Shown: one piece after another, positions 1-46,980 of the stretch
Layout: each line of letters begins with the position of its first letter
Position numbering within the stretch: position 1 is the stretch's first letter
DNA from: Holophagae bacterium
GTDB taxonomy: Bacteria; Acidobacteriota; Thermoanaerobaculia; Thermoanaerobaculales; Thermoanaerobaculaceae
Assembly (NCBI GenBank): GCA_012516935.1
Contig: JAAYVZ010000013.1
Location: forward strand, 1-46,980
Reading direction: 5' to 3'
DNA length: 46,980 nucleotides
Notes under the pieces: model-generated
The model's database searches: none
Seen by the model: the letters and a program-made list of their open reading frames with translations, nothing else
Told to the model about the DNA's origin: nothing
Position numbers and translations under genes: made by a program

Positions 1-1134
1 GCGCGCATCGAGGCCGAGCGCGCCGTGGACGTGCTCGCCGACTCGGCCTACGTCGCCCGCTATCCACGCCTGGAAGCCCGCGACCTCGGCGGATTCGCTA
101 GCGGTGCCGGGCGGCTCGCGCTCGTCAAGCGGGTGCCGGTGGGCCCGGTGCTGGCGATCACGCCGTTCAACTTCCCGCTCAATCTGGTGGCGCACAAGCT
201 CGGCCCTGCTGTCGCGGCTGGCTGCCCGGTGGTGCTCAAGCCGGCGAGCCAGACGCCTTCCCCGGCACTACTGCTGGCCGAAGTACTGTTGGAGGCCGGG
301 CTGCCGCCGGAGGGGCTGTCGGTGCTGCCGGCGTCCGCGGCCGACATGGAGCCGCTGGTGCGCGACCCACGCTTCCGGCTGCTCACGTTCACCGGTTCCG
401 CTGAGGTCGGGTGGGCGCTCAAGCGCACTGCCTGGGACCGACGGGTCGCGCTCGAGCTGGGCGGCAACGCCGCCGCGATCGTCGAACCGGATGCCGGCGA
501 CCTCGGCGAGATCGCTGAGCGGCTGGCGTTCGGCGCCTACGCGTTCGCCGGGCAGTCGTGCATCTCGGTCCAGCGCATCCTCGTCCACGAGGCGGTGTGG
601 GAGCCTTTCCGCGCGCTGGCCGCCGCGGCAACCCACGCCGTGCCAGCGGGCGATCCCGCCGACGAGCGCACGGTGTGCGGGCCGCTCATCGATTCCGCCA
701 ACGCCGAGCGGGTGGCGAGGTGGGTCGAGCAGGCGCTGGCGGCCGGCGGACGGCTGCTGGCGGGAGGCGCGCGCGCCGGCAACGTGGTGACACCGGTGCT
801 GCTCGAGGGGGTACCGCCCGACCAGCCAGTGGTCGCGGACGAGGTCTTCGGCCCGGTCGCCGTGCTCCAACGCTACCACCACTTCGAGGAGGCGCTCGAG
901 CTGGTGAACAGGTCGCGCTACGGCTTGCAGACAGGGGTCTTCACCTCCGACCTCGGCAAGGTGCGGCGCGCGTGGGACGTGCTCGAGGTGGGCGGCGTCA
1001 TCCAGGGCGACATGCCCACCTGGCGCTCCGACCCGATGCCGTACGGCGGCGTCAAGGCCTCGGGCACCGGCCGTGAGGGCCCGGCCTGGGCCGTCCTCGA
1101 GATGACCGAGGAGCGCCTGCTCGTCCTGCGCTGA
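1..1134 (+). CDS. Aldehyde dehydrogenase (NAD(P)-dependent), 5' end missing
   Basis: Oxidises an aldehyde to the acid with NAD(P)+ in the cytoplasm. The reading frame is open from base 1, so the gene starts upstream; 377 residues of a roughly 470-residue family are visible. Seen: the dinucleotide-binding FTGSAEVG, the general base in LELGG (visible residue E152), the catalytic cysteine in GQSC (visible residue C187), the EVFGPV motif, and a C-terminal PYGGVK segment typical of the superfamily. The ending resembles the semialdehyde, lactaldehyde and phosphonoacetaldehyde dehydrogenase groups, but the substrate cannot be told from this. It ends 44 bases before the likely GTG start of the kinase gene, which has its own promoter-like sequence, so the two are probably separate units. 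Family certain, substrate unknown. Confidence 0.9.
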   Translation, partial: ARIEAERAVDVLADSAYVARYPRLEARDLGGFASGAGRLALVKRVPVGPVLAITPFNFPLNLVAHKLGPAVAAGCPVVLKPASQTPSPALLLAEVLLEAGLPPEGLSVLPASAADMEPLVRDPRFRLLTFTGSAEVGWALKRTAWDRRVALELGGNAAAIVEPDAGDLGEIAERLAFGAYAFAGQSCISVQRILVHEAVWEPFRALAAAATHAVPAGDPADERTVCGPLIDSANAERVARWVEQALAAGGRLLAGGARAGNVVTPVLLEGVPPDQPVVADEVFGPVAVLQRYHHFEEALELVNRSRYGLQTGVFTSDLGKVRRAWDVLEVGGVIQGDMPTWRSDPMPYGGVKASGTGREGPAWAVLEMTEERLLVLR

Positions 1135-1141
1135 CCTTCTC

Positions 1142-1170
1142 TTGCCCGCGTCGGAGGGTGTGCGTACCAT
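1142..1170 (+). promoter_or_regulatory. Candidate promoter of the kinase gene, predicting a leaderless transcript
   Basis: TTGCCC at 1142-1147 and TACCAT at 1165-1170 are separated by exactly 17 bases, the best -35/-10 spacing. Transcription from this pair would begin at about 1177-1179, on the GTG at 1179. No Shine-Dalgarno sequence precedes that GTG. This supports a leaderless mRNA and the start at 1179 rather than the in-frame GTG at 1158, which lies between the two promoter boxes. Confidence 0.45.
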
Positions 1171-1178
1171 CCGATGTC

Positions 1179-4100
1179 GTGAGCCCCTCGCAGCCCCCTC
1201 GCGACGCGATCGACGCCGACCTCCAGTTCTGTCTCCTGGCGGTCCGGCGCGGGCTCGTGGACCGGCGGCTGCTCGTGTCGTTGGCTGCCGTGCACGGCCT
1301 GGAACCAGGTGCGGTGCTGCGCCGGGCGATGGAGTGCGCCGTCGAGCTGAGCCCGCATCAGGTCGCCGGGCTCGAGGCCGAGCTTGCGAAAGGCGGCGAC
1401 CAAGAGCAGCTCGTCGCGCTGCTCGAACACCTCAAGACCGCCCTCGCTGAAGCCTCCTCGCCGACCGTCGGCGATGTCCCCGTGGCCCATGCCCGGCCAA
1501 CCGCACCGCCGGTGCCGACCGACCAGCCGTGGAGGGTCACGGCCGAAAGCCCGGGACGCTACCACTTCCCGAGTGGCGACCCGGGTCTCGCCGAGATCGG
1601 CCGCGGCGGCATCGGGCGGGTGCTCGTGGTGCACGACGCCCACCTCGGACGCGACGTCGCGCTCAAGGAGCTGCTGGTCCCTGGCGGCGTCGCTCCTTCA
1701 GAGATGTCCGATGACGGCCGTGGCGGGCTTTCGGGGGCGCCCCTCACCACGAGGCGGTTTCTGCGCGAGGCGCAGGTTACGGGGCAGCTCGAGCACCCGG
1801 GGATCGTGCCGGTGTACGAGCTGGGCGCCCGCCCGGACGGCACGCTGTACTACACGATGAAGCTGGTGCGGGGGCGGACACTCGCCCAGGCACTGTTGGC
1901 TTGCAAGCGGATCGAGGACCGCCTGCGGCTGCTTCCTCATTTCGTCAACCTTTGCCACGCCGTCGCCTACGCCCACAGCCGCGGGGTCATCCATCGCGAC
2001 ATCAAGCCCGCCAACATCATGCTCGGGGAGTTCGGTGAGACGGTACTGCTCGACTGGGGCTTGGCCACGATCCGCGGCACCTCCGACCTCCACGGTGAGC
2101 CGCTGGCGCGAAGCGCCGAGCTGGGTCACGGTGCTTTGGAAGGCCTCACCGTCGACGGCGTCGCCGTCGGCACACCGCAGTACATGAGCCCGGAGCAGGT
2201 CATGGGCGACTCGTCCAACCTCGACGCCCGGGCCGACGTGTGGGCACTCGGGGTGGTGCTCTACCAGATCCTCACCGGCACCGTTCCGTTCGTCGGCAGC
2301 ACTCCCGTCGAGGTCATGCACAACGTCCTCACCCAGCCGCTGGTGCCGCCGCGGCAGCACGACCGGGCAGTGCCGCGCGAGCTCGCCTCCATCTGCGTGC
2401 GAGCGCTCGCCCGGCAGCCGGCCGACCGCTTCCCCTCGGCCCGCGAGCTGTGCGAGGAGGTCGAGGCGTACCGCGCCGGCCATCTGGTCGGCTCGCACCG
2501 CTACACGCGGTGGGAGCTGGCCCAGCGCTTCGCCACCCGCCACCGCGCCACTTTGGCTGCCGGGCTGGCGGTGCTGGCCGTGGTGCTCGTGGCCCTCGGG
2601 GTGGTAACCGCGTCGTGGCGCGGTGAGCGCACTGCCCGGCAGCAGGAGGCCGAGGCCAGGGCCACGGAGCGCGCACAGCGGCTGGAAACCAGCTTCCGTC
2701 TCGCGCAGGGGCTCGCCGAGCGCGCCGCGCGGCTGACCCGCGACCGGGCGCTGCTGGATGCCAGGATCTTTGCGGCCGCCTCGTGGCTCGCCAACCCGGC
2801 GGCGGAGCGAGATGCAGCGGCCCGCGAGCTGCTCGCCCGCCGACCGGAGGCCGCCGACGCGGTTCTTGGTGCCCGCTCCCGCTACTTCCAGGCCAGCGTC
2901 GGTGCCGTCGCCTCGTTGATCGCCTCCGTCGAGGTCGGAGCGCCGCTGCTAGCGGTTGCGGTGGCTCCGGAGGGCAGCCGTGTGGCCACCGGCAGCAGCG
3001 ACGGCGGCATCGTCCTCTGGGATGCGGCAAACGCCCGCCGCTTGGCGATGCTTCGGGCCGTCGACGAGGTGCGCGACCTCGCATTCTCCCCCGACGGGCA
3101 GCACTTGGTCGCGGTCACCCGCAACGGCCGAGCGGAGTGCTGGGAGCTCGCGCGGGGCAGGCGCCTGTGGAGCACCCGCACCGACGAAGGCGAGGTCAAC
3201 GCCGTGGTGTACGCGCCGGACGGCGGGGTGATCGTCACCGGTGGGCGCGACGGCGTGCTCCGCCTCTGGAGCGCCGGTGACGGCGCCGGACTGGGCGAGC
3301 TCGGGCGCCACCCGGCAGCGGTCCACGATTTGGCTGCGACCGGTGGCGGCCTCGGACCGCGGGTCGCTTCCGCCAGCCGCGACCACACCGTGCGGGTGTG
3401 GGACCTTGCGCACCGGCGCTTGGTCACCACGCTCGAGGGTGCGGCCTCGGTGGTCCGCGGCGTGGCGCTGGACCGGAGCGGCGAGCTGGTGGCCGCTGTC
3501 TCCCACGACAAGTCCGCGCGGGTGTGGGAGCTGCCCTCGGGTCGACCGCGTCTGGTGGCGGGAGGGTTCGAGGACGAGATGCTCTCGGTTGCACTCGCGC
3601 CCGACGGGGGCCGGCTGGCCGCCGCCGGGTGGGATGGGCGGGTGACGATCTGGGACATCGGCGCCGCTGTACCGCTGATCGCCATCACCCACCAATCGCC
3701 GGTCTGGGCGGTGGCGATGGGGCAGGGCGGCCGTCTCCTCGCAACCGTCACCGAGGATGGGCGTCTCCGGATCTGGAACCTCTCCGATACCCAGCCGGTG
3801 CTCGCCGCACCCGAGCGTTCCTTCGTGTGGTCGCTCGATCTCTCGCGGGACGGGAGGTGGGCTGCTCTCGCCGGTACCGACGGTGGAATCCGTCTCCACG
3901 ACCTGGCCTCCCAGGCCCCTGGCCGCGAGCTGCGCGGCCACCGCGACATCGTCGGCACCGTGGCCTTCTCGCCTGCTGGTCAGCTGCTCGCCAGCTCGGG
4001 GTTCGACGGCACGGTGCGGCTGTGGGAGGTTCCCTCCGGCAGGCCAACAGCGTTGCTTCGGGGACACGTCGGGTTCGTGCGGACGGTCACGTGGTCGCCG

Positions 4101-4751
4101 GACGGGAGGATGCTGGCCTCGGGTGGCAGCGACGAGACGGTGCGGTTGTGGGACGCCGTGTCGGGGCAGGAGCGCCTGCGACTGGTCTCACCCCCGCTCG
4201 TCCGCACCGTCGCCTTCGACCCGACCGGGTGTCAGCTCGCCGCCACCAGCGAGGCCGCTCACGTGCTGCGCTGGGAGCTGCCGGGAGGTCATCCCCTCCC
4301 ACCGCTCGCCACCCCCGGGGCGGTGCTCTCCGGCCTCGCCTACTCTCCCGATGGCCGCACGCTGGCGGCAGGCGACGGAGAAGGCTGGATCATCATCTTC
4401 GACACCGGGAGCGAGCGCGAGCTGGCGCGCCGCAAGGTGCACACCGGCTTCGTCTACACACTGCGCTTCTCGCCCGACGGGCGCTGGCTGGTCTCGGCCG
4501 GTGACGACCGCCGAGTGGTCCTCCAGGCCTCGGCCGACCTGGCGCCCGAGCTGGCGCTCGAGGCCTCGCAAAGCGTCATGGCAATCGCCGTCTCGTTCGA
4601 CGGCACGATCCTCGCCATGGGCGACGGCCACCTCGTACGATTCGTCCCCCTCGACCTCGACGAGTTGGACGCCCGGCCGGACGAGCTGCTGGCCAGAGCC
4701 GAGCGTGCCACCGGCTTGTGGCTGGACGGCTTCGAGCTTCGCCCCCGGTAA
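1179..4751 (+). CDS. Membrane-anchored Ser/Thr protein kinase with two WD40 propellers
   Basis: Probably phosphorylates proteins on Ser/Thr from the cytoplasmic side of the inner membrane. Layout from GTG 1179 (1190 residues): an N-terminal helical region of about 110 residues; a Hanks-type kinase at about 130-420 with P-loop GRGGIG (from G141), K163 in VALKE, catalytic HRDIKPAN (D274), and DWG at D292 instead of DFG; GTPQYMSPEQ; a transmembrane helix near 455-478; a short coiled, Arg/Glu-rich linker; then 14 WD40-like units from about 580 to 1170, such as FSPDG...VRLWD. Fourteen units fit two seven-bladed propellers, which would sit outside the membrane as a ligand or protein sensor. All catalytic kinase residues are present. 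DWG is seen in several bacterial kinases and does not imply inactivity. The substrate is unknown. Confidence 0.92.
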   Translation: MSPSQPPRDAIDADLQFCLLAVRRGLVDRRLLVSLAAVHGLEPGAVLRRAMECAVELSPHQVAGLEAELAKGGDQEQLVALLEHLKTALAEASSPTVGDVPVAHARPTAPPVPTDQPWRVTAESPGRYHFPSGDPGLAEIGRGGIGRVLVVHDAHLGRDVALKELLVPGGVAPSEMSDDGRGGLSGAPLTTRRFLREAQVTGQLEHPGIVPVYELGARPDGTLYYTMKLVRGRTLAQALLACKRIEDRLRLLPHFVNLCHAVAYAHSRGVIHRDIKPANIMLGEFGETVLLDWGLATIRGTSDLHGEPLARSAELGHGALEGLTVDGVAVGTPQYMSPEQVMGDSSNLDARADVWALGVVLYQILTGTVPFVGSTPVEVMHNVLTQPLVPPRQHDRAVPRELASICVRALARQPADRFPSARELCEEVEAYRAGHLVGSHRYTRWELAQRFATRHRATLAAGLAVLAVVLVALGVVTASWRGERTARQQEAEARATERAQRLETSFRLAQGLAERAARLTRDRALLDARIFAAASWLANPAAERDAAARELLARRPEAADAVLGARSRYFQASVGAVASLIASVEVGAPLLAVAVAPEGSRVATGSSDGGIVLWDAANARRLAMLRAVDEVRDLAFSPDGQHLVAVTRNGRAECWELARGRRLWSTRTDEGEVNAVVYAPDGGVIVTGGRDGVLRLWSAGDGAGLGELGRHPAAVHDLAATGGGLGPRVASASRDHTVRVWDLAHRRLVTTLEGAASVVRGVALDRSGELVAAVSHDKSARVWELPSGRPRLVAGGFEDEMLSVALAPDGGRLAAAGWDGRVTIWDIGAAVPLIAITHQSPVWAVAMGQGGRLLATVTEDGRLRIWNLSDTQPVLAAPERSFVWSLDLSRDGRWAALAGTDGGIRLHDLASQAPGRELRGHRDIVGTVAFSPAGQLLASSGFDGTVRLWEVPSGRPTALLRGHVGFVRTVTWSPDGRMLASGGSDETVRLWDAVSGQERLRLVSPPLVRTVAFDPTGCQLAATSEAAHVLRWELPGGHPLPPLATPGAVLSGLAYSPDGRTLAAGDGEGWIIIFDTGSERELARRKVHTGFVYTLRFSPDGRWLVSAGDDRRVVLQASADLAPELALEASQSVMAIAVSFDGTILAMGDGHLVRFVPLDLDELDARPDELLARAERATGLWLDGFELRPR

Positions 4752-4925
4752 GGGCGAGATATGCCCCACCCCCGATCCTTCCCGCGCGGCAGCGGACACG
4801 ACAGCCGGCCTGCTCGCAGCACGGTCACGGGCGGAGCGTCCGTACGGCTCGAAGCTCAGGAGCGGTCGGCGCCGCCTACCGGCAGCCCTGGAACGAGCCC
4901 GCTGTTTCGTCGCGCCCAGCCTGCC

Positions 4926-4934
4926 TGGTATGCT
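4926..4934 (+). promoter_or_regulatory. Candidate extended -10 element upstream of the peptide transporter
   Basis: TG at 4926-4927 followed by one base and TATGCT at 4929-4934 matches an extended -10 box. No good -35 is visible 17 bases upstream. It lies about 60 bases before the ATG of the transporter, in the 241-base gap after the kinase gene. The same hexamer occurs before the M20 gene (6703-6708) and, on the other strand, before the NHL gene. Confidence 0.3.
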
Positions 4935-4992
4935 TTCCGAGCGTGACCGCCGCTTCAGAACACCAACCGACCGCCAACCCGGGAGCGCGAGG

Positions 4993-6579
4993 ATGAACGA
5001 GACGAAAAGCACGGTGCCGCCAGCCAACGAACCCAAGGGGTTCATGGGTCAGCCACCCGGCCTGTGGGTGCTGATCTTCACCGAGACGTGGGAGCGCTTC
5101 TCACACTACGGCATGCGCGCCGTCCTCATGCTCTACCTGACCTCCCCGGTCGCGATCGGGGCGCTCGGTCTCGACAAGCCGCGCGCCGCCGCCATCTACG
5201 GCGGCTACATGCTGGCGATCTACCTTTTCGCGCTTTCCGGCGGCCAGATCGCCGACCGCTTTTTGGGTGCCAAGCGGACGATCCTCCTGGGTGGGAGCTT
5301 CATCGCCATCGGCCAGCTCCTCCTGCAAATCCAGAGCATCACCGGAGTGGTCTGGGGGTTGGTCTTCATCTCGGTCGGGACGTGCCTGGCGAAGCCCAAC
5401 ATCTCGGCCAGCGTCGGCCGTCTGTACGCCAAGGACGACCCGCGCCGCGACGGTGCGTTCACCTTCGAGTACATGGGCATCAACATCGGTGCCACCGTGG
5501 CCCCGCTCATCTGCGGGTTCATGGCGGAGAACCCGAAGTTCGTCAGCTTCCTGTCCTCCATCGGCCTCGCCTCGAAGACCGGCTGGGCCTGGGCGTTCGG
5601 CATCACCGGCGCGGGCATGCTGCTGAGCTTGATCAACTTCGTGCTCCGACGCCACCTCATTCGCGACCTCAGCCTGCCTGACGGCGCCACCGAACCCGCC
5701 CCCCGCGGCCTCGGTTTCGTGAGTGTCGTCGTGCTGGTGCTGCTCGGCCTCGCCTGGATGGTGCTGTGGTCGCCGAGCTGGGTGGTCCAGCTCGCTGCCG
5801 GCGCGGTAGGGTCGCTGGCCATGATGTTCGGCGTGCAGCTCCTCATCAACCGTGGCCTCGTCAAGACACGTATCACCGCCCCGGCCGCGGCGAGCCCCGG
5901 GGCTGCCGAGCACACGCCGCTCGCCAAAGAGGACTGGACCCGCATCGGTGTCGTGGGCTTGATGTTGTGCTTCTCGATGACGTTTTGGTTCGTGTTCCAA
6001 CAGGCGGGCTCGAGCCTGGTGCTGTTCGCCAAGGAGTACACCAACCTCAACGTGCTCGGCTTCGAGGTCCCGGCCTCGTGGACGCAGTCCATCAACGCCG
6101 TCCTCATCGTGGCACTGGGGTCGGTGTTCGCGTGGATCTGGACCAAGCGGGCCGGCAAGTGGCCGTCGAGCCCGGTCAAGTTTGCCCTCGGCCTGCTCTG
6201 TGCGGCGCTTGGGTTCTTCCTGCTGGTGCCGGCCTCGTCAATCGCCCAGGGCACGCCGGGCGTGGTGACGAAGGTCAGCCTGGGGTGGCTGGTCGGGGTG
6301 TACTTCCTGCACACCATCGGCGAGCTGTGCCTGTCACCGGTGGGGCTGAGCTACGTCTCCAAGCTCGCCCCCAAGCAGCTCTCGAGCCAGCTCATGGGCG
6401 CTTGGTTTTTCGCCACCGGTCTCGGCTCTTACGGCGCCGGAAAGATCGCTGGCCTGATGGGTACGGTGCCGCTGGTGACGATCTTCGGCGTCTGCGCCCT
6501 CATCGCTCTGGTGGCGTCGCTCGTCCTCTGGCTGTTCGTCAGCCGGGTCATCAACCGCCTGATGGGTGGGTACAGCTAG
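4993..6579 (+). CDS. POT/PTR2 family proton-dependent oligopeptide transporter
   Basis: Imports di- and tripeptides with protons across the inner membrane. The 528-residue protein has the family's ExxERF signature at E31-TW-ER-F36 followed by the HYG turn of helix 1, and about 12-14 hydrophobic segments, with a long cytoplasmic loop near residues 290-320 rich in Ala/Pro. The start at 4993 is chosen because GAGCGCGAGG lies just upstream and the N-terminus then fits the family; the open frame runs far upstream only because it is open inside the kinase gene. The next two genes encode an M20 amidohydrolase/peptidase and a CocE-type hydrolase, consistent with peptide scavenging, although they are separated by 160-240 bases and may be transcribed separately. 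Substrate range is unknown. Confidence 0.9.
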   Translation: MNETKSTVPPANEPKGFMGQPPGLWVLIFTETWERFSHYGMRAVLMLYLTSPVAIGALGLDKPRAAAIYGGYMLAIYLFALSGGQIADRFLGAKRTILLGGSFIAIGQLLLQIQSITGVVWGLVFISVGTCLAKPNISASVGRLYAKDDPRRDGAFTFEYMGINIGATVAPLICGFMAENPKFVSFLSSIGLASKTGWAWAFGITGAGMLLSLINFVLRRHLIRDLSLPDGATEPAPRGLGFVSVVVLVLLGLAWMVLWSPSWVVQLAAGAVGSLAMMFGVQLLINRGLVKTRITAPAAASPGAAEHTPLAKEDWTRIGVVGLMLCFSMTFWFVFQQAGSSLVLFAKEYTNLNVLGFEVPASWTQSINAVLIVALGSVFAWIWTKRAGKWPSSPVKFALGLLCAALGFFLLVPASSIAQGTPGVVTKVSLGWLVGVYFLHTIGELCLSPVGLSYVSKLAPKQLSSQLMGAWFFATGLGSYGAGKIAGLMGTVPLVTIFGVCALIALVASLVLWLFVSRVINRLMGGYS

Positions 6580-6595
6580 CGCTGGCGCTCCGCTC

Positions 6596-6615
6596 GGCAC
6601 CACGAAAACGGTGCC
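6596..6615 (+). terminator. Weak hairpin after the peptide transporter
   Basis: GGCACC at 6596-6601 and GGTGCC at 6610-6615 form a perfect 6-bp stem with an 8-base A-rich loop, 16 bases after the transporter stop codon. There is no T-tract, so intrinsic termination is doubtful. Confidence 0.25.
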
Positions 6616-6740
6616 CGCGACAGCGTCGACGAGGTGAGGCTACAGACCCGTGTCGACTGTGGCGTGTATGCGTTGCCGTGCCGCCTCGGAACCGACACCG
6701 GCTATGCTGCTGCGGGGTGACGTGACCCCGAGGAGGTCGC

Positions 6741-8051
6741 ATGCACCACCCGAACCCGTTTTGGCTCCTGGCCCTGCTTCTTCCTGTCGCGGCGCTGGCG
6801 CGGACGGTCCCTCCGGCAGACGCCGTGCGACGCGAGGTCGACACCATCCTCGGACCGCTCGAGCAGGTCTACCGCGACCTCCACGCCAGCCCCGAGCTGT
6901 CGTTTGACGAGGAGAAAACCGCCACCACCCTCGCCGAGCGGATGCGCGCCCTCGGGTACGCAGTGACTACGGGAATCGGCAAGACCGGAGTCGTCGCCGT
7001 GCTCGCCAACGGCAAGGGTCCCACCGTACTGGTGCGTACCGACATGGACGCGCTGCCGATCGTGGAGAAGACCGGCCTGCCCTACGCCAGCACGGTGACC
7101 GCCCCAGGATCCGGCGGCGCCACGGTCGGCGTCATGCACGCCTGCGGCCACGACGTGCACATGAGCGTCTGGCTCGGCACCGCCACCGTGCTCGTCCGCC
7201 TGGCCGATTTCTGGCGTGGCACGCTCGTGATGATCGCCCAGCCGGCCGAGGAGGTCGGCAAGGGTGCTCGGGCGATGCTCGATGACGGCCTGTTCGAGCG
7301 CTTCCCGCGCCCCGACTATGCCCTTGCTTTCCATGACACCCCGGACCTCGCGGCCGGTACGGTGGGTGTGCGGCCGGGGCCGATCTTCGCCTCCTCCGAC
7401 TCGCTGGACGTCCGTTTCGTCGGCCGGGGCGGGCACGGGGCCTTGCCCCACACCACGGTGGACCCGATCGTGATGTCGGCGCGTTTCGTGCTGGCGCTGC
7501 AGACGCTGGTCTCGCGCGAGAACGATCCGCTCGACCCGGTCGTCGTCACCGTCGGCGCCATTCATGGCGGCACCCGCCACAACATCATCCCGGACGACGT
7601 ACACCTGCAGCTCACGGTGCGTACGACCCGCCAGGCGGTACGTGACCGCCTGCTCGCCGGGATCGAGCGCGTCGCCCGTAGTGAGGCGGCGGCGGCAGCC
7701 GCCCCCCAACCGCCCGAGATCGCAATCTCTACAGGGCTTCCGCCGGTCGTCAACGACCCGGCGCTGGCGGCCCGGGTGGGTGCTGCGCTACGGCGCGAGA
7801 TGGGCGACGCGGCCGTGGTCGAGGCGCGGCCGATGATGGTCTCCGAAGACTTCGCCCTGGTCGGGCAGGCCGGAGTCCCGGCACTGCTCATGCTGCTCGG
7901 TGCCGCGGTGCCGGCCGAGCTGGATACAGCGCAACGCGAGGGCCGCTCCCTGCCGGCACTTCATTCGCCGCTGTTCGCCCCGGACGTGGAGCCGACCCTG
8001 CGGACCGGCGTCACGGCGATGTCGCTGGCGGTTTTCGAGCTGCTGCAGTGA
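6741..8051 (+). CDS. Secreted M20-family amidohydrolase/metallopeptidase
   Basis: A zinc-dependent hydrolase of the M20 family, close in motif to hippurate hydrolase and other N-acyl amino acid amidohydrolases. The 436-residue product begins with a signal peptide (hydrophobic LLALLLPVAALA). Metal-binding and catalytic residues are visible: MHACGHD (H133, C135, H137, D138), PAEE (E170 and E171), and H198 in FHDTP; the dimerisation-domain motif GGHGALPH and NIIPD follow. The C-terminal VSEDF segment is typical. The ATG at 6741 is preceded by GAGGAGG at a good distance. It probably acts in the periplasm, where it could trim N-acylated amino acids or peptides before uptake by the neighbouring POT transporter. 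Exact substrate is not deducible. Confidence 0.9.
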   Translation: MHHPNPFWLLALLLPVAALARTVPPADAVRREVDTILGPLEQVYRDLHASPELSFDEEKTATTLAERMRALGYAVTTGIGKTGVVAVLANGKGPTVLVRTDMDALPIVEKTGLPYASTVTAPGSGGATVGVMHACGHDVHMSVWLGTATVLVRLADFWRGTLVMIAQPAEEVGKGARAMLDDGLFERFPRPDYALAFHDTPDLAAGTVGVRPGPIFASSDSLDVRFVGRGGHGALPHTTVDPIVMSARFVLALQTLVSRENDPLDPVVVTVGAIHGGTRHNIIPDDVHLQLTVRTTRQAVRDRLLAGIERVARSEAAAAAAPQPPEIAISTGLPPVVNDPALAARVGAALRREMGDAAVVEARPMMVSEDFALVGQAGVPALLMLLGAAVPAELDTAQREGRSLPALHSPLFAPDVEPTLRTGVTAMSLAVFELLQ

Positions 8052-8279
8052 CCGCGCCGTAGCTCACGTACCGGTTGCTCGGCGACGAGAAGCTGCTCGG
8101 GTTCGACCTGCCGAGCTGAGAGGCGCGCCGTGATCGAGACGCACCGTACGGGTGGAGCACCTCCAGCGGCCGCCCGGCACACCGCTCCAGGTCCTCAGCA
8201 GAAAACCCAGCCCGCTACCCGCCATCGCTTGATCGGAACCGGCGCGCGCCGAGCGCGCTCCAGCCCGACCTTGCTGCGG

Positions 8280-8285
8280 TAGGAT
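8280..8285 (+). promoter_or_regulatory. Candidate -10 element directly before the CocE-type gene
   Basis: TAGGAT ends six bases before the GTG start at 8292, and no Shine-Dalgarno sequence is seen between them. Transcription would start on or next to the GTG, suggesting a leaderless transcript. No -35 match is visible at 17 bases. Confidence 0.3.
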
Positions 8286-8291
8286 GACGGC

Positions 8292-9986
8292 GTGCGGACA
8301 CGCCGACCTTTCCTGATCCTGCTCGTGCTCGTGGCGGCCTCGTGGCCATGCTGGGATGCTAGACCGGCGGCGGCGCAGACTCCGGCCGAGGTGCTCGTGA
8401 CGATGCCGGACGGAGTGCGTCTCGCCACCGATATCTACTTGCCGATCGGGCACGGCTGGGGCCCGTGGCCGGTCATCCTGCAGCGCACTCCCTACGGCAA
8501 GCAGAGCGCCTTGTCTGCCAGCACCTGCCTGGCGTGGTTGGCGCAGGGGTTCGTCTGCGTTGCGCAGGATGTGCGCGGCACCGGGCGCTCGGAGGGCCAG
8601 AACACCGTTTTCCGCGACGACCGCGTCGACGGCCAGACGACGATCGAGTGGATCACGCGACAGGTCTGGTCCAACGACAAGATCGGCACCTTCGGCGGCT
8701 CGGCGCTGGGCATCACCGAGTATGCCCTTGCCCCCGGAGCACCGTCAGCCCTGAAGTGCCAGCTTCCCGTGGTGGCAACTCCCGACTTCTACCACCACGC
8801 TGCGTTCGCTGGCGGCGCGCTCCGCTACGGGCTCACCTACCCCTGGCTCGCGGGGCAGAACGCGCTTGGCTTTTTCGAGCAGCTCCGCCAGCACCGGCAG
8901 TGGGACGGCTGGTGGCAGGAGATCGACATCGTCTCGCGAGTCGGCACGATCGACGCTCCCGGGCTACACGTTGGCGGCTGGTACGACATCTTCCTCCAAG
9001 GCACGTTGGACGCGTTCCGCCTCATCCAGCACCAGGGCGGCCCCAACGCCAGGGGGAAACAGAAGCTCGTCGTCGGCCCGTGGACGCATACTGGGCTCGG
9101 CAGCACCAGGGCTGGGCAGCTCACCTACCCATCCAACGCCATGTCCTATGGCGAGCTGTTGGGGGACTGGCGCGACTGGTTCCTCCACCATCTCAAGGGC
9201 GACAAGCCAGCGGTCGCGAGCTGGCCCGCCGTGCGTATCTACCTCATGGGTGCGGTGGACGAACCGGGCGCTCCCGGTAACCGATGGCTCGATCTCGACG
9301 ATTGGCCGGCACCTGCCTGGACGGTGCCGTTTTTCCTGGGTGCCGGTGGAGGCCTCAGCCGCCTTCTCCCGGCCTCCGGAGAGTGCCCCCTGACCTCGGA
9401 CCCTGCCAACCCGGTTCCGACCAGGGGCGGAGCGAACCTCTTCGAAACCGTTGACGGCGCCTATCTGGGGATCGGGCCCGAGGACCAACGAGCGATCGAG
9501 GGACGCGCCGATGTCCTCGTCTTCTCCACGGAGGCGCTGCGCGAGCCGCTGCCGGTCATCGGGCCGTTGCGAGCGGTGCTGTGGGTGCGCCCCGATACAC
9601 CCGACCTCGACCTCGCGGTGCGGGTCACCGACGTCTACCCGGACGGGCGCTCGATGCTGGTCGTGGACGGGATCGCCCGCGCCCGCATGCGCTGCGGCGA
9701 CGACCGGGAGTGTTTGCTGACACCGGGACAGGCAGCGGAGGTCGTGGTCGATCTCACCTCCACGGCGCTGGTGCTCAACGTCGGCCACCGGCTGCGCGTG
9801 TCGGTGAGCGGCTCGAGCTGGCCTCGTTTCGAGGTCAACCCCAACGACGGCAGCGATCTCAACACCCCAGGCCAAGGCCTGGTCGCGCACCCGGTGCTGC
9901 TCGTCGGACCGGCATACCCGTCGCGGCTCGAGGTGCCCGTCCTCCGCACATCGGTGTTTCCGCGTCGGCGGTTGAGCCGAGGGTAG
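8292..9986 (+). CDS. CocE/NonD (S15-type) serine hydrolase, exported
   Basis: An alpha/beta hydrolase of the CocE/X-Pro dipeptidyl-peptidase type that cleaves esters or amides. The 564 residues comprise a signal peptide (about residues 1-28, ending AAAQ), the hydrolase core with nucleophile S137 in GGSALG, D232 in GWYD and H266 in GPWTH, and a C-terminal beta-sandwich domain from about residue 350 that ends with the usual jelly-roll. All three triad residues are present. The nucleophile context GGSALG differs from the more common GxSYxG. The start is a GTG right behind a -10-like hexamer. Neighbours are the M20 gene upstream and a TPR gene downstream. Whether it is an esterase, acylase or dipeptidase cannot be decided from sequence. 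Confidence 0.88.
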   Translation: MRTRRPFLILLVLVAASWPCWDARPAAAQTPAEVLVTMPDGVRLATDIYLPIGHGWGPWPVILQRTPYGKQSALSASTCLAWLAQGFVCVAQDVRGTGRSEGQNTVFRDDRVDGQTTIEWITRQVWSNDKIGTFGGSALGITEYALAPGAPSALKCQLPVVATPDFYHHAAFAGGALRYGLTYPWLAGQNALGFFEQLRQHRQWDGWWQEIDIVSRVGTIDAPGLHVGGWYDIFLQGTLDAFRLIQHQGGPNARGKQKLVVGPWTHTGLGSTRAGQLTYPSNAMSYGELLGDWRDWFLHHLKGDKPAVASWPAVRIYLMGAVDEPGAPGNRWLDLDDWPAPAWTVPFFLGAGGGLSRLLPASGECPLTSDPANPVPTRGGANLFETVDGAYLGIGPEDQRAIEGRADVLVFSTEALREPLPVIGPLRAVLWVRPDTPDLDLAVRVTDVYPDGRSMLVVDGIARARMRCGDDRECLLTPGQAAEVVVDLTSTALVLNVGHRLRVSVSGSSWPRFEVNPNDGSDLNTPGQGLVAHPVLLVGPAYPSRLEVPVLRTSVFPRRRLSRG

Positions 9987-10103
9987 CCCACGCCGGCCTC
10001 GGACGAACCCTCGCAACCTCATGACAGATCGGACGTACACTGGGGTCGCGGGGTGTGCCATCTCGAGAAAAGCCGGTGGGCACGACCGCAGGAGGCGCAG
10101 CCG

Positions 10104-11429
10104 ATGCGGCGCAGGATCCTGATCATCTCCGTGGTGATTCTGGCGGGCCTCGCCGTATCGTGGCTGCTCATCGCCCAGCGACAACCCGAGTGGACGACCG
10201 CCTCGGCCGACGCCCTCGGGGAGTTCGAGCTCGGCCTCGAAGCCCAGGGTAAGGTCTACTCAGCCGAAGCGCTGCAGCACTTCAGCAGAGCTGTCGCGCT
10301 CGACCCCGACTTCAGCATGGCTCGCCTGTTCCAGCTCATCACCGCCTCCGATTCCAAGGACGCCTCCCTCGACCGCACCCAAGCCAGAATCCACCTCGAG
10401 AAGACCGACCCATCGGGCCTGAAGCCGCGGGAGCGTTTCCTGCTCGGTTACTACCTCAAGCTCTTCAATCACGACGCCGAAGGCGCTGCCGAGGCGCTCG
10501 AGGCATACTTGGACGCCGAGCCTGACGACCCCTTCGCGCTCGATATCCTCGGACGACGGCAGGCGGGCCGCCGCGATTGGGCGGCGGCTGAGAAGACATT
10601 CAAACGGCTGGCCAAGGTGGCGCCAAACCGCGTCGAGGCGTACAACCAGCTCGGGTACATCGCCCTGGCCCGCGGCGACTTCGCCGACAGTGAGCGGATG
10701 TTCCGCACCTACATGTATCTGGCGCCCGATCAAGCGAACCCGCACGACTCACTGGCCGAGCTCCTGATCCTCACCGGCCGCTACGACGAGGCCCGCGAGC
10801 AGCTCGAGCAGGCGCTCCGCGCCAAGCCGGATTTTTGCGTCGCTTTCCAGCACATGCACAGCCTCGCAATCCTCAAGGGCAGCATGGACGGCATGGAGGC
10901 GGTGGTGGAGCGGGCGCGGGCAGCCGGGTGTGAAGCGCCCATGCTGGCCAGAATGCACTGCCAGACACCGCTATGGCGGGCAATGCACGGACAGGATTGG
11001 GAGGGTGTCTGGCAGGTGCTCTCGGGTGAGTGCGGCCAGGTTCTCGGGGAAGACACCCTCCGGTTCACTGCGGCGGTTAACACCGGACGTACGGCCGAGG
11101 CCGCGCCCACACTAGCGAAGTACCTGCAGGCCCTGGAGAAGGAGCCACCATCTTTCAAGAAGTCCGTCACCTCGGCCATCAGCCTCTTCATGCAGGGGCA
11201 AGAAGAGCTCGCCGCAGGCCGTTTTGCCGCTGCGGCCGAGCGATTCGCCGGGGCCGATGCCCAGCTCACCTACCGGGGCGTGGATGAAACGGGAACTCTC
11301 AAGCTCTTCAACCGCCAGTGCTGGTACCGGGCGCTGCGCCGGGCCGGCGCCACCTCCCAGGCCGCCAGCCTGCTGGCGGAGATCCGCGCTGTGAACCCGC
11401 CCTTCGCCGACCTCACGGCAGCCCAGTAG
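10104..11429 (+). CDS. Membrane-anchored TPR-repeat protein
   Basis: A protein of 441 residues with an N-terminal membrane anchor (about residues 4-25) and tetratricopeptide repeats through most of the rest, for example at residues 45-75 (QHFSRAVALDP), 160-210 (FKRLAKVAPN...YNQLGYIALARGDF) and 225-262 (LAELLILTGRYDEAREQLEQAL). No catalytic motif was recognised. TPR solenoids bind other proteins, and this arrangement resembles the C-terminal scaffold of some acidobacterial signalling proteins without their DNA-binding or kinase part. The ATG at 10104 has a strong AGGAGG upstream; an earlier in-frame ATG at 10053 lacks one. The stop overlaps the stop region of the convergent gene by 17 bases. 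Partner and function unknown. Confidence 0.8.
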   Translation: MRRRILIISVVILAGLAVSWLLIAQRQPEWTTASADALGEFELGLEAQGKVYSAEALQHFSRAVALDPDFSMARLFQLITASDSKDASLDRTQARIHLEKTDPSGLKPRERFLLGYYLKLFNHDAEGAAEALEAYLDAEPDDPFALDILGRRQAGRRDWAAAEKTFKRLAKVAPNRVEAYNQLGYIALARGDFADSERMFRTYMYLAPDQANPHDSLAELLILTGRYDEAREQLEQALRAKPDFCVAFQHMHSLAILKGSMDGMEAVVERARAAGCEAPMLARMHCQTPLWRAMHGQDWEGVWQVLSGECGQVLGEDTLRFTAAVNTGRTAEAAPTLAKYLQALEKEPPSFKKSVTSAISLFMQGQEELAAGRFAAAAERFAGADAQLTYRGVDETGTLKLFNRQCWYRALRRAGATSQAASLLAEIRAVNPPFADLTAAQ

Positions 11430-12477
11430 GTATCAGCGCCACGGGAACGTAGATCGGGTCGCCCGTGACGTTATCGACCACCGAGGCGTAGGCGAGGAAA
11501 GCCCCGCCGGTCGTGAGGGTGCGAACGCGCAGGTAGCCCCCGTTGACCGACTCCTGCGTGACCCGCTCGAACACCTTGTTGAGCTGGGTGAACTCGTACG
11601 TCTTCAGCTCCACCACTTGGACCCCCAACGGAGTACCGAGAGGGCCATGGAATCTCACCTCCACGCGGATCGGAGCCGGGCTCGTGCTCAGCAGGCCGAG
11701 GTTGGTACGAAAGCCTTGCGTCGGGTTCGGATCATGGAACAGCCCCACGAGCCGGCCCTCCCGCCCGAACGGTATGGCTTGGGCGTCCGGAATCCCCGGC
11801 ACGAACTGACCGAAGCTGCCCGATGCGAGCTGGTTGTAGGTCCGACTTTGGACCACCAGCGGGCCGCCGACCGGCGTAATTCGCAGCGCCGCAGCTCCCT
11901 CGAAGCCGAAGGGGTCGAAGACGATGTCAGCATGGTGGGCCGAGCGCTCCCCGTTGAGCGTGTACACCATGGTCTGCGCCTGCCGGTTATCGGTGTCGCG
12001 CTTGAGGAGACTGATGTGGTACGTCACTTTGGTCGATCCTGGGTTGTGCACCTCGAGATCGGTCCGCCACACAGTCTGGTTGTAACCCGGCTGATGCGCA
12101 CCGGTGCACACCCAGATGTGCTGCTCCGAAGACACCGCAGCAACCGTTATCTGCACCGTGCCCGAGACCTTCGCTCCGTCAGCCGTGCCGCTCCCGCTCA
12201 CCGTGAAGGTGCCGGCACCGGCGTAGGTATGCTTGAGCTCATTGCAGCCGCCCAACATGCCGCATCCCAGCGAGTAGGTCAGCGTCGCCGAACCGCCGTC
12301 ACCGAAGTCGAGCGTCACCGCGTCGCCCTCGCGCTTGACTGCGGGGCTGAACCGGAACCTGACCTCCTCACCCACCAGCGCGCTCGCTGGCGACGGGATG
12401 ATGCTGAGAGTGTCGCCGGCCGACACCAGCGAGCCGAGCCCAAGCATCAGCACCCCAACCATCCATCGTCCTCGCAC
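11413..12477 (-). CDS. Secreted protein with PKD-like domain and C-terminal WRTDL module
   Basis: Function unknown. The product has 354 residues from GTG 12477, which follows AGGAGG; an ATG five codons later (12462) is an equally good start. A signal peptide (VGVLMLGLGSLVSA) leads into a PKD/Ig-like domain at about 25-110, containing LDFGDGGS and YAGAGTFTVSGSG. Residues from about 118 to the end form a module that recurs twice in the NHL protein at 38021-42208, with shared landmarks AHQPG, WRTDL, SRTYNQ, GSFGQ, FRTNLGLL, AYASVVDN and a final DP-x-YVPV. The module has no recognised catalytic motif and looks like a beta-rich surface domain. The gene sits alone on the minus strand between a TPR gene and a regulator gene. 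Confidence 0.75.
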   Translation of the reverse strand: MRGRWMVGVLMLGLGSLVSAGDTLSIIPSPASALVGEEVRFRFSPAVKREGDAVTLDFGDGGSATLTYSLGCGMLGGCNELKHTYAGAGTFTVSGSGTADGAKVSGTVQITVAAVSSEQHIWVCTGAHQPGYNQTVWRTDLEVHNPGSTKVTYHISLLKRDTDNRQAQTMVYTLNGERSAHHADIVFDPFGFEGAAALRITPVGGPLVVQSRTYNQLASGSFGQFVPGIPDAQAIPFGREGRLVGLFHDPNPTQGFRTNLGLLSTSPAPIRVEVRFHGPLGTPLGVQVVELKTYEFTQLNKVFERVTQESVNGGYLRVRTLTTGGAFLAYASVVDNVTGDPIYVPVALIPTGLP

Positions 12478-12690
12478 GTCGCCTCCTGCGCCTTCGGCTG
12501 CGCCGACTTCGCTCCGAGCACAGCCCGATAGCTGAAAGCAGTATCGTACCTGAGATGGGGGCATGCCGTGACGTGGCACACAGCGGCTGCGAGCGCCGTG
12601 CCCGATATGGTCCGCAACGCGGCGCCAGCCTGCGGCAACGATGCCACCCAACGGACGACCGTCGCTGCTGTGGTTCCGAGACGCTGCCGG

Positions 12691-13611
12691 CTACGAAGCG
12701 GACGGGGGACCGGGGACGGTCTTCACCACCGCGACGACCTCCCGCCCGCAGTCGCGGTACTCGAGCTCGTCGAAGCTCATGGTCTTGGCGATGAGGATGC
12801 CGCGCCCGTGGGTGTCGAACAGCCGTGCCGGGTCGACGCGAAGGTATGGCTCCGGATCGAACCCCCGGCCCTGGTCGCGGATCGTCACCGTGACGCTTTC
12901 GGTACGCCGCTCGAGCTCGACCACGACGACACGCACGCCGAGTGCGGGGTCGGCGAGCCGGCGCTCGATCTCGCCCTTCCAGCCTCCGATCTCTTCGAGT
13001 CGACCTTTGTCGTCGTACGAGAGCTCGAGGTTGCCGTGCTCCACCGCGTTGACCAGCAGCTCCGACAGGCCGATCAGCACCCGATCCGGATCCGGGAAAG
13101 CGCGGGCCAGGAACGCCCCCAGGTCCATCGCCTCGACCAGGGTTCGGAACTCGAACCGCCCAATCCGCAAGAGGTTGAGGGCCCCGGCCTGCTTCCGGAG
13201 CTCATCACGGAGGGTCTTGACACGAGCGTAGTCCGCCGCCGCGGCTCGCACGATCGAGCGCAGCATCTCCTTGCGGAACGGCTTCGTGAGGTAGTAGTAG
13301 GCTCCGGCCTGGAGCCCCTCGAGCACCTCGCGCTGGTCGGCAGCGCTGGTCTGCATGATCACCGGCAGGGCCTCGAACCGTTCCTCGGCACGGATCCGCT
13401 GCAGGAGCTGGATGCCGTTGAGGCGGGGCATCATGCGGTCGAGCAGGATGACGTCGAACTCGCCGGGATGGGCCGAGAGCACCTCCCACCCCGCCTGGCC
13501 GTCGTGGGCTGTCGTGATCTCGACCGGCATCCCGTCCAGGTACTCGAGGATGATCTCGACGGCGATCGGGTCGTCGTCGACCACCAGCACCCGGGTCGGG
13601 GTTCCGATCAT
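12691..13611 (-). CDS. Response regulator receiver fused to RsbW-like ATPase domain
   Basis: A 306-residue regulator. Residues 1-125 are a receiver domain: acidic pocket D12-D14, phosphoacceptor D58 in LLDRMMP, T88 and K110 (LTKPF). Residues about 165-300 are a GHKL/HATPase domain with the N-box LSELLVNAVEHGN (E184, N188), the DQGRG motif at D246 and GRGI at 269-272. There is no histidine phosphotransfer helix, so the ATPase half is of the anti-sigma-factor kinase (RsbW/SpoIIAB) type rather than a histidine kinase. The likely role is phosphorylation-controlled partner switching of a sigma factor or anti-anti-sigma factor. No sigma factor, STAS protein or cognate histidine kinase lies in the window. 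AGGAGG lies two bases before the ATG, which is unusually close. Confidence 0.88.
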   Translation of the reverse strand: MIGTPTRVLVVDDDPIAVEIILEYLDGMPVEITTAHDGQAGWEVLSAHPGEFDVILLDRMMPRLNGIQLLQRIRAEERFEALPVIMQTSAADQREVLEGLQAGAYYYLTKPFRKEMLRSIVRAAAADYARVKTLRDELRKQAGALNLLRIGRFEFRTLVEAMDLGAFLARAFPDPDRVLIGLSELLVNAVEHGNLELSYDDKGRLEEIGGWKGEIERRLADPALGVRVVVVELERRTESVTVTIRDQGRGFDPEPYLRVDPARLFDTHGRGILIAKTMSFDELEYRDCGREVVAVVKTVPGPPSAS

Positions 13612-14094
13612 CGCCTCCTGCCCGCAACCATGCCTGCCCTCAGCCTACGAGCCCACCTCGTCTGCCAGGCGGAGCGCCGAGCACGATGTGCTCCATCGGC
13701 GAGGTGCGATAACGGCAGAGATCGCCCCACGCCGCCGGCAACCCACAGGGCGCAGGAGGGGTGCCGGGTGCAAGCGGCGCTGCTCGCCGGCCACGATGCG
13801 CTCGCAGCGCCTACCTCCTCGCGCCTTGCCTGCCCCCGCCACGCACCCTGCCCGAGGCGAGCCTCCAGGTGGTAGCGACCGCTGCTCTCACCGATCATTT
13901 CGCCGCGCCGATCCCCGCAACCAGGATACCTGCAACGCGCCCCCTCTGTCCGATCGAGAGCCGAGAGCTGATCACCGCGCCCCTCTCCACACACCCGGGG
14001 TCACCTATCCCCTTTCTCTGCCCGCTTGTCCGGGAGAACCCACAGGTGGCTGGGGACCGCTTCCTCCCTATCCCGTCCACGTCGACGCTCCCAG
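13612..14094. other. 483-base gap between regulator and permease genes
   Basis: Both flanking genes are on the minus strand, with the permease transcribed first. No convincing complete gene is present. It contains a short minus-strand piece that reads like the first residues of a Ser/Thr kinase (listed separately) and a TAGGCT hexamer on the minus strand (plus-strand coordinates 13642-13647) that could be a -10 box for the regulator gene. The rest shows no clear coding phase. Confidence 0.5.
13846..13907 (-). pseudogene. Possible remnant of a Ser/Thr kinase N-terminus
   Basis: Read leftwards from an ATG at 13898, the sequence gives MIGESSGRYHLEARLGQG, which looks like the beginning of many bacterial Ser/Thr kinases (first beta-strand and glycine loop, usually followed by GMG or similar). 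Immediately afterwards the frame loses any resemblance and no kinase motif is found in the remaining 230 bases. It may be a decayed fragment, or a chance resemblance over some 13 residues. Confidence 0.28.
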
Positions 14095-15729
14095 CTACGC
14101 CGGCGTGGGAGGTGCCTCGAGGTCCGGGTGGCCGAGGTCCGCGGCCGGCGGCTCCTTGGCTTTTCGTGTGAACGACAGCACGAGCAGCACCACTGCCAGC
14201 ACGAGGTAGCCGGTGGCGAACTGGTACGGCACCGCCCGCGCCAGCGGCTCGGTCAGACGCCACGGCACGTACATGTTGCCGTCGACCGCCGCCGAGTGGA
14301 TGACCCCGAAGAAGGAGAACACGCCGCAGATCGCCAGGTACAACGCCGACAGCCGCAGGCGCCGGTCGATCATTTCGGCGAGGAACGCGCCCCACAGCAT
14401 CCCGGTGAGGATGAAGCCGTTGCCCAGTGCCACCGTGACGAGGGCCTCCGGTAGCTCCTTGCCCTGGGTGACCATCAGCGAGGCCAGCGTGGCAGCGGGG
14501 AGGAAGGTGCCGTACTTGATCGCCAGCAGCCGCGCTACGGTCGGAAAGTACGAGAGCATCACCGCCGGCGCATGGCGGTGCGGGCTCGCCAGGGTGGCCT
14601 GCACCATGATGTCGAGCGCCACGAAGATGAGGATCGGTGCCAGCACGGCGCGTGGGATGAGCTCGACGATGTAGCCGACGTAGCCGAGAATACCGCCGAA
14701 CCCGACGAACAGACCCGTCAGCAGGGTGTAGCCAGCACGGGAGCCCATGCCTTTGTACGCCGGCTGGCCGATGTAGGGCGTGGACTGGGCGACGCCGCCG
14801 CACACGCCGGCAATCAGCGTCGCCACCGCCTCGGTGAGGAGGATGTTGCGGGTGTTGAAGTCGTCGCCCGCGACCCGCGCACTCTCGGTGACATTGATGC
14901 CGCCGACGACGGTGAGAATCGCGAACGGCACGGCGAGAGGCAGGTAGTCGAGGGCGGCCACGAACCCCTTGACAAACAACAGCGTCGGCAACGGCAACCC
15001 GAAGTGCAGCTCGAACTTCGGCAGCGGCGTGAAGGTCCCGCCGACGACGCCGAGCGGACCCAGGATGTAGTAGAGCGCCGTGCCGACGGCGATCGCCACC
15101 AGCACCCCCGGCATGTTCTTGGGCAGGCGGATGCGCGCCACCAGGTTGTACAAAATGAGCCCCAGCGACACCAGGCCGATGAGCGGCAGCCCGAAGATAT
15201 CGACGAGCGGCACGAAGCCGATGAGGGCAAGACCGATCCCGGCGAGCGAGCCGAGTAGCCCGGCTTGCGGCACCATCTTCTGCACCCAGCGGCCGCAGAA
15301 CGAGAGCACCAGCTTGATGACGCCGATCATGACCATGGTGGCCATGCCGATGTACCAGGTCATCATCGCCGCCTCTTCGACCGGCATCCCCTTGGCTTTG
15401 AGCGAGACGAACGCCGGTCCCAGCACCACCAGCACGATGCCGATGGTGGATGGCGTGTCGAGCCCGAGCGGCATCGCCGTGACGTTCGGGTTGCCCGTCT
15501 TTTTGGCGAGCCGGAACGCCATCCAGGTGTACACGAGATCCCCGAACAGCACCCCGAAAGCGGTGCCCGGAAACATCTTGGTGTATACCACGTTGGCCGG
15601 GAACCCGAACCCGAACACCAGGATGCCGGCCAGGAACGAGAGCACCGTGAGGTTGTCGAACATCAATCCGAAAAAGCCGTTGATGTCCCCGAGCGCGAAC
15701 CAGCGGTACTTGTGGGTAGTCTGGGTCAT
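14095..15729 (-). CDS. NCS2-type (xanthine/uracil/AzgA-like) permease
   Basis: An inner-membrane transporter of 544 residues with about 12-14 hydrophobic helices. The N-terminal GDINGFFGLMFDN, the NPNVTAMPLGLDTPS segment and PQAGLLGSLAG-IGLALIGF resemble the nucleobase/cation symporter-2 superfamily (COG2252-like). Family members carry purines, pyrimidines or small organic anions with protons. The specific substrate is not evident and no purine- or pyrimidine-metabolism gene is adjacent, so it should not be called a xanthine permease outright. The start at 15729 is chosen because GGAGAGG lies upstream and the protein then begins just before the first helix; the frame is open further upstream but codes nothing sensible there. 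A short C-terminal tail is rich in Pro/Ala. Confidence 0.72.
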   Translation of the reverse strand: MTQTTHKYRWFALGDINGFFGLMFDNLTVLSFLAGILVFGFGFPANVVYTKMFPGTAFGVLFGDLVYTWMAFRLAKKTGNPNVTAMPLGLDTPSTIGIVLVVLGPAFVSLKAKGMPVEEAAMMTWYIGMATMVMIGVIKLVLSFCGRWVQKMVPQAGLLGSLAGIGLALIGFVPLVDIFGLPLIGLVSLGLILYNLVARIRLPKNMPGVLVAIAVGTALYYILGPLGVVGGTFTPLPKFELHFGLPLPTLLFVKGFVAALDYLPLAVPFAILTVVGGINVTESARVAGDDFNTRNILLTEAVATLIAGVCGGVAQSTPYIGQPAYKGMGSRAGYTLLTGLFVGFGGILGYVGYIVELIPRAVLAPILIFVALDIMVQATLASPHRHAPAVMLSYFPTVARLLAIKYGTFLPAATLASLMVTQGKELPEALVTVALGNGFILTGMLWGAFLAEMIDRRLRLSALYLAICGVFSFFGVIHSAAVDGNMYVPWRLTEPLARAVPYQFATGYLVLAVVLLVLSFTRKAKEPPAADLGHPDLEAPPTPA

Positions 15730-15873
15730 CGTCCTCTCCTCGCCGCGTCGTGCGGCACCGACCTGCTCCCGCCCCGATTCGAGCTCACCGAGCCGCACGG
15801 TGCGGGAGGACGACCTGGCCGGCGGACTGCCCGCGCATTGTAGGAAGCGGGCGTTGCCGCGGCAAGCGAAGCT

Positions 15874-15901
15874 TTGCGGAACACCCCGTTGGGGGTACGC
15901 T
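15874..15901 (+). promoter_or_regulatory. Candidate promoter for the small membrane protein gene
   Basis: TTGCGG at 15874-15879 and TACGCT at 15896-15901 are 16 bases apart. Transcription would begin near 15908, where the GTG start lies, and no Shine-Dalgarno is visible, again consistent with a leaderless transcript. Confidence 0.32.
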
Positions 15902-15907
15902 GGGTAC

Positions 15908-16111
15908 GTGAACGTTTGGCTTCGTGCCCTCATCGCCGTGCTGGTCGGCAACGTGCTGTACTTCGTCGTGCTCACACCGGTCTTGCCGCCCGACCTCCGG
16001 CACCAACCGTTTGCGTACGACCTCGGGCTCGCCATCGACTTCGTGATCTGCCTGGCGCTCTACCTCGCGCTCGGCAGGATCGAGCGGCACGCCGCCGAGC
16101 CACAGCCCTGA
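15908..16111 (+). CDS. Small hypothetical membrane protein (67 residues)
   Basis: A 67-residue protein with two hydrophobic helices (about 3-24 and 39-57) separated by a short polar segment with PPDLRHQPF, and a charged C-terminus. No family recognised. It lies between the divergent permease and the AIRS-HAD fusion gene, 23 bases upstream of the latter and on the same strand, so the two may be co-transcribed. The GTG start fits a promoter-like sequence directly upstream. Coding status is inferred from the clear hydrophobic pattern and the strong third-position GC bias. Confidence 0.55.
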   Translation: MNVWLRALIAVLVGNVLYFVVLTPVLPPDLRHQPFAYDLGLAIDFVICLALYLALGRIERHAAEPQP

Positions 16112-16134
16112 GCGCGGCACGACGAGACGCTCGC

Positions 16135-17697
16135 GTGTCCGACCGTCTGCTTACCGGCAAGGTGCCCTGGGACGTCGTGGCGGGGCACGTGCGCGGACCG
16201 CTCCCACCCGAGGTGGTGCTCGGCCCGGCGCACGGCGAGGACGCCGCGCTGGTGCGGTTCGGCAACGAGCTGTGGGCCGTGGCCGCCGACCCCGTGACGT
16301 TCGCGGCGCGCGGCGCCGGGCGGCTCGCCGTGATCGTCAACGCCAACGACGTGGCGGTGCGCGGGGCCGTGCCGCGCCTTTTCCTGGCCGTGGTGCTGCT
16401 GGCCGAGAGCGACGCCACGGCCGACCGCGCGGTGGCGCTCCTCGACGAAATCCGCACCACTTGCGCCGAGCTGGGCGTCGGGCTGATCGGCGGCCACACC
16501 GAGGTCGCGCCCGGCATCGACCACAGCATCGTCTGCGGGACCATGCTCGGCCCCATCAGCGACCGGCCCATCACCACCGCGGGCCTGCGGCCGGGTGACC
16601 GCGTCGGGCTCGTGCGCACGGCTGGCCTCGAGGGAACGGCGATTCTCCGGGAGGCGTGGGGGAAGCGCCTCGCCGCGCTGCATCCCGCCGGCGCTTTCCC
16701 CGCGAATGAGGTCGCAGCCGATCCCGGAACGCTGCTCGTGGTGCAGGAGGCGCTGGCCGCCGCTGCCTGCCCCGCCGTGAGCGCGCTCCACGACGTCACC
16801 GAGGGCGGGGTCGGCGAGGCGCTACACGAGCTGGGGCAGGCCTCCGGCTGCGTCATCGAGGCCCGGCGAGAGGACGTGCCGGTACTGCCCTCGACACGAG
16901 CGCTGTGCGAGGACCTCGGCCTCGATCCGCTCGGGCTCATCGGCTCGGGCGCGCTCCTCGTCGGGTGCGCCGAGGGTGGCGTCCGCGCGGTCGAGGAAGC
17001 GCTCGCTGCGGTTGCCGCGCCGGTGGCGTGGGTCGGCCGCGCCCACGCCGCTCAGGCCGTGGTGGCGACGCTGCCGCGCTTCCCGCGCGACGAGCTCCTC
17101 AAGGCTGGCCTTCTGGCCCGGGTGCGTGCCCTCATCTTCGACCTCGACGGGACGCTCGCCGAGTCGGATTACGACTGGCCGGCGATCCGGCGCGAGCTGG
17201 GCATCACCGAGCCGTCGATCGTCGACGCCCTCAACGGCCTGCCCGAGCCCGAGCGCTCGCGGCAGTGGACACGCCTGGAGGAGATCGAGCGCGAGGCCAC
17301 GGCGGCGGCACGCCTGCGCCCCGGGGCACGAGAGCTCGTCACCTGGCTGCGCGGGCGTGGGTTGCCGTGTGCCCTGGTAACCAACAACACGGCGGAGAAC
17401 ACCTCGTCGCTGCTGTCCCGCTTCGGGCTCGGCTTCGACCTCGTGATGACCCGAGACGACGGGCTCTGGAAACCGTCCGGTGCGCCCGTGCGCGCAGCGG
17501 CGCACCGGCTCGGCGTACCGATCGAGGCGTGCGCGAAGGTAGGGGACGGGCGGTACGACGTGCTTGCCGGGCGCGAGGCCGGGTGTGGCGTCGTCGCCCT
17601 GGTCCGGCTGGCCGGGTACGCGCTCGACCCTCGACCGGATCTCGTTTTCCCCGACCCGCAAGCGCTCTGGCGCAACCTGCTGATGATCCACGAGTAA
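16135..17697 (+). CDS. AIR-synthase-related (PurM/HypE-like) domain fused to a HAD hydrolase
   Basis: One uninterrupted frame of 520 residues holds two enzymes. Residues about 1-325 are a PurM-type ATP-dependent domain: GEDAALVRF, TDP-like ADPVTFA, IVNANDVAVRG, IGGHTEV and GDRVGLVRT match the AIR synthase/HypE/ThiL/SelD superfamily, closest in feel to HypE-like 'AIR synthase related' proteins. Residues about 330-520 are a HAD phosphatase with all four motifs: DLDGT (D336), VTNN, the lysine of KPSGAP and GDGRYD. There is no stop or start-like break between them. PurM-fold proteins make or consume acyl-phosphate or phosphoryl intermediates, so a metabolite-repair or coupled phosphorylation/dephosphorylation role is possible, but this is inference. 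No hydrogenase, thiamine or purine gene is adjacent. GTG start without a strong Shine-Dalgarno. Confidence 0.83.
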   Translation: MSDRLLTGKVPWDVVAGHVRGPLPPEVVLGPAHGEDAALVRFGNELWAVAADPVTFAARGAGRLAVIVNANDVAVRGAVPRLFLAVVLLAESDATADRAVALLDEIRTTCAELGVGLIGGHTEVAPGIDHSIVCGTMLGPISDRPITTAGLRPGDRVGLVRTAGLEGTAILREAWGKRLAALHPAGAFPANEVAADPGTLLVVQEALAAAACPAVSALHDVTEGGVGEALHELGQASGCVIEARREDVPVLPSTRALCEDLGLDPLGLIGSGALLVGCAEGGVRAVEEALAAVAAPVAWVGRAHAAQAVVATLPRFPRDELLKAGLLARVRALIFDLDGTLAESDYDWPAIRRELGITEPSIVDALNGLPEPERSRQWTRLEEIEREATAAARLRPGARELVTWLRGRGLPCALVTNNTAENTSSLLSRFGLGFDLVMTRDDGLWKPSGAPVRAAAHRLGVPIEACAKVGDGRYDVLAGREAGCGVVALVRLAGYALDPRPDLVFPDPQALWRNLLMIHE

Positions 17698-17744
17698 GGA
17701 CAGAAACGCCCACGACTGGATACCCCGCTGGCAACGCGGAACCG

Positions 17745-17776
17745 GGTGCGAGCATAAAGCGTCACCAGGTGCGAGC
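17745..17776. promoter_or_regulatory. Direct repeat upstream of the sugar operon, possible operator
   Basis: GGTGCGAGC occurs twice, at 17745-17753 and 17768-17776, with starts 23 bases apart (about two helical turns), 130-160 bases before the GTG of the first operon gene. The 14-base spacer holds an AT-rich CATAAAG. Direct repeats phased by two turns upstream of a catabolic operon are a common operator design. No regulator gene is nearby, so this is tentative. Confidence 0.28.
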
Positions 17777-17907
17777 CTGGGCCCGGCTCGCGGGCATTCC
17801 GGCGGCACGAACTCGCGATCCCGCGGTCCGAGAAGGCAGGGCTTGCCGCGGACCGGCGGCCGTGCTCTCATCGGCAGCCAGGTCGCGAGGGAAGGAAGGG
17901 AGCCGAC

Positions 17908-19104
17908 GTGGAGTGCAGGGCATCGTTCGGGGTCATGCTGACGGCCGCTTCGGGCCGGGTAGCGCGAGACGGTGACGTGCGGCCCGAGACCCACCTCTCC
18001 GAGGTCGCGCATGCCTTCGCCCCTGGCGCGGCGCTGCGTCACGCCGCACGGCTGGGCCATGGCCACATCAACGACACGTTCCTCGTCGAGCTGGACCGCG
18101 GCGGCCGAGGCCAGCGCCTGGTGCTGCAGCGGCTCAACCGCCAGGTGTTCGCCGATCCGCTCGCCGTCATGTCCAATATCGAGCGGGTGCTCGACCACCT
18201 TCGTCGCACGCTTGCCGGCTTCGCGCCCGAGGTGCGGGCGCGGCGCGTCCTGACCCTCGTCCACACCGGGGAGGGCTCGGCGTGGACGTGCGACAGCGCC
18301 GGCGAAGTCTGGCGCGCCTACCTGTTCATCGAGCGCGCCCGCTCGGGCGCGACTGCTGGCGTGCCGGCCGAGGCGTTCCAGGTGGCGCGGGCGTTCGGCG
18401 AGTTCCTGCGCCGACTCGCCGACTACGACGGCCCGCCGCTGGCGGTGACGATCCCCGCCTTCCACGACACTCGTCGCCGGGTCGACGCGCTCGTCGCCGC
18501 CGTCGCGCGCGATGCCGCGGGACGGGTTGCGGGTTGTCGGAAAGAGATCGACCTCGCCCTCGAACAACAGCCCCTGGCCGCGGTGCTGCTCGACCTCCAC
18601 GAAGGCGGGCTGGTGCCGGAGCGCATCACCCACAACGACACCAAGCTCGACAACGTGCTGTTGGACGAGATCACGGGCGAGGCGCTGGCGGTGCTGGATC
18701 TCGACACCGTGATGCCGGGGATGGCGCTCGCCGACTTCGGCGACCTGGTGCGTTCGGGCGTCACGACCGCCGCCGAGGACGAGCCCGACTGCTCCCGCGT
18801 CGAGGCCGACCCCGAGCTGTTCGCGGCGCTGACGGCGGGCTTTCTGGATGGGGTCGCGAAGTTGCTCCGCCCGGTCGAGGTCGAGCACTTGGCGGTGGCC
18901 GGCCAAGTCGTTACGTACGAGATCGCCGTCCGCTTCCTCACCGACCACCTCGACGGCGACACGTACTTCCGCATCGGCCGCCCGGGGCACAACCTCGACC
19001 GCGCCCGCACCCAGCTCGCGCTGCTGCGCTCGCTGCAGCGCCAACAGGGCGCGTTCCGGCGAATCGCAGCCCGCTCGGCGATCGAGGCAGGGGTCGGGTC
19101 ATGA
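17908..19104 (+). CDS. Phosphotransferase resembling N-acetylhexosamine 1-kinase (NahK)
   Basis: An aminoglycoside-phosphotransferase-fold kinase of 398 residues. The catalytic loop HNDTKLDN (H242, D244, N250) and metal-binding DLDTVMPG (D264, D266) closely follow, from memory, the pattern of N-acetylhexosamine 1-kinases (HNDTK...N...DLDT-MPG), which phosphorylate GalNAc or GlcNAc at C1 with ATP. The early LGHGHINDTF is the glycine loop and the GQRLVLQRLN segment carries the beta-strand 3 region. GTG 17908 follows AAGGGAG at a good distance; an ATG at 17935 is possible. The stop overlaps the next start as ATGA. Its place before a sugar symporter and a GH36-like glycosidase strongly supports a sugar kinase, with hexose or N-acetylhexosamine left open. 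Confidence 0.78.
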   Translation: MECRASFGVMLTAASGRVARDGDVRPETHLSEVAHAFAPGAALRHAARLGHGHINDTFLVELDRGGRGQRLVLQRLNRQVFADPLAVMSNIERVLDHLRRTLAGFAPEVRARRVLTLVHTGEGSAWTCDSAGEVWRAYLFIERARSGATAGVPAEAFQVARAFGEFLRRLADYDGPPLAVTIPAFHDTRRRVDALVAAVARDAAGRVAGCRKEIDLALEQQPLAAVLLDLHEGGLVPERITHNDTKLDNVLLDEITGEALAVLDLDTVMPGMALADFGDLVRSGVTTAAEDEPDCSRVEADPELFAALTAGFLDGVAKLLRPVEVEHLAVAGQVVTYEIAVRFLTDHLDGDTYFRIGRPGHNLDRARTQLALLRSLQRQQGAFRRIAARSAIEAGVGS

Positions 19105-20588
19105 GCCTGCTCCACCCCATCGACGGGGCGATCGTCGGCCTCTACCTGCTCGGCACCATGGTCGCGGGCGTGCTGGTGCGGCGGCACGTCAGCAAGGTGG
19201 AGCATTTCCTGCTCGCCGGGCGGGAGATGGACGTCGCCCTCGGCGTGGCCTCGCTCGCGGCCACCGAGTTCGGCATCGTGACCTGCGTCTACACCGCCCA
19301 GAACGGGTTCAAGTACGGCTTCGCCGGCGCCACGCCCGGGATCCTCAACGCCGTGGCGATGCTCGTGGTGGGTCTCACCGGGTTTTGCATCGAGCCGTTG
19401 CGTGAGGCGGGGGTAGTGACGTTGCCCGAGCTGTTCGAGCGGCGATTCGGGCCGCGGGTGCGGGCAGCAGCCGCGGTGGTGATGGTGCTCGGCGGCCTGC
19501 TCAACATGGGGGTGTTTCTGCGCACCGGCGGCGAGTTCCTCCTCACGGTGACCGGCGCCGGTACGGGCGGCTCCGGCTCGTGGGCACGGACCCACACGCT
19601 CGAGCTGGCGATGACCGCGCTCCTGCTGCTGGTCGGAATCTACACCGTCCTGGGCGGAATGCTGTCGGTGCTGGTCACCGACTTCCTCCAGTTCGTGGTG
19701 ATGAGCGCGGGGCTGTTGGTGGTGACGGTGCTGGTGCTGGCGCGGGTCGGTTGGACGAACCTGGTGGTTGCGGTGGAGCGGTACCACGGCGCCGGGGGCT
19801 TCAACCCTCTGGTCAACCCCGAGATGGGGTGGGCGTACGTGCTTTTCAACGCCTGCCTGAACCTGGCTGTGGTCCTCACCTGGATGGCGGTGATCCAGCG
19901 CGTCCTCGCTGCCCGCGACACCAAGACCGGACGCAAGGTGTTCGTCCGTACCAGCTTCTTCTTCGTCACCCGGTTTCTCATCCCGGGGATCTGGGGCATT
20001 GCGGCCCTGGCGCTGCTCGGCCCCGGCGTCGACAGCCTGCAGGCGATGCCGCGGTTTCTCGCCCATTTCGTGCCGGTGGGGATCATGGGGCTGCTCCTCG
20101 CCGCCATGCTCGCCGCCGACATGAGCACTGATTCCTCGTACATGCTGACTTGGGCAAGCTTGATCTACAACGACCTCCTGGCGCGCTTCCGCCGCCGGTC
20201 GTGGGGCGATCGCGAGGGGCTGCGCGTCAACCGCCTGATCGTCGCCGCCATCGGTGTGTTTCTGCTGTGGTATGGGCTGTGGTACCCGCTCAAGGGTGAC
20301 CTCTGGACCTACCTCGGGGTGACCGGGACGATCTACCTTGCCAGCATGTCGACGCTGCTCGTGGCGTGCTGCTACTGGCGGCGCGCCAGCCCCACCGGCG
20401 CGGCGGCGGCGATCGTTGCTGGTGCCGTCATCCCGGTCGCCTACCTGGTCCTCGAGCAGCTCCCCGCCACGGCGGCGTTCGCCCGCACCACGGTGGGCCC
20501 GTATTGGTCGGGCCTCGCGGCGTATGCCGCCTCGGCGTTGGCGATGATGGTCGGCTCGTGGCTCAGGCCCGCCAAGGAGGCGTCATGA
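19101..20588 (+). CDS. SSS-family sodium:solute symporter
   Basis: An inner-membrane Na+-coupled transporter of 495 residues with about 13 helices. Features: the N-terminal GAIVGLYLLGTMVAGV helix, the HFLLAGREM segment that marks the end of the first loop in sugar-type SSS members, GFKYGFAGATPG, LPELFERRFG and a late helix pair near AADMSTDSSYMLTWAS. This Asp/Ser/Thr-rich motif lies where the family binds sodium. It overlaps the kinase gene by four bases and the 52-residue membrane-protein gene by four bases, so translation is coupled. Context points to a sugar released by the downstream glycosidase. Other SSS members carry amino acids or nucleosides, so the substrate remains inferred. Confidence 0.9.
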   Translation: MSLLHPIDGAIVGLYLLGTMVAGVLVRRHVSKVEHFLLAGREMDVALGVASLAATEFGIVTCVYTAQNGFKYGFAGATPGILNAVAMLVVGLTGFCIEPLREAGVVTLPELFERRFGPRVRAAAAVVMVLGGLLNMGVFLRTGGEFLLTVTGAGTGGSGSWARTHTLELAMTALLLLVGIYTVLGGMLSVLVTDFLQFVVMSAGLLVVTVLVLARVGWTNLVVAVERYHGAGGFNPLVNPEMGWAYVLFNACLNLAVVLTWMAVIQRVLAARDTKTGRKVFVRTSFFFVTRFLIPGIWGIAALALLGPGVDSLQAMPRFLAHFVPVGIMGLLLAAMLAADMSTDSSYMLTWASLIYNDLLARFRRRSWGDREGLRVNRLIVAAIGVFLLWYGLWYPLKGDLWTYLGVTGTIYLASMSTLLVACCYWRRASPTGAAAAIVAGAVIPVAYLVLEQLPATAAFARTTVGPYWSGLAAYAASALAMMVGSWLRPAKEAS

Positions 20589-20743
20589 GCCCCTCTGGAC
20601 ACCTCGTGTGGTGGCTGATCACGGCGACGTGCCTGCTCTGGCTCGGCACGGTCACGCTCGTGGTCGCGTGGAAGGGAACGCGTGACATCTTCGCCATGCT
20701 CCGCCGGCTGCGGAAAGCGGGCAAGAAGGAGGACGAGCCATGA
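20585..20743 (+). CDS. 52-residue single-helix membrane protein, likely symporter accessory protein
   Basis: The frame starts with an ATG overlapping the symporter stop (ATGA at 20585-20588) and ends with a TGA overlapping the next gene's ATG (20740-20743). The protein has a short N-terminus, one helix (about residues 8-28, rich in Trp, Leu, Val) and a basic/acidic tail (RRLRKAGKKEDE). Such tiny proteins coupled to SSS transporters are known as 'symporter small accessory proteins', but this one was not matched to a specific family. The coupling on both sides and the hydrophobic helix make it almost certainly real. The likely job is to stabilise or regulate the symporter. Confidence 0.72.
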   Translation: MSPSGHLVWWLITATCLLWLGTVTLVVAWKGTRDIFAMLRRLRKAGKKEDEP

Positions 20744-23442
20744 GGAGGTCGGCTACGAAGGTCTGCATCCTCGCGGTGCTGCTCGCGGTGGCGGCTGAGG
20801 CTGGGCAGGCGGACCACCGGTTCGAGCTCGCCAACGCCAGGCTAGCGGCCACTGTGGAGGTGGTCGACGGGCACCTCGCAAGGGAGACCCTGCGCGGAGC
20901 CGGCACCGCCGCAGCCCCCGCGGAGCTCGTCACCGACGGAGGCTTCTCGGTCGAGGTGGTGTGGACCGGCTGGCAGGCGCCCGGCAAGGTCGATAACGCC
21001 GACAACGCGGTCACCTTCGGCCCGGCCGACTTCGCCTTCGCGAGCGCAACCAGCTCCACCGACAACGACGTGCACGAGCTGACGCTCGCCTTCGCCGGCC
21101 CCGGGGGGCTCAGGCTCGAGGTGCGTTACCGGCTGGGTGACCGCGACTTCTTCCTGCGCCGCCGGCTGCGGGTTCTCGACGCCGAACACCGGGGGCACTA
21201 CCTGGACAGGCTATGGAGCCTCGATACCTCGCTGCGGACCCCGGCAACGGTGCTCAAGGCCGGTGGGTTCGGGCAGCCTGTCGCCCTCCTCGTTCCCGGC
21301 GGTGGCGCGTTCGTCGGCCTCGAATGGCCGGCCGCCGACAACCGGCTCGAGCGCGCTGGCGAGACGACCCGGGTGCGCTGCGGCGACTTCATGGGCGAGG
21401 TGATCGGCCCCGAGGGGGTCGCCGGGGAGGACGTGGTGCTCGCGGTCACCCCCGACGCGCACGTCAAGGGGTGGTTCCTCGCCTACCTCGACACCATCCG
21501 CGCCGGCAAGCTCCGTCCCTACACACTCTACAACTCCTGGTACGACCTGCGCTCCGCCGAGTATCCGCGGGTCGCGCCCGACCACGTGATGAACGAGGAG
21601 AACGTGCTGCGGATCGCCCGCCGGCTGCAGGAGCGGATGGTGGCACGACACGGCATCACCCTCGACGCCTTCGTCCTCGACGACGGCTGGGACGTCTACC
21701 GCTCCGACTGGCAGCTGCGGCCGGCACAGCTCCCCCGAGGGCTGGCGCCGATCGTCGATCAGCTCGCCACAACCCACACCCGGCTGGGCGTGTGGTACGG
21801 ACCCACCGGCGGCTATTCCTTCCGCAAAGAGCGCGTCAGTTGGATGCGCGCGCATGGCTACGAGACGGCCGGCGACCAGATGTGGGTCGGCGGCCCCCGC
21901 TACGGAGCGCTGCTCGAGCGCCGCACCACCGACATGGTCAAGGCCGGTGTGCGCTACTTCAAGTGGGACGGGTTCCAGTTCCTGGCCACCGGCCCCGACC
22001 TCGGCACCCCGCCGGGAATTCACGCGCGTCGGTCTGTCCTCAAGACCGTTGGCCGCCTCGCTTCGAACGTTCGCGCGCTCGATCCCGACGTCTTTCTCAA
22101 CATCACCTCCGGTACCTGGCTGTCGCCGTGGTGGCTGACGATCGCCGACCAGATCTGGATGGGGGGCGAGGACTACGGCGCGGCGGACGTGCCCTCGATC
22201 TCCTCCCGCGACTCCTCGATCACCTACCGCGACCTGGTGCTGTACGAGGACTTCCGGACCAACGACTTGTGGTTCCCGATTGCCAACCTCATGACCCACG
22301 GCGTGCTCAAGGGCTCGATCGATGTCGAGGAGATCGGCCGCGACGAGCCGCTGCCCGGCTTCGCCAACGAGGTCGTTTTCTACCTGGCGCGCGGCGTGAG
22401 CATGCACGAGCTGTACATCTCCCCGGACGTACTCTCGGAGGACGAGTGGCAGGTGCTGGCGCAAGCCCTGTACTGGGCCCGCGACCGATTCGCCGTGCTG
22501 TCCCGCTCCGAGATGATCGGCGGCGATCCCAACCGCCGCGAGGCGTACGGCTGGGCCCACTTCAAGGGTCGGCGCGGCATCGTGGCGGCCCGGAACCCGG
22601 AGATCACCGCGGCCACGCTCGCAGTGACGCTCGATCCCGGGCTCGGTCTCGACGAGGCCGCGTCGGAGCTCGTGCTCGAGCGCGTCTACCCGACCCGTTG
22701 GGTGGACCCCCGTCTGCACCGCGCTGGCGAGCGGGTGGAGCTCCCGCTTTCGGGCTACGAGGCGGCGGTCTACGAGCTCTACCCGCTGGCCGAGGCCGGC
22801 GAGCCGCTCCTCGCCGGGGTGACCTTCACCGAGACCGCCCGCGCGGGCCGAACGCGCTGCCTGGCGGTCCTCGACGCTGGGCCCGAGATCCGTGTGCTCG
22901 ACCCGCACGCGGTGCGTTCGCTGCGCATCCTCGGCAAAACGGCCCGCGACGCCAGCGAGCTCACCGTGCCCCCGCGGTCACCGCTCGTTGGGGCACCGCG
23001 TGTCGAGCCCGGCGACGGCGGCCTCCGTGTCTCGTTCACCCTCGCCGAGCGGGCACGCGGGGCGAAGGTCGCCGTGCTCCTGCGCCCCTCGTCACCCACC
23101 CCCGGCCCCAACGACCCCGTCTTCCGCCTGACCCTCGATGGGCAACCTGCCCAGCCAGAGCGGGTTTCGGTGCCGGGTGTGTGGGCGTGGCTGAGCGTAC
23201 CGGTGCAACCCGGCGCACACGAGCTTGCGCTTGGCCTCGCCAACACCGACGGGAAGCCGTGGACCGGCAGCGCCCAGGCGTGGCTGATCGGCACCGAGCG
23301 GGTCGAGCCGGTCGAGATCCGGCTGGCGGCGCACCGACCGCTGGCCCCGGCCCGTCCCCTCCCGCCCTCTGGCCTTGGCCCGTCCGAGCTGCCGGCCAGT
23401 GTGCGGCTCGGCGAGCTGGTGCTGGCGGCCGCGACGCGCTGA
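20740..23442 (+). CDS. Exported GH36-like alpha-galactosidase/alpha-N-acetylgalactosaminidase
   Basis: A secreted or periplasmic retaining glycosidase of 900 residues. A signal peptide (about 1-24) is followed by an N-terminal beta-sandwich (about 28-250), a TIM barrel (about 265-610) and C-terminal beta domains (about 620-900). The barrel carries the clan GH-D signature: VLDDGWD near residue 320, the nucleophile D410 in YFKWDGF, and a candidate acid/base aspartate in the GGEDYG region (E477-D478), though this part departs from classical GH36 sequences. Members hydrolyse alpha-linked galactose or GalNAc. Translationally coupled to the small membrane protein. With the NahK-like kinase in the same operon, alpha-GalNAc release is an attractive idea, but alpha-galactose is equally allowed. 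Confidence 0.8.
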   Translation: MRRSATKVCILAVLLAVAAEAGQADHRFELANARLAATVEVVDGHLARETLRGAGTAAAPAELVTDGGFSVEVVWTGWQAPGKVDNADNAVTFGPADFAFASATSSTDNDVHELTLAFAGPGGLRLEVRYRLGDRDFFLRRRLRVLDAEHRGHYLDRLWSLDTSLRTPATVLKAGGFGQPVALLVPGGGAFVGLEWPAADNRLERAGETTRVRCGDFMGEVIGPEGVAGEDVVLAVTPDAHVKGWFLAYLDTIRAGKLRPYTLYNSWYDLRSAEYPRVAPDHVMNEENVLRIARRLQERMVARHGITLDAFVLDDGWDVYRSDWQLRPAQLPRGLAPIVDQLATTHTRLGVWYGPTGGYSFRKERVSWMRAHGYETAGDQMWVGGPRYGALLERRTTDMVKAGVRYFKWDGFQFLATGPDLGTPPGIHARRSVLKTVGRLASNVRALDPDVFLNITSGTWLSPWWLTIADQIWMGGEDYGAADVPSISSRDSSITYRDLVLYEDFRTNDLWFPIANLMTHGVLKGSIDVEEIGRDEPLPGFANEVVFYLARGVSMHELYISPDVLSEDEWQVLAQALYWARDRFAVLSRSEMIGGDPNRREAYGWAHFKGRRGIVAARNPEITAATLAVTLDPGLGLDEAASELVLERVYPTRWVDPRLHRAGERVELPLSGYEAAVYELYPLAEAGEPLLAGVTFTETARAGRTRCLAVLDAGPEIRVLDPHAVRSLRILGKTARDASELTVPPRSPLVGAPRVEPGDGGLRVSFTLAERARGAKVAVLLRPSSPTPGPNDPVFRLTLDGQPAQPERVSVPGVWAWLSVPVQPGAHELALGLANTDGKPWTGSAQAWLIGTERVEPVEIRLAAHRPLAPARPLPPSGLGPSELPASVRLGELVLAAATR

Positions 23443-23503
23443 GCGCCGTCCTCGGCCGGGGGAGTCACCCGGGAAACCGGAGCGCCGTCCCGCTCCAGGG
23501 CTT

Positions 23504-23509
23504 TACAAT
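23504..23509 (+). promoter_or_regulatory. Candidate -10 element for the C45-like gene
   Basis: TACAAT differs from the consensus TATAAT at one base and lies 41 bases before the ATG at 23551, in a region with no other AT-rich stretch. A -35 match is not visible at 17 bases. It suggests the C45-like gene is transcribed separately from the sugar operon, whose last gene ends at 23442. Confidence 0.35.
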
Positions 23510-23550
23510 GCGCCGGGCCGCCCGACGCGGGACCCGACTTGGAGATCGAC

Positions 23551-24774
23551 ATGACAGGTCGCAACGTCACGCTCACTGCCCTGTTGCCGATTGCGGTTCT
23601 CGCCGTGGCGCTGTCTGGGGCCCCCGCGCCTGCATCCGCGTGCACCACGGCGGTGGTTTCGGGCGCGGCCACCGCCGATGGCCGCCCGCTGCTGTGGAAA
23701 AATCGTGACGCCAACGAACTCCACAACCAGGTCGTCTACCGCGAGGACGGTCGCTACCCGTACGTGGGCCTCGTCAATCAGGGTGACACCGCCGGGCTGC
23801 AGATCTGGGCCGGTGTCAACAGCGTCGGGTTTGCGGTCATGAACTCGGCGTCGTACAACCTCGACGACAAGACCACGTTGGCCGAGGGGGCGTTCATGAA
23901 GCTGGCGTTGCAGTCGTGCGCCACCGTGGCCGACTTCGAGCGCCTGCTCGGCTCGACCAACCTCAGGGGCGCCCGCGACACCAACGCCAACTTCGGGGTC
24001 ATCGATGCGCACGGTGGCGCGGCATTTTTCGAGACCGGCCTCACCACCTTCCGGCGCTTCGACGCCAGCGACCCCAGCACCGCGCCCAGTGGCGCCCTCA
24101 TCCGTTCCAACTATTCGGACAGCGGCGATAGCGCCACTGGAACGGGGCTACTGCGTCGCGAGCGCGCCACCGAGCTCGTCGACGCCCTCATCTCCTCCCG
24201 CCAACTCGACGCTCGCACCCTTCTCGCCGGAGTGAGCCGTGATATCGCCAACCCCCGCATCGGCGCCTTTCCCCTCGCCCACCCCGAGGCGGCACGTTTC
24301 GCCTGGGTGGGCGACAGCATCAACCGCGACCTCACCGCCTCCGTGACGCTCATCGCCGGAGTACCGGCAGGCGGCGATCCGAGCCTTGCGATTGCGTGGT
24401 TCATCCTCGGACAACCGATCACCGGCATCGCGACGCCGGTGTGGGTGAAAGCTGCGGCGATACCGATGGAGCTGGCGGCGGGAGCCAAGCCGGCACCGCT
24501 GAACGCTGCCTGCGACCGCCTTCGCGCCCGACTCTATCCGTGCTGGCGAGGCGACCAGAAGCGCTACCTCGAGGTCGTCGTCCTCGCCGGACAGCGCGGT
24601 CTCCTCCTCCCGTTGCTCGCGGCCGAGGAACGAACGTTCCGCAAGGTGGGGGAGGCGGAGCGGGCCTGGAAAGGTCGGGCTCCGGCGGCCGAGGAGCTGC
24701 GGGCGCTGCAATCGCACCTCGCCGCCCGAGCCTTCGCCGCGCTCGCCACCCTCGCTACCCCGACAAGTGAGTGA
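23551..24774 (+). CDS. Exported C45/C69-like Ntn hydrolase (acyltransferase or amidase)
   Basis: A 407-residue N-terminal-nucleophile hydrolase. A signal peptide (to A30, APAPASA) is directly followed by C31-TTAVVSG, and the CTT start plus ATADGRPLLWKNRDA resembles peptidase family C45 (isopenicillin-N acyltransferase, carcinine hydrolase) and the related C69 group, where the cysteine right after processing is the nucleophile. NFGVIDAHGGAAFFET and SNYSD later in the chain fit the same fold. Signal peptidase cleavage could expose the nucleophile without self-processing. ATG 23551 is chosen since GGAG lies eight bases upstream. Probable action: hydrolysis of an amide or acyl bond in the periplasm. 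Substrate unknown. The gene ends 34 bases before the convergent 960-residue gene. Confidence 0.78.
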   Translation: MTGRNVTLTALLPIAVLAVALSGAPAPASACTTAVVSGAATADGRPLLWKNRDANELHNQVVYREDGRYPYVGLVNQGDTAGLQIWAGVNSVGFAVMNSASYNLDDKTTLAEGAFMKLALQSCATVADFERLLGSTNLRGARDTNANFGVIDAHGGAAFFETGLTTFRRFDASDPSTAPSGALIRSNYSDSGDSATGTGLLRRERATELVDALISSRQLDARTLLAGVSRDIANPRIGAFPLAHPEAARFAWVGDSINRDLTASVTLIAGVPAGGDPSLAIAWFILGQPITGIATPVWVKAAAIPMELAAGAKPAPLNAACDRLRARLYPCWRGDQKRYLEVVVLAGQRGLLLPLLAAEERTFRKVGEAERAWKGRAPAAEELRALQSHLAARAFAALATLATPTSE

Positions 24775-24783
24775 GGAAGGGAG

Positions 24784-24803
24784 GCTCCCCAGCATCGGGG
24801 AGC
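24784..24803. terminator. Bidirectional hairpin between convergent genes
   Basis: GCTCCCC at 24784-24790 and GGGGAGC at 24797-24803 form a perfect 7-bp stem around a 6-base loop, sitting in the 33-base space between the ends of the C45-like gene and the convergent peptidase-barrel gene. It has no T-run on either strand, but its location fits a shared terminator. Confidence 0.5.
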
Positions 24804-24807
24804 GAGC

Positions 24808-27690
24808 TCAGTAACGGATGCCGATCCAGAACTCGGTGCGGTACCCGTGGTCGAGCGATTCCTTGAAGTCCCACCGCTTGGCGAAGTCCCAGTGTGCCGG
24901 CAGCCCGAAGAGGTTGAGAGAAAACCCGAACCCGTAGCTCGAGACCGCGTCGTCGAGCCGCCCATCGTGCCAGAACCGAAACCCCTGATTATACTTCGGT
25001 ACTTTGTACTGGCGGCCACCGCCGAGATCGATCGTATAGCCCGGCAGGTCGAACCACGCCCCGCCGACGTCGACGAACACCCGCCCACGCACGCTCGCGA
25101 GGTGCAACCAGGGCAGTACCAGGTGATCGATGAGCGGGAACCGCCACTCGAGGTTGGTGTGGAATGCGCGGTTGCCAGCGAGAGACTGGTAGTTATAGCC
25201 CCGGAGCGTATCGATACCACCGAAGTAATAGAAGTTGGGTCGGTTACCGTTCGAAGCGGCAGCCCATACGCGAAGCGCCACCTCGTTGCGCCGCGACAGA
25301 GGCACGTACTGGCGGGCATCCAAGATCAGGCCGTGCGACAAGATGCCGCCCTCCTTGACATCCAACGCATTGTTGTAGGAGAGCATCCAGCGCCGCCCGC
25401 CGTGCGGCCCGTAGTATTGATAAAACGTCGTGTCGCCGGTCGCCGACACCCCGATCCAGGGCAGGTTGTCCTGCTGGTCACGGAACATCACGCCGTCTTC
25501 GGTGAACACCGGGTAGGCGATCCTTCGGCGTACGAACCCGAGGTTGGCGTCGAGCCGGTGGTAGACCGAAAGCGGGTACTGGGCGAACGCCGCCACGCCC
25601 GTCTCGCGGTACTGCTGGCGCCGCTTGACCCTGTCGTCGGCCGGGTGCTCCTGAAACAGGTAATACGAGCTATCGTCGAACGCCACCGCACCCCACTGCA
25701 CGCGGCGGCTCAAGTTCATCCAGGCGAACGAGAAGTTGGTGTAGCTCTCCACCGACGACAGCAGGACGTTCAGGCGACGGTCCCCGTAGTTGTCCGAGAA
25801 CGAGAGGTAGGTTTGAGAGATGAGGGTGTTGTCGGTGTTCACGCCGACCAGCACCTGAGCATCGTCGAGCCCGAGCTTGTACCGCTTGATCGGCTCGACC
25901 TTCTCCTTGTTGATCGCCACCGAGATCGCCGGCTCGAACTTCTCGCGCACCGGTGACGGTTGGGCCAGCTCTTCCTTGCCAGCCGAAACGGCCTGTGCCG
26001 GATCGGCGAGGTACAGCGCGTACCGCCCTTTCGCGTACGCCTGGAAGACTACCCGCTCGCCGTCGCGAGTCGGAATCGCCACCGGGTTGAGTGCCGAGCC
26101 GATAACCCTGGTCAGCCGCTCGAGGTCCCGGCTTTCGAGATCCAGGCTGTAGATATCCATCACCCCCTGGTCGCGGTCGGAGGCAAAGTACAACCGCTTG
26201 CCATCGCGCGAGAAGCTCGTGCCCTCGTCGTTACCGGGCCCGAACGTGAGCTGCGTGCGCTGCGCGGGGTTGTCGAGCTCCAGCCGGAAAAGCTTGGCGC
26301 TCTCGCCGCTCTGCGAGGAAAACACCAGGGCCTTGCCATCGGGGGTGAACACCGGGTCGGCGTCGTATGCCTCGTCGTTGGTCAGGTTGGTGACCGCACC
26401 ACTGGCTACGTCCAGAAGGTAGATATCGGCGTGGCCGCCGGCAAAGGCGCGGAAGGCGATGGTCTTGCCATCGGGGGAGTACGCTGGCTGCATCGCCTGG
26501 TCGACCGGCATCGGGAAGCGGCGCTCGATCCTGCCTTTGTAGGTGTCCAGGATCAGCAGATCGCGACCGCGCTCGCGGCGGGCGAAGACGGCGATGGCGT
26601 CGCCGTCGGGAGAGAACGCCAAGTCGCGACCGCGATCGGGCCCCGTCGTCAGCATCTGGGCGATGAGGTACATGTAGCGGTTCGAGTTGCCGCGCGTGAG
26701 GTTGCGGAAAAGCCGGCGGTCCGGCGTGCCGAAGAGCACCACGTCCACGTCCTCCTTGTAGGTCGAGAACGCGGCGATGAGGTCCCCCGACGGCGAGGCG
26801 ATCGGAGACGTCTCGTACGTTTGCAGGCCGCCCGCCGCATCCACGCGGAAGAGCTGGCCGTACTCGCGCGGGTCGCCTCGCTCGGTGAACGGTTGGTAGT
26901 ACTTGCGCAGCCACGCCCGAAAGCGGGCGTCGAACTCCTCGAGGTCGAGATCGAAGGCGCGCTTGATCGCCTTGGCGACCGAGCCTCCCAACGAGTGGCG
27001 GAACTCGAACACGAGGTCGCGCAGCCCCTCGTCGCCCCACTCGGCGTGCACGAACTTGAACACCATGTGGCCGTAGCGGTACGCCTCATATCCGGAGGGA
27101 CCCTGACCAACCGAGGCGACGCGATCCGAAAGCACCGCGTCGCGCATTACCGCCCGAGCACGAGAATCCTCGTCGTCGGCGAAAAAGGAGGCCATGCCCT
27201 CCATGAACCATTGCGGTGGGCTCGAGGTCAACGCCTTGCCGAGCCGCCCCTGGAACAGGATCTCGAACTGGAAGACGTGCGTGAGCTCGTGCTGGATGAG
27301 CTTCTGGAGGTCCGCGTCGGGGAGGTCCACCGGCATCACCATGCGGTTGCGGGACGGCAGGGCGAACGCTCCCACCCCTTCCGGGATGAACTCGACGATG
27401 GTGTTGGTCTGCTCGAAGTCGGCGTGGGTGGCGTAGGCGATGAGCGGGATCGGCTCGGTGATCTGGAAGTTGAGCTTGCGTGCTAGCTCGTCGTAGGCAC
27501 TCTCGGCGAACGACGCGATCTTCGGCAGCGATGGCTCGACCTCGGCGTAAAACGAGATACGGAAGTGGGGCGTCGGGTACACCATCCACCTGAACGAGTC
27601 GTACCTCACCTTGTTCTTGCCGAAGTACTGCGCCGCGGCCGGCGACACCACGAGGAGGACCGCAGCCAGGCACAGGATGCGTCGAATCAT
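24808..27690 (-). CDS. Exported zinc metallopeptidase fused to TolB-like propeller and outer-membrane barrel
   Basis: A 960-residue, three-part protein. After a signal peptide (to about residue 20), residues about 25-270 form a gluzincin-type peptidase domain (peptidase MA-like) with H134-E-L-T-H138 and E164 in WFMEGMASFF, the complete zinc and catalytic set. Residues about 290-620 hold six TolB/PD40 propeller strands such as AFSPDGDAIAV, AYSPDGKTIAF and VFTPDGKALVF. Residues about 640-960 look like an Omp85/BamA-type barrel: LRGYNYQSLAGN (the RGY turn) followed by LEWRFPL, and a C-terminal aromatic (WIGIRY). The peptidase and propeller would lie in the periplasm, with the barrel in the outer membrane. 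GAGGGGG precedes the ATG. It closes an operon with an exported protein and a TPR lipoprotein. Peptide target unknown. Confidence 0.83.
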   Translation of the reverse strand: MIRRILCLAAVLLVVSPAAAQYFGKNKVRYDSFRWMVYPTPHFRISFYAEVEPSLPKIASFAESAYDELARKLNFQITEPIPLIAYATHADFEQTNTIVEFIPEGVGAFALPSRNRMVMPVDLPDADLQKLIQHELTHVFQFEILFQGRLGKALTSSPPQWFMEGMASFFADDEDSRARAVMRDAVLSDRVASVGQGPSGYEAYRYGHMVFKFVHAEWGDEGLRDLVFEFRHSLGGSVAKAIKRAFDLDLEEFDARFRAWLRKYYQPFTERGDPREYGQLFRVDAAGGLQTYETSPIASPSGDLIAAFSTYKEDVDVVLFGTPDRRLFRNLTRGNSNRYMYLIAQMLTTGPDRGRDLAFSPDGDAIAVFARRERGRDLLILDTYKGRIERRFPMPVDQAMQPAYSPDGKTIAFRAFAGGHADIYLLDVASGAVTNLTNDEAYDADPVFTPDGKALVFSSQSGESAKLFRLELDNPAQRTQLTFGPGNDEGTSFSRDGKRLYFASDRDQGVMDIYSLDLESRDLERLTRVIGSALNPVAIPTRDGERVVFQAYAKGRYALYLADPAQAVSAGKEELAQPSPVREKFEPAISVAINKEKVEPIKRYKLGLDDAQVLVGVNTDNTLISQTYLSFSDNYGDRRLNVLLSSVESYTNFSFAWMNLSRRVQWGAVAFDDSSYYLFQEHPADDRVKRRQQYRETGVAAFAQYPLSVYHRLDANLGFVRRRIAYPVFTEDGVMFRDQQDNLPWIGVSATGDTTFYQYYGPHGGRRWMLSYNNALDVKEGGILSHGLILDARQYVPLSRRNEVALRVWAAASNGNRPNFYYFGGIDTLRGYNYQSLAGNRAFHTNLEWRFPLIDHLVLPWLHLASVRGRVFVDVGGAWFDLPGYTIDLGGGRQYKVPKYNQGFRFWHDGRLDDAVSSYGFGFSLNLFGLPAHWDFAKRWDFKESLDHGYRTEFWIGIRY

Positions 27691-27701
27691 TGAACCCCCT
27701 C

Positions 27702-28388
27702 TTAAGGCACGAACAGAAACCGTTTGCTCTTCACCGTCCGCGGCACGAACACCCCCGCCAGCTTGTTCTCGAGCGCGTAGAGGTTGGCGAACATGCCGGT
27801 GAGCTCGTCGAAGGCCTTCTCCTCCCGCTCTTGGGTGTCCTTGAACGACTCCTGGAGCAGGAGGGCCCCGCTGCGCGCGTCGAAGATGTTGAGCAGGATG
27901 TCGTAGCTGAACCCCGTCTGCTCGACCATCACCTGCCGGTAGTAGGTGCGGCCATCGATCGGCGACTCGTACGATTCCATCTTCGGCTGCGTGGTGTCCT
28001 GGACCGTGAACTCGATGGAGCCGGCGACTACGTAGTCGGCGTTGACGCGCATCCCCAGCTCACGCCAGAAGTCAGCCAAGGTCGCGAGCTCGAGCGGATC
28101 GGTCGTCGGTACCCTGACGCCCTCGAGCTGCGGCAGAATGACAAGCTTGCTCTCCTTGCGCAGGAGCTTGCGTAGGAACCGTTCGAACTCCGCGGCGACG
28201 TCGAACTTGAGCTGCGCTGGCGCCTCGTCGCCCCGCACCTCGCGCACGAACGGCCCGATGTACAGCCGCTCGTGGCCGGAGAGCTGTAGCTTGGAGCGTA
28301 GGGGTAGGGACAGCACGACCTCGCGGGTGGTCGCCCAGCCGGCGGCAGCGACGAAGGCGAGCACAACCGCAACCCTAAGGCTTCGCAT
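27702..28388 (-). CDS. Exported protein of unknown function (CsgG/LpoB-like flavour)
   Basis: A 228-residue protein with a signal peptide (AVVLAFVAAAGWA) and no recognised enzyme motif. DYVVAGSIEFTVQD, followed by SYDILLNIFDARSGALLL, resembles the alpha/beta fold of CsgG/LpoB/FlgT-like periplasmic factors, which typically read 'vlvGsi...l.l.D..tG'; this is a faint likeness only. ATG 28388 is favoured over the GTG two codons earlier because AAGGAGG lies six bases upstream. Its start overlaps the end of the TPR lipoprotein gene by 14 bases and its stop is 11 bases from the peptidase-barrel gene, so all three form an operon. A role in assembling or stabilising the barrel protein is possible. Confidence 0.68.
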   Translation of the reverse strand: MRSLRVAVVLAFVAAAGWATTREVVLSLPLRSKLQLSGHERLYIGPFVREVRGDEAPAQLKFDVAAEFERFLRKLLRKESKLVILPQLEGVRVPTTDPLELATLADFWRELGMRVNADYVVAGSIEFTVQDTTQPKMESYESPIDGRTYYRQVMVEQTGFSYDILLNIFDARSGALLLQESFKDTQEREEKAFDELTGMFANLYALENKLAGVFVPRTVKSKRFLFVP

Positions 28389-28752
28389 CGCCACCCTCCT
28401 TGGGCTTCACGCCCCGTGCCAGGCTCGCATAGAACTCGGCAAATCGCGCGTAGTTGCGCTTCAGCACGGCGTTCGAGGGAGCTTTCTCGACGGCGAGCTT
28501 GTAGACCTCCAGCGCCTCCTCGTACCGCCCGAGGGCCTCGAGCGAGACCGCAAGGTTGTTTTGGATCTTGATGCTGGTGGGGTCGAGCTCGCTCGCCCGC
28601 TGGAAACGGAAGTGCGCCTCCTGCCAATACTCGCGCGCCGCCGCCTTGACCCCGGCCCGCATCTCACGGTCGGCACTGGGCTGGCTGCCCGAGCTCGCAC
28701 AGCCTGCGGCCACCACCCCCAACACCACTGCCCCGATCACCCCCAGGCGCAT
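28375..28752 (-). CDS. Small TPR-containing lipoprotein
   Basis: A 125-residue protein with a lipobox AAGC (C18) after a hydrophobic leader, so it is lipid-anchored, probably to the outer membrane facing the periplasm. Residues about 40-105 form two TPR units (AHFRFQRASELDPTSIKIQNNLAVSLEALGRY and EEALEVYKLAVEKAPSNAV). No other domain is seen. It is the first gene of the minus-strand operon that ends with the peptidase-propeller-barrel protein, and it resembles small lipoprotein partners of outer-membrane machines. GGAGG lies three bases before the ATG, and a perfect TATAAT on the minus strand lies 24 bases before the start. Confidence 0.8.
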   Translation of the reverse strand: MRLGVIGAVVLGVVAAGCASSGSQPSADREMRAGVKAAAREYWQEAHFRFQRASELDPTSIKIQNNLAVSLEALGRYEEALEVYKLAVEKAPSNAVLKRNYARFAEFYASLARGVKPKEGGDAKP

Positions 28753-28774
28753 ACGACCTCCCTGGACTTCCCGG

Positions 28775-28781
28775 TATTATA
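28775..28781. promoter_or_regulatory. Symmetric -10 element shared by dprA and the divergent lipoprotein operon
   Basis: TATTATA reads as TATTAT on the plus strand (28775-28780) and as the perfect consensus TATAAT on the minus strand (28781-28776). The plus -10 ends eight bases before the dprA ATG, giving a leaderless or nearly leaderless dprA mRNA. The minus -10 predicts a leader of about 17 bases containing the Shine-Dalgarno of the lipoprotein gene. No -35 match is visible for either direction. The two genes are only 36 bases apart, so both promoters must lie here. Confidence 0.5.
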
Positions 28782-28788
28782 GGCCCAC

Positions 28789-29817
28789 ATGCTCGACCCG
28801 CCTCCTTCGTGGCAACGCGCTTTGGTTTGGGTCGCAAGCCAACCCGACAGCGGCCGCCCTGGCCGCACGAGGTGTCGCGCCTGGCTGGCCGGTGACGAGC
28901 TCGACGCTCCCGAGGCCGAGCGGCTCCTCCCGCGGGTGCCGCAGATACTCGCCGATCTCGCCGCCCGCGGCTGGCGTTGGGTGGCGGCCGGCGACCCGGA
29001 GCTCCCGCGGCCGATGCTCGAGCTTTCCGACCCCCCACTGGGGCTGTTCGTGCGTGGCAGCCTGCCTCCAGGGCCAGGGGTCGCCCTCGTCGGCGCCCGC
29101 CGCGCCTCCGCCTACGGACGCGAGGTGGCCGAATGGTTCGGTAGCGAGCTGGCGCGCGCAGGGGTTACCGTCGTTTCCGGTATGGCTCGCGGGGTCGACG
29201 CCGCGGCGCATCGCGGCGCGCTCTCGGTCGGTGGCCCGACGGTCGCCGTGTGGGGGTGTGGACCCGATCGGGTGTACCCCCCGGAACACGAGAAGCTGGC
29301 CGAGGAGATCGCGGCACACGGTGCGCTCATTACCGAGTACCCTCCCGGCAGCCCGCCGCTCGCCCACCACTTTCCCGAGCGCAACCGGATCATCGCCGGC
29401 TTGGCGCAAGTCGTCGTGGTCGTCGAGGCCGAGGCCCGTTCGGGCGCGCTCATCACGGCCCGTCTCGCTCTCGACGAGGGGAGGGAGGTGCTCGCTGTCC
29501 CCGGCTCGGTATTCTCACCCCTGTCGGCGGGCCCGAACGGCCTCCTGCGGGCGGGGGCTGCACCGGCGCTCACAGTCATCGACGTCCTCGACCAGCTCGG
29601 CATCGCACCTCCGGAGAGCACCCGGAAGCCAACCCACGAGGGCCTGCTCGCAGCGTTCCGACCGGGCGAAGCGATGACCGTGGATGCCCTCGCCGCCGCT
29701 GGCCGGATGCCGGTGCCAGCCGTGCTCGAGGCGCTGCTCTGTCTCGAGCTGGAGGGTGCCGTCACCCGCGAGGTCGATGGGCGCTACCGCCGCACCCGCC
29801 GTGGCCCTATTTCCTAG
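28789..29817 (+). CDS. dprA: DNA-processing protein DprA (Smf)
   Basis: Loads RecA onto incoming single-stranded DNA during natural transformation. The 342-residue protein has a short N-terminal part (about 1-90), the Rossmann-fold DprA domain (about 95-280) with VALVGARRASAYG, SGMARGVDAAAH, GCGPDRVYPPEH, ERNRIIAGL and SGALITA, the classical signatures, and a C-terminal winged-helix-like segment (about 285-335). No SAM domain is evident at the N-terminus. Starts at an ATG without a Shine-Dalgarno but right behind a -10 element. dprA upstream of topA and trmFO is a widely conserved order; here a minus-strand lipoprotein gene lies between dprA and topA, and the two stops overlap by 11 bases. 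Confidence 0.95.
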   Translation: MLDPPPSWQRALVWVASQPDSGRPGRTRCRAWLAGDELDAPEAERLLPRVPQILADLAARGWRWVAAGDPELPRPMLELSDPPLGLFVRGSLPPGPGVALVGARRASAYGREVAEWFGSELARAGVTVVSGMARGVDAAAHRGALSVGGPTVAVWGCGPDRVYPPEHEKLAEEIAAHGALITEYPPGSPPLAHHFPERNRIIAGLAQVVVVVEAEARSGALITARLALDEGREVLAVPGSVFSPLSAGPNGLLRAGAAPALTVIDVLDQLGIAPPESTRKPTHEGLLAAFRPGEAMTVDALAAAGRMPVPAVLEALLCLELEGAVTREVDGRYRRTRRGPIS

Positions 29818-30418
29818 CTCCGAGCACGAACGGCACCCGCACCTTGCTTTCCGGTAGGTCGATGCGCAGCTCGTAGCGACCGGGCTGGACGCCCTTCATG
29901 ATCGGAAAATAGAGGCGGCCGACGCACCAACGCTCGTCGTTGACCCAGATCGACCGCATCACGATGTCGCTGCCCGGCTCGACCAGGAAGTTGAGCTTGC
30001 ACTCCCGCCGTCCGCCCCAGTAGCGCAACGGCTCAGCCGCCACGTTGGCGCGGTGGTTAGCAGCGCGGATGCTGGAGAACGAGTCCGCCAACTCCTCCTG
30101 GCTCGGCAACGGTACGATCTCGCCGTCAGGGGTGCGGAGCGAGATCTTCTCACGCTTGATCTCGACCGACACCCGCTTGGAACCCGTGACAGCCGTATCC
30201 ACCAGCAACCAGTCCATCCCCAAGTTGATGTCGGCGAATCGGTACGACAGTGCCAGCTCGAGATCCGGGCCGCGGTACTTGACCGCTGTCGCGCCCACCT
30301 GCTCGACCTCGGCCTGGGCGACAGGCGGCGGGGCCGCGTCCGGCTTGACGCTGGTGCAGCCCGTCAGCATCACCACTCCAAAGAGCCCGACAATCAGACC
30401 CAGTTGCAAGCGTCTCAT
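29807..30418 (-). CDS. Lipoprotein of unknown function
   Basis: A 203-residue protein with a hydrophobic leader and lipobox LTGC (C21), hence lipid-anchored in the envelope. The rest is a single domain of mixed beta structure (residues about 45-200) with no recognised motif; it contains two cysteines, in RRECKL and ERWCVG, that could pair. The start is supported by GGAGGG upstream. The gene faces dprA, overlapping its end by 11 bases, and lies inside the otherwise conserved dprA-topA-trmFO order. Function cannot be assigned; a surface or periplasmic structural role is a guess only. Confidence 0.68.
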   Translation of the reverse strand: MRRLQLGLIVGLFGVVMLTGCTSVKPDAAPPPVAQAEVEQVGATAVKYRGPDLELALSYRFADINLGMDWLLVDTAVTGSKRVSVEIKREKISLRTPDGEIVPLPSQEELADSFSSIRAANHRANVAAEPLRYWGGRRECKLNFLVEPGSDIVMRSIWVNDERWCVGRLYFPIMKGVQPGRYELRIDLPESKVRVPFVLGARK

Positions 30419-30798
30419 GGCGTGTTCCCTCCTCGACCACCGTGAGTAGGCGGCCGTTGCTGCGGTCCCAATGCAACTCCTGCGCCAACTGCGCTTCACT
30501 GCGAGCCCCGTGGAAGCCGGCAGCATTCTACGCCCCTCCCCCGCCTGTCCTCCGACGACGACAGCGACGGAGCCCTTCGGCACCGACACCTCCGCAGACG
30601 CCCGCCCGTATCCCGCCCGCGAACCCCGCGACGACCACCTCGACCCACTCGCCAACCTCCACCACCATGGCCAGCTCCGAGCCCAGGTTACCGCCAAGGG
30701 AGGCACCGGGAGCGAGCTTCTGACTCTGGGTGATCGGGCGATCGGACAAAGGTGAGGGGTGCTTGACAGCGCTGATATCGTGCACGTCCGGAGGTGAC
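30419..30798. other. 380-base gap between divergent lipoprotein gene and topA
   Basis: Carries the upstream regions of two divergent genes. TTGACA occurs at 30763-30768 on the plus strand but has no -10 at the right distance, so it does not make a recognisable promoter. A short minus-strand frame (about 30528-30670) has a coding-like base pattern and a hydrophobic stretch but no recognisable family. No complete gene is supported. Confidence 0.5.
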
Positions 30799-33081
30799 GT
30801 GGCGCAAACGTTGGTCATCGTAGAGTCGCCGGCCAAGGCGCGAACGCTGGGGCGGTACCTCGGCAAGGAGTACACCGTCATGGCGTCGGTGGGCCACGTA
30901 CGGGATCTGCCTCGCAACGACCTCGGCATCGACCTTGCTCACGGCTTCGCACCACGGTATCTCGTGATGCCGGCCAAACGGAAGGTGATCAGCGAGATTC
31001 GCGCCGCTGCCGAGCGCGCCGAGCGGATCCTTCTGGCCACCGACCCCGACCGCGAGGGCGAGGCGATCGGATGGCACCTCGCCGAGATCCTCAAGGAAAC
31101 CGGCAAGCCGATCTCCCGGGTGCTGTTCCACGAGATCACCCGGCACGCGGTGCAGGAAGCGATCGCCAGCCCGCGCCCCCTCGACAGGCGCCTCGTGGAC
31201 TCCCAACAGGCGCGACGGGTGGTCGACCGCCTCATGGGTTACAAGCTCTCACCTCTGCTCTGGGAGAAGGTCAAAAGAGGGCTCTCGGCGGGCCGCGTGC
31301 AGTCGGTGGCGCTCAAGATGATCTGCGACCGCGAGGCCGAGATCGAGGCGTTCGTGCCGGAGGAATACTGGCACCTCGACGCCCGGTTGGCCGCCGGCGA
31401 GCCGCCGTCGTTCGTGGCGCGTCTCGCCCAGCGCGATGGCCGCAAGCTCGTGGTACGCGACGGCGAGACCGCGGCAGCGATCCGAGCCGAGGTCGAGAAC
31501 GCCGCGTTCGAGGTCGCGAGCGTGGCGAAGCGACGCCGCCAGCAAAAGGCGCCGCCACCGTTCGTGACCGCCAAGCTCCAGCAGGTGGCGGCGGCCCGCT
31601 TCCGCTTCCCGGTGCGCAAGACGATGCAGCTCGCGCAGCGCCTGTACGAGGGCGTGGACCTCGGCGGCGGCGAGCGGGTCGGGTTGATTACCTACATGCG
31701 CACCGACTCGGTGCGGGTCGCACCGGAGGCGCTCGACGCCGTCCGTACCCATATCGCCAGCACGTTCGGCGACACCCTCCTGCCTGACAAGCCCAACTAC
31801 TTCAAGAACCGCTCGGAGGCGCAGGACGCCCACGAGGCGATCCGCCCGAGCGACGTGTCGCGCACCCCCGAGGCCGTGGCCGCGTACCTCGAGGCCGACG
31901 CCCTCAAGCTCTACACCCTCGTCTGGCAGCGCTTCGTGGCCTCACAGATGAAGCCGGCGCAGTTCGACGTCACCGACGTCGTGGTCAACGCCGGACGCTA
32001 CGGCTTCAAGGCGCGCGGGGAAACCGAGGTCGAAGCGGGCTACCTCCGGGTCTACCGAGAGGAAGAGGAAACCCCGGCACCGAGAAAGCTGGCGGATGCC
32101 GAGGGCGAGGAGCCCACCAGCCGCCGGCTGCCGCCGCTCGAGAAGGGGCAGGCGCTACGCCTTGAGAAGCTCGAGACCGAGCAGAAGTTCACCCAGCCCC
32201 CGCCGCGCTTCACCGAGTCCACGCTCGTCAAGGCGATGGAGGAGAACGGCATCGGTCGTCCTTCGACGTACGCACAGATCATCGCCGTCATCTCCGACCG
32301 CGACTACGTGACGAAACAGAAGGGGGCGTTCGCGCCCACCCAGCTCGGCAAGCTCGTCAACCGCATGCTCGTGGACGCCTTCGCCGGCCTCATCAACGAG
32401 CGGTACACGGCGCGCATGGAGGCCGAGCTCGACGCCGTGGCCGAGGGCAAGGAGGACTGGCAGGCCGCCCTCGCCCGCTTCTGGAAGGCGTTCTCGGCCG
32501 ACCTCGAGAAGGCCTCGGGGGCGATGCAGTCGGTCAAGCGGCAGGGCGTCCAGACCGAGGAGAAGTGTCCTACCTGCGGTTCGCCGATGATCCTGCGCTT
32601 CGGCCGCTACGGCGAGTACCTCGCCTGCTCGCGCTACCCGGACTGCCGCACCACCCGCGAGCCAGGGGCCGTTCAGCCGGCCCAGGACGCCCCGGCGTGT
32701 CCCGAGTGCGATGCCGCCATGGTCCAGAAGCGCTCCCGCTTCGGACCGTTCTGGGCCTGCTCGCGCTACCCCGAGTGCAAGGGCACGCGCCGCATCACCA
32801 AGGGATCGGCAAGCCCCAACACGCCGTCGGGGGTGCGCTGCACGCGCGAGGGGTGCGACGGCGAGCTGGTCGAGAAGCGCTCCCGCCGCGGCAAGCCGTT
32901 CTGGGGGTGCAACCGCTACCCCAAGTGCACCGTCACCCTCAATGCCAAGCCGGTGCCGCACCCGTGCCCACAGTGCGGCGCGGTGTTCCTCCTCGAGAAG
33001 ACGTCGGTCCGCCGCGGTGCCCAGTGGGTGTGCGCAACGCCAGGCTGCGCGTTCCGCACCCCGCAGAGGCGTGAGGAATGA
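30799..33081 (+). CDS. topA: DNA topoisomerase I (type IA)
   Basis: Relaxes negative supercoils by transient single-strand breakage. The 760-residue protein begins with the Toprim domain (LVIVESPAKA; acidic triad ATDPDREGEA), followed by the type IA core with the active-site tyrosine Y299 in ITYMRTDSVR and the GRPSTYA motif. The C-terminal third carries four zinc-ribbon-like Cys4 units (CPTC...CSRYPDC, CPEC...CSRYPEC, CTREGC...CNRYPKC, CPQC...CATPGC), more than the three of Escherichia coli TopA. GTG 30799 with GGAGGTGAC upstream is the start; an open frame extends further but with no Shine-Dalgarno. It is followed by trmFO on the same strand after 130 bases. Confidence 0.96.
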   Translation: MAQTLVIVESPAKARTLGRYLGKEYTVMASVGHVRDLPRNDLGIDLAHGFAPRYLVMPAKRKVISEIRAAAERAERILLATDPDREGEAIGWHLAEILKETGKPISRVLFHEITRHAVQEAIASPRPLDRRLVDSQQARRVVDRLMGYKLSPLLWEKVKRGLSAGRVQSVALKMICDREAEIEAFVPEEYWHLDARLAAGEPPSFVARLAQRDGRKLVVRDGETAAAIRAEVENAAFEVASVAKRRRQQKAPPPFVTAKLQQVAAARFRFPVRKTMQLAQRLYEGVDLGGGERVGLITYMRTDSVRVAPEALDAVRTHIASTFGDTLLPDKPNYFKNRSEAQDAHEAIRPSDVSRTPEAVAAYLEADALKLYTLVWQRFVASQMKPAQFDVTDVVVNAGRYGFKARGETEVEAGYLRVYREEEETPAPRKLADAEGEEPTSRRLPPLEKGQALRLEKLETEQKFTQPPPRFTESTLVKAMEENGIGRPSTYAQIIAVISDRDYVTKQKGAFAPTQLGKLVNRMLVDAFAGLINERYTARMEAELDAVAEGKEDWQAALARFWKAFSADLEKASGAMQSVKRQGVQTEEKCPTCGSPMILRFGRYGEYLACSRYPDCRTTREPGAVQPAQDAPACPECDAAMVQKRSRFGPFWACSRYPECKGTRRITKGSASPNTPSGVRCTREGCDGELVEKRSRRGKPFWGCNRYPKCTVTLNAKPVPHPCPQCGAVFLLEKTSVRRGAQWVCATPGCAFRTPQRREE

Positions 33082-33211
33082 GGCTTGAGGCGAGAGAGGA
33101 AAGCGCCCCGTCGAGGCGCCGCCTCGCCTCCCTCACCTCGTGCCGTTCGTGCGTCGAGCCGGGGTTGCGATTCCCTTTCGTCTCTTTCCTGTTCGCGGGC
33201 AGGGAGGGGGC

Positions 33212-34561
33212 ATGGTGAGGGTGGTCGGCGGCGGGCTCGCCGGCAGCGAGGCGGCTTGGCAGCTCGCATCCGCTGGGGTAGAGGTCGAGCTGGTCGAGAT
33301 GCGACCGGGCACGACAACGCCGGCCCACCGCAGCGGCGACCTCGGCGAGCTCGTCTGCTCCAACTCGCTCCGTTCCGACAATCCCACCAACGCCATCGGG
33401 TTGCTCAAACGCGAGATGGAGGTGATGGGCTCGCTGGTGATGGCGGCCGCGCGCGCCGCTGCGATCCCGGCTGGCGACGCCTTGGCAGTCGACCGCCGTA
33501 CCTTCTCCGACCACATCTCGCACGCACTGGATGGCCACCCGCTGGTACGCATCGTGCGAGAGGAGGCGACGGCGCTGCCGGAAGGCCCGGCGATCCTGGC
33601 AACCGGGCCGCTCACCTCACCGGTACTGCACCAAGCGATCGAAACCTTGCTGGGCGAGGGATCGCTTTCCTTTTTCGACGCCATCGCACCGCTGGTCGCC
33701 GCCGACTCTCTCGACTTGTCGGTGCTTTTCGCCGCTTCACGCTACGGCAAGGGTGGCAGCGCCGACTATCTCAACGCCCCGCTCGACCACGACCAGTACG
33801 TCGCGTTCGTGGTGGCGCTACGGGAGGCCGAGACGGTGCCCTTGCGCGAGCTCGAGCGCGATATCCCGCACTTCGAGGGGTGCCTGCCGATCGAGGTCTT
33901 GGCTGAACGTGGTCTCGACACGCTCCGGTACGGCCCAATGAAGTCGGTGGGGCTCGAGAACCCGCATACCGGACGGCGGCCCTACGCCGTCGTGCAGCTC
34001 CGGCAGGACGATCTGGCGGCCGAGCACTACAACCTGGTCGGGTTCCAAACCCGGATGACCATCGGAGCCCAAAAGCGTGTGCTCCGTCTCATTCCCGGTC
34101 TCGCCACCGCCCGTTTCACGCGTTTCGGCATGGTCCACCGCAACTCGTTCGTATGCGCCCCTCGCCACCTCGACGCTCAGCTCAGGATCAGAGCACACCC
34201 CTCGCTCCGTCTCGCCGGTCAGCTCACCGGTGTCGAAGGGTACCTGGAGTCGGCAGCGTGCGGCCTACTGGCCGGGCTCTACCTGGCGGCCGAGCGACAC
34301 GGAGCCGCCGTCAGCCCGCTCGTCCACTGGACCGCTCACGGCGGCCTCGTCCGTCACCTCACCGAGCGCCCACCGCACCGCTTCCAGCCGGCCAACGTGG
34401 CGTGGGGACTGATGACCGAGCCACCGATTCCGCTTCCCCGCGACAAGGGCCACCGCCGCAAGCTGGCCGGTGCGGCGGCGCTGGCCGAGATCGCGCGTTG
34501 GCGTGCCACGTTTCCATTCCCGGTTCCAAACCCACGGGCCGCTGTCCCCGTCAAGGCCTGA
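33212..34561 (+). CDS. trmFO: tRNA (uracil-5-)-methyltransferase TrmFO
   Basis: A folate- and FAD-dependent methyltransferase that makes m5U54 in the T-loop of tRNA. The 449-residue length is as expected. Motifs: FAD-binding VVGGGLAGSEAAW at the N-terminus, CSNSLRSD (catalytic cysteine region), RYGKGG, YLNAPLDHDQY, CLPIEV, NLVGFQTRM and the C-terminal GQLTGVEGY with the second glycine-rich stretch. The start ATG at 33212 is preceded by AGGGAGGGGG. The dprA-topA-trmFO neighbourhood is common in bacteria that use TrmFO rather than TrmA. The stop overlaps that of the convergent glycosyltransferase gene by 11 bases. No anomalies seen. Confidence 0.95.
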   Translation: MVRVVGGGLAGSEAAWQLASAGVEVELVEMRPGTTTPAHRSGDLGELVCSNSLRSDNPTNAIGLLKREMEVMGSLVMAAARAAAIPAGDALAVDRRTFSDHISHALDGHPLVRIVREEATALPEGPAILATGPLTSPVLHQAIETLLGEGSLSFFDAIAPLVAADSLDLSVLFAASRYGKGGSADYLNAPLDHDQYVAFVVALREAETVPLRELERDIPHFEGCLPIEVLAERGLDTLRYGPMKSVGLENPHTGRRPYAVVQLRQDDLAAEHYNLVGFQTRMTIGAQKRVLRLIPGLATARFTRFGMVHRNSFVCAPRHLDAQLRIRAHPSLRLAGQLTGVEGYLESAACGLLAGLYLAAERHGAAVSPLVHWTAHGGLVRHLTERPPHRFQPANVAWGLMTEPPIPLPRDKGHRRKLAGAAALAEIARWRATFPFPVPNPRAAVPVKA

Positions 34562-35687
34562 TTCGCTCGCGGACCGCTCGGCCCAGGGCTCGCACCAGTA
34601 CCGGAGCGCACGCTCGGGTGGTGAGCTCTCGCACCACGTGGGTGTGGGAGCGAGTGCCCAGGCGGTGCCGCAGCTCGGGGGACTGGGCCAGCTCGCGCAG
34701 ACACGACACCCACTCCTCCGTTGTGCGGGCGAGCCGCCCGTTGACGCCGTCCCGGATCGTCTCGCCGAGCTGGCCGACGGGCGATGCCACGAGCGGCACC
34801 CGGCAGAGAGCCGCTTCGATGTACTTGAGGTGGCTCTTCCCTCGGTTGAAGGCGCAGGTGACGAGCGGGGCGATGGCTACGTCGAAGCGGCAGATCTCGC
34901 GCGGCAGCTCCCGCCAGTCGACGTAGGGGCGGCACTCAACCCGCTCGCCGAAGCGCCGTAGCTCACGGGGAGGCTCCAGGCCGCCAAGCAGCACCAACCG
35001 GCAGGTCGGCAGCTCGTCGAGCAGGTTTTCGAGTGCGCCGAGCGCTACGGCGAGGTTGGCGATGTGCCCCGGGTGCCCAGCAGCAAAGCCCAAGGTCACC
35101 ACCCCCGGCTCCGACCGCACGAGCTCCCGCGCCTGCCGTGCACACGCCAGCATCTCGTTGCTGGCGCAGGACGTCACCCGCAACGGTCGGTACCCGCAGC
35201 GCACCAGCTCCGTCTCCAGCGCCACGGTGTAGCACAGCACGTGCGAGCAGAGCGTGAAGGTCCGCCGCAGGCCTTCGGCGAGCTCGGTCAGGTGTTTGCG
35301 CACCGCCAGCGGCTGCTCACGGTAGTACGGGTGGGAGAGCACCACCTCCGCGTCGAGCAGCATGTCGTCCAAGTCACCGACCACCACCCCTCCCCGGGTC
35401 GAGATCTCCCGCAGCGCCTGCTCGAGCCGGATCGAGGCTGGTACCCGGTTGAGAACCACGAGGTCGAACGGCTGCAGATCCTCGGGCAACGTCAGCTCCT
35501 CGACCCGCATCACCGTTGCGCCGATACCCCACATTGCGAGCTGCTCGCGTCCGTGCTCGCAGGTATGGCGCAGCGTGCCGAACTGCGAGCTGACGAACGC
35601 CACCCGCCGCCGGCGCAGCAGGTAGAGGCTCCGCCAAAGGTCCGGCGACCTCGAGTCCACCAGCAGGGCACGCCAGAAACCCGTCAC
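34551..35687 (-). CDS. Glycosyltransferase, GT4/GT-B type
   Basis: A cytoplasmic or peripheral glycosyltransferase of 378 residues. The C-terminal half has the GT-B pattern: a glycine-rich strand (VTLGFAAGHPGHI), VDWRELPREICRFDVAIAPL and the donor-binding KSHLKYIEAALCRVPLVASPVG, in which the E-x(7)-E of retaining GT4 enzymes appears only loosely. The N-terminal half has DLVVLNR and VVGDLDDMLLD. The GTG start (35687) overlaps the stop of the upstream membrane-protein gene as GTGA, and the far upstream open frame is ignored. Together they suggest assembly of a surface or lipid-linked glycan, but no flippase, polymerase or sugar-nucleotide gene is nearby. Donor and acceptor unknown. Confidence 0.72.
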   Translation of the reverse strand: MTGFWRALLVDSRSPDLWRSLYLLRRRRVAFVSSQFGTLRHTCEHGREQLAMWGIGATVMRVEELTLPEDLQPFDLVVLNRVPASIRLEQALREISTRGGVVVGDLDDMLLDAEVVLSHPYYREQPLAVRKHLTELAEGLRRTFTLCSHVLCYTVALETELVRCGYRPLRVTSCASNEMLACARQARELVRSEPGVVTLGFAAGHPGHIANLAVALGALENLLDELPTCRLVLLGGLEPPRELRRFGERVECRPYVDWRELPREICRFDVAIAPLVTCAFNRGKSHLKYIEAALCRVPLVASPVGQLGETIRDGVNGRLARTTEEWVSCLRELAQSPELRHRLGTRSHTHVVRELTTRACAPVLVRALGRAVRERIRP

Positions 35688-37084
35688 GGCAGATCGATGG
35701 CGATGCCTGCGTTGAGGAGCACGAAGCCCAGAGTGTGGAAGATGCCGGTTGCGATCGCGGCCACGATGATCCCGTCTCGGGTCGGCCCAGGATCCATGGC
35801 GGTGCGCAGCCACCAGGCGCCGAGCAGTGTCACCGGGACGGCCAGAAAGGCGAAAAGATCCCACTCGGCGAGCACACCCATCGGGCTGAAGACCATGAGG
35901 TCAGGGTTGAAGACGAAAGCGAACACCACGGCGCCCACGGCGGCGGCGAGCAACACCCACGTCCCGGCGTCGGTTCGGCGACCGTCGGCCCGGCGCCCGA
36001 GCGGCCCGACGACCGCCAGGAGCAGCCCGATGGGCGCGACGAGCAACAGCTCGTTGCCGACCGCCACGAAGTGGTCGCGGGAGAACATCGTGAAGCGCTC
36101 GTACGGCGTGGCCAGATGTCGAAGTGGCACGAAGAGGCGGTCATCGCCCCCCCCGAACGTCGCCGGAGAGAACCCCGCGAGCCCCTTGCCGAAAGCGGCG
36201 AAGCCCACCATCACGAGGGCGAGCGGTGCGAGCGAGACGGCTGCCCCCACCAGGGCCTCGCGCCCAGCCCTCATGACGGCACCAGGCTCGCCCCACCTTC
36301 CCCACCAGCGCCTCGCCCACGCGACCGGGAGCGCTGCCGCCACCCACACGGCCTCGAGGTGCACAGCCACGGCGATGCCCAACATCAACCCAGCCAACCA
36401 CAGCGGTGCCTCGCCGAACGCCGACTCGAGCGCCAGCACCAGCGTCCAAAAAGTCGCTGCCAGAAGCAACGAGTAGCTCTCCACATGCCCAAAAAGAAGC
36501 GCCATGGCTCCGTGCGTGCCCGCCAGAAACCAGACCACGGCCGGCGGCACCCCGAACCAGTCACGCCGCCCCAGACGCGCCACCGCGAGCCAGTACGCCG
36601 CTCCGGCGAGTGTGCTGACGAGCGCCACCGAAGTCCCGGCGTCGGCCCCGACGACGGCCCGCAGCCCCCTGAACACCAGCGCGTTCACCAGCCGATCGAG
36701 CGGCTGCTTGAAGTTGCTCCACGCTCCTGCCTCGAGCTCGCCGATCATCTCCGGGCCGTCGCCGTACAGCACCTGGGAGCGCAGGAGCCAGCCGGCCAGC
36801 AGCAACATCAGCACCCAGGCCGCGGTCGGAACGCAGTCGAGCCACGGCCGGACCTTCTGTACGAGCGCACCGAAACCGGCCGCGACTCGCCTGGAAAGCG
36901 GCGGCACGGCCACCAGCCCCACCACGACCGCCAGGGCGACGCGGAGCCCGGGCCCGAACGCGAGCGCCCCCACCGCCCCCCAGGTTCCCGCCGGTGGACG
37001 TTGGTCGGGCAGCAGGTGGAGCGCAATCACCCCCCACAGCCCCGCAAGCAACAGCCAGGGACGCAGGTCCCGTCGTAACGTCAT
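35684..37084 (-). CDS. Multi-pass membrane protein, possible GT-C glycosyltransferase
   Basis: A 466-residue inner-membrane protein with about 11-12 helices. Just after an early helix a periplasmic loop contains YGDGPEMIGELEAG, where an Asp/Glu pair would fit the catalytic loop of GT-C (ArnT/PMT-like) glycosyltransferases, and GHVESYSLLLA lies at the start of a later helix, again typical of that fold. No sequence family was recognised with certainty. ATG 37084 is chosen because the first transmembrane segment follows directly; the preceding GGGGGCGG is a weak Shine-Dalgarno. It is coupled by a GTGA overlap to the GT4-type gene. The substrate could be a polyprenyl-linked sugar. Confidence 0.58.
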   Translation of the reverse strand: MTLRRDLRPWLLLAGLWGVIALHLLPDQRPPAGTWGAVGALAFGPGLRVALAVVVGLVAVPPLSRRVAAGFGALVQKVRPWLDCVPTAAWVLMLLLAGWLLRSQVLYGDGPEMIGELEAGAWSNFKQPLDRLVNALVFRGLRAVVGADAGTSVALVSTLAGAAYWLAVARLGRRDWFGVPPAVVWFLAGTHGAMALLFGHVESYSLLLAATFWTLVLALESAFGEAPLWLAGLMLGIAVAVHLEAVWVAAALPVAWARRWWGRWGEPGAVMRAGREALVGAAVSLAPLALVMVGFAAFGKGLAGFSPATFGGGDDRLFVPLRHLATPYERFTMFSRDHFVAVGNELLLVAPIGLLLAVVGPLGRRADGRRTDAGTWVLLAAAVGAVVFAFVFNPDLMVFSPMGVLAEWDLFAFLAVPVTLLGAWWLRTAMDPGPTRDGIIVAAIATGIFHTLGFVLLNAGIAIDLP

Positions 37085-37497
37085 GCGCCGCCCCCGGGGA
37101 CTGCCATCGCCGTTCCCGCGCCGGATGGTAGCACCTGGAGCGCACGAGCAGTCTTGGCGGACGTTTCGCTCGATCACGCCTCCGTACGCCGACCTCGTCC
37201 TTCGAAGCTGCGTCGACAGCGGCAACGGAAACCACGTTCAAGCAACAGCGAACGCTCACCGCACGGGTGCAGCTCGGCAGCAGGTCGACTCGGCCCCGAG
37301 CCCGCCCGACGGACCGCTCGCCGAGCCTCACGAGAAGGTGTGAACGTTTGCCGAACAGCTTGGGAAGACCTTTCCGCAACCCACCGGGCGACCTACTCAG
37401 GTCGGGCGGCGGGTGCCGAGCGCAACCCCGCGTTCGAGGTTGAGGCCGACTTCTCGGAGGCTCGGTCGAGCCGCGCTGATTCGGCGCGCGGCAACCG
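37085..37497. other. 413-base gap, no gene recognised
   Basis: Upstream of the membrane-protein gene on the minus strand there is an extended -10-like TGCTACCAT (minus strand, plus coordinates 37125-37133), placed about 40 bases before its start codon. A perfect inverted repeat CGACCT/AGGTCG with a 4-base loop lies at 37389-37404, about 95 bases beyond the stop of the small exported protein gene, and might act as a terminator though no T-tract follows. Otherwise no coding phase is convincing. Confidence 0.45.
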
Positions 37498-37932
37498 TCA
37501 CTTGCCGAGGTTGCGGGCGAGCGCGGCAAGAATGCCGATTGCGACAGCCGACTGGGTGGCCACGGCGAGTTGATTCTGCCACGAAAGCTGGTGCCACTCC
37601 TGGCTCCACGGCCCCGCAAAAACGAGGCCCGGGGGACGACCCGGGCCGATGCTCATGCGGATGGCGGTCGAGCCCGCTACGCCGCGGCCCGGCAGGCTAC
37701 CCATCCGCGCCGCCCACAGCTCCCGCGCCACCGCACTCTCGAGCTTGCTCATCGGCGAGTCCCAGAGGATGAGCCTCAGCTCACGGGCAGCCTCGTAAGA
37801 GCCAACCGGATAGGTGTTCAGGTGCAGCGAAAACCCCCGCGGCTCGGCTGGGGCAACGGTGGCCTCCTGCGCGAACGCTAGAGCGGGGACACCTACCATG
37901 AGCGCCAGCACCAGGGTCGAAAACCGTCGCAT
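37498..37932 (-). CDS. Small exported protein of unknown function
   Basis: A 144-residue protein with a signal peptide (VLALMVGVPALAFAQ). The mature part has a polar region followed by a hydrophobic C-terminal stretch (about residues 118-141, AVATQSAVAIGILAALA) that could be a membrane tail. No family recognised. GAGGTGAG lies upstream of the ATG. It stands alone between two transcription units on the same strand, 89 bases downstream of the NHL gene's stop and 413 bases upstream of the glycosyltransferase pair, so it could be the tail of the NHL transcript. Confidence 0.6.
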   Translation of the reverse strand: MRRFSTLVLALMVGVPALAFAQEATVAPAEPRGFSLHLNTYPVGSYEAARELRLILWDSPMSKLESAVARELWAARMGSLPGRGVAGSTAIRMSIGPGRPPGLVFAGPWSQEWHQLSWQNQLAVATQSAVAIGILAALARNLGK

Positions 37933-38020
37933 CGCTCACCTCGCGAGTCCAACATGGTGCACGAGACGTGCCGACGGCAACCCCCGTTCGAAGATCCGAG
38001 ACCGCCAGATCGGCCGGCCG

Positions 38021-41000
38021 CTACCTCCGCATCGGCAGGGTCGTCGGGTCCGTGGAGAGGTTGTCGACGACCGAGCCCGAGGCCTGGATCCCCTCTCCGA
38101 CCTCGACCGTCACCTTCGCGTACGCTGCTCCGAGATCGTTGCGGCCGGCCACGGTCTTGAACGGCTGATTGGCCTGGCTGCGCTGCCCGGGCTTGAGGGT
38201 ACCCTTTTCCACCAGGTATTGCCCGATCTTGCTGCCGTCGCCGGCGAACAGCTCGACCTTCACCCGCGCATCCACGGGGCCGGTGTTGGCGACGAGGATG
38301 TTCGAGCGGTACGAGTCGTTCTGGACGAGCTGGGGGATGTACGCCGACTGCCCTGCGCCCAGCCCCTCGTCGACCGTGAAGGCGTCGTAGTCCTGGCCGA
38401 ACGTACCCCTGGACTGGCTCTGGTTGTACGTTCGCGAGGTGACGATCACCGAGACATCCGGCACCACCTGCAGCGCCCCGGCGTCGTCGTGCGACGTGAG
38501 CTTGCGGACGATGTCGGTGAGAATGAGCTGGTTGTGCGGTGGCACCTCGACCCGGGACTCGAGCGTCGTCTTGCCGTAAAAGCGCAAGGTCACCAGGGAC
38601 TTCACCGAGTGGATGTTGAGCAGGCCGAGATCGGTCCGCCAGCTCGTACCCCCGATTCCGTCCTGATGGGCCACCACCGGCAGCCAGAACGGCTCAGCAC
38701 CGAACACCTCCTCCTTCATGAGCACGGACGTGGGGTCGTTGGAGGCGACGTTGTTGTCCACCACCGAGGCGTAGGCGATCACGCCGTCGCCTTCCAGGAC
38801 CTCGAGCCGGGCGTAGCCGGCCGCGAGATCGCTCTGGCCCACCGCCCTGAACGGGGCGTTGAGCTGCACCCGCTGGCCGGAGGCGATCGGCGCGCCGCCG
38901 TTGACGGAGGGCTCGCCGACCTTGGTGCCGGCCCCGTCGAACAGCTCCAACCGTACCCTGGCTGCGGTGCTGCCGGTATTGGCAATCAGGATATTGCTGC
39001 GATACGAAGCGTTCTCGCTGAGATGCGGCAGGAAGACCGCACCTCCAGCCGCGACCCCCTGGTCGCTCCTGAAACCGTCGTAGCTCTGTCCGAACGTCCC
39101 CGACGCGCTCTGGTTGTAGGTGCGGGAGGTCACCACCAGCGGCTGGTCGGTGAGGATTTCGAGCGGTCCAGCACCAACCGCGGCGAACACCGTACCGACG
39201 ACGTCGACGAGGATTTTCTGCTCGCCCTTGGCGATCGTCGTCGACTGCCCGAGCAGCGTGCCAACGTGCAGCCGTAGGTGCACGACGCCGCTCGCGGGCC
39301 CCAGGTTGAGCAGGCCGAGGTCGGTCCGCCACTGGCTGCCGGCCGCACCTGGCTGGTGGGCGGCCACCGGGATCCAGTACTGGCGGTAGCGGATCGGCAC
39401 CTTGTTCTGGCACTCCGAGCTGCATCCCTGGGCGTTGGTGACCGCGACTTTGATGCCGACCTCACCGCTCGGCCCGGCAGTGAAGGTGATCGAGCGGGTC
39501 CCCGCCCCGGCGGTAACGGTGCCGTTGGTGAGCGTCCAAAGGTAGGTCGCACCTGGGCCGGCGTCGCTCACCGAGGCCTGGTTGCCCGCGCTGTTGGGGG
39601 TCACGAAATCGGGTCGGCTCACCGCCGCCGAGGGCGGAGCGACCACGGTCACCGTCGCACTCCCACCGACGCTGCCGATACCTGTGGCGTCAGCCACCGT
39701 AGCGAGGGTGTACACGGTGGTCGCGGCCGGCGTCACGACGCGGGTCGCCGGGCTCGCCACGATGCCCTCCTGCACGAACCCATCGCTCCAGCTCACGCGC
39801 CACGGGGCCGTACCGGTGAGCACCACCTGCAGCGTCGCCGCGGCGTCGCGACAGATCGTCGTGCTGCCAGACAACGTCGCGGTCGCGCCGGCAGAAATAC
39901 CCACCGTGCTGATGTTCCTGCCGGTGGCGCTGGCGGCCTCGAGACGGAAGAGGAAGAGCTCCGAGCGGTCCGGCGTGAACGTGGGGTTGCGGATGGTGGT
40001 CGACGAGAGCGTGGCCGTGGAGGTCGCTGGCTGGCGAACGATCGACCACCGCCAGGAGGTCGCGGTCTGTGGAGCGGTATCGAGCTGACGTTGCTCACCG
40101 GGCACCGCCACCGGCGAGTCCACCACCGCGACGTCGACGAGTGCCGCCTCACCCCGCCGGATGGCGTTGTTGCCGCGGTCCGCGACCCACACCACGCCGT
40201 CCGCGGTCACGGCCAGACCTGCCGGCTCCTCGAAACGGGCCGCTGGGCCGGAGGCATCGGTGCTACCCGAGGCCCCAGCCAGCCCGGCGACCGTCGTTAC
40301 CCGACCGTCCGAGGTGATCAGGCGCAGCGTGTGGTTGCCGGTATCGGCAACCCAAATCCGGCCACCGGCGTCGATCGCCACGTCCGTGGGCTCGAAAAAA
40401 CGCGCCGCGCTTCCTATCCCATCCGCACCGCCGGCCTGGCCAGCCAGCCCAGCGACCGTCGTCACCTGGCCGCCGGGCGTCATGCGCCTGACGGTGTGGT
40501 TGCCCGAATCGGCGATGTAGAGATTGCCCGCGCGGTCGAACGCCAGGCCGTGAGGCGAGCGGAAACGGGCTGCTACCCCGACCCCATCCGCAACTCCGGA
40601 CTGCAGCGCCACTCCCGCGACCGTCGTCACCTGGCCATCCGTACCGATACGCCGGATCGTGTGGTTGGCGCCGTCGGCGACCAGCACCGATCCGTCGGCC
40701 GCCACGGCAACGCCGAGCGGGAAGTTGAAACGGGCGGTCGCGGCTGGCCCATCGGTCCCGCCTCGCATCCCCGGAGTGCCGGCGAGCGTGGTCACCGTGC
40801 CATCGGCGCTCACGCGTCTGACCACGTGGTTGTCGGAGTCCGCGACGACTGCAGCCCCGTCGAGGGCGGACGCCAACCCGACCGGGCTCGCGAAGCGCGC
40901 CGCGGCTCCGGTGCCGTCCACCCAGCCAGACACGCCGCCCAGGCCGGCCACGGTCGTCACTGCCCCCGCGGCCGTTACCAACCGGATGGTATGACCGACG

Positions 41001-42208
41001 GCGTCGGAGACCCAGAACGAGGTGTCGCTCGCCGTGCGTAGCCCGTGAGGGTGATCGAACCGTGCCGCCGCCCCACTGCCGTCGGCCCACCCTGCCCCGC
41101 CCGGCAGCCCGGCGAAGGTGGTGACGGCACCGGTACCGGTGATCCGCCGCACGGTGTGATTCCAGGTGTCAACGACCCATACCGACGAGCCGTCGGTGGC
41201 CGAGACGAGCCCGGCGGGATACCAGAACCGTGCCGCGACGCCGGTCCCATCGAGGTTGCCAGCCAACCCGGCCTGGCCGGCGAAGGTAGTGACCTCGCCA
41301 CCAGCAGATACCCGTCGGATCGTGCTGTTGCTCGTGTCGGCGACCCACAGCGCGGTGCTGTCGACCGCCACCGCACCGGGAAAGAAGAACCGCGCCTCGG
41401 CGCCGGTGCCGTCGATGGCGCCGATCGTCCCGGCTTTGCCCACGAACGTGGACACGGCACCGCTCGCGGTCACCCGCCGGATGGTGCAGTTGCGGGTGTC
41501 GGCCACCCAGACCACGCCGCTGCCGTCGACAGCCAGACCGGTCGGGTAGTAAAAGCGCGCCGCCTCGCCGGTACCGTCGCTCGAGCCACTCCTGCCGAGC
41601 TGGCCAGCCAGCGTTGAGACCACACCCTCCTGGGTCACCCGACGGATCGCGTGGTTTTTGGCATCGGCTACCAGCAGCGTGCCATCGGCAGCGATAGCGA
41701 TGCCGGAGGGCTCGGCAAACCGGGCCTCGGCGCCGGTCCCGTCAACCCCCCCGGCGACGCCGGCACTGCCGGCCAGGGTCGTGACGCGCCCGTCCGGGTC
41801 GATTCGCCGCAGCGTGTGGTTGCCCGTGTCCACCACGAAGATCCGCCCGGTACTATCGACGGCCAGTGCCCGCGGCTTGTTGAAGCGCGCCGCCGCACCG
41901 ATCCCGTCGAAGCTGCCCTTGAGCCCTGCAACTCCGGCCAGCGTGGCGACTTTGCCATCGGCGGTGATCTTGCGGATGGTGTGATTGTCGGTGTCGGCGA
42001 CGAAGAGGTTGCCTGCGGCGTCGCGGGCGATGCCGGCCGGCTTGAAAAACCGGGCGGCTGGACCCGAGCCGTCCTCGCTCCCGTACCCTCCCGGGCTGCC
42101 CGCCACGTGCGACACCGTCAGCGTCTGCGCCGATGACGGTCCGGTCACCACCACGACGCCAACGGCCACCATTGCGGCTACGAGGATCTTGTGAGTGCCT
42201 CCGATCAT
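38021..42208 (-). CDS. Secreted NHL-repeat protein with Ig-like region and two WRTDL modules
   Basis: A 1395-residue exported protein. A signal peptide (VAVGVVVVTGPSSA) is followed by 12 NHL-type repeats of about 55 residues (about residues 30-690), each with DGxG-AARF, a P-x-G, VADT-NHTIRR and VTTLAG; twelve repeats fit two six-bladed propellers. A region of about 250 residues with Ig/PKD-like strands follows (about 690-940). The last 450 residues are two copies of a module (plus coordinates about 38712-39380 and 38024-38690) also found at the end of the gene at 11413-12477. GGAGGGGGC precedes ATG 42208. No catalytic motif; NHL propellers bind proteins, nucleic acids or glycans. Probably a surface or extracellular protein. 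Confidence 0.82.
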   Translation of the reverse strand: MIGGTHKILVAAMVAVGVVVVTGPSSAQTLTVSHVAGSPGGYGSEDGSGPAARFFKPAGIARDAAGNLFVADTDNHTIRKITADGKVATLAGVAGLKGSFDGIGAAARFNKPRALAVDSTGRIFVVDTGNHTLRRIDPDGRVTTLAGSAGVAGGVDGTGAEARFAEPSGIAIAADGTLLVADAKNHAIRRVTQEGVVSTLAGQLGRSGSSDGTGEAARFYYPTGLAVDGSGVVWVADTRNCTIRRVTASGAVSTFVGKAGTIGAIDGTGAEARFFFPGAVAVDSTALWVADTSNSTIRRVSAGGEVTTFAGQAGLAGNLDGTGVAARFWYPAGLVSATDGSSVWVVDTWNHTVRRITGTGAVTTFAGLPGGAGWADGSGAAARFDHPHGLRTASDTSFWVSDAVGHTIRLVTAAGAVTTVAGLGGVSGWVDGTGAAARFASPVGLASALDGAAVVADSDNHVVRRVSADGTVTTLAGTPGMRGGTDGPAATARFNFPLGVAVAADGSVLVADGANHTIRRIGTDGQVTTVAGVALQSGVADGVGVAARFRSPHGLAFDRAGNLYIADSGNHTVRRMTPGGQVTTVAGLAGQAGGADGIGSAARFFEPTDVAIDAGGRIWVADTGNHTLRLITSDGRVTTVAGLAGASGSTDASGPAARFEEPAGLAVTADGVVWVADRGNNAIRRGEAALVDVAVVDSPVAVPGEQRQLDTAPQTATSWRWSIVRQPATSTATLSSTTIRNPTFTPDRSELFLFRLEAASATGRNISTVGISAGATATLSGSTTICRDAAATLQVVLTGTAPWRVSWSDGFVQEGIVASPATRVVTPAATTVYTLATVADATGIGSVGGSATVTVVAPPSAAVSRPDFVTPNSAGNQASVSDAGPGATYLWTLTNGTVTAGAGTRSITFTAGPSGEVGIKVAVTNAQGCSSECQNKVPIRYRQYWIPVAAHQPGAAGSQWRTDLGLLNLGPASGVVHLRLHVGTLLGQSTTIAKGEQKILVDVVGTVFAAVGAGPLEILTDQPLVVTSRTYNQSASGTFGQSYDGFRSDQGVAAGGAVFLPHLSENASYRSNILIANTGSTAARVRLELFDGAGTKVGEPSVNGGAPIASGQRVQLNAPFRAVGQSDLAAGYARLEVLEGDGVIAYASVVDNNVASNDPTSVLMKEEVFGAEPFWLPVVAHQDGIGGTSWRTDLGLLNIHSVKSLVTLRFYGKTTLESRVEVPPHNQLILTDIVRKLTSHDDAGALQVVPDVSVIVTSRTYNQSQSRGTFGQDYDAFTVDEGLGAGQSAYIPQLVQNDSYRSNILVANTGPVDARVKVELFAGDGSKIGQYLVEKGTLKPGQRSQANQPFKTVAGRNDLGAAYAKVTVEVGEGIQASGSVVDNLSTDPTTLPMRR
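38024..39380 (-). repeat. Two tandem copies of the WRTDL module (DNA of the NHL gene 3' part)
   Basis: Copy 1 spans about 39380-38712 and copy 2 about 38690-38024. Both contain, in order, WRTDLGLLN, SRTYNQ, GTFGQ, YRSNIL, ANTG and SVVDN. They differ in most other residues, so this is an old duplication rather than a recent one. The third copy lies at about 12120-11416. Confidence 0.75.
40145..42120 (-). repeat. Twelve NHL-coding tandem repeats, about 165 bp each
   Basis: The repeat unit encodes roughly 55 residues beginning at an AG-x(2)-G-x-DG motif and ending at VTTLAG. All 12 units are imperfect and share the AARF, ADT-N and IRR positions. Periodicity is regular with no frame break. Confidence 0.85.
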
Positions 42209-42589
42209 GCCCCCTCCACTTCTGAGCCTGGCCTCGACAAGCGCCGCGACCGACGCCACCTCGAGGGAAAGACAGCATACCCTCCCGTCCCGTGACCCGA
42301 CCTTCATTCGTACGCCAGCCGTTCGCCGATCGTTGGTGAGCCTGCTCACGCCAGCGACCGCGTCTCGCCCACGCCGCCGAGACCCTCGAGCTGCGGCACC
42401 TCGAGCTCGCCAGCCTCGCGGGGCGGCCGTACCGGCTGGACCTGGCACCCCGGCTCGACGGCGTGTGGCTGCCGAACGACCTGCTGCTGCCGCCAGGGGT
42501 ACCTGGCCACCACCGAGCCGAGGTGTGCCTCTCCCGCTGACCCCGTCCGCGTTCCCAGCTTTGCGTGGGTTCGTCGGGTCGGCGCCGTA
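42209..42589. other. 381-base gap between NHL gene and ogt
   Basis: Contains the NHL gene's upstream region with TATGCT on the minus strand (plus coordinates 42274-42279), a possible -10 about 65 bases from its ATG, and a plus-strand stretch at 42340-42540 with coding-like base usage (listed separately). No complete gene is seen. Confidence 0.5.
42340..42540 (+). pseudogene. Coding-phase fragment ending in TGA, possible 3' gene remnant
   Basis: From the TGA at 42337-42339 to the TGA at 42538-42540 there is an open plus-strand frame of 66 codons with third positions nearly all G or C and an AT-richer second position, as in the real genes around it. The translation reads like protein (LELRHLELASLAG, RLDGVWLPNDLLLPPG). 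No ATG begins it and no family was recognised. It may be the tail of a deleted gene. The other two plus frames do not show this pattern. Confidence 0.3.
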
Positions 42590-43162
42590 CTACCCGAACA
42601 GACTCCCCTGCTCGCCGTTGCGGCCCGCCTCCGGCAAGCCGGGCGGACGAGCGCCCTCCCACTCGAGCAGGAAGCGCTTGATATCGAGCCCGCCGCCGTA
42701 GCCCACCAGCTTGCCCGAAGCGCCCACCACCCGGTGGCACGGCACCACGATGGCGATCGGGTTGGCACCGTTGGCGTGCCCCACCGCCCGCACCGAGCGC
42801 GGATTCCCCAGCCGGCGGGCGAGATCGCCGTAGGTCACGGCATGGCCGTAGGGGATGCGCTGCAGCTCGTGCCACACCCGGAGCTGAAACGGCGTGCCGA
42901 GCAGGTGCAGGGGCAGCTCGAAAGCGCGCCGCTGCCGGGTGAAGTACTCCTCGAGCTGGCGTTCGACGCTTCCGCAGCGCCCGTCGTCCCACTCGACCGG
43001 CGGCCCACCCGCCAGCTCGGCTTCGATCTGTGCCCGCGTACGACCGCGGGCAAACTCCAGCCGGCGCAAGGCGCCGCTTTCCTCGACCACCGCCAGCAGC
43101 GCCCCCACCGGGCTCGGGAAGAGACTCGCCGCCAGGGTTCCGCTGCCGCGTGAGTCGCTCAT
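42590..43162 (-). CDS. ogt: Methylated-DNA--protein-cysteine S-methyltransferase (O6-alkylguanine)
   Basis: Removes methyl groups from O6-methylguanine in DNA by transferring them to its own cysteine. The 190-residue protein has the MGMT fold: an N-terminal domain (about 1-85), then GTPFQLRVWHELQRIPYGHAVTYGDLARRLG (helix-turn-helix, arginine finger region) and the active-site motif PCHRVV with C142, followed by GYGGGLDIKRFLLEWE. The chain also ends with a short Gly/Glu-rich tail. GGAGGTGGG lies before the ATG. It is transcribed divergently from the alcohol dehydrogenase gene, with 48 bases between start codons. The symbol reflects the Ogt-like length; Ogt and MGMT (AdaB) are not easily told apart. 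Confidence 0.93.
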   Translation of the reverse strand: MSDSRGSGTLAASLFPSPVGALLAVVEESGALRRLEFARGRTRAQIEAELAGGPPVEWDDGRCGSVERQLEEYFTRQRRAFELPLHLLGTPFQLRVWHELQRIPYGHAVTYGDLARRLGNPRSVRAVGHANGANPIAIVVPCHRVVGASGKLVGYGGGLDIKRFLLEWEGARPPGLPEAGRNGEQGSLFG

Positions 43163-43184
43163 CGCCCACCTCCGGAGACCTCCC

Positions 43185-43201
43185 AGTGTACGCGATAGAA
43201 T
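43185..43201. promoter_or_regulatory. Overlapping divergent -10 candidates between ogt and the dehydrogenase gene
   Basis: TAGAAT at 43196-43201 (plus) ends nine bases before the dehydrogenase ATG, predicting a nearly leaderless mRNA. TACACT on the minus strand (43190-43185) lies 22 bases before the ogt ATG. Neither has a clear -35. Both -10 boxes lie within 17 bases, so RNA polymerase could not bind both at once. Confidence 0.35.
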
Positions 43202-43210
43202 CGTGCCAGG

Positions 43211-44215
43211 ATGCCACCGTCGACGATGCTGGCCATGGTCCTCGACGCCCCCGGGCAGCCGCTGTCGGCGCGGGAGCTGCCGCTCCCCGAGCCCGGACCG
43301 GGCGAGGTGTTGGTGCGCGTCTCGGCATGCGGGGTGTGTCGCACCGACCTCCACCTCGCAGACGGTGAGCTGCCCGAGCCCAGGCTCCCGATCGTCCCCG
43401 GCCACGAGATCGTCGGCACCGTCGAAAGCCCAGGCGCTGGAACGAGCGGCTTCGCCCTCGGCGACCGCGTTGGCGTACCGTGGCTCGGCGCCACCTGCGG
43501 CACCTGCCCGTCATGCCGGAGCGGCCGCGAAAACCTCTGCGACCGGCCGCTGTTCACCGGTTACACGCGCGACGGTGGGTTTGCCGAGTGGGCGGTGGCC
43601 GACGCCCGCTACTGCTTCCCGCTTCCGGATGGCTACGACGACGTCGCTGCCGCACCGCTGCTGTGCGCCGGCCTCATCGGCCACCGCGCCTACCGCCTGG
43701 CCGGGGATCTCGCCGCGAGCCTCGGAATCTACGGGTTCGGCGCCGCTGCCCACATCGTGGCCCAGATCGCCGTGGCCGAAGGCAGGGAGGTGTATGCCTT
43801 CACCCGGCCCGGCGACACGGCGGCGCAGGAGCTGGCGTCTCGCCTCGGGTGCGCCTGGGCCGGAGGCTCCGACCAGCTGCCACCCGTGCCGCTCGACGCC
43901 GCCATCATCTTCGCGCCGGTCGGCGCCCTCGTCCCCGCCGCCCTCGGGGCCGTCGGCAAGGGCGGTACCGTGGTCTGCGGCGGAATCCACATGAGCGACA
44001 TCCCGGCGTTCCCTTACCGCCTCCTGTGGGAAGAGCGCGTGCTGCGCTCGGTGGCCAACCTCACCCGTCAGGACGGTTTCGAGCTGCTCGCCACCGCAGC
44101 CCGCCACCGCATCCGCACCGAAACCACCGTCTACCCGCTCCTCGACGCCAACCGCGCCCTCGACGACCTGCGGTCGGGCCGTCTCGTCGGCGCCGCCGTG
44201 CTCCGCGTCCGGTAG
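43211..44215 (+). CDS. Zinc-dependent alcohol dehydrogenase (MDR superfamily)
   Basis: An NAD(P)-dependent medium-chain dehydrogenase of 334 residues that interconverts alcohols and aldehydes. Catalytic zinc ligands C43 (GVCRTDLH) and H65-E66 (PGHEIVG) and the structural zinc set C96, C99, C102 and C110 (CGTCPSCRSGRENLC) are complete. The Rossmann motif appears as GIYGFGAAAH, and the FTRPG segment after beta-strand 2 suggests NADPH- or NADH-binding without deciding. It resembles AdhA-type enzymes (zinc-binding alcohol dehydrogenase, Mycobacterium-like). ATG 43211 has no strong Shine-Dalgarno, but a -10 element ends nine bases upstream. The stop TAG is directly followed by the stop (TCA on plus) of the convergent acyltransferase gene. 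Confidence 0.9.
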   Translation: MPPSTMLAMVLDAPGQPLSARELPLPEPGPGEVLVRVSACGVCRTDLHLADGELPEPRLPIVPGHEIVGTVESPGAGTSGFALGDRVGVPWLGATCGTCPSCRSGRENLCDRPLFTGYTRDGGFAEWAVADARYCFPLPDGYDDVAAAPLLCAGLIGHRAYRLAGDLAASLGIYGFGAAAHIVAQIAVAEGREVYAFTRPGDTAAQELASRLGCAWAGGSDQLPPVPLDAAIIFAPVGALVPAALGAVGKGGTVVCGGIHMSDIPAFPYRLLWEERVLRSVANLTRQDGFELLATAARHRIRTETTVYPLLDANRALDDLRSGRLVGAAVLRVR

Positions 44216-44839
44216 TCACTCGGCGTCGCGCAGCTCGGAGACCGCTGCCTCGAGCGCGGCCAGGATCTCGTCGCGGGTACCGGTGGGGTGCAGCGGCGGG
44301 CCGAGGCGCACCTCAGCGAAGAACGGCACCGGCAGGACCGTGCCCTTGGGCAGGGAGCGCCCGAGGTTGACGAGGTAGGCGGGGACGATCGGCACCTCGG
44401 GGCACGCCTCGGCGAGATGGGCCACGCCGGGCAGGAAGCGGCCCGGCTCGCCGTTTTGCCCGCGCGTGCCCTCGGGGAACAAGATGAGCGACTCCCCCAC
44501 CGCGAGCGCGGCGCGCATGACCGCAAGCGGGTTGTTGGCCCTGGTGACCTTGCGGCGGGCCACCGGCAGGATGTTGAACAGCGTCCGCGAGACCCACGCT
44601 CGCGCCTTCCCTGCCAGGAAATAGTCGGCCGCGGCGACCGGACGGATCCGCCCGAGGCGCCGCAGCGGAAAAAGCGAGAGCAACGCCACCGTGTCGAGGT
44701 GTGAGGTGTGGTTGGCGATCAGCACGAACGGGTCGGCCGCCGGCAAGTGCTCCCGCCCGCGCACGCGCAGCCCGATGAACAGCGTCAGAAACGGCCGCAC
44801 CAGCGCCGCGAAGAACACCGCTTGCAGGGCCCGCCTCAT
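44216..44839 (-). CDS. 1-acyl-sn-glycerol-3-phosphate acyltransferase family (PlsC-like)
   Basis: Transfers an acyl chain to lysophosphatidic acid or a related lysolipid at the inner membrane. The 207-residue product has the HX4D motif NHTSHLD (H44, D49) and FPEGTRG (121-127), plus a hydrophobic N-terminal segment. Its length is typical of the short PlsC group. It lies 130 bases downstream of the YnbB-type cytidylyltransferase gene and the YnbA-type phosphatidyltransferase gene on the same strand, so it likely supplies or remodels the phosphatidic acid for them. Whether it is the main PlsC of the cell or a side enzyme is unknown. Shine-Dalgarno is weak (GGATGGGTGG). Confidence 0.85.
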   Translation of the reverse strand: MRRALQAVFFAALVRPFLTLFIGLRVRGREHLPAADPFVLIANHTSHLDTVALLSLFPLRRLGRIRPVAAADYFLAGKARAWVSRTLFNILPVARRKVTRANNPLAVMRAALAVGESLILFPEGTRGQNGEPGRFLPGVAHLAEACPEVPIVPAYLVNLGRSLPKGTVLPVPFFAEVRLGPPLHPTGTRDEILAALEAAVSELRDAE

Positions 44840-44969
44840 CCACCCATCCTACCGCTCTCACCCGGTCGAAAGTCGAGGGTCGAAGGCCGGCGGAGGGCGG
44901 TTCGCCGGTGCTCCGTCCCCAGGCAGATCCGAGGGGGCCGGGGGTCTCTCGACTCGTGGGGAGCGGGGG

Positions 44970-45905
44970 TCAGTAGCAGGCCCAGTAGACGTAGTGAAAA
45001 AACAGCGGCACCGACCAACACAGGGAGTCGACCCGGTCCAGCATCCCGCCGTGGCCGGGGATGAGGGCGCCGAAGTCCTTGACCCCGAAGTCGCGCTTGA
45101 CCGCCGACATGACCGCTCCGCCGAGGAAACCGGCCACGCACACCCCGAGCGCCACGAGCACCGTCTGCAGCGGGGCGAACGGGGTCAGAAACCGCAACGG
45201 CCAGGCGAGCAGCGCCGCCGAGAGCACCCCGCCCACCAGCCCCTCCCACGTCTTGTTGGGGCTCACCGTGGGCAGCACCTTGTGGCGCCCGACGAGCTTG
45301 CCCCAGACGTACTGGAGCACGTCGGACATCTCGACCACGAAGACCACGAACAGCACCAACGCCCGGCCGTCCGCGGTGCGGCCTGGCAGCGCTGGGAGCT
45401 GCAGCAGGTATCCGAGGTGCGAGAGCCCGAACACGAACGCCATGAGCCCCCAGTGGATCTGCGACGCCGAGGCGACGAACCCCTTGGTCTCCCGGGCCAC
45501 CACCAGCGTCACCGGAAGCAACAGGAACACATAGACCGGGATGAAGATGATGAACACCCCGTACCATTTGATGTGGACCAGCCAGTACTGTGCCGGCACC
45601 GCGGCGAACGCCCAGAACAACGTCGCGTGATCCTGCGGCCGCGTCCTCAAGAGGGTGACGTACTCCTTGAGCGCCCAGAAGCTCATGAGGGCGAAGACGA
45701 CGAGCGAGACGGCGGGATGCACCGCAACCGCACCCAAGAACACCGCGGCCATCACCCACCACGCCTTGACCCGGTCCGCAAGCTCGTCCCAGCGGCCCTC
45801 GGGACGGAGCCACCGCAGCAGCCACACGACGAGTGTCGAGACCACGAGCAGCCCGAGCACCACCGCCGACATGGTCAGCACCGGGGTCAGCGGCGGAACG
45901 GTCAC
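44970..45905 (-). CDS. ynbB: Phosphatidate cytidylyltransferase family, YnbB-type
   Basis: Makes CDP-diacylglycerol from CTP and phosphatidic acid in the inner membrane. The 311-residue protein has about eight helices and the complete CdsA signature S-AVKRD-FGVKD-FGALIPGHGGML-DR-VD near the C-terminus. From memory of E. coli YnbB, the overall features (WGLMAFVFGLSHLGYLL, LVLFVVFVVEMSDVLQYVWGK, the ending FFHYVYWACY) agree better with YnbB than with housekeeping CdsA. The GTG start at 45905 overlaps the stop of the phosphatidyltransferase gene as GTGA and follows GGGAGGGGGC. Its place beside a YnbA-type gene supports the assignment, though this match is by recall, not alignment. Confidence 0.85.
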   Translation of the reverse strand: MTVPPLTPVLTMSAVVLGLLVVSTLVVWLLRWLRPEGRWDELADRVKAWWVMAAVFLGAVAVHPAVSLVVFALMSFWALKEYVTLLRTRPQDHATLFWAFAAVPAQYWLVHIKWYGVFIIFIPVYVFLLLPVTLVVARETKGFVASASQIHWGLMAFVFGLSHLGYLLQLPALPGRTADGRALVLFVVFVVEMSDVLQYVWGKLVGRHKVLPTVSPNKTWEGLVGGVLSAALLAWPLRFLTPFAPLQTVLVALGVCVAGFLGGAVMSAVKRDFGVKDFGALIPGHGGMLDRVDSLCWSVPLFFHYVYWACY

Positions 45906-46522
45906 GCCCCCTCCCGGGCCAACAGCTCGGCGAGGGCGGCTCGCAGGCGGTTCCAGCAGGTCACGGCGGAGAGGATCGCCGCCGCGCCCAGCACCCATTC
46001 CCAAGCCGCGAGCGACCGCGGCCACGCCACGGCGACCACCGCCAGCAGCCCGACCAGCAGCGCCCGGTCCGACTTACCCATCGGCCCCTCGTAGTGCCGG
46101 CGTGCTCCCAGCGCTTGTCCGAGCACGCCGCTCATCTCGGTGAGCACCGCCCCGAGCGCGAAGGCGACCACCACCCACGCCGCGCCGGGGCGCACCGCCG
46201 CCAGCGGCAGGTAAAGCGCGAGGTCGGAGAGCACGTCGCCCATCTCGTTGAGCACGCCGCCCAGTCGGGTGACCATCTCGTGCTCGCGCGCCAGCATCCC
46301 GTCGAGGGCGTTGAGCGCCATGCGCATCAGCAGCCAGACTGGGAGCCCGAGCAGCCAGAGCGGCCGGTGCGAGGCGAGCAGCACCGAGGCTCCAACGGCA
46401 ACCGAGCCGACCAGCGCTCCGACCGTGAGATGGTTCGGCCGCACCCCGGCGCGGGCCATCCCGCCGACGAGCGGCCGCAGCAGCTTCTGGAAGCGCGTCT
46501 TGAGGTCGTAGACGGAGGGCAT
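45902..46522 (-). CDS. ynbA: CDP-alcohol phosphatidyltransferase, YnbA-type with two Asn substitutions
   Basis: A membrane enzyme of 206 residues that would transfer the phosphatidyl group from CDP-diacylglycerol to an alcohol. The family motif D1xxD2GxxAR...GxxxD3xxxD4 appears as N71-AL-D74-GMLAR...G88-GVL-N92-EMG-D96, so D1 and D3 are asparagine. These acids bind the two metal ions in most members. I recall the same N...D...N...D arrangement in E. coli YnbA (ALNALDGMLARE...LNETGDVISD), which suggests a subfamily trait rather than damage. GKSDRAL also agrees with YnbA. The ATG shares one base with the TGA of the upstream DUF3592-like gene (TGATG), and the end overlaps the YnbB-type gene. Head-group alcohol unknown. 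Confidence 0.85.
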   Translation of the reverse strand: MPSVYDLKTRFQKLLRPLVGGMARAGVRPNHLTVGALVGSVAVGASVLLASHRPLWLLGLPVWLLMRMALNALDGMLAREHEMVTRLGGVLNEMGDVLSDLALYLPLAAVRPGAAWVVVAFALGAVLTEMSGVLGQALGARRHYEGPMGKSDRALLVGLLAVVAVAWPRSLAAWEWVLGAAAILSAVTCWNRLRAALAELLAREGA

Positions 46523-46980
46523 CAGCCGCCGTCCCCGGGCTCGGGTCGTGTGGCCGGAAGATCGATGCGGAGCGTGACCGGCTCCCGACGAGCGTACTCG
46601 ATCACCGTGCCCGTGTCGTCGAGCCAGTAGTGGGTGCCCAGGCGCAGCAGGGTGTTGCGGACCATCCACAACGAGGCCAGCCCGACGATGAGGGCACCCA
46701 GACCCTGCCATTGAACCGTCCGTACCGCCTCGTCGAGCTTGGCGACCGCGTCGGCGTCCACCCGCCCCGGCACGTGCACCGCGGGCTCGGCCGCCAGGTA
46801 GGTGACCGGAAAACGCTGCCCAGTGGCCGGCTCGGTGCCGACGAGCGTGACGTCGTACCGCCGCTCGCGGATCGAGCCGAACCCCCGCTGCAGCACCCCG
46901 GACACCACCGTACCGCCCGTCGCCTCGAACTCGTAGGCCCACTCGGACGGCTCGTCGCCCCCGTCCGGCCGGGCGGGCAC
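46522..46980 (-). CDS. DUF3592-like membrane protein, 5' end beyond the window
   Basis: At least 152 residues are visible; the frame is open to the window edge, so the N-terminus is missing. A beta-rich part (YEFEATGGTVVSGVLQRGFGSIRERRYDVTL and onwards) leads to one helix (about VQWQGLGALIVGLASLWMV) and a short C-terminal cytoplasmic or periplasmic tail. This resembles DUF3592 proteins, of unknown function. The TGA overlaps the ATG of the YnbA-type gene by one base, so both are in one operon with the lipid genes. Family assignment is tentative. Confidence 0.55.
   Translation of the reverse strand: MPARPDGGDEPSEWAYEFEATGGTVVSGVLQRGFGSIRERRYDVTLVGTEPATGQRFPVTYLAAEPAVHVPGRVDADAVAKLDEAVRTVQWQGLGALIVGLASLWMVRNTLLRLGTHYWLDDTGTVIEYARREPVTLRIDLPATRPEPGDGG

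Follow-up and report, generated by a model that had tools for sequence, protein, structure and literature searches.

What does a CDP-alcohol phosphotransferase (CDP-AP) do when two of the four aspartates of its metal site are asparagines? Major phospholipids in every domain of life are products of CDP-APs, for which a metal site of four aspartates is treated as the signature (PMC4634129, PMC6506517). The question is raised by a gene in the window, by which we mean the whole analyzed stretch of 46,980 nucleotides from a Holophagae bacterium (contig JAAYVZ010000013.1).

The ynbA-type gene cluster

The gene lies in a cluster of three:

45902..46522, minus strand: ynbA-type CDP-AP, 206 aa, NDND motif (ORF call and PF01066)
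44970..45905, minus strand: ynbB-type CdsA-like cytidylyltransferase, 311 aa, GTG start (PF01148)
44216..44839, minus strand: PlsC-type acyltransferase, 207 aa (PF01553; HxxxxD and FPEG motifs by eye)

The arrangement is that described in the initial annotation: the CDP-AP and CdsA-like ORFs overlap, by 4 nt, and the PlsC-like gene comes next, 130 nt beyond the CdsA-like stop. All three proteins score above the cut-offs of their families, the CDP-AP with 38.1 bits for PF01066 (cut-off 22), the CdsA-like protein with 219.9 bits for PF01148 (cut-off 24) and the PlsC-like protein with 73.8 bits for PF01553 (cut-off 23). Elsewhere in the same genome there is a second CdsA, distinct from the ynbB-type gene of the window, and two of the three PlsC-type genes lie outside the cluster, in agreement with the side-branch route that had been proposed for this locus. 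The genome also contains four canonical DDDD CDP-APs. A profile search whose E. coli positive control worked found no YnbC in this genome, and a search for YnbD, run without a positive control, gave no match there.

The metal site and its conservation

In MtPgsA1, Mg-1 is held by D1, D2 and D3, and Mg-2 by D3 and D4 (PMC6506517). The signature D1xxD2GxxAR...GxxxD3xxxD4 becomes N71xxD74G75xxA78R79...G88xxxN92xxxD96 in the window CDP-AP, which has Asn for D1 and D3 and keeps D74 and D96, as first noted. The positions concerned are as follows:

46322..46324, minus strand: R67 codon, four residues N-terminal of N71; Arg in 24 of 24 unique N/N and 0 of 51 unique DDDD proteins
46310..46312, minus strand: N71 codon, site of metal-binding Asp 1; corresponds to MtPgsA1 D68 (profile alignment)
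46247..46249, minus strand: N92 codon, site of metal-binding Asp 3; corresponds to MtPgsA1 D89 (profile alignment)
46244..46246, minus strand: E93 codon, directly after N92; Glu or Asp in 24 of 24 unique N/N and 0 of 51 canonical DDDD proteins; corresponds to MtPgsA1 A90
46235..46237, minus strand: D96 codon, Asp 4, the presumed catalytic base, kept; corresponds to MtPgsA1 D93 (alignment)

If the window gene were a single degenerate copy, its homologues would mostly carry Asp at these positions. On the alignment they do not: N71, D74, N92 and D96 are invariant in 89/89 aligned YnbA-type proteins, E. coli YnbA among them, in a set where the scan pattern RMALNAxDG had preselected N71 among the loci it retrieved. 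R67, E93, R153 and R192 are likewise invariant in all 89, as are G75, A78, G88 and the cytosine motif. A search-pattern artefact is ruled out as the cause of the N/N state, since pattern-free profile searches of 396 genomes also recovered NDND, and N92 and E93 were part of no pattern. Apparent exceptions to the motif among the 89 (10 NDEV, 1 NDEI and 4 that could not be parsed) came from regex errors where the sequence has a double Gly, RMAF, RMAA or RMG, and the alignment columns read N/N throughout. The motif was absent from one locus, the fragment L134, and a shadow match on the reverse strand of L127 was not counted.

The swap is wider than the two Asn originally reported, because R67 and E93 change along with N71 and N92. 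Position 67 is Arg in N/N proteins and A, G, S, H or C in canonical ones; by count, MtPgsA1 has Phe at this place rather than a small residue. No one-Asn intermediate was found among the 24 unique N/N and 51 unique DDDD proteins compared, and a tree built without the swapped columns 71, 92 and 93 (column 67 retained) needs one N/N change rather than independent origins, though on a branch with a support of only 82/45. We define the YnbA-type family by the pattern R-x3-N-x2-D-G ... G-x3-N-[ED]-x2-D, which the window matches with RMALNALDG...GGVLNEMGD. Since the same coordinated swap occurs in every relative examined, the N/N state is not decay, and a single degenerate copy is ruled out. The shared swap points to a widespread lipid pathway rather than a broken gene.

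Gene partners, predicted fold and acceptor side

E. coli YnbA (b1408, in ynbA-ynbB-ynbC-ynbD; L006, positions 5622-6224) is 43% identical to the window protein and has the NDND motif, and thus the same Asn residues, as the initial annotation stated. In E. coli, ynbB directly follows ynbA, a pairing shared with the window; the E. coli cluster also contains ynbC and ynbD but lacks the plsC that is present in the window. The branch had been called uncommon, a description that did not hold: one scan returned at least 587 encoding relatives, and the 80 kept from it fall in 12 named phyla.

Among the 396 genomes, a YnbB-type gene was present in 16 of 17 N/N genomes and in 0 of 379 others, at a threshold of E 1e-30 that was set before the result and at which the weakest counted match (7.5e-31) sits. 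Genome G346 (84% complete) fell outside this threshold although a CdsA-type gene adjoins its N/N gene. Within about 1.5 kb, a CdsA-type gene accompanied 17 of 21 unique N/N genes and 1 of 51 DDDD genes, and a PlsC-type gene 14 of 21 and 0 of 51, respectively; Fisher tests on these linkage and co-occurrence counts ignore relatedness. Where a ynbA locus lacked ynbB, a full-length YnbB-type gene was found elsewhere in the genome (14 of 14 genomes), and such remote genes adjoined PlsC in 5 of 5 regions read.

The AF2 model of the window CDP-AP (full length, pLDDT 95.7) has the six-helix CDP-AP fold. Its best PDB matches are PIP synthases (6h59_A, TM 0.74; 5d91, Z 20.7, rmsd 3.1, 193 residues aligned). 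The window protein shares with the PIP synthases MtPgsA1 and RsPIPS this predicted fold, D2, D4, the cytosine motif (N30/T33), whose role in nucleotide binding is described in PMC4634129, and an Arg pair with a described role in binding the acceptor phosphate (PMC4634129):

46064..46066, minus strand: R153 codon, acceptor-phosphate Arg; corresponds to MtPgsA1 R155 (alignment)
45947..45949, minus strand: R192 codon, acceptor-phosphate Arg; corresponds to MtPgsA1 R195 (alignment)

The R195Q mutant of MtPgsA1 had a roughly tenfold higher Km for inositol phosphate (PMC4634129). Arg at position 153 occurred in 0 of 26 canonical proteins compared, while R192 is not specific on its own, being shared by all 11 of the AIPS-like canonical proteins without Arg at 153. 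These AIPS-like proteins, the nearest in the tree, further differ from the window in having DDDD and a His after Asp 3. Because the Arg pair R153/R192 is kept, the acceptor is predicted to be phosphorylated, and the pair points to such an acceptor.

In other respects the acceptor pocket appears only partly PIPS-like. Compared with MtPgsA1, the window protein has, besides Asn for D1 and D3, an Arg at -4, Glu for A90, which lies in the acceptor pocket, and Val (V97) for R94, the residue after Asp 4 that is needed for inositol phosphate. The R94 position is V, I, A or L in 31 of 31 YnbA types sampled and stays Arg in a distant N/N subfamily. The best NCBIfam score of the window CDP-AP was for archaetidylinositol phosphate synthase (NF040950, 76.9 bits, cut-off 180); the PIP synthase equivalog NF045883 gave 46.5 bits (cut-off 170) and the PgsA equivalog 19.1 bits (cut-off 109.1).

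Possible activities of the YnbA family

The literature searched on CDP-APs and ynbA yielded neither a YnbA product nor a measured activity for any N/N enzyme. The only match for ynbAB, ynbABC or ynbABCD concerned Bacillus EF-P, ynbB appeared in PMC9068703 only as a regulated gene, and the matched passages of the lipocone paper did not treat the YnbA-type family.

From the genes, the motif, its conservation, the predicted fold and the linkage, we infer activity, metal use, a phosphorylated acceptor and an order of steps, and we consider it fairly probable that the YnbA type is a large family of active CDP-DAG-dependent phosphatidyltransferases that have a remodelled metal site and catalyze the last step of a dedicated PlsC-YnbB-YnbA route. 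The PlsC-type acyltransferase would finish phosphatidic acid, the YnbB-type CdsA would convert it to CDP-DAG, and YnbA would transfer the phosphatidyl group from CDP-DAG to a water-soluble acceptor bearing a phosphate, presumably something unlike inositol phosphate. With two metal-1 aspartates, one of them also bridging metal 2, replaced by Asn, the site would have been rebuilt in a coordinated way. Placed from the sequence, Arg67 would lie one helical turn from N71, and E93 on the acceptor side by N92; the Arg, the Glu or both may partly substitute for metal 1, leaving one metal or weaker metal binding. The residue swaps make such changed metal chemistry plausible.

An unlikely alternative is that YnbA makes a pyrophosphate-linked lipid, joining CDP-DAG and a sugar-1-phosphate (GlcNAc-1-P or another) into sugar-PP-DAG. 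In E. coli, MPIase is increased by both YnbB and CdsA, and extracts with CdsA8 converted CDP-DAG and GlcNAc-1-P to GlcNAc-PP-DAG, the MPIase precursor (PMC6362211). The authors place this step on CdsA/YnbB and leave factors yet to be identified possible, and YnbA goes unmentioned in the main text (PMC6362211); the window also has a YnbB-type partner, and CDP-DAG is the donor in both cases. Given this published link of YnbB, which YnbA adjoins and with which it co-occurs, E. coli YnbA is an obvious candidate for GlcNAc-PP-DAG formation. The keeping of the Arg phosphate clamp with the loss of two carboxylates would also suit such a reaction, since the oxygen of a phosphate does not have to be deprotonated and a site with fewer carboxylates would repel a doubly anionic nucleophile less. 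However, a phosphate nucleophile would have no need of a base, yet D96 is kept; E93 adds charge on the acceptor side, no sugar-handling gene is among the gene groups common to many ynbA loci, and the family occurs mostly outside the enterobacteria. MPIase was moreover unchanged on ynbB deletion and is reported to be essential (PMC6362211). Since ynbA matches just 4424 of the 5426 complete E. coli genomes, MPIase must have some source besides YnbA. A stronger form of this idea, which we regard as quite unlikely, is that the N/N enzymes form a mechanistic class of their own within the CDP-AP fold, making a phosphoanhydride (sugar-PP-DAG, with release of CMP) in place of a phosphodiester. Arg67 would then replace the metal given up with the Asp-to-Asn changes, YnbB would supply CDP-DAG for this purpose, and YnbA would be the transferase that has been missing. 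If so, diacylglycerol pyrophosphate would be a widespread bacterial glycan carrier beside undecaprenyl pyrophosphate.

The strict co-occurrence with YnbB and the overlapping genes would also suit a subunit, and N/N proteins might be pseudoenzymes without transfer activity, serving as a non-catalytic partner such as a liponucleotide sink or a regulator of YnbB. An Asp-to-Asn change in the metal site can indeed be fatal, as with D4-to-N in MtPIPS, which nearly abolished activity (PMC4634129). A dead site, however, would not need the D2, D4, G75, A78, G88, cytosine motif and phosphate-binding Arg that are invariant here, and one N/N gene of a Rhizobium region, accompanied by a ynbC/ynbD of its own, is about 7.5 kb away from ynbB. 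We judge this reading improbable. That YnbA is a conventional CDP-AP making a conventional product (e.g. phosphatidylglycerol phosphate or phosphatidylinositol phosphate), with Asn as neutral metal ligands, is very unlikely: the fold and several kept residues are as in PIP synthase, but the protein scores far under the equivalog cut-offs, the genome already holds four canonical DDDD CDP-APs, and a neutral replacement would not need four coupled swaps.

A large and widely spread family has dropped two of the four signature aspartates in a fixed pattern while keeping the remaining machinery; a CDP-DAG synthase of its own accompanies it, and most E. coli genomes hold a member. The YnbA family provides a simple genetic handle on a lipid and, for metal use in the CDP-AP fold, a natural experiment. 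A connection of the family with MPIase-type glycolipids, at their unsettled first step, can be tested.

A conserved Asn/Asn metal site

The CDP-alcohol phosphotransferase (CDP-AP) of the window carries the motif N71-x2-D74-G75-x2-A78-R79 ... G88-x3-N92-x3-D96, while the signature of the family has Asp at all four places (DDDD; PMC4634129, PMC6506517). This confirms the initial annotation, which had read Asn in place of Asp at N71 and N92 with D74 and D96 kept (NDND, or N/N). N71, D74, N92, E93, D96, R67, R153 and R192 were each present in 89 of 89 aligned proteins: the window protein itself, YnbA of E. coli, seven relatives that genome searches had supplied, and 80 loci from a genome-collection scan, the best 80 of at least 587 encoding relatives. 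Among the 80 loci, 12 named phyla are represented; Pseudomonadota account for 58 loci, and two are unassigned.

Because the scan pattern, RMALNAxDG, pre-selects N71, the conservation test was repeated without it. When 396 genomes from the phylum of the window were searched with a profile, 12 had the YnbA type and five others a more divergent N/N subfamily (motif NMLDGMVA...NExPD), and every motif read in these two sets was NDND. A profile built on the distant subfamily recovered the same five genomes (E under 1e-85), and the 30 loci read from that search were divided between 15 NDND and 15 DDDD; at E 0.01, Pfam gave no family for one distant member, L017. Since the motif is conserved in relatives, decay of the window gene was ruled out. 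Judged from sequence, the N/N site is a real, conserved and widespread variant of the family.

Coupled changes and comparison with PIP synthases

The Asp-to-Asn change is part of a four-position switch. Arg was found four residues before position 1 in 24 of 24 unique N/N proteins versus none of 51 canonical DDDD proteins (35 Ala, 8 Gly, 6 Ser, 1 His, 1 Cys). The residue after position 3 was Glu in 23 N/N proteins and Asp in one, whereas the canonical proteins had no acidic residue there (30 Pro, 11 His, 8 Ser, 1 Phe, 1 Ile). Neither one-Asn form, NDDD or DDND, occurred among these unique proteins; both were detectable because the motif pattern left positions 1 and 3 each free to be Asp or Asn, and other variants would have been missed since Asp was mandatory at 2 and 4. 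In a tree of 63 proteins built without columns 71, 92 and 93, one branch separated all 37 N/N proteins; because its support was only 82/45, we consider a single origin of the swap likely rather than established. Within this set, Arg occupied position 153 in 37/37 N/N versus 0/26 canonical proteins, and R192 was common to the N/N proteins and the 11 AIPS-like canonical proteins nearest to them.

A confident AF2 model of the window protein (pLDDT 95.7, pTM 0.89) had phosphatidylinositol phosphate (PIP) synthases as its best structural matches (6h59_A, TM 0.74; against 5d91, Z 20.7, rmsd 3.1, 193 aligned). In the PIP synthase MtPgsA1, D1, D2 and D3 hold Mg-1 together with the CDP-DAG phosphates, D3 and D4 hold Mg-2, and D4 presumably serves as the base; R94 has a critical role with inositol phosphate, and the substitution A90Y impairs how the acceptor is placed (PMC6506517). 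The acceptor phosphate is bound by R155 and R195; in R195Q the inositol phosphate Km is 1,208 uM instead of 122 uM, and this Arg pair (R153/R191 in RsPIPS) is conserved in PIP synthases, not in eukaryotic PI synthases (PMC4634129). Counted by hand on the printed profile alignment, N71, D74, N92, E93 and D96 of the window protein correspond to D68, D71, D89, A90 and D93 of MtPgsA1, and V97, R153 and R192 to R94, R155 and R195; the cytosine motif has N30/T33. On these equivalences, the window enzyme retains the nucleotide site, second Asp, base and phosphate clamp. Its metal-1 site is two carboxylates short, while a Glu has been gained where the acceptor binds and an Arg at one turn's distance from N71.

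The gene cluster and its partner genes

Features of the cluster and its surroundings
46522-46980, minus: ORF upstream of ynbA, cut off by the contig end; 1-nt overlap with the ynbA start
46522-45902, minus: CDP-alcohol phosphotransferase (ynbA type), of the cluster that closes the window
45905-44970, minus: CdsA/YnbB-type cytidylyltransferase, GTG start; 4-nt overlap with the phosphotransferase gene
44839-44216, minus: PlsC-type acyltransferase, 130 nt beyond the CdsA/YnbB-type gene
42590-43405, minus: ORF with a PCHRV motif, O6-alkylguanine-DNA methyltransferase-like by eye only
38021-42448, minus: ORF of 1475 aa with NHL-like repeats (GNLFVADTDNHTIRKI type), followed at the C-terminus by a different repeat kind, both by eye only

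The upstream ORF had no match in Pfam or NCBIfam; a similar ORF also lies upstream of ynbA in another locus (L008, 716-1501). The PlsC-type gene is followed by a zinc alcohol dehydrogenase gene on the opposite strand, and the two converge with stop codons directly abutting at 44215/44216. Because the genome has one further CdsA, two further PlsC-type genes and four further CDP-APs, each DDDD, the cluster supplements the housekeeping route. YnbC was not found in this genome.

Within ~1.5 kb, a CdsA-type gene accompanied 17/21 unique N/N versus 1/51 canonical genes (Fisher 7e-12) and a PlsC-type gene 14/21 versus 0/51 (Fisher 4e-10), both uncorrected for relatedness. The sole canonical gene with a CdsA-type neighbour was L161. 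Both partners were present in 6/6 distant-subfamily neighbourhoods read. Among 88 ynbA loci, some on short contigs, the CdsA type occurred in 71, both partners within 6 kb in 64, YnbC and/or YnbD in 47, and none of these in two. YnbC has hydrolase-methyltransferase domains (PF12146, PF12147), and YnbD a dual-specificity phosphatase domain (PF00782) with a PAP2 match below threshold.

Where the ynbA locus had no ynbB, 14/14 such genomes carried a YnbB type of full length (45-48% identity) elsewhere, separate from the canonical CdsA matches, which mostly covered the C-terminal half only. PlsC adjoins this remote YnbB type in 5/5 regions read, as does a distant-subfamily N/N gene in two Rhizobium regions. 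Across the 396 genomes, with E 1e-30 as the limit for a YnbB-type gene, 16/17 N/N genomes had one versus 0/379 others.

Several loci had particular arrangements. In the Rhizobium region L183, the two N/N subfamilies lie ~9 kb apart (2711-3388 and 12438-13046); PlsC and YnbB accompany one of them, and YnbC and YnbD accompany the other. The YnbB-type neighbour in two Capnocytophaga loci (L080, L108) is far more divergent (E ~1e-28) than elsewhere. Seven ynbA loci, including L059 (3840-7292), share a group of long ORFs resembling, by eye, a lysophospholipid transporter/acyltransferase fusion, which perhaps hints at lyso-lipid handling.

A proposed lipid route

The non-subscription literature searched yielded no paper on YnbA activity, and YnbA is absent from the main text of PMC6362211. 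According to that paper, excess YnbB in E. coli leads to more MPIase, and YnbB does not substitute for CdsA in growth; in CdsA8 extracts, GlcNAc-PP-DAG forms from CDP-DAG and GlcNAc-1-phosphate, a step that the authors assign to CdsA/YnbB without excluding unknown factors. A review describes YnbB as active for MPIase, not for phospholipid synthesis, and as a likely backup (PMC7018664). Disruption of ynbC caused polyphosphate accumulation in one E. coli background; Keio strains did not show this (PMC2435150). A ynbA match was present in 4424/5426 complete E. coli genomes; ~1000 of the 5426 lack a near match, and IS1 interrupts the gene in two (NZ_CP027118.1 and NZ_CP103515.1).

The boldest reading is that a phosphate would itself act as nucleophile in the YnbA reaction, giving a sugar-PP-DAG. 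We regard this as improbable, since the base, D96, is kept and ynbA and ynbB are dispensable in E. coli. Most likely is a YnbB/YnbA route in which, from family knowledge, the PlsC type would acylate lyso-phosphatidic acid and YnbB would form CDP-DAG. YnbA, as its kept residues suggest, would then move the phosphatidyl group onto a phosphorylated acceptor, D96 serving as the base, and R67 and E93 may compensate for the weakened metal-1 site. Where present, YnbD could take off the phosphate and YnbC could modify the lipid.
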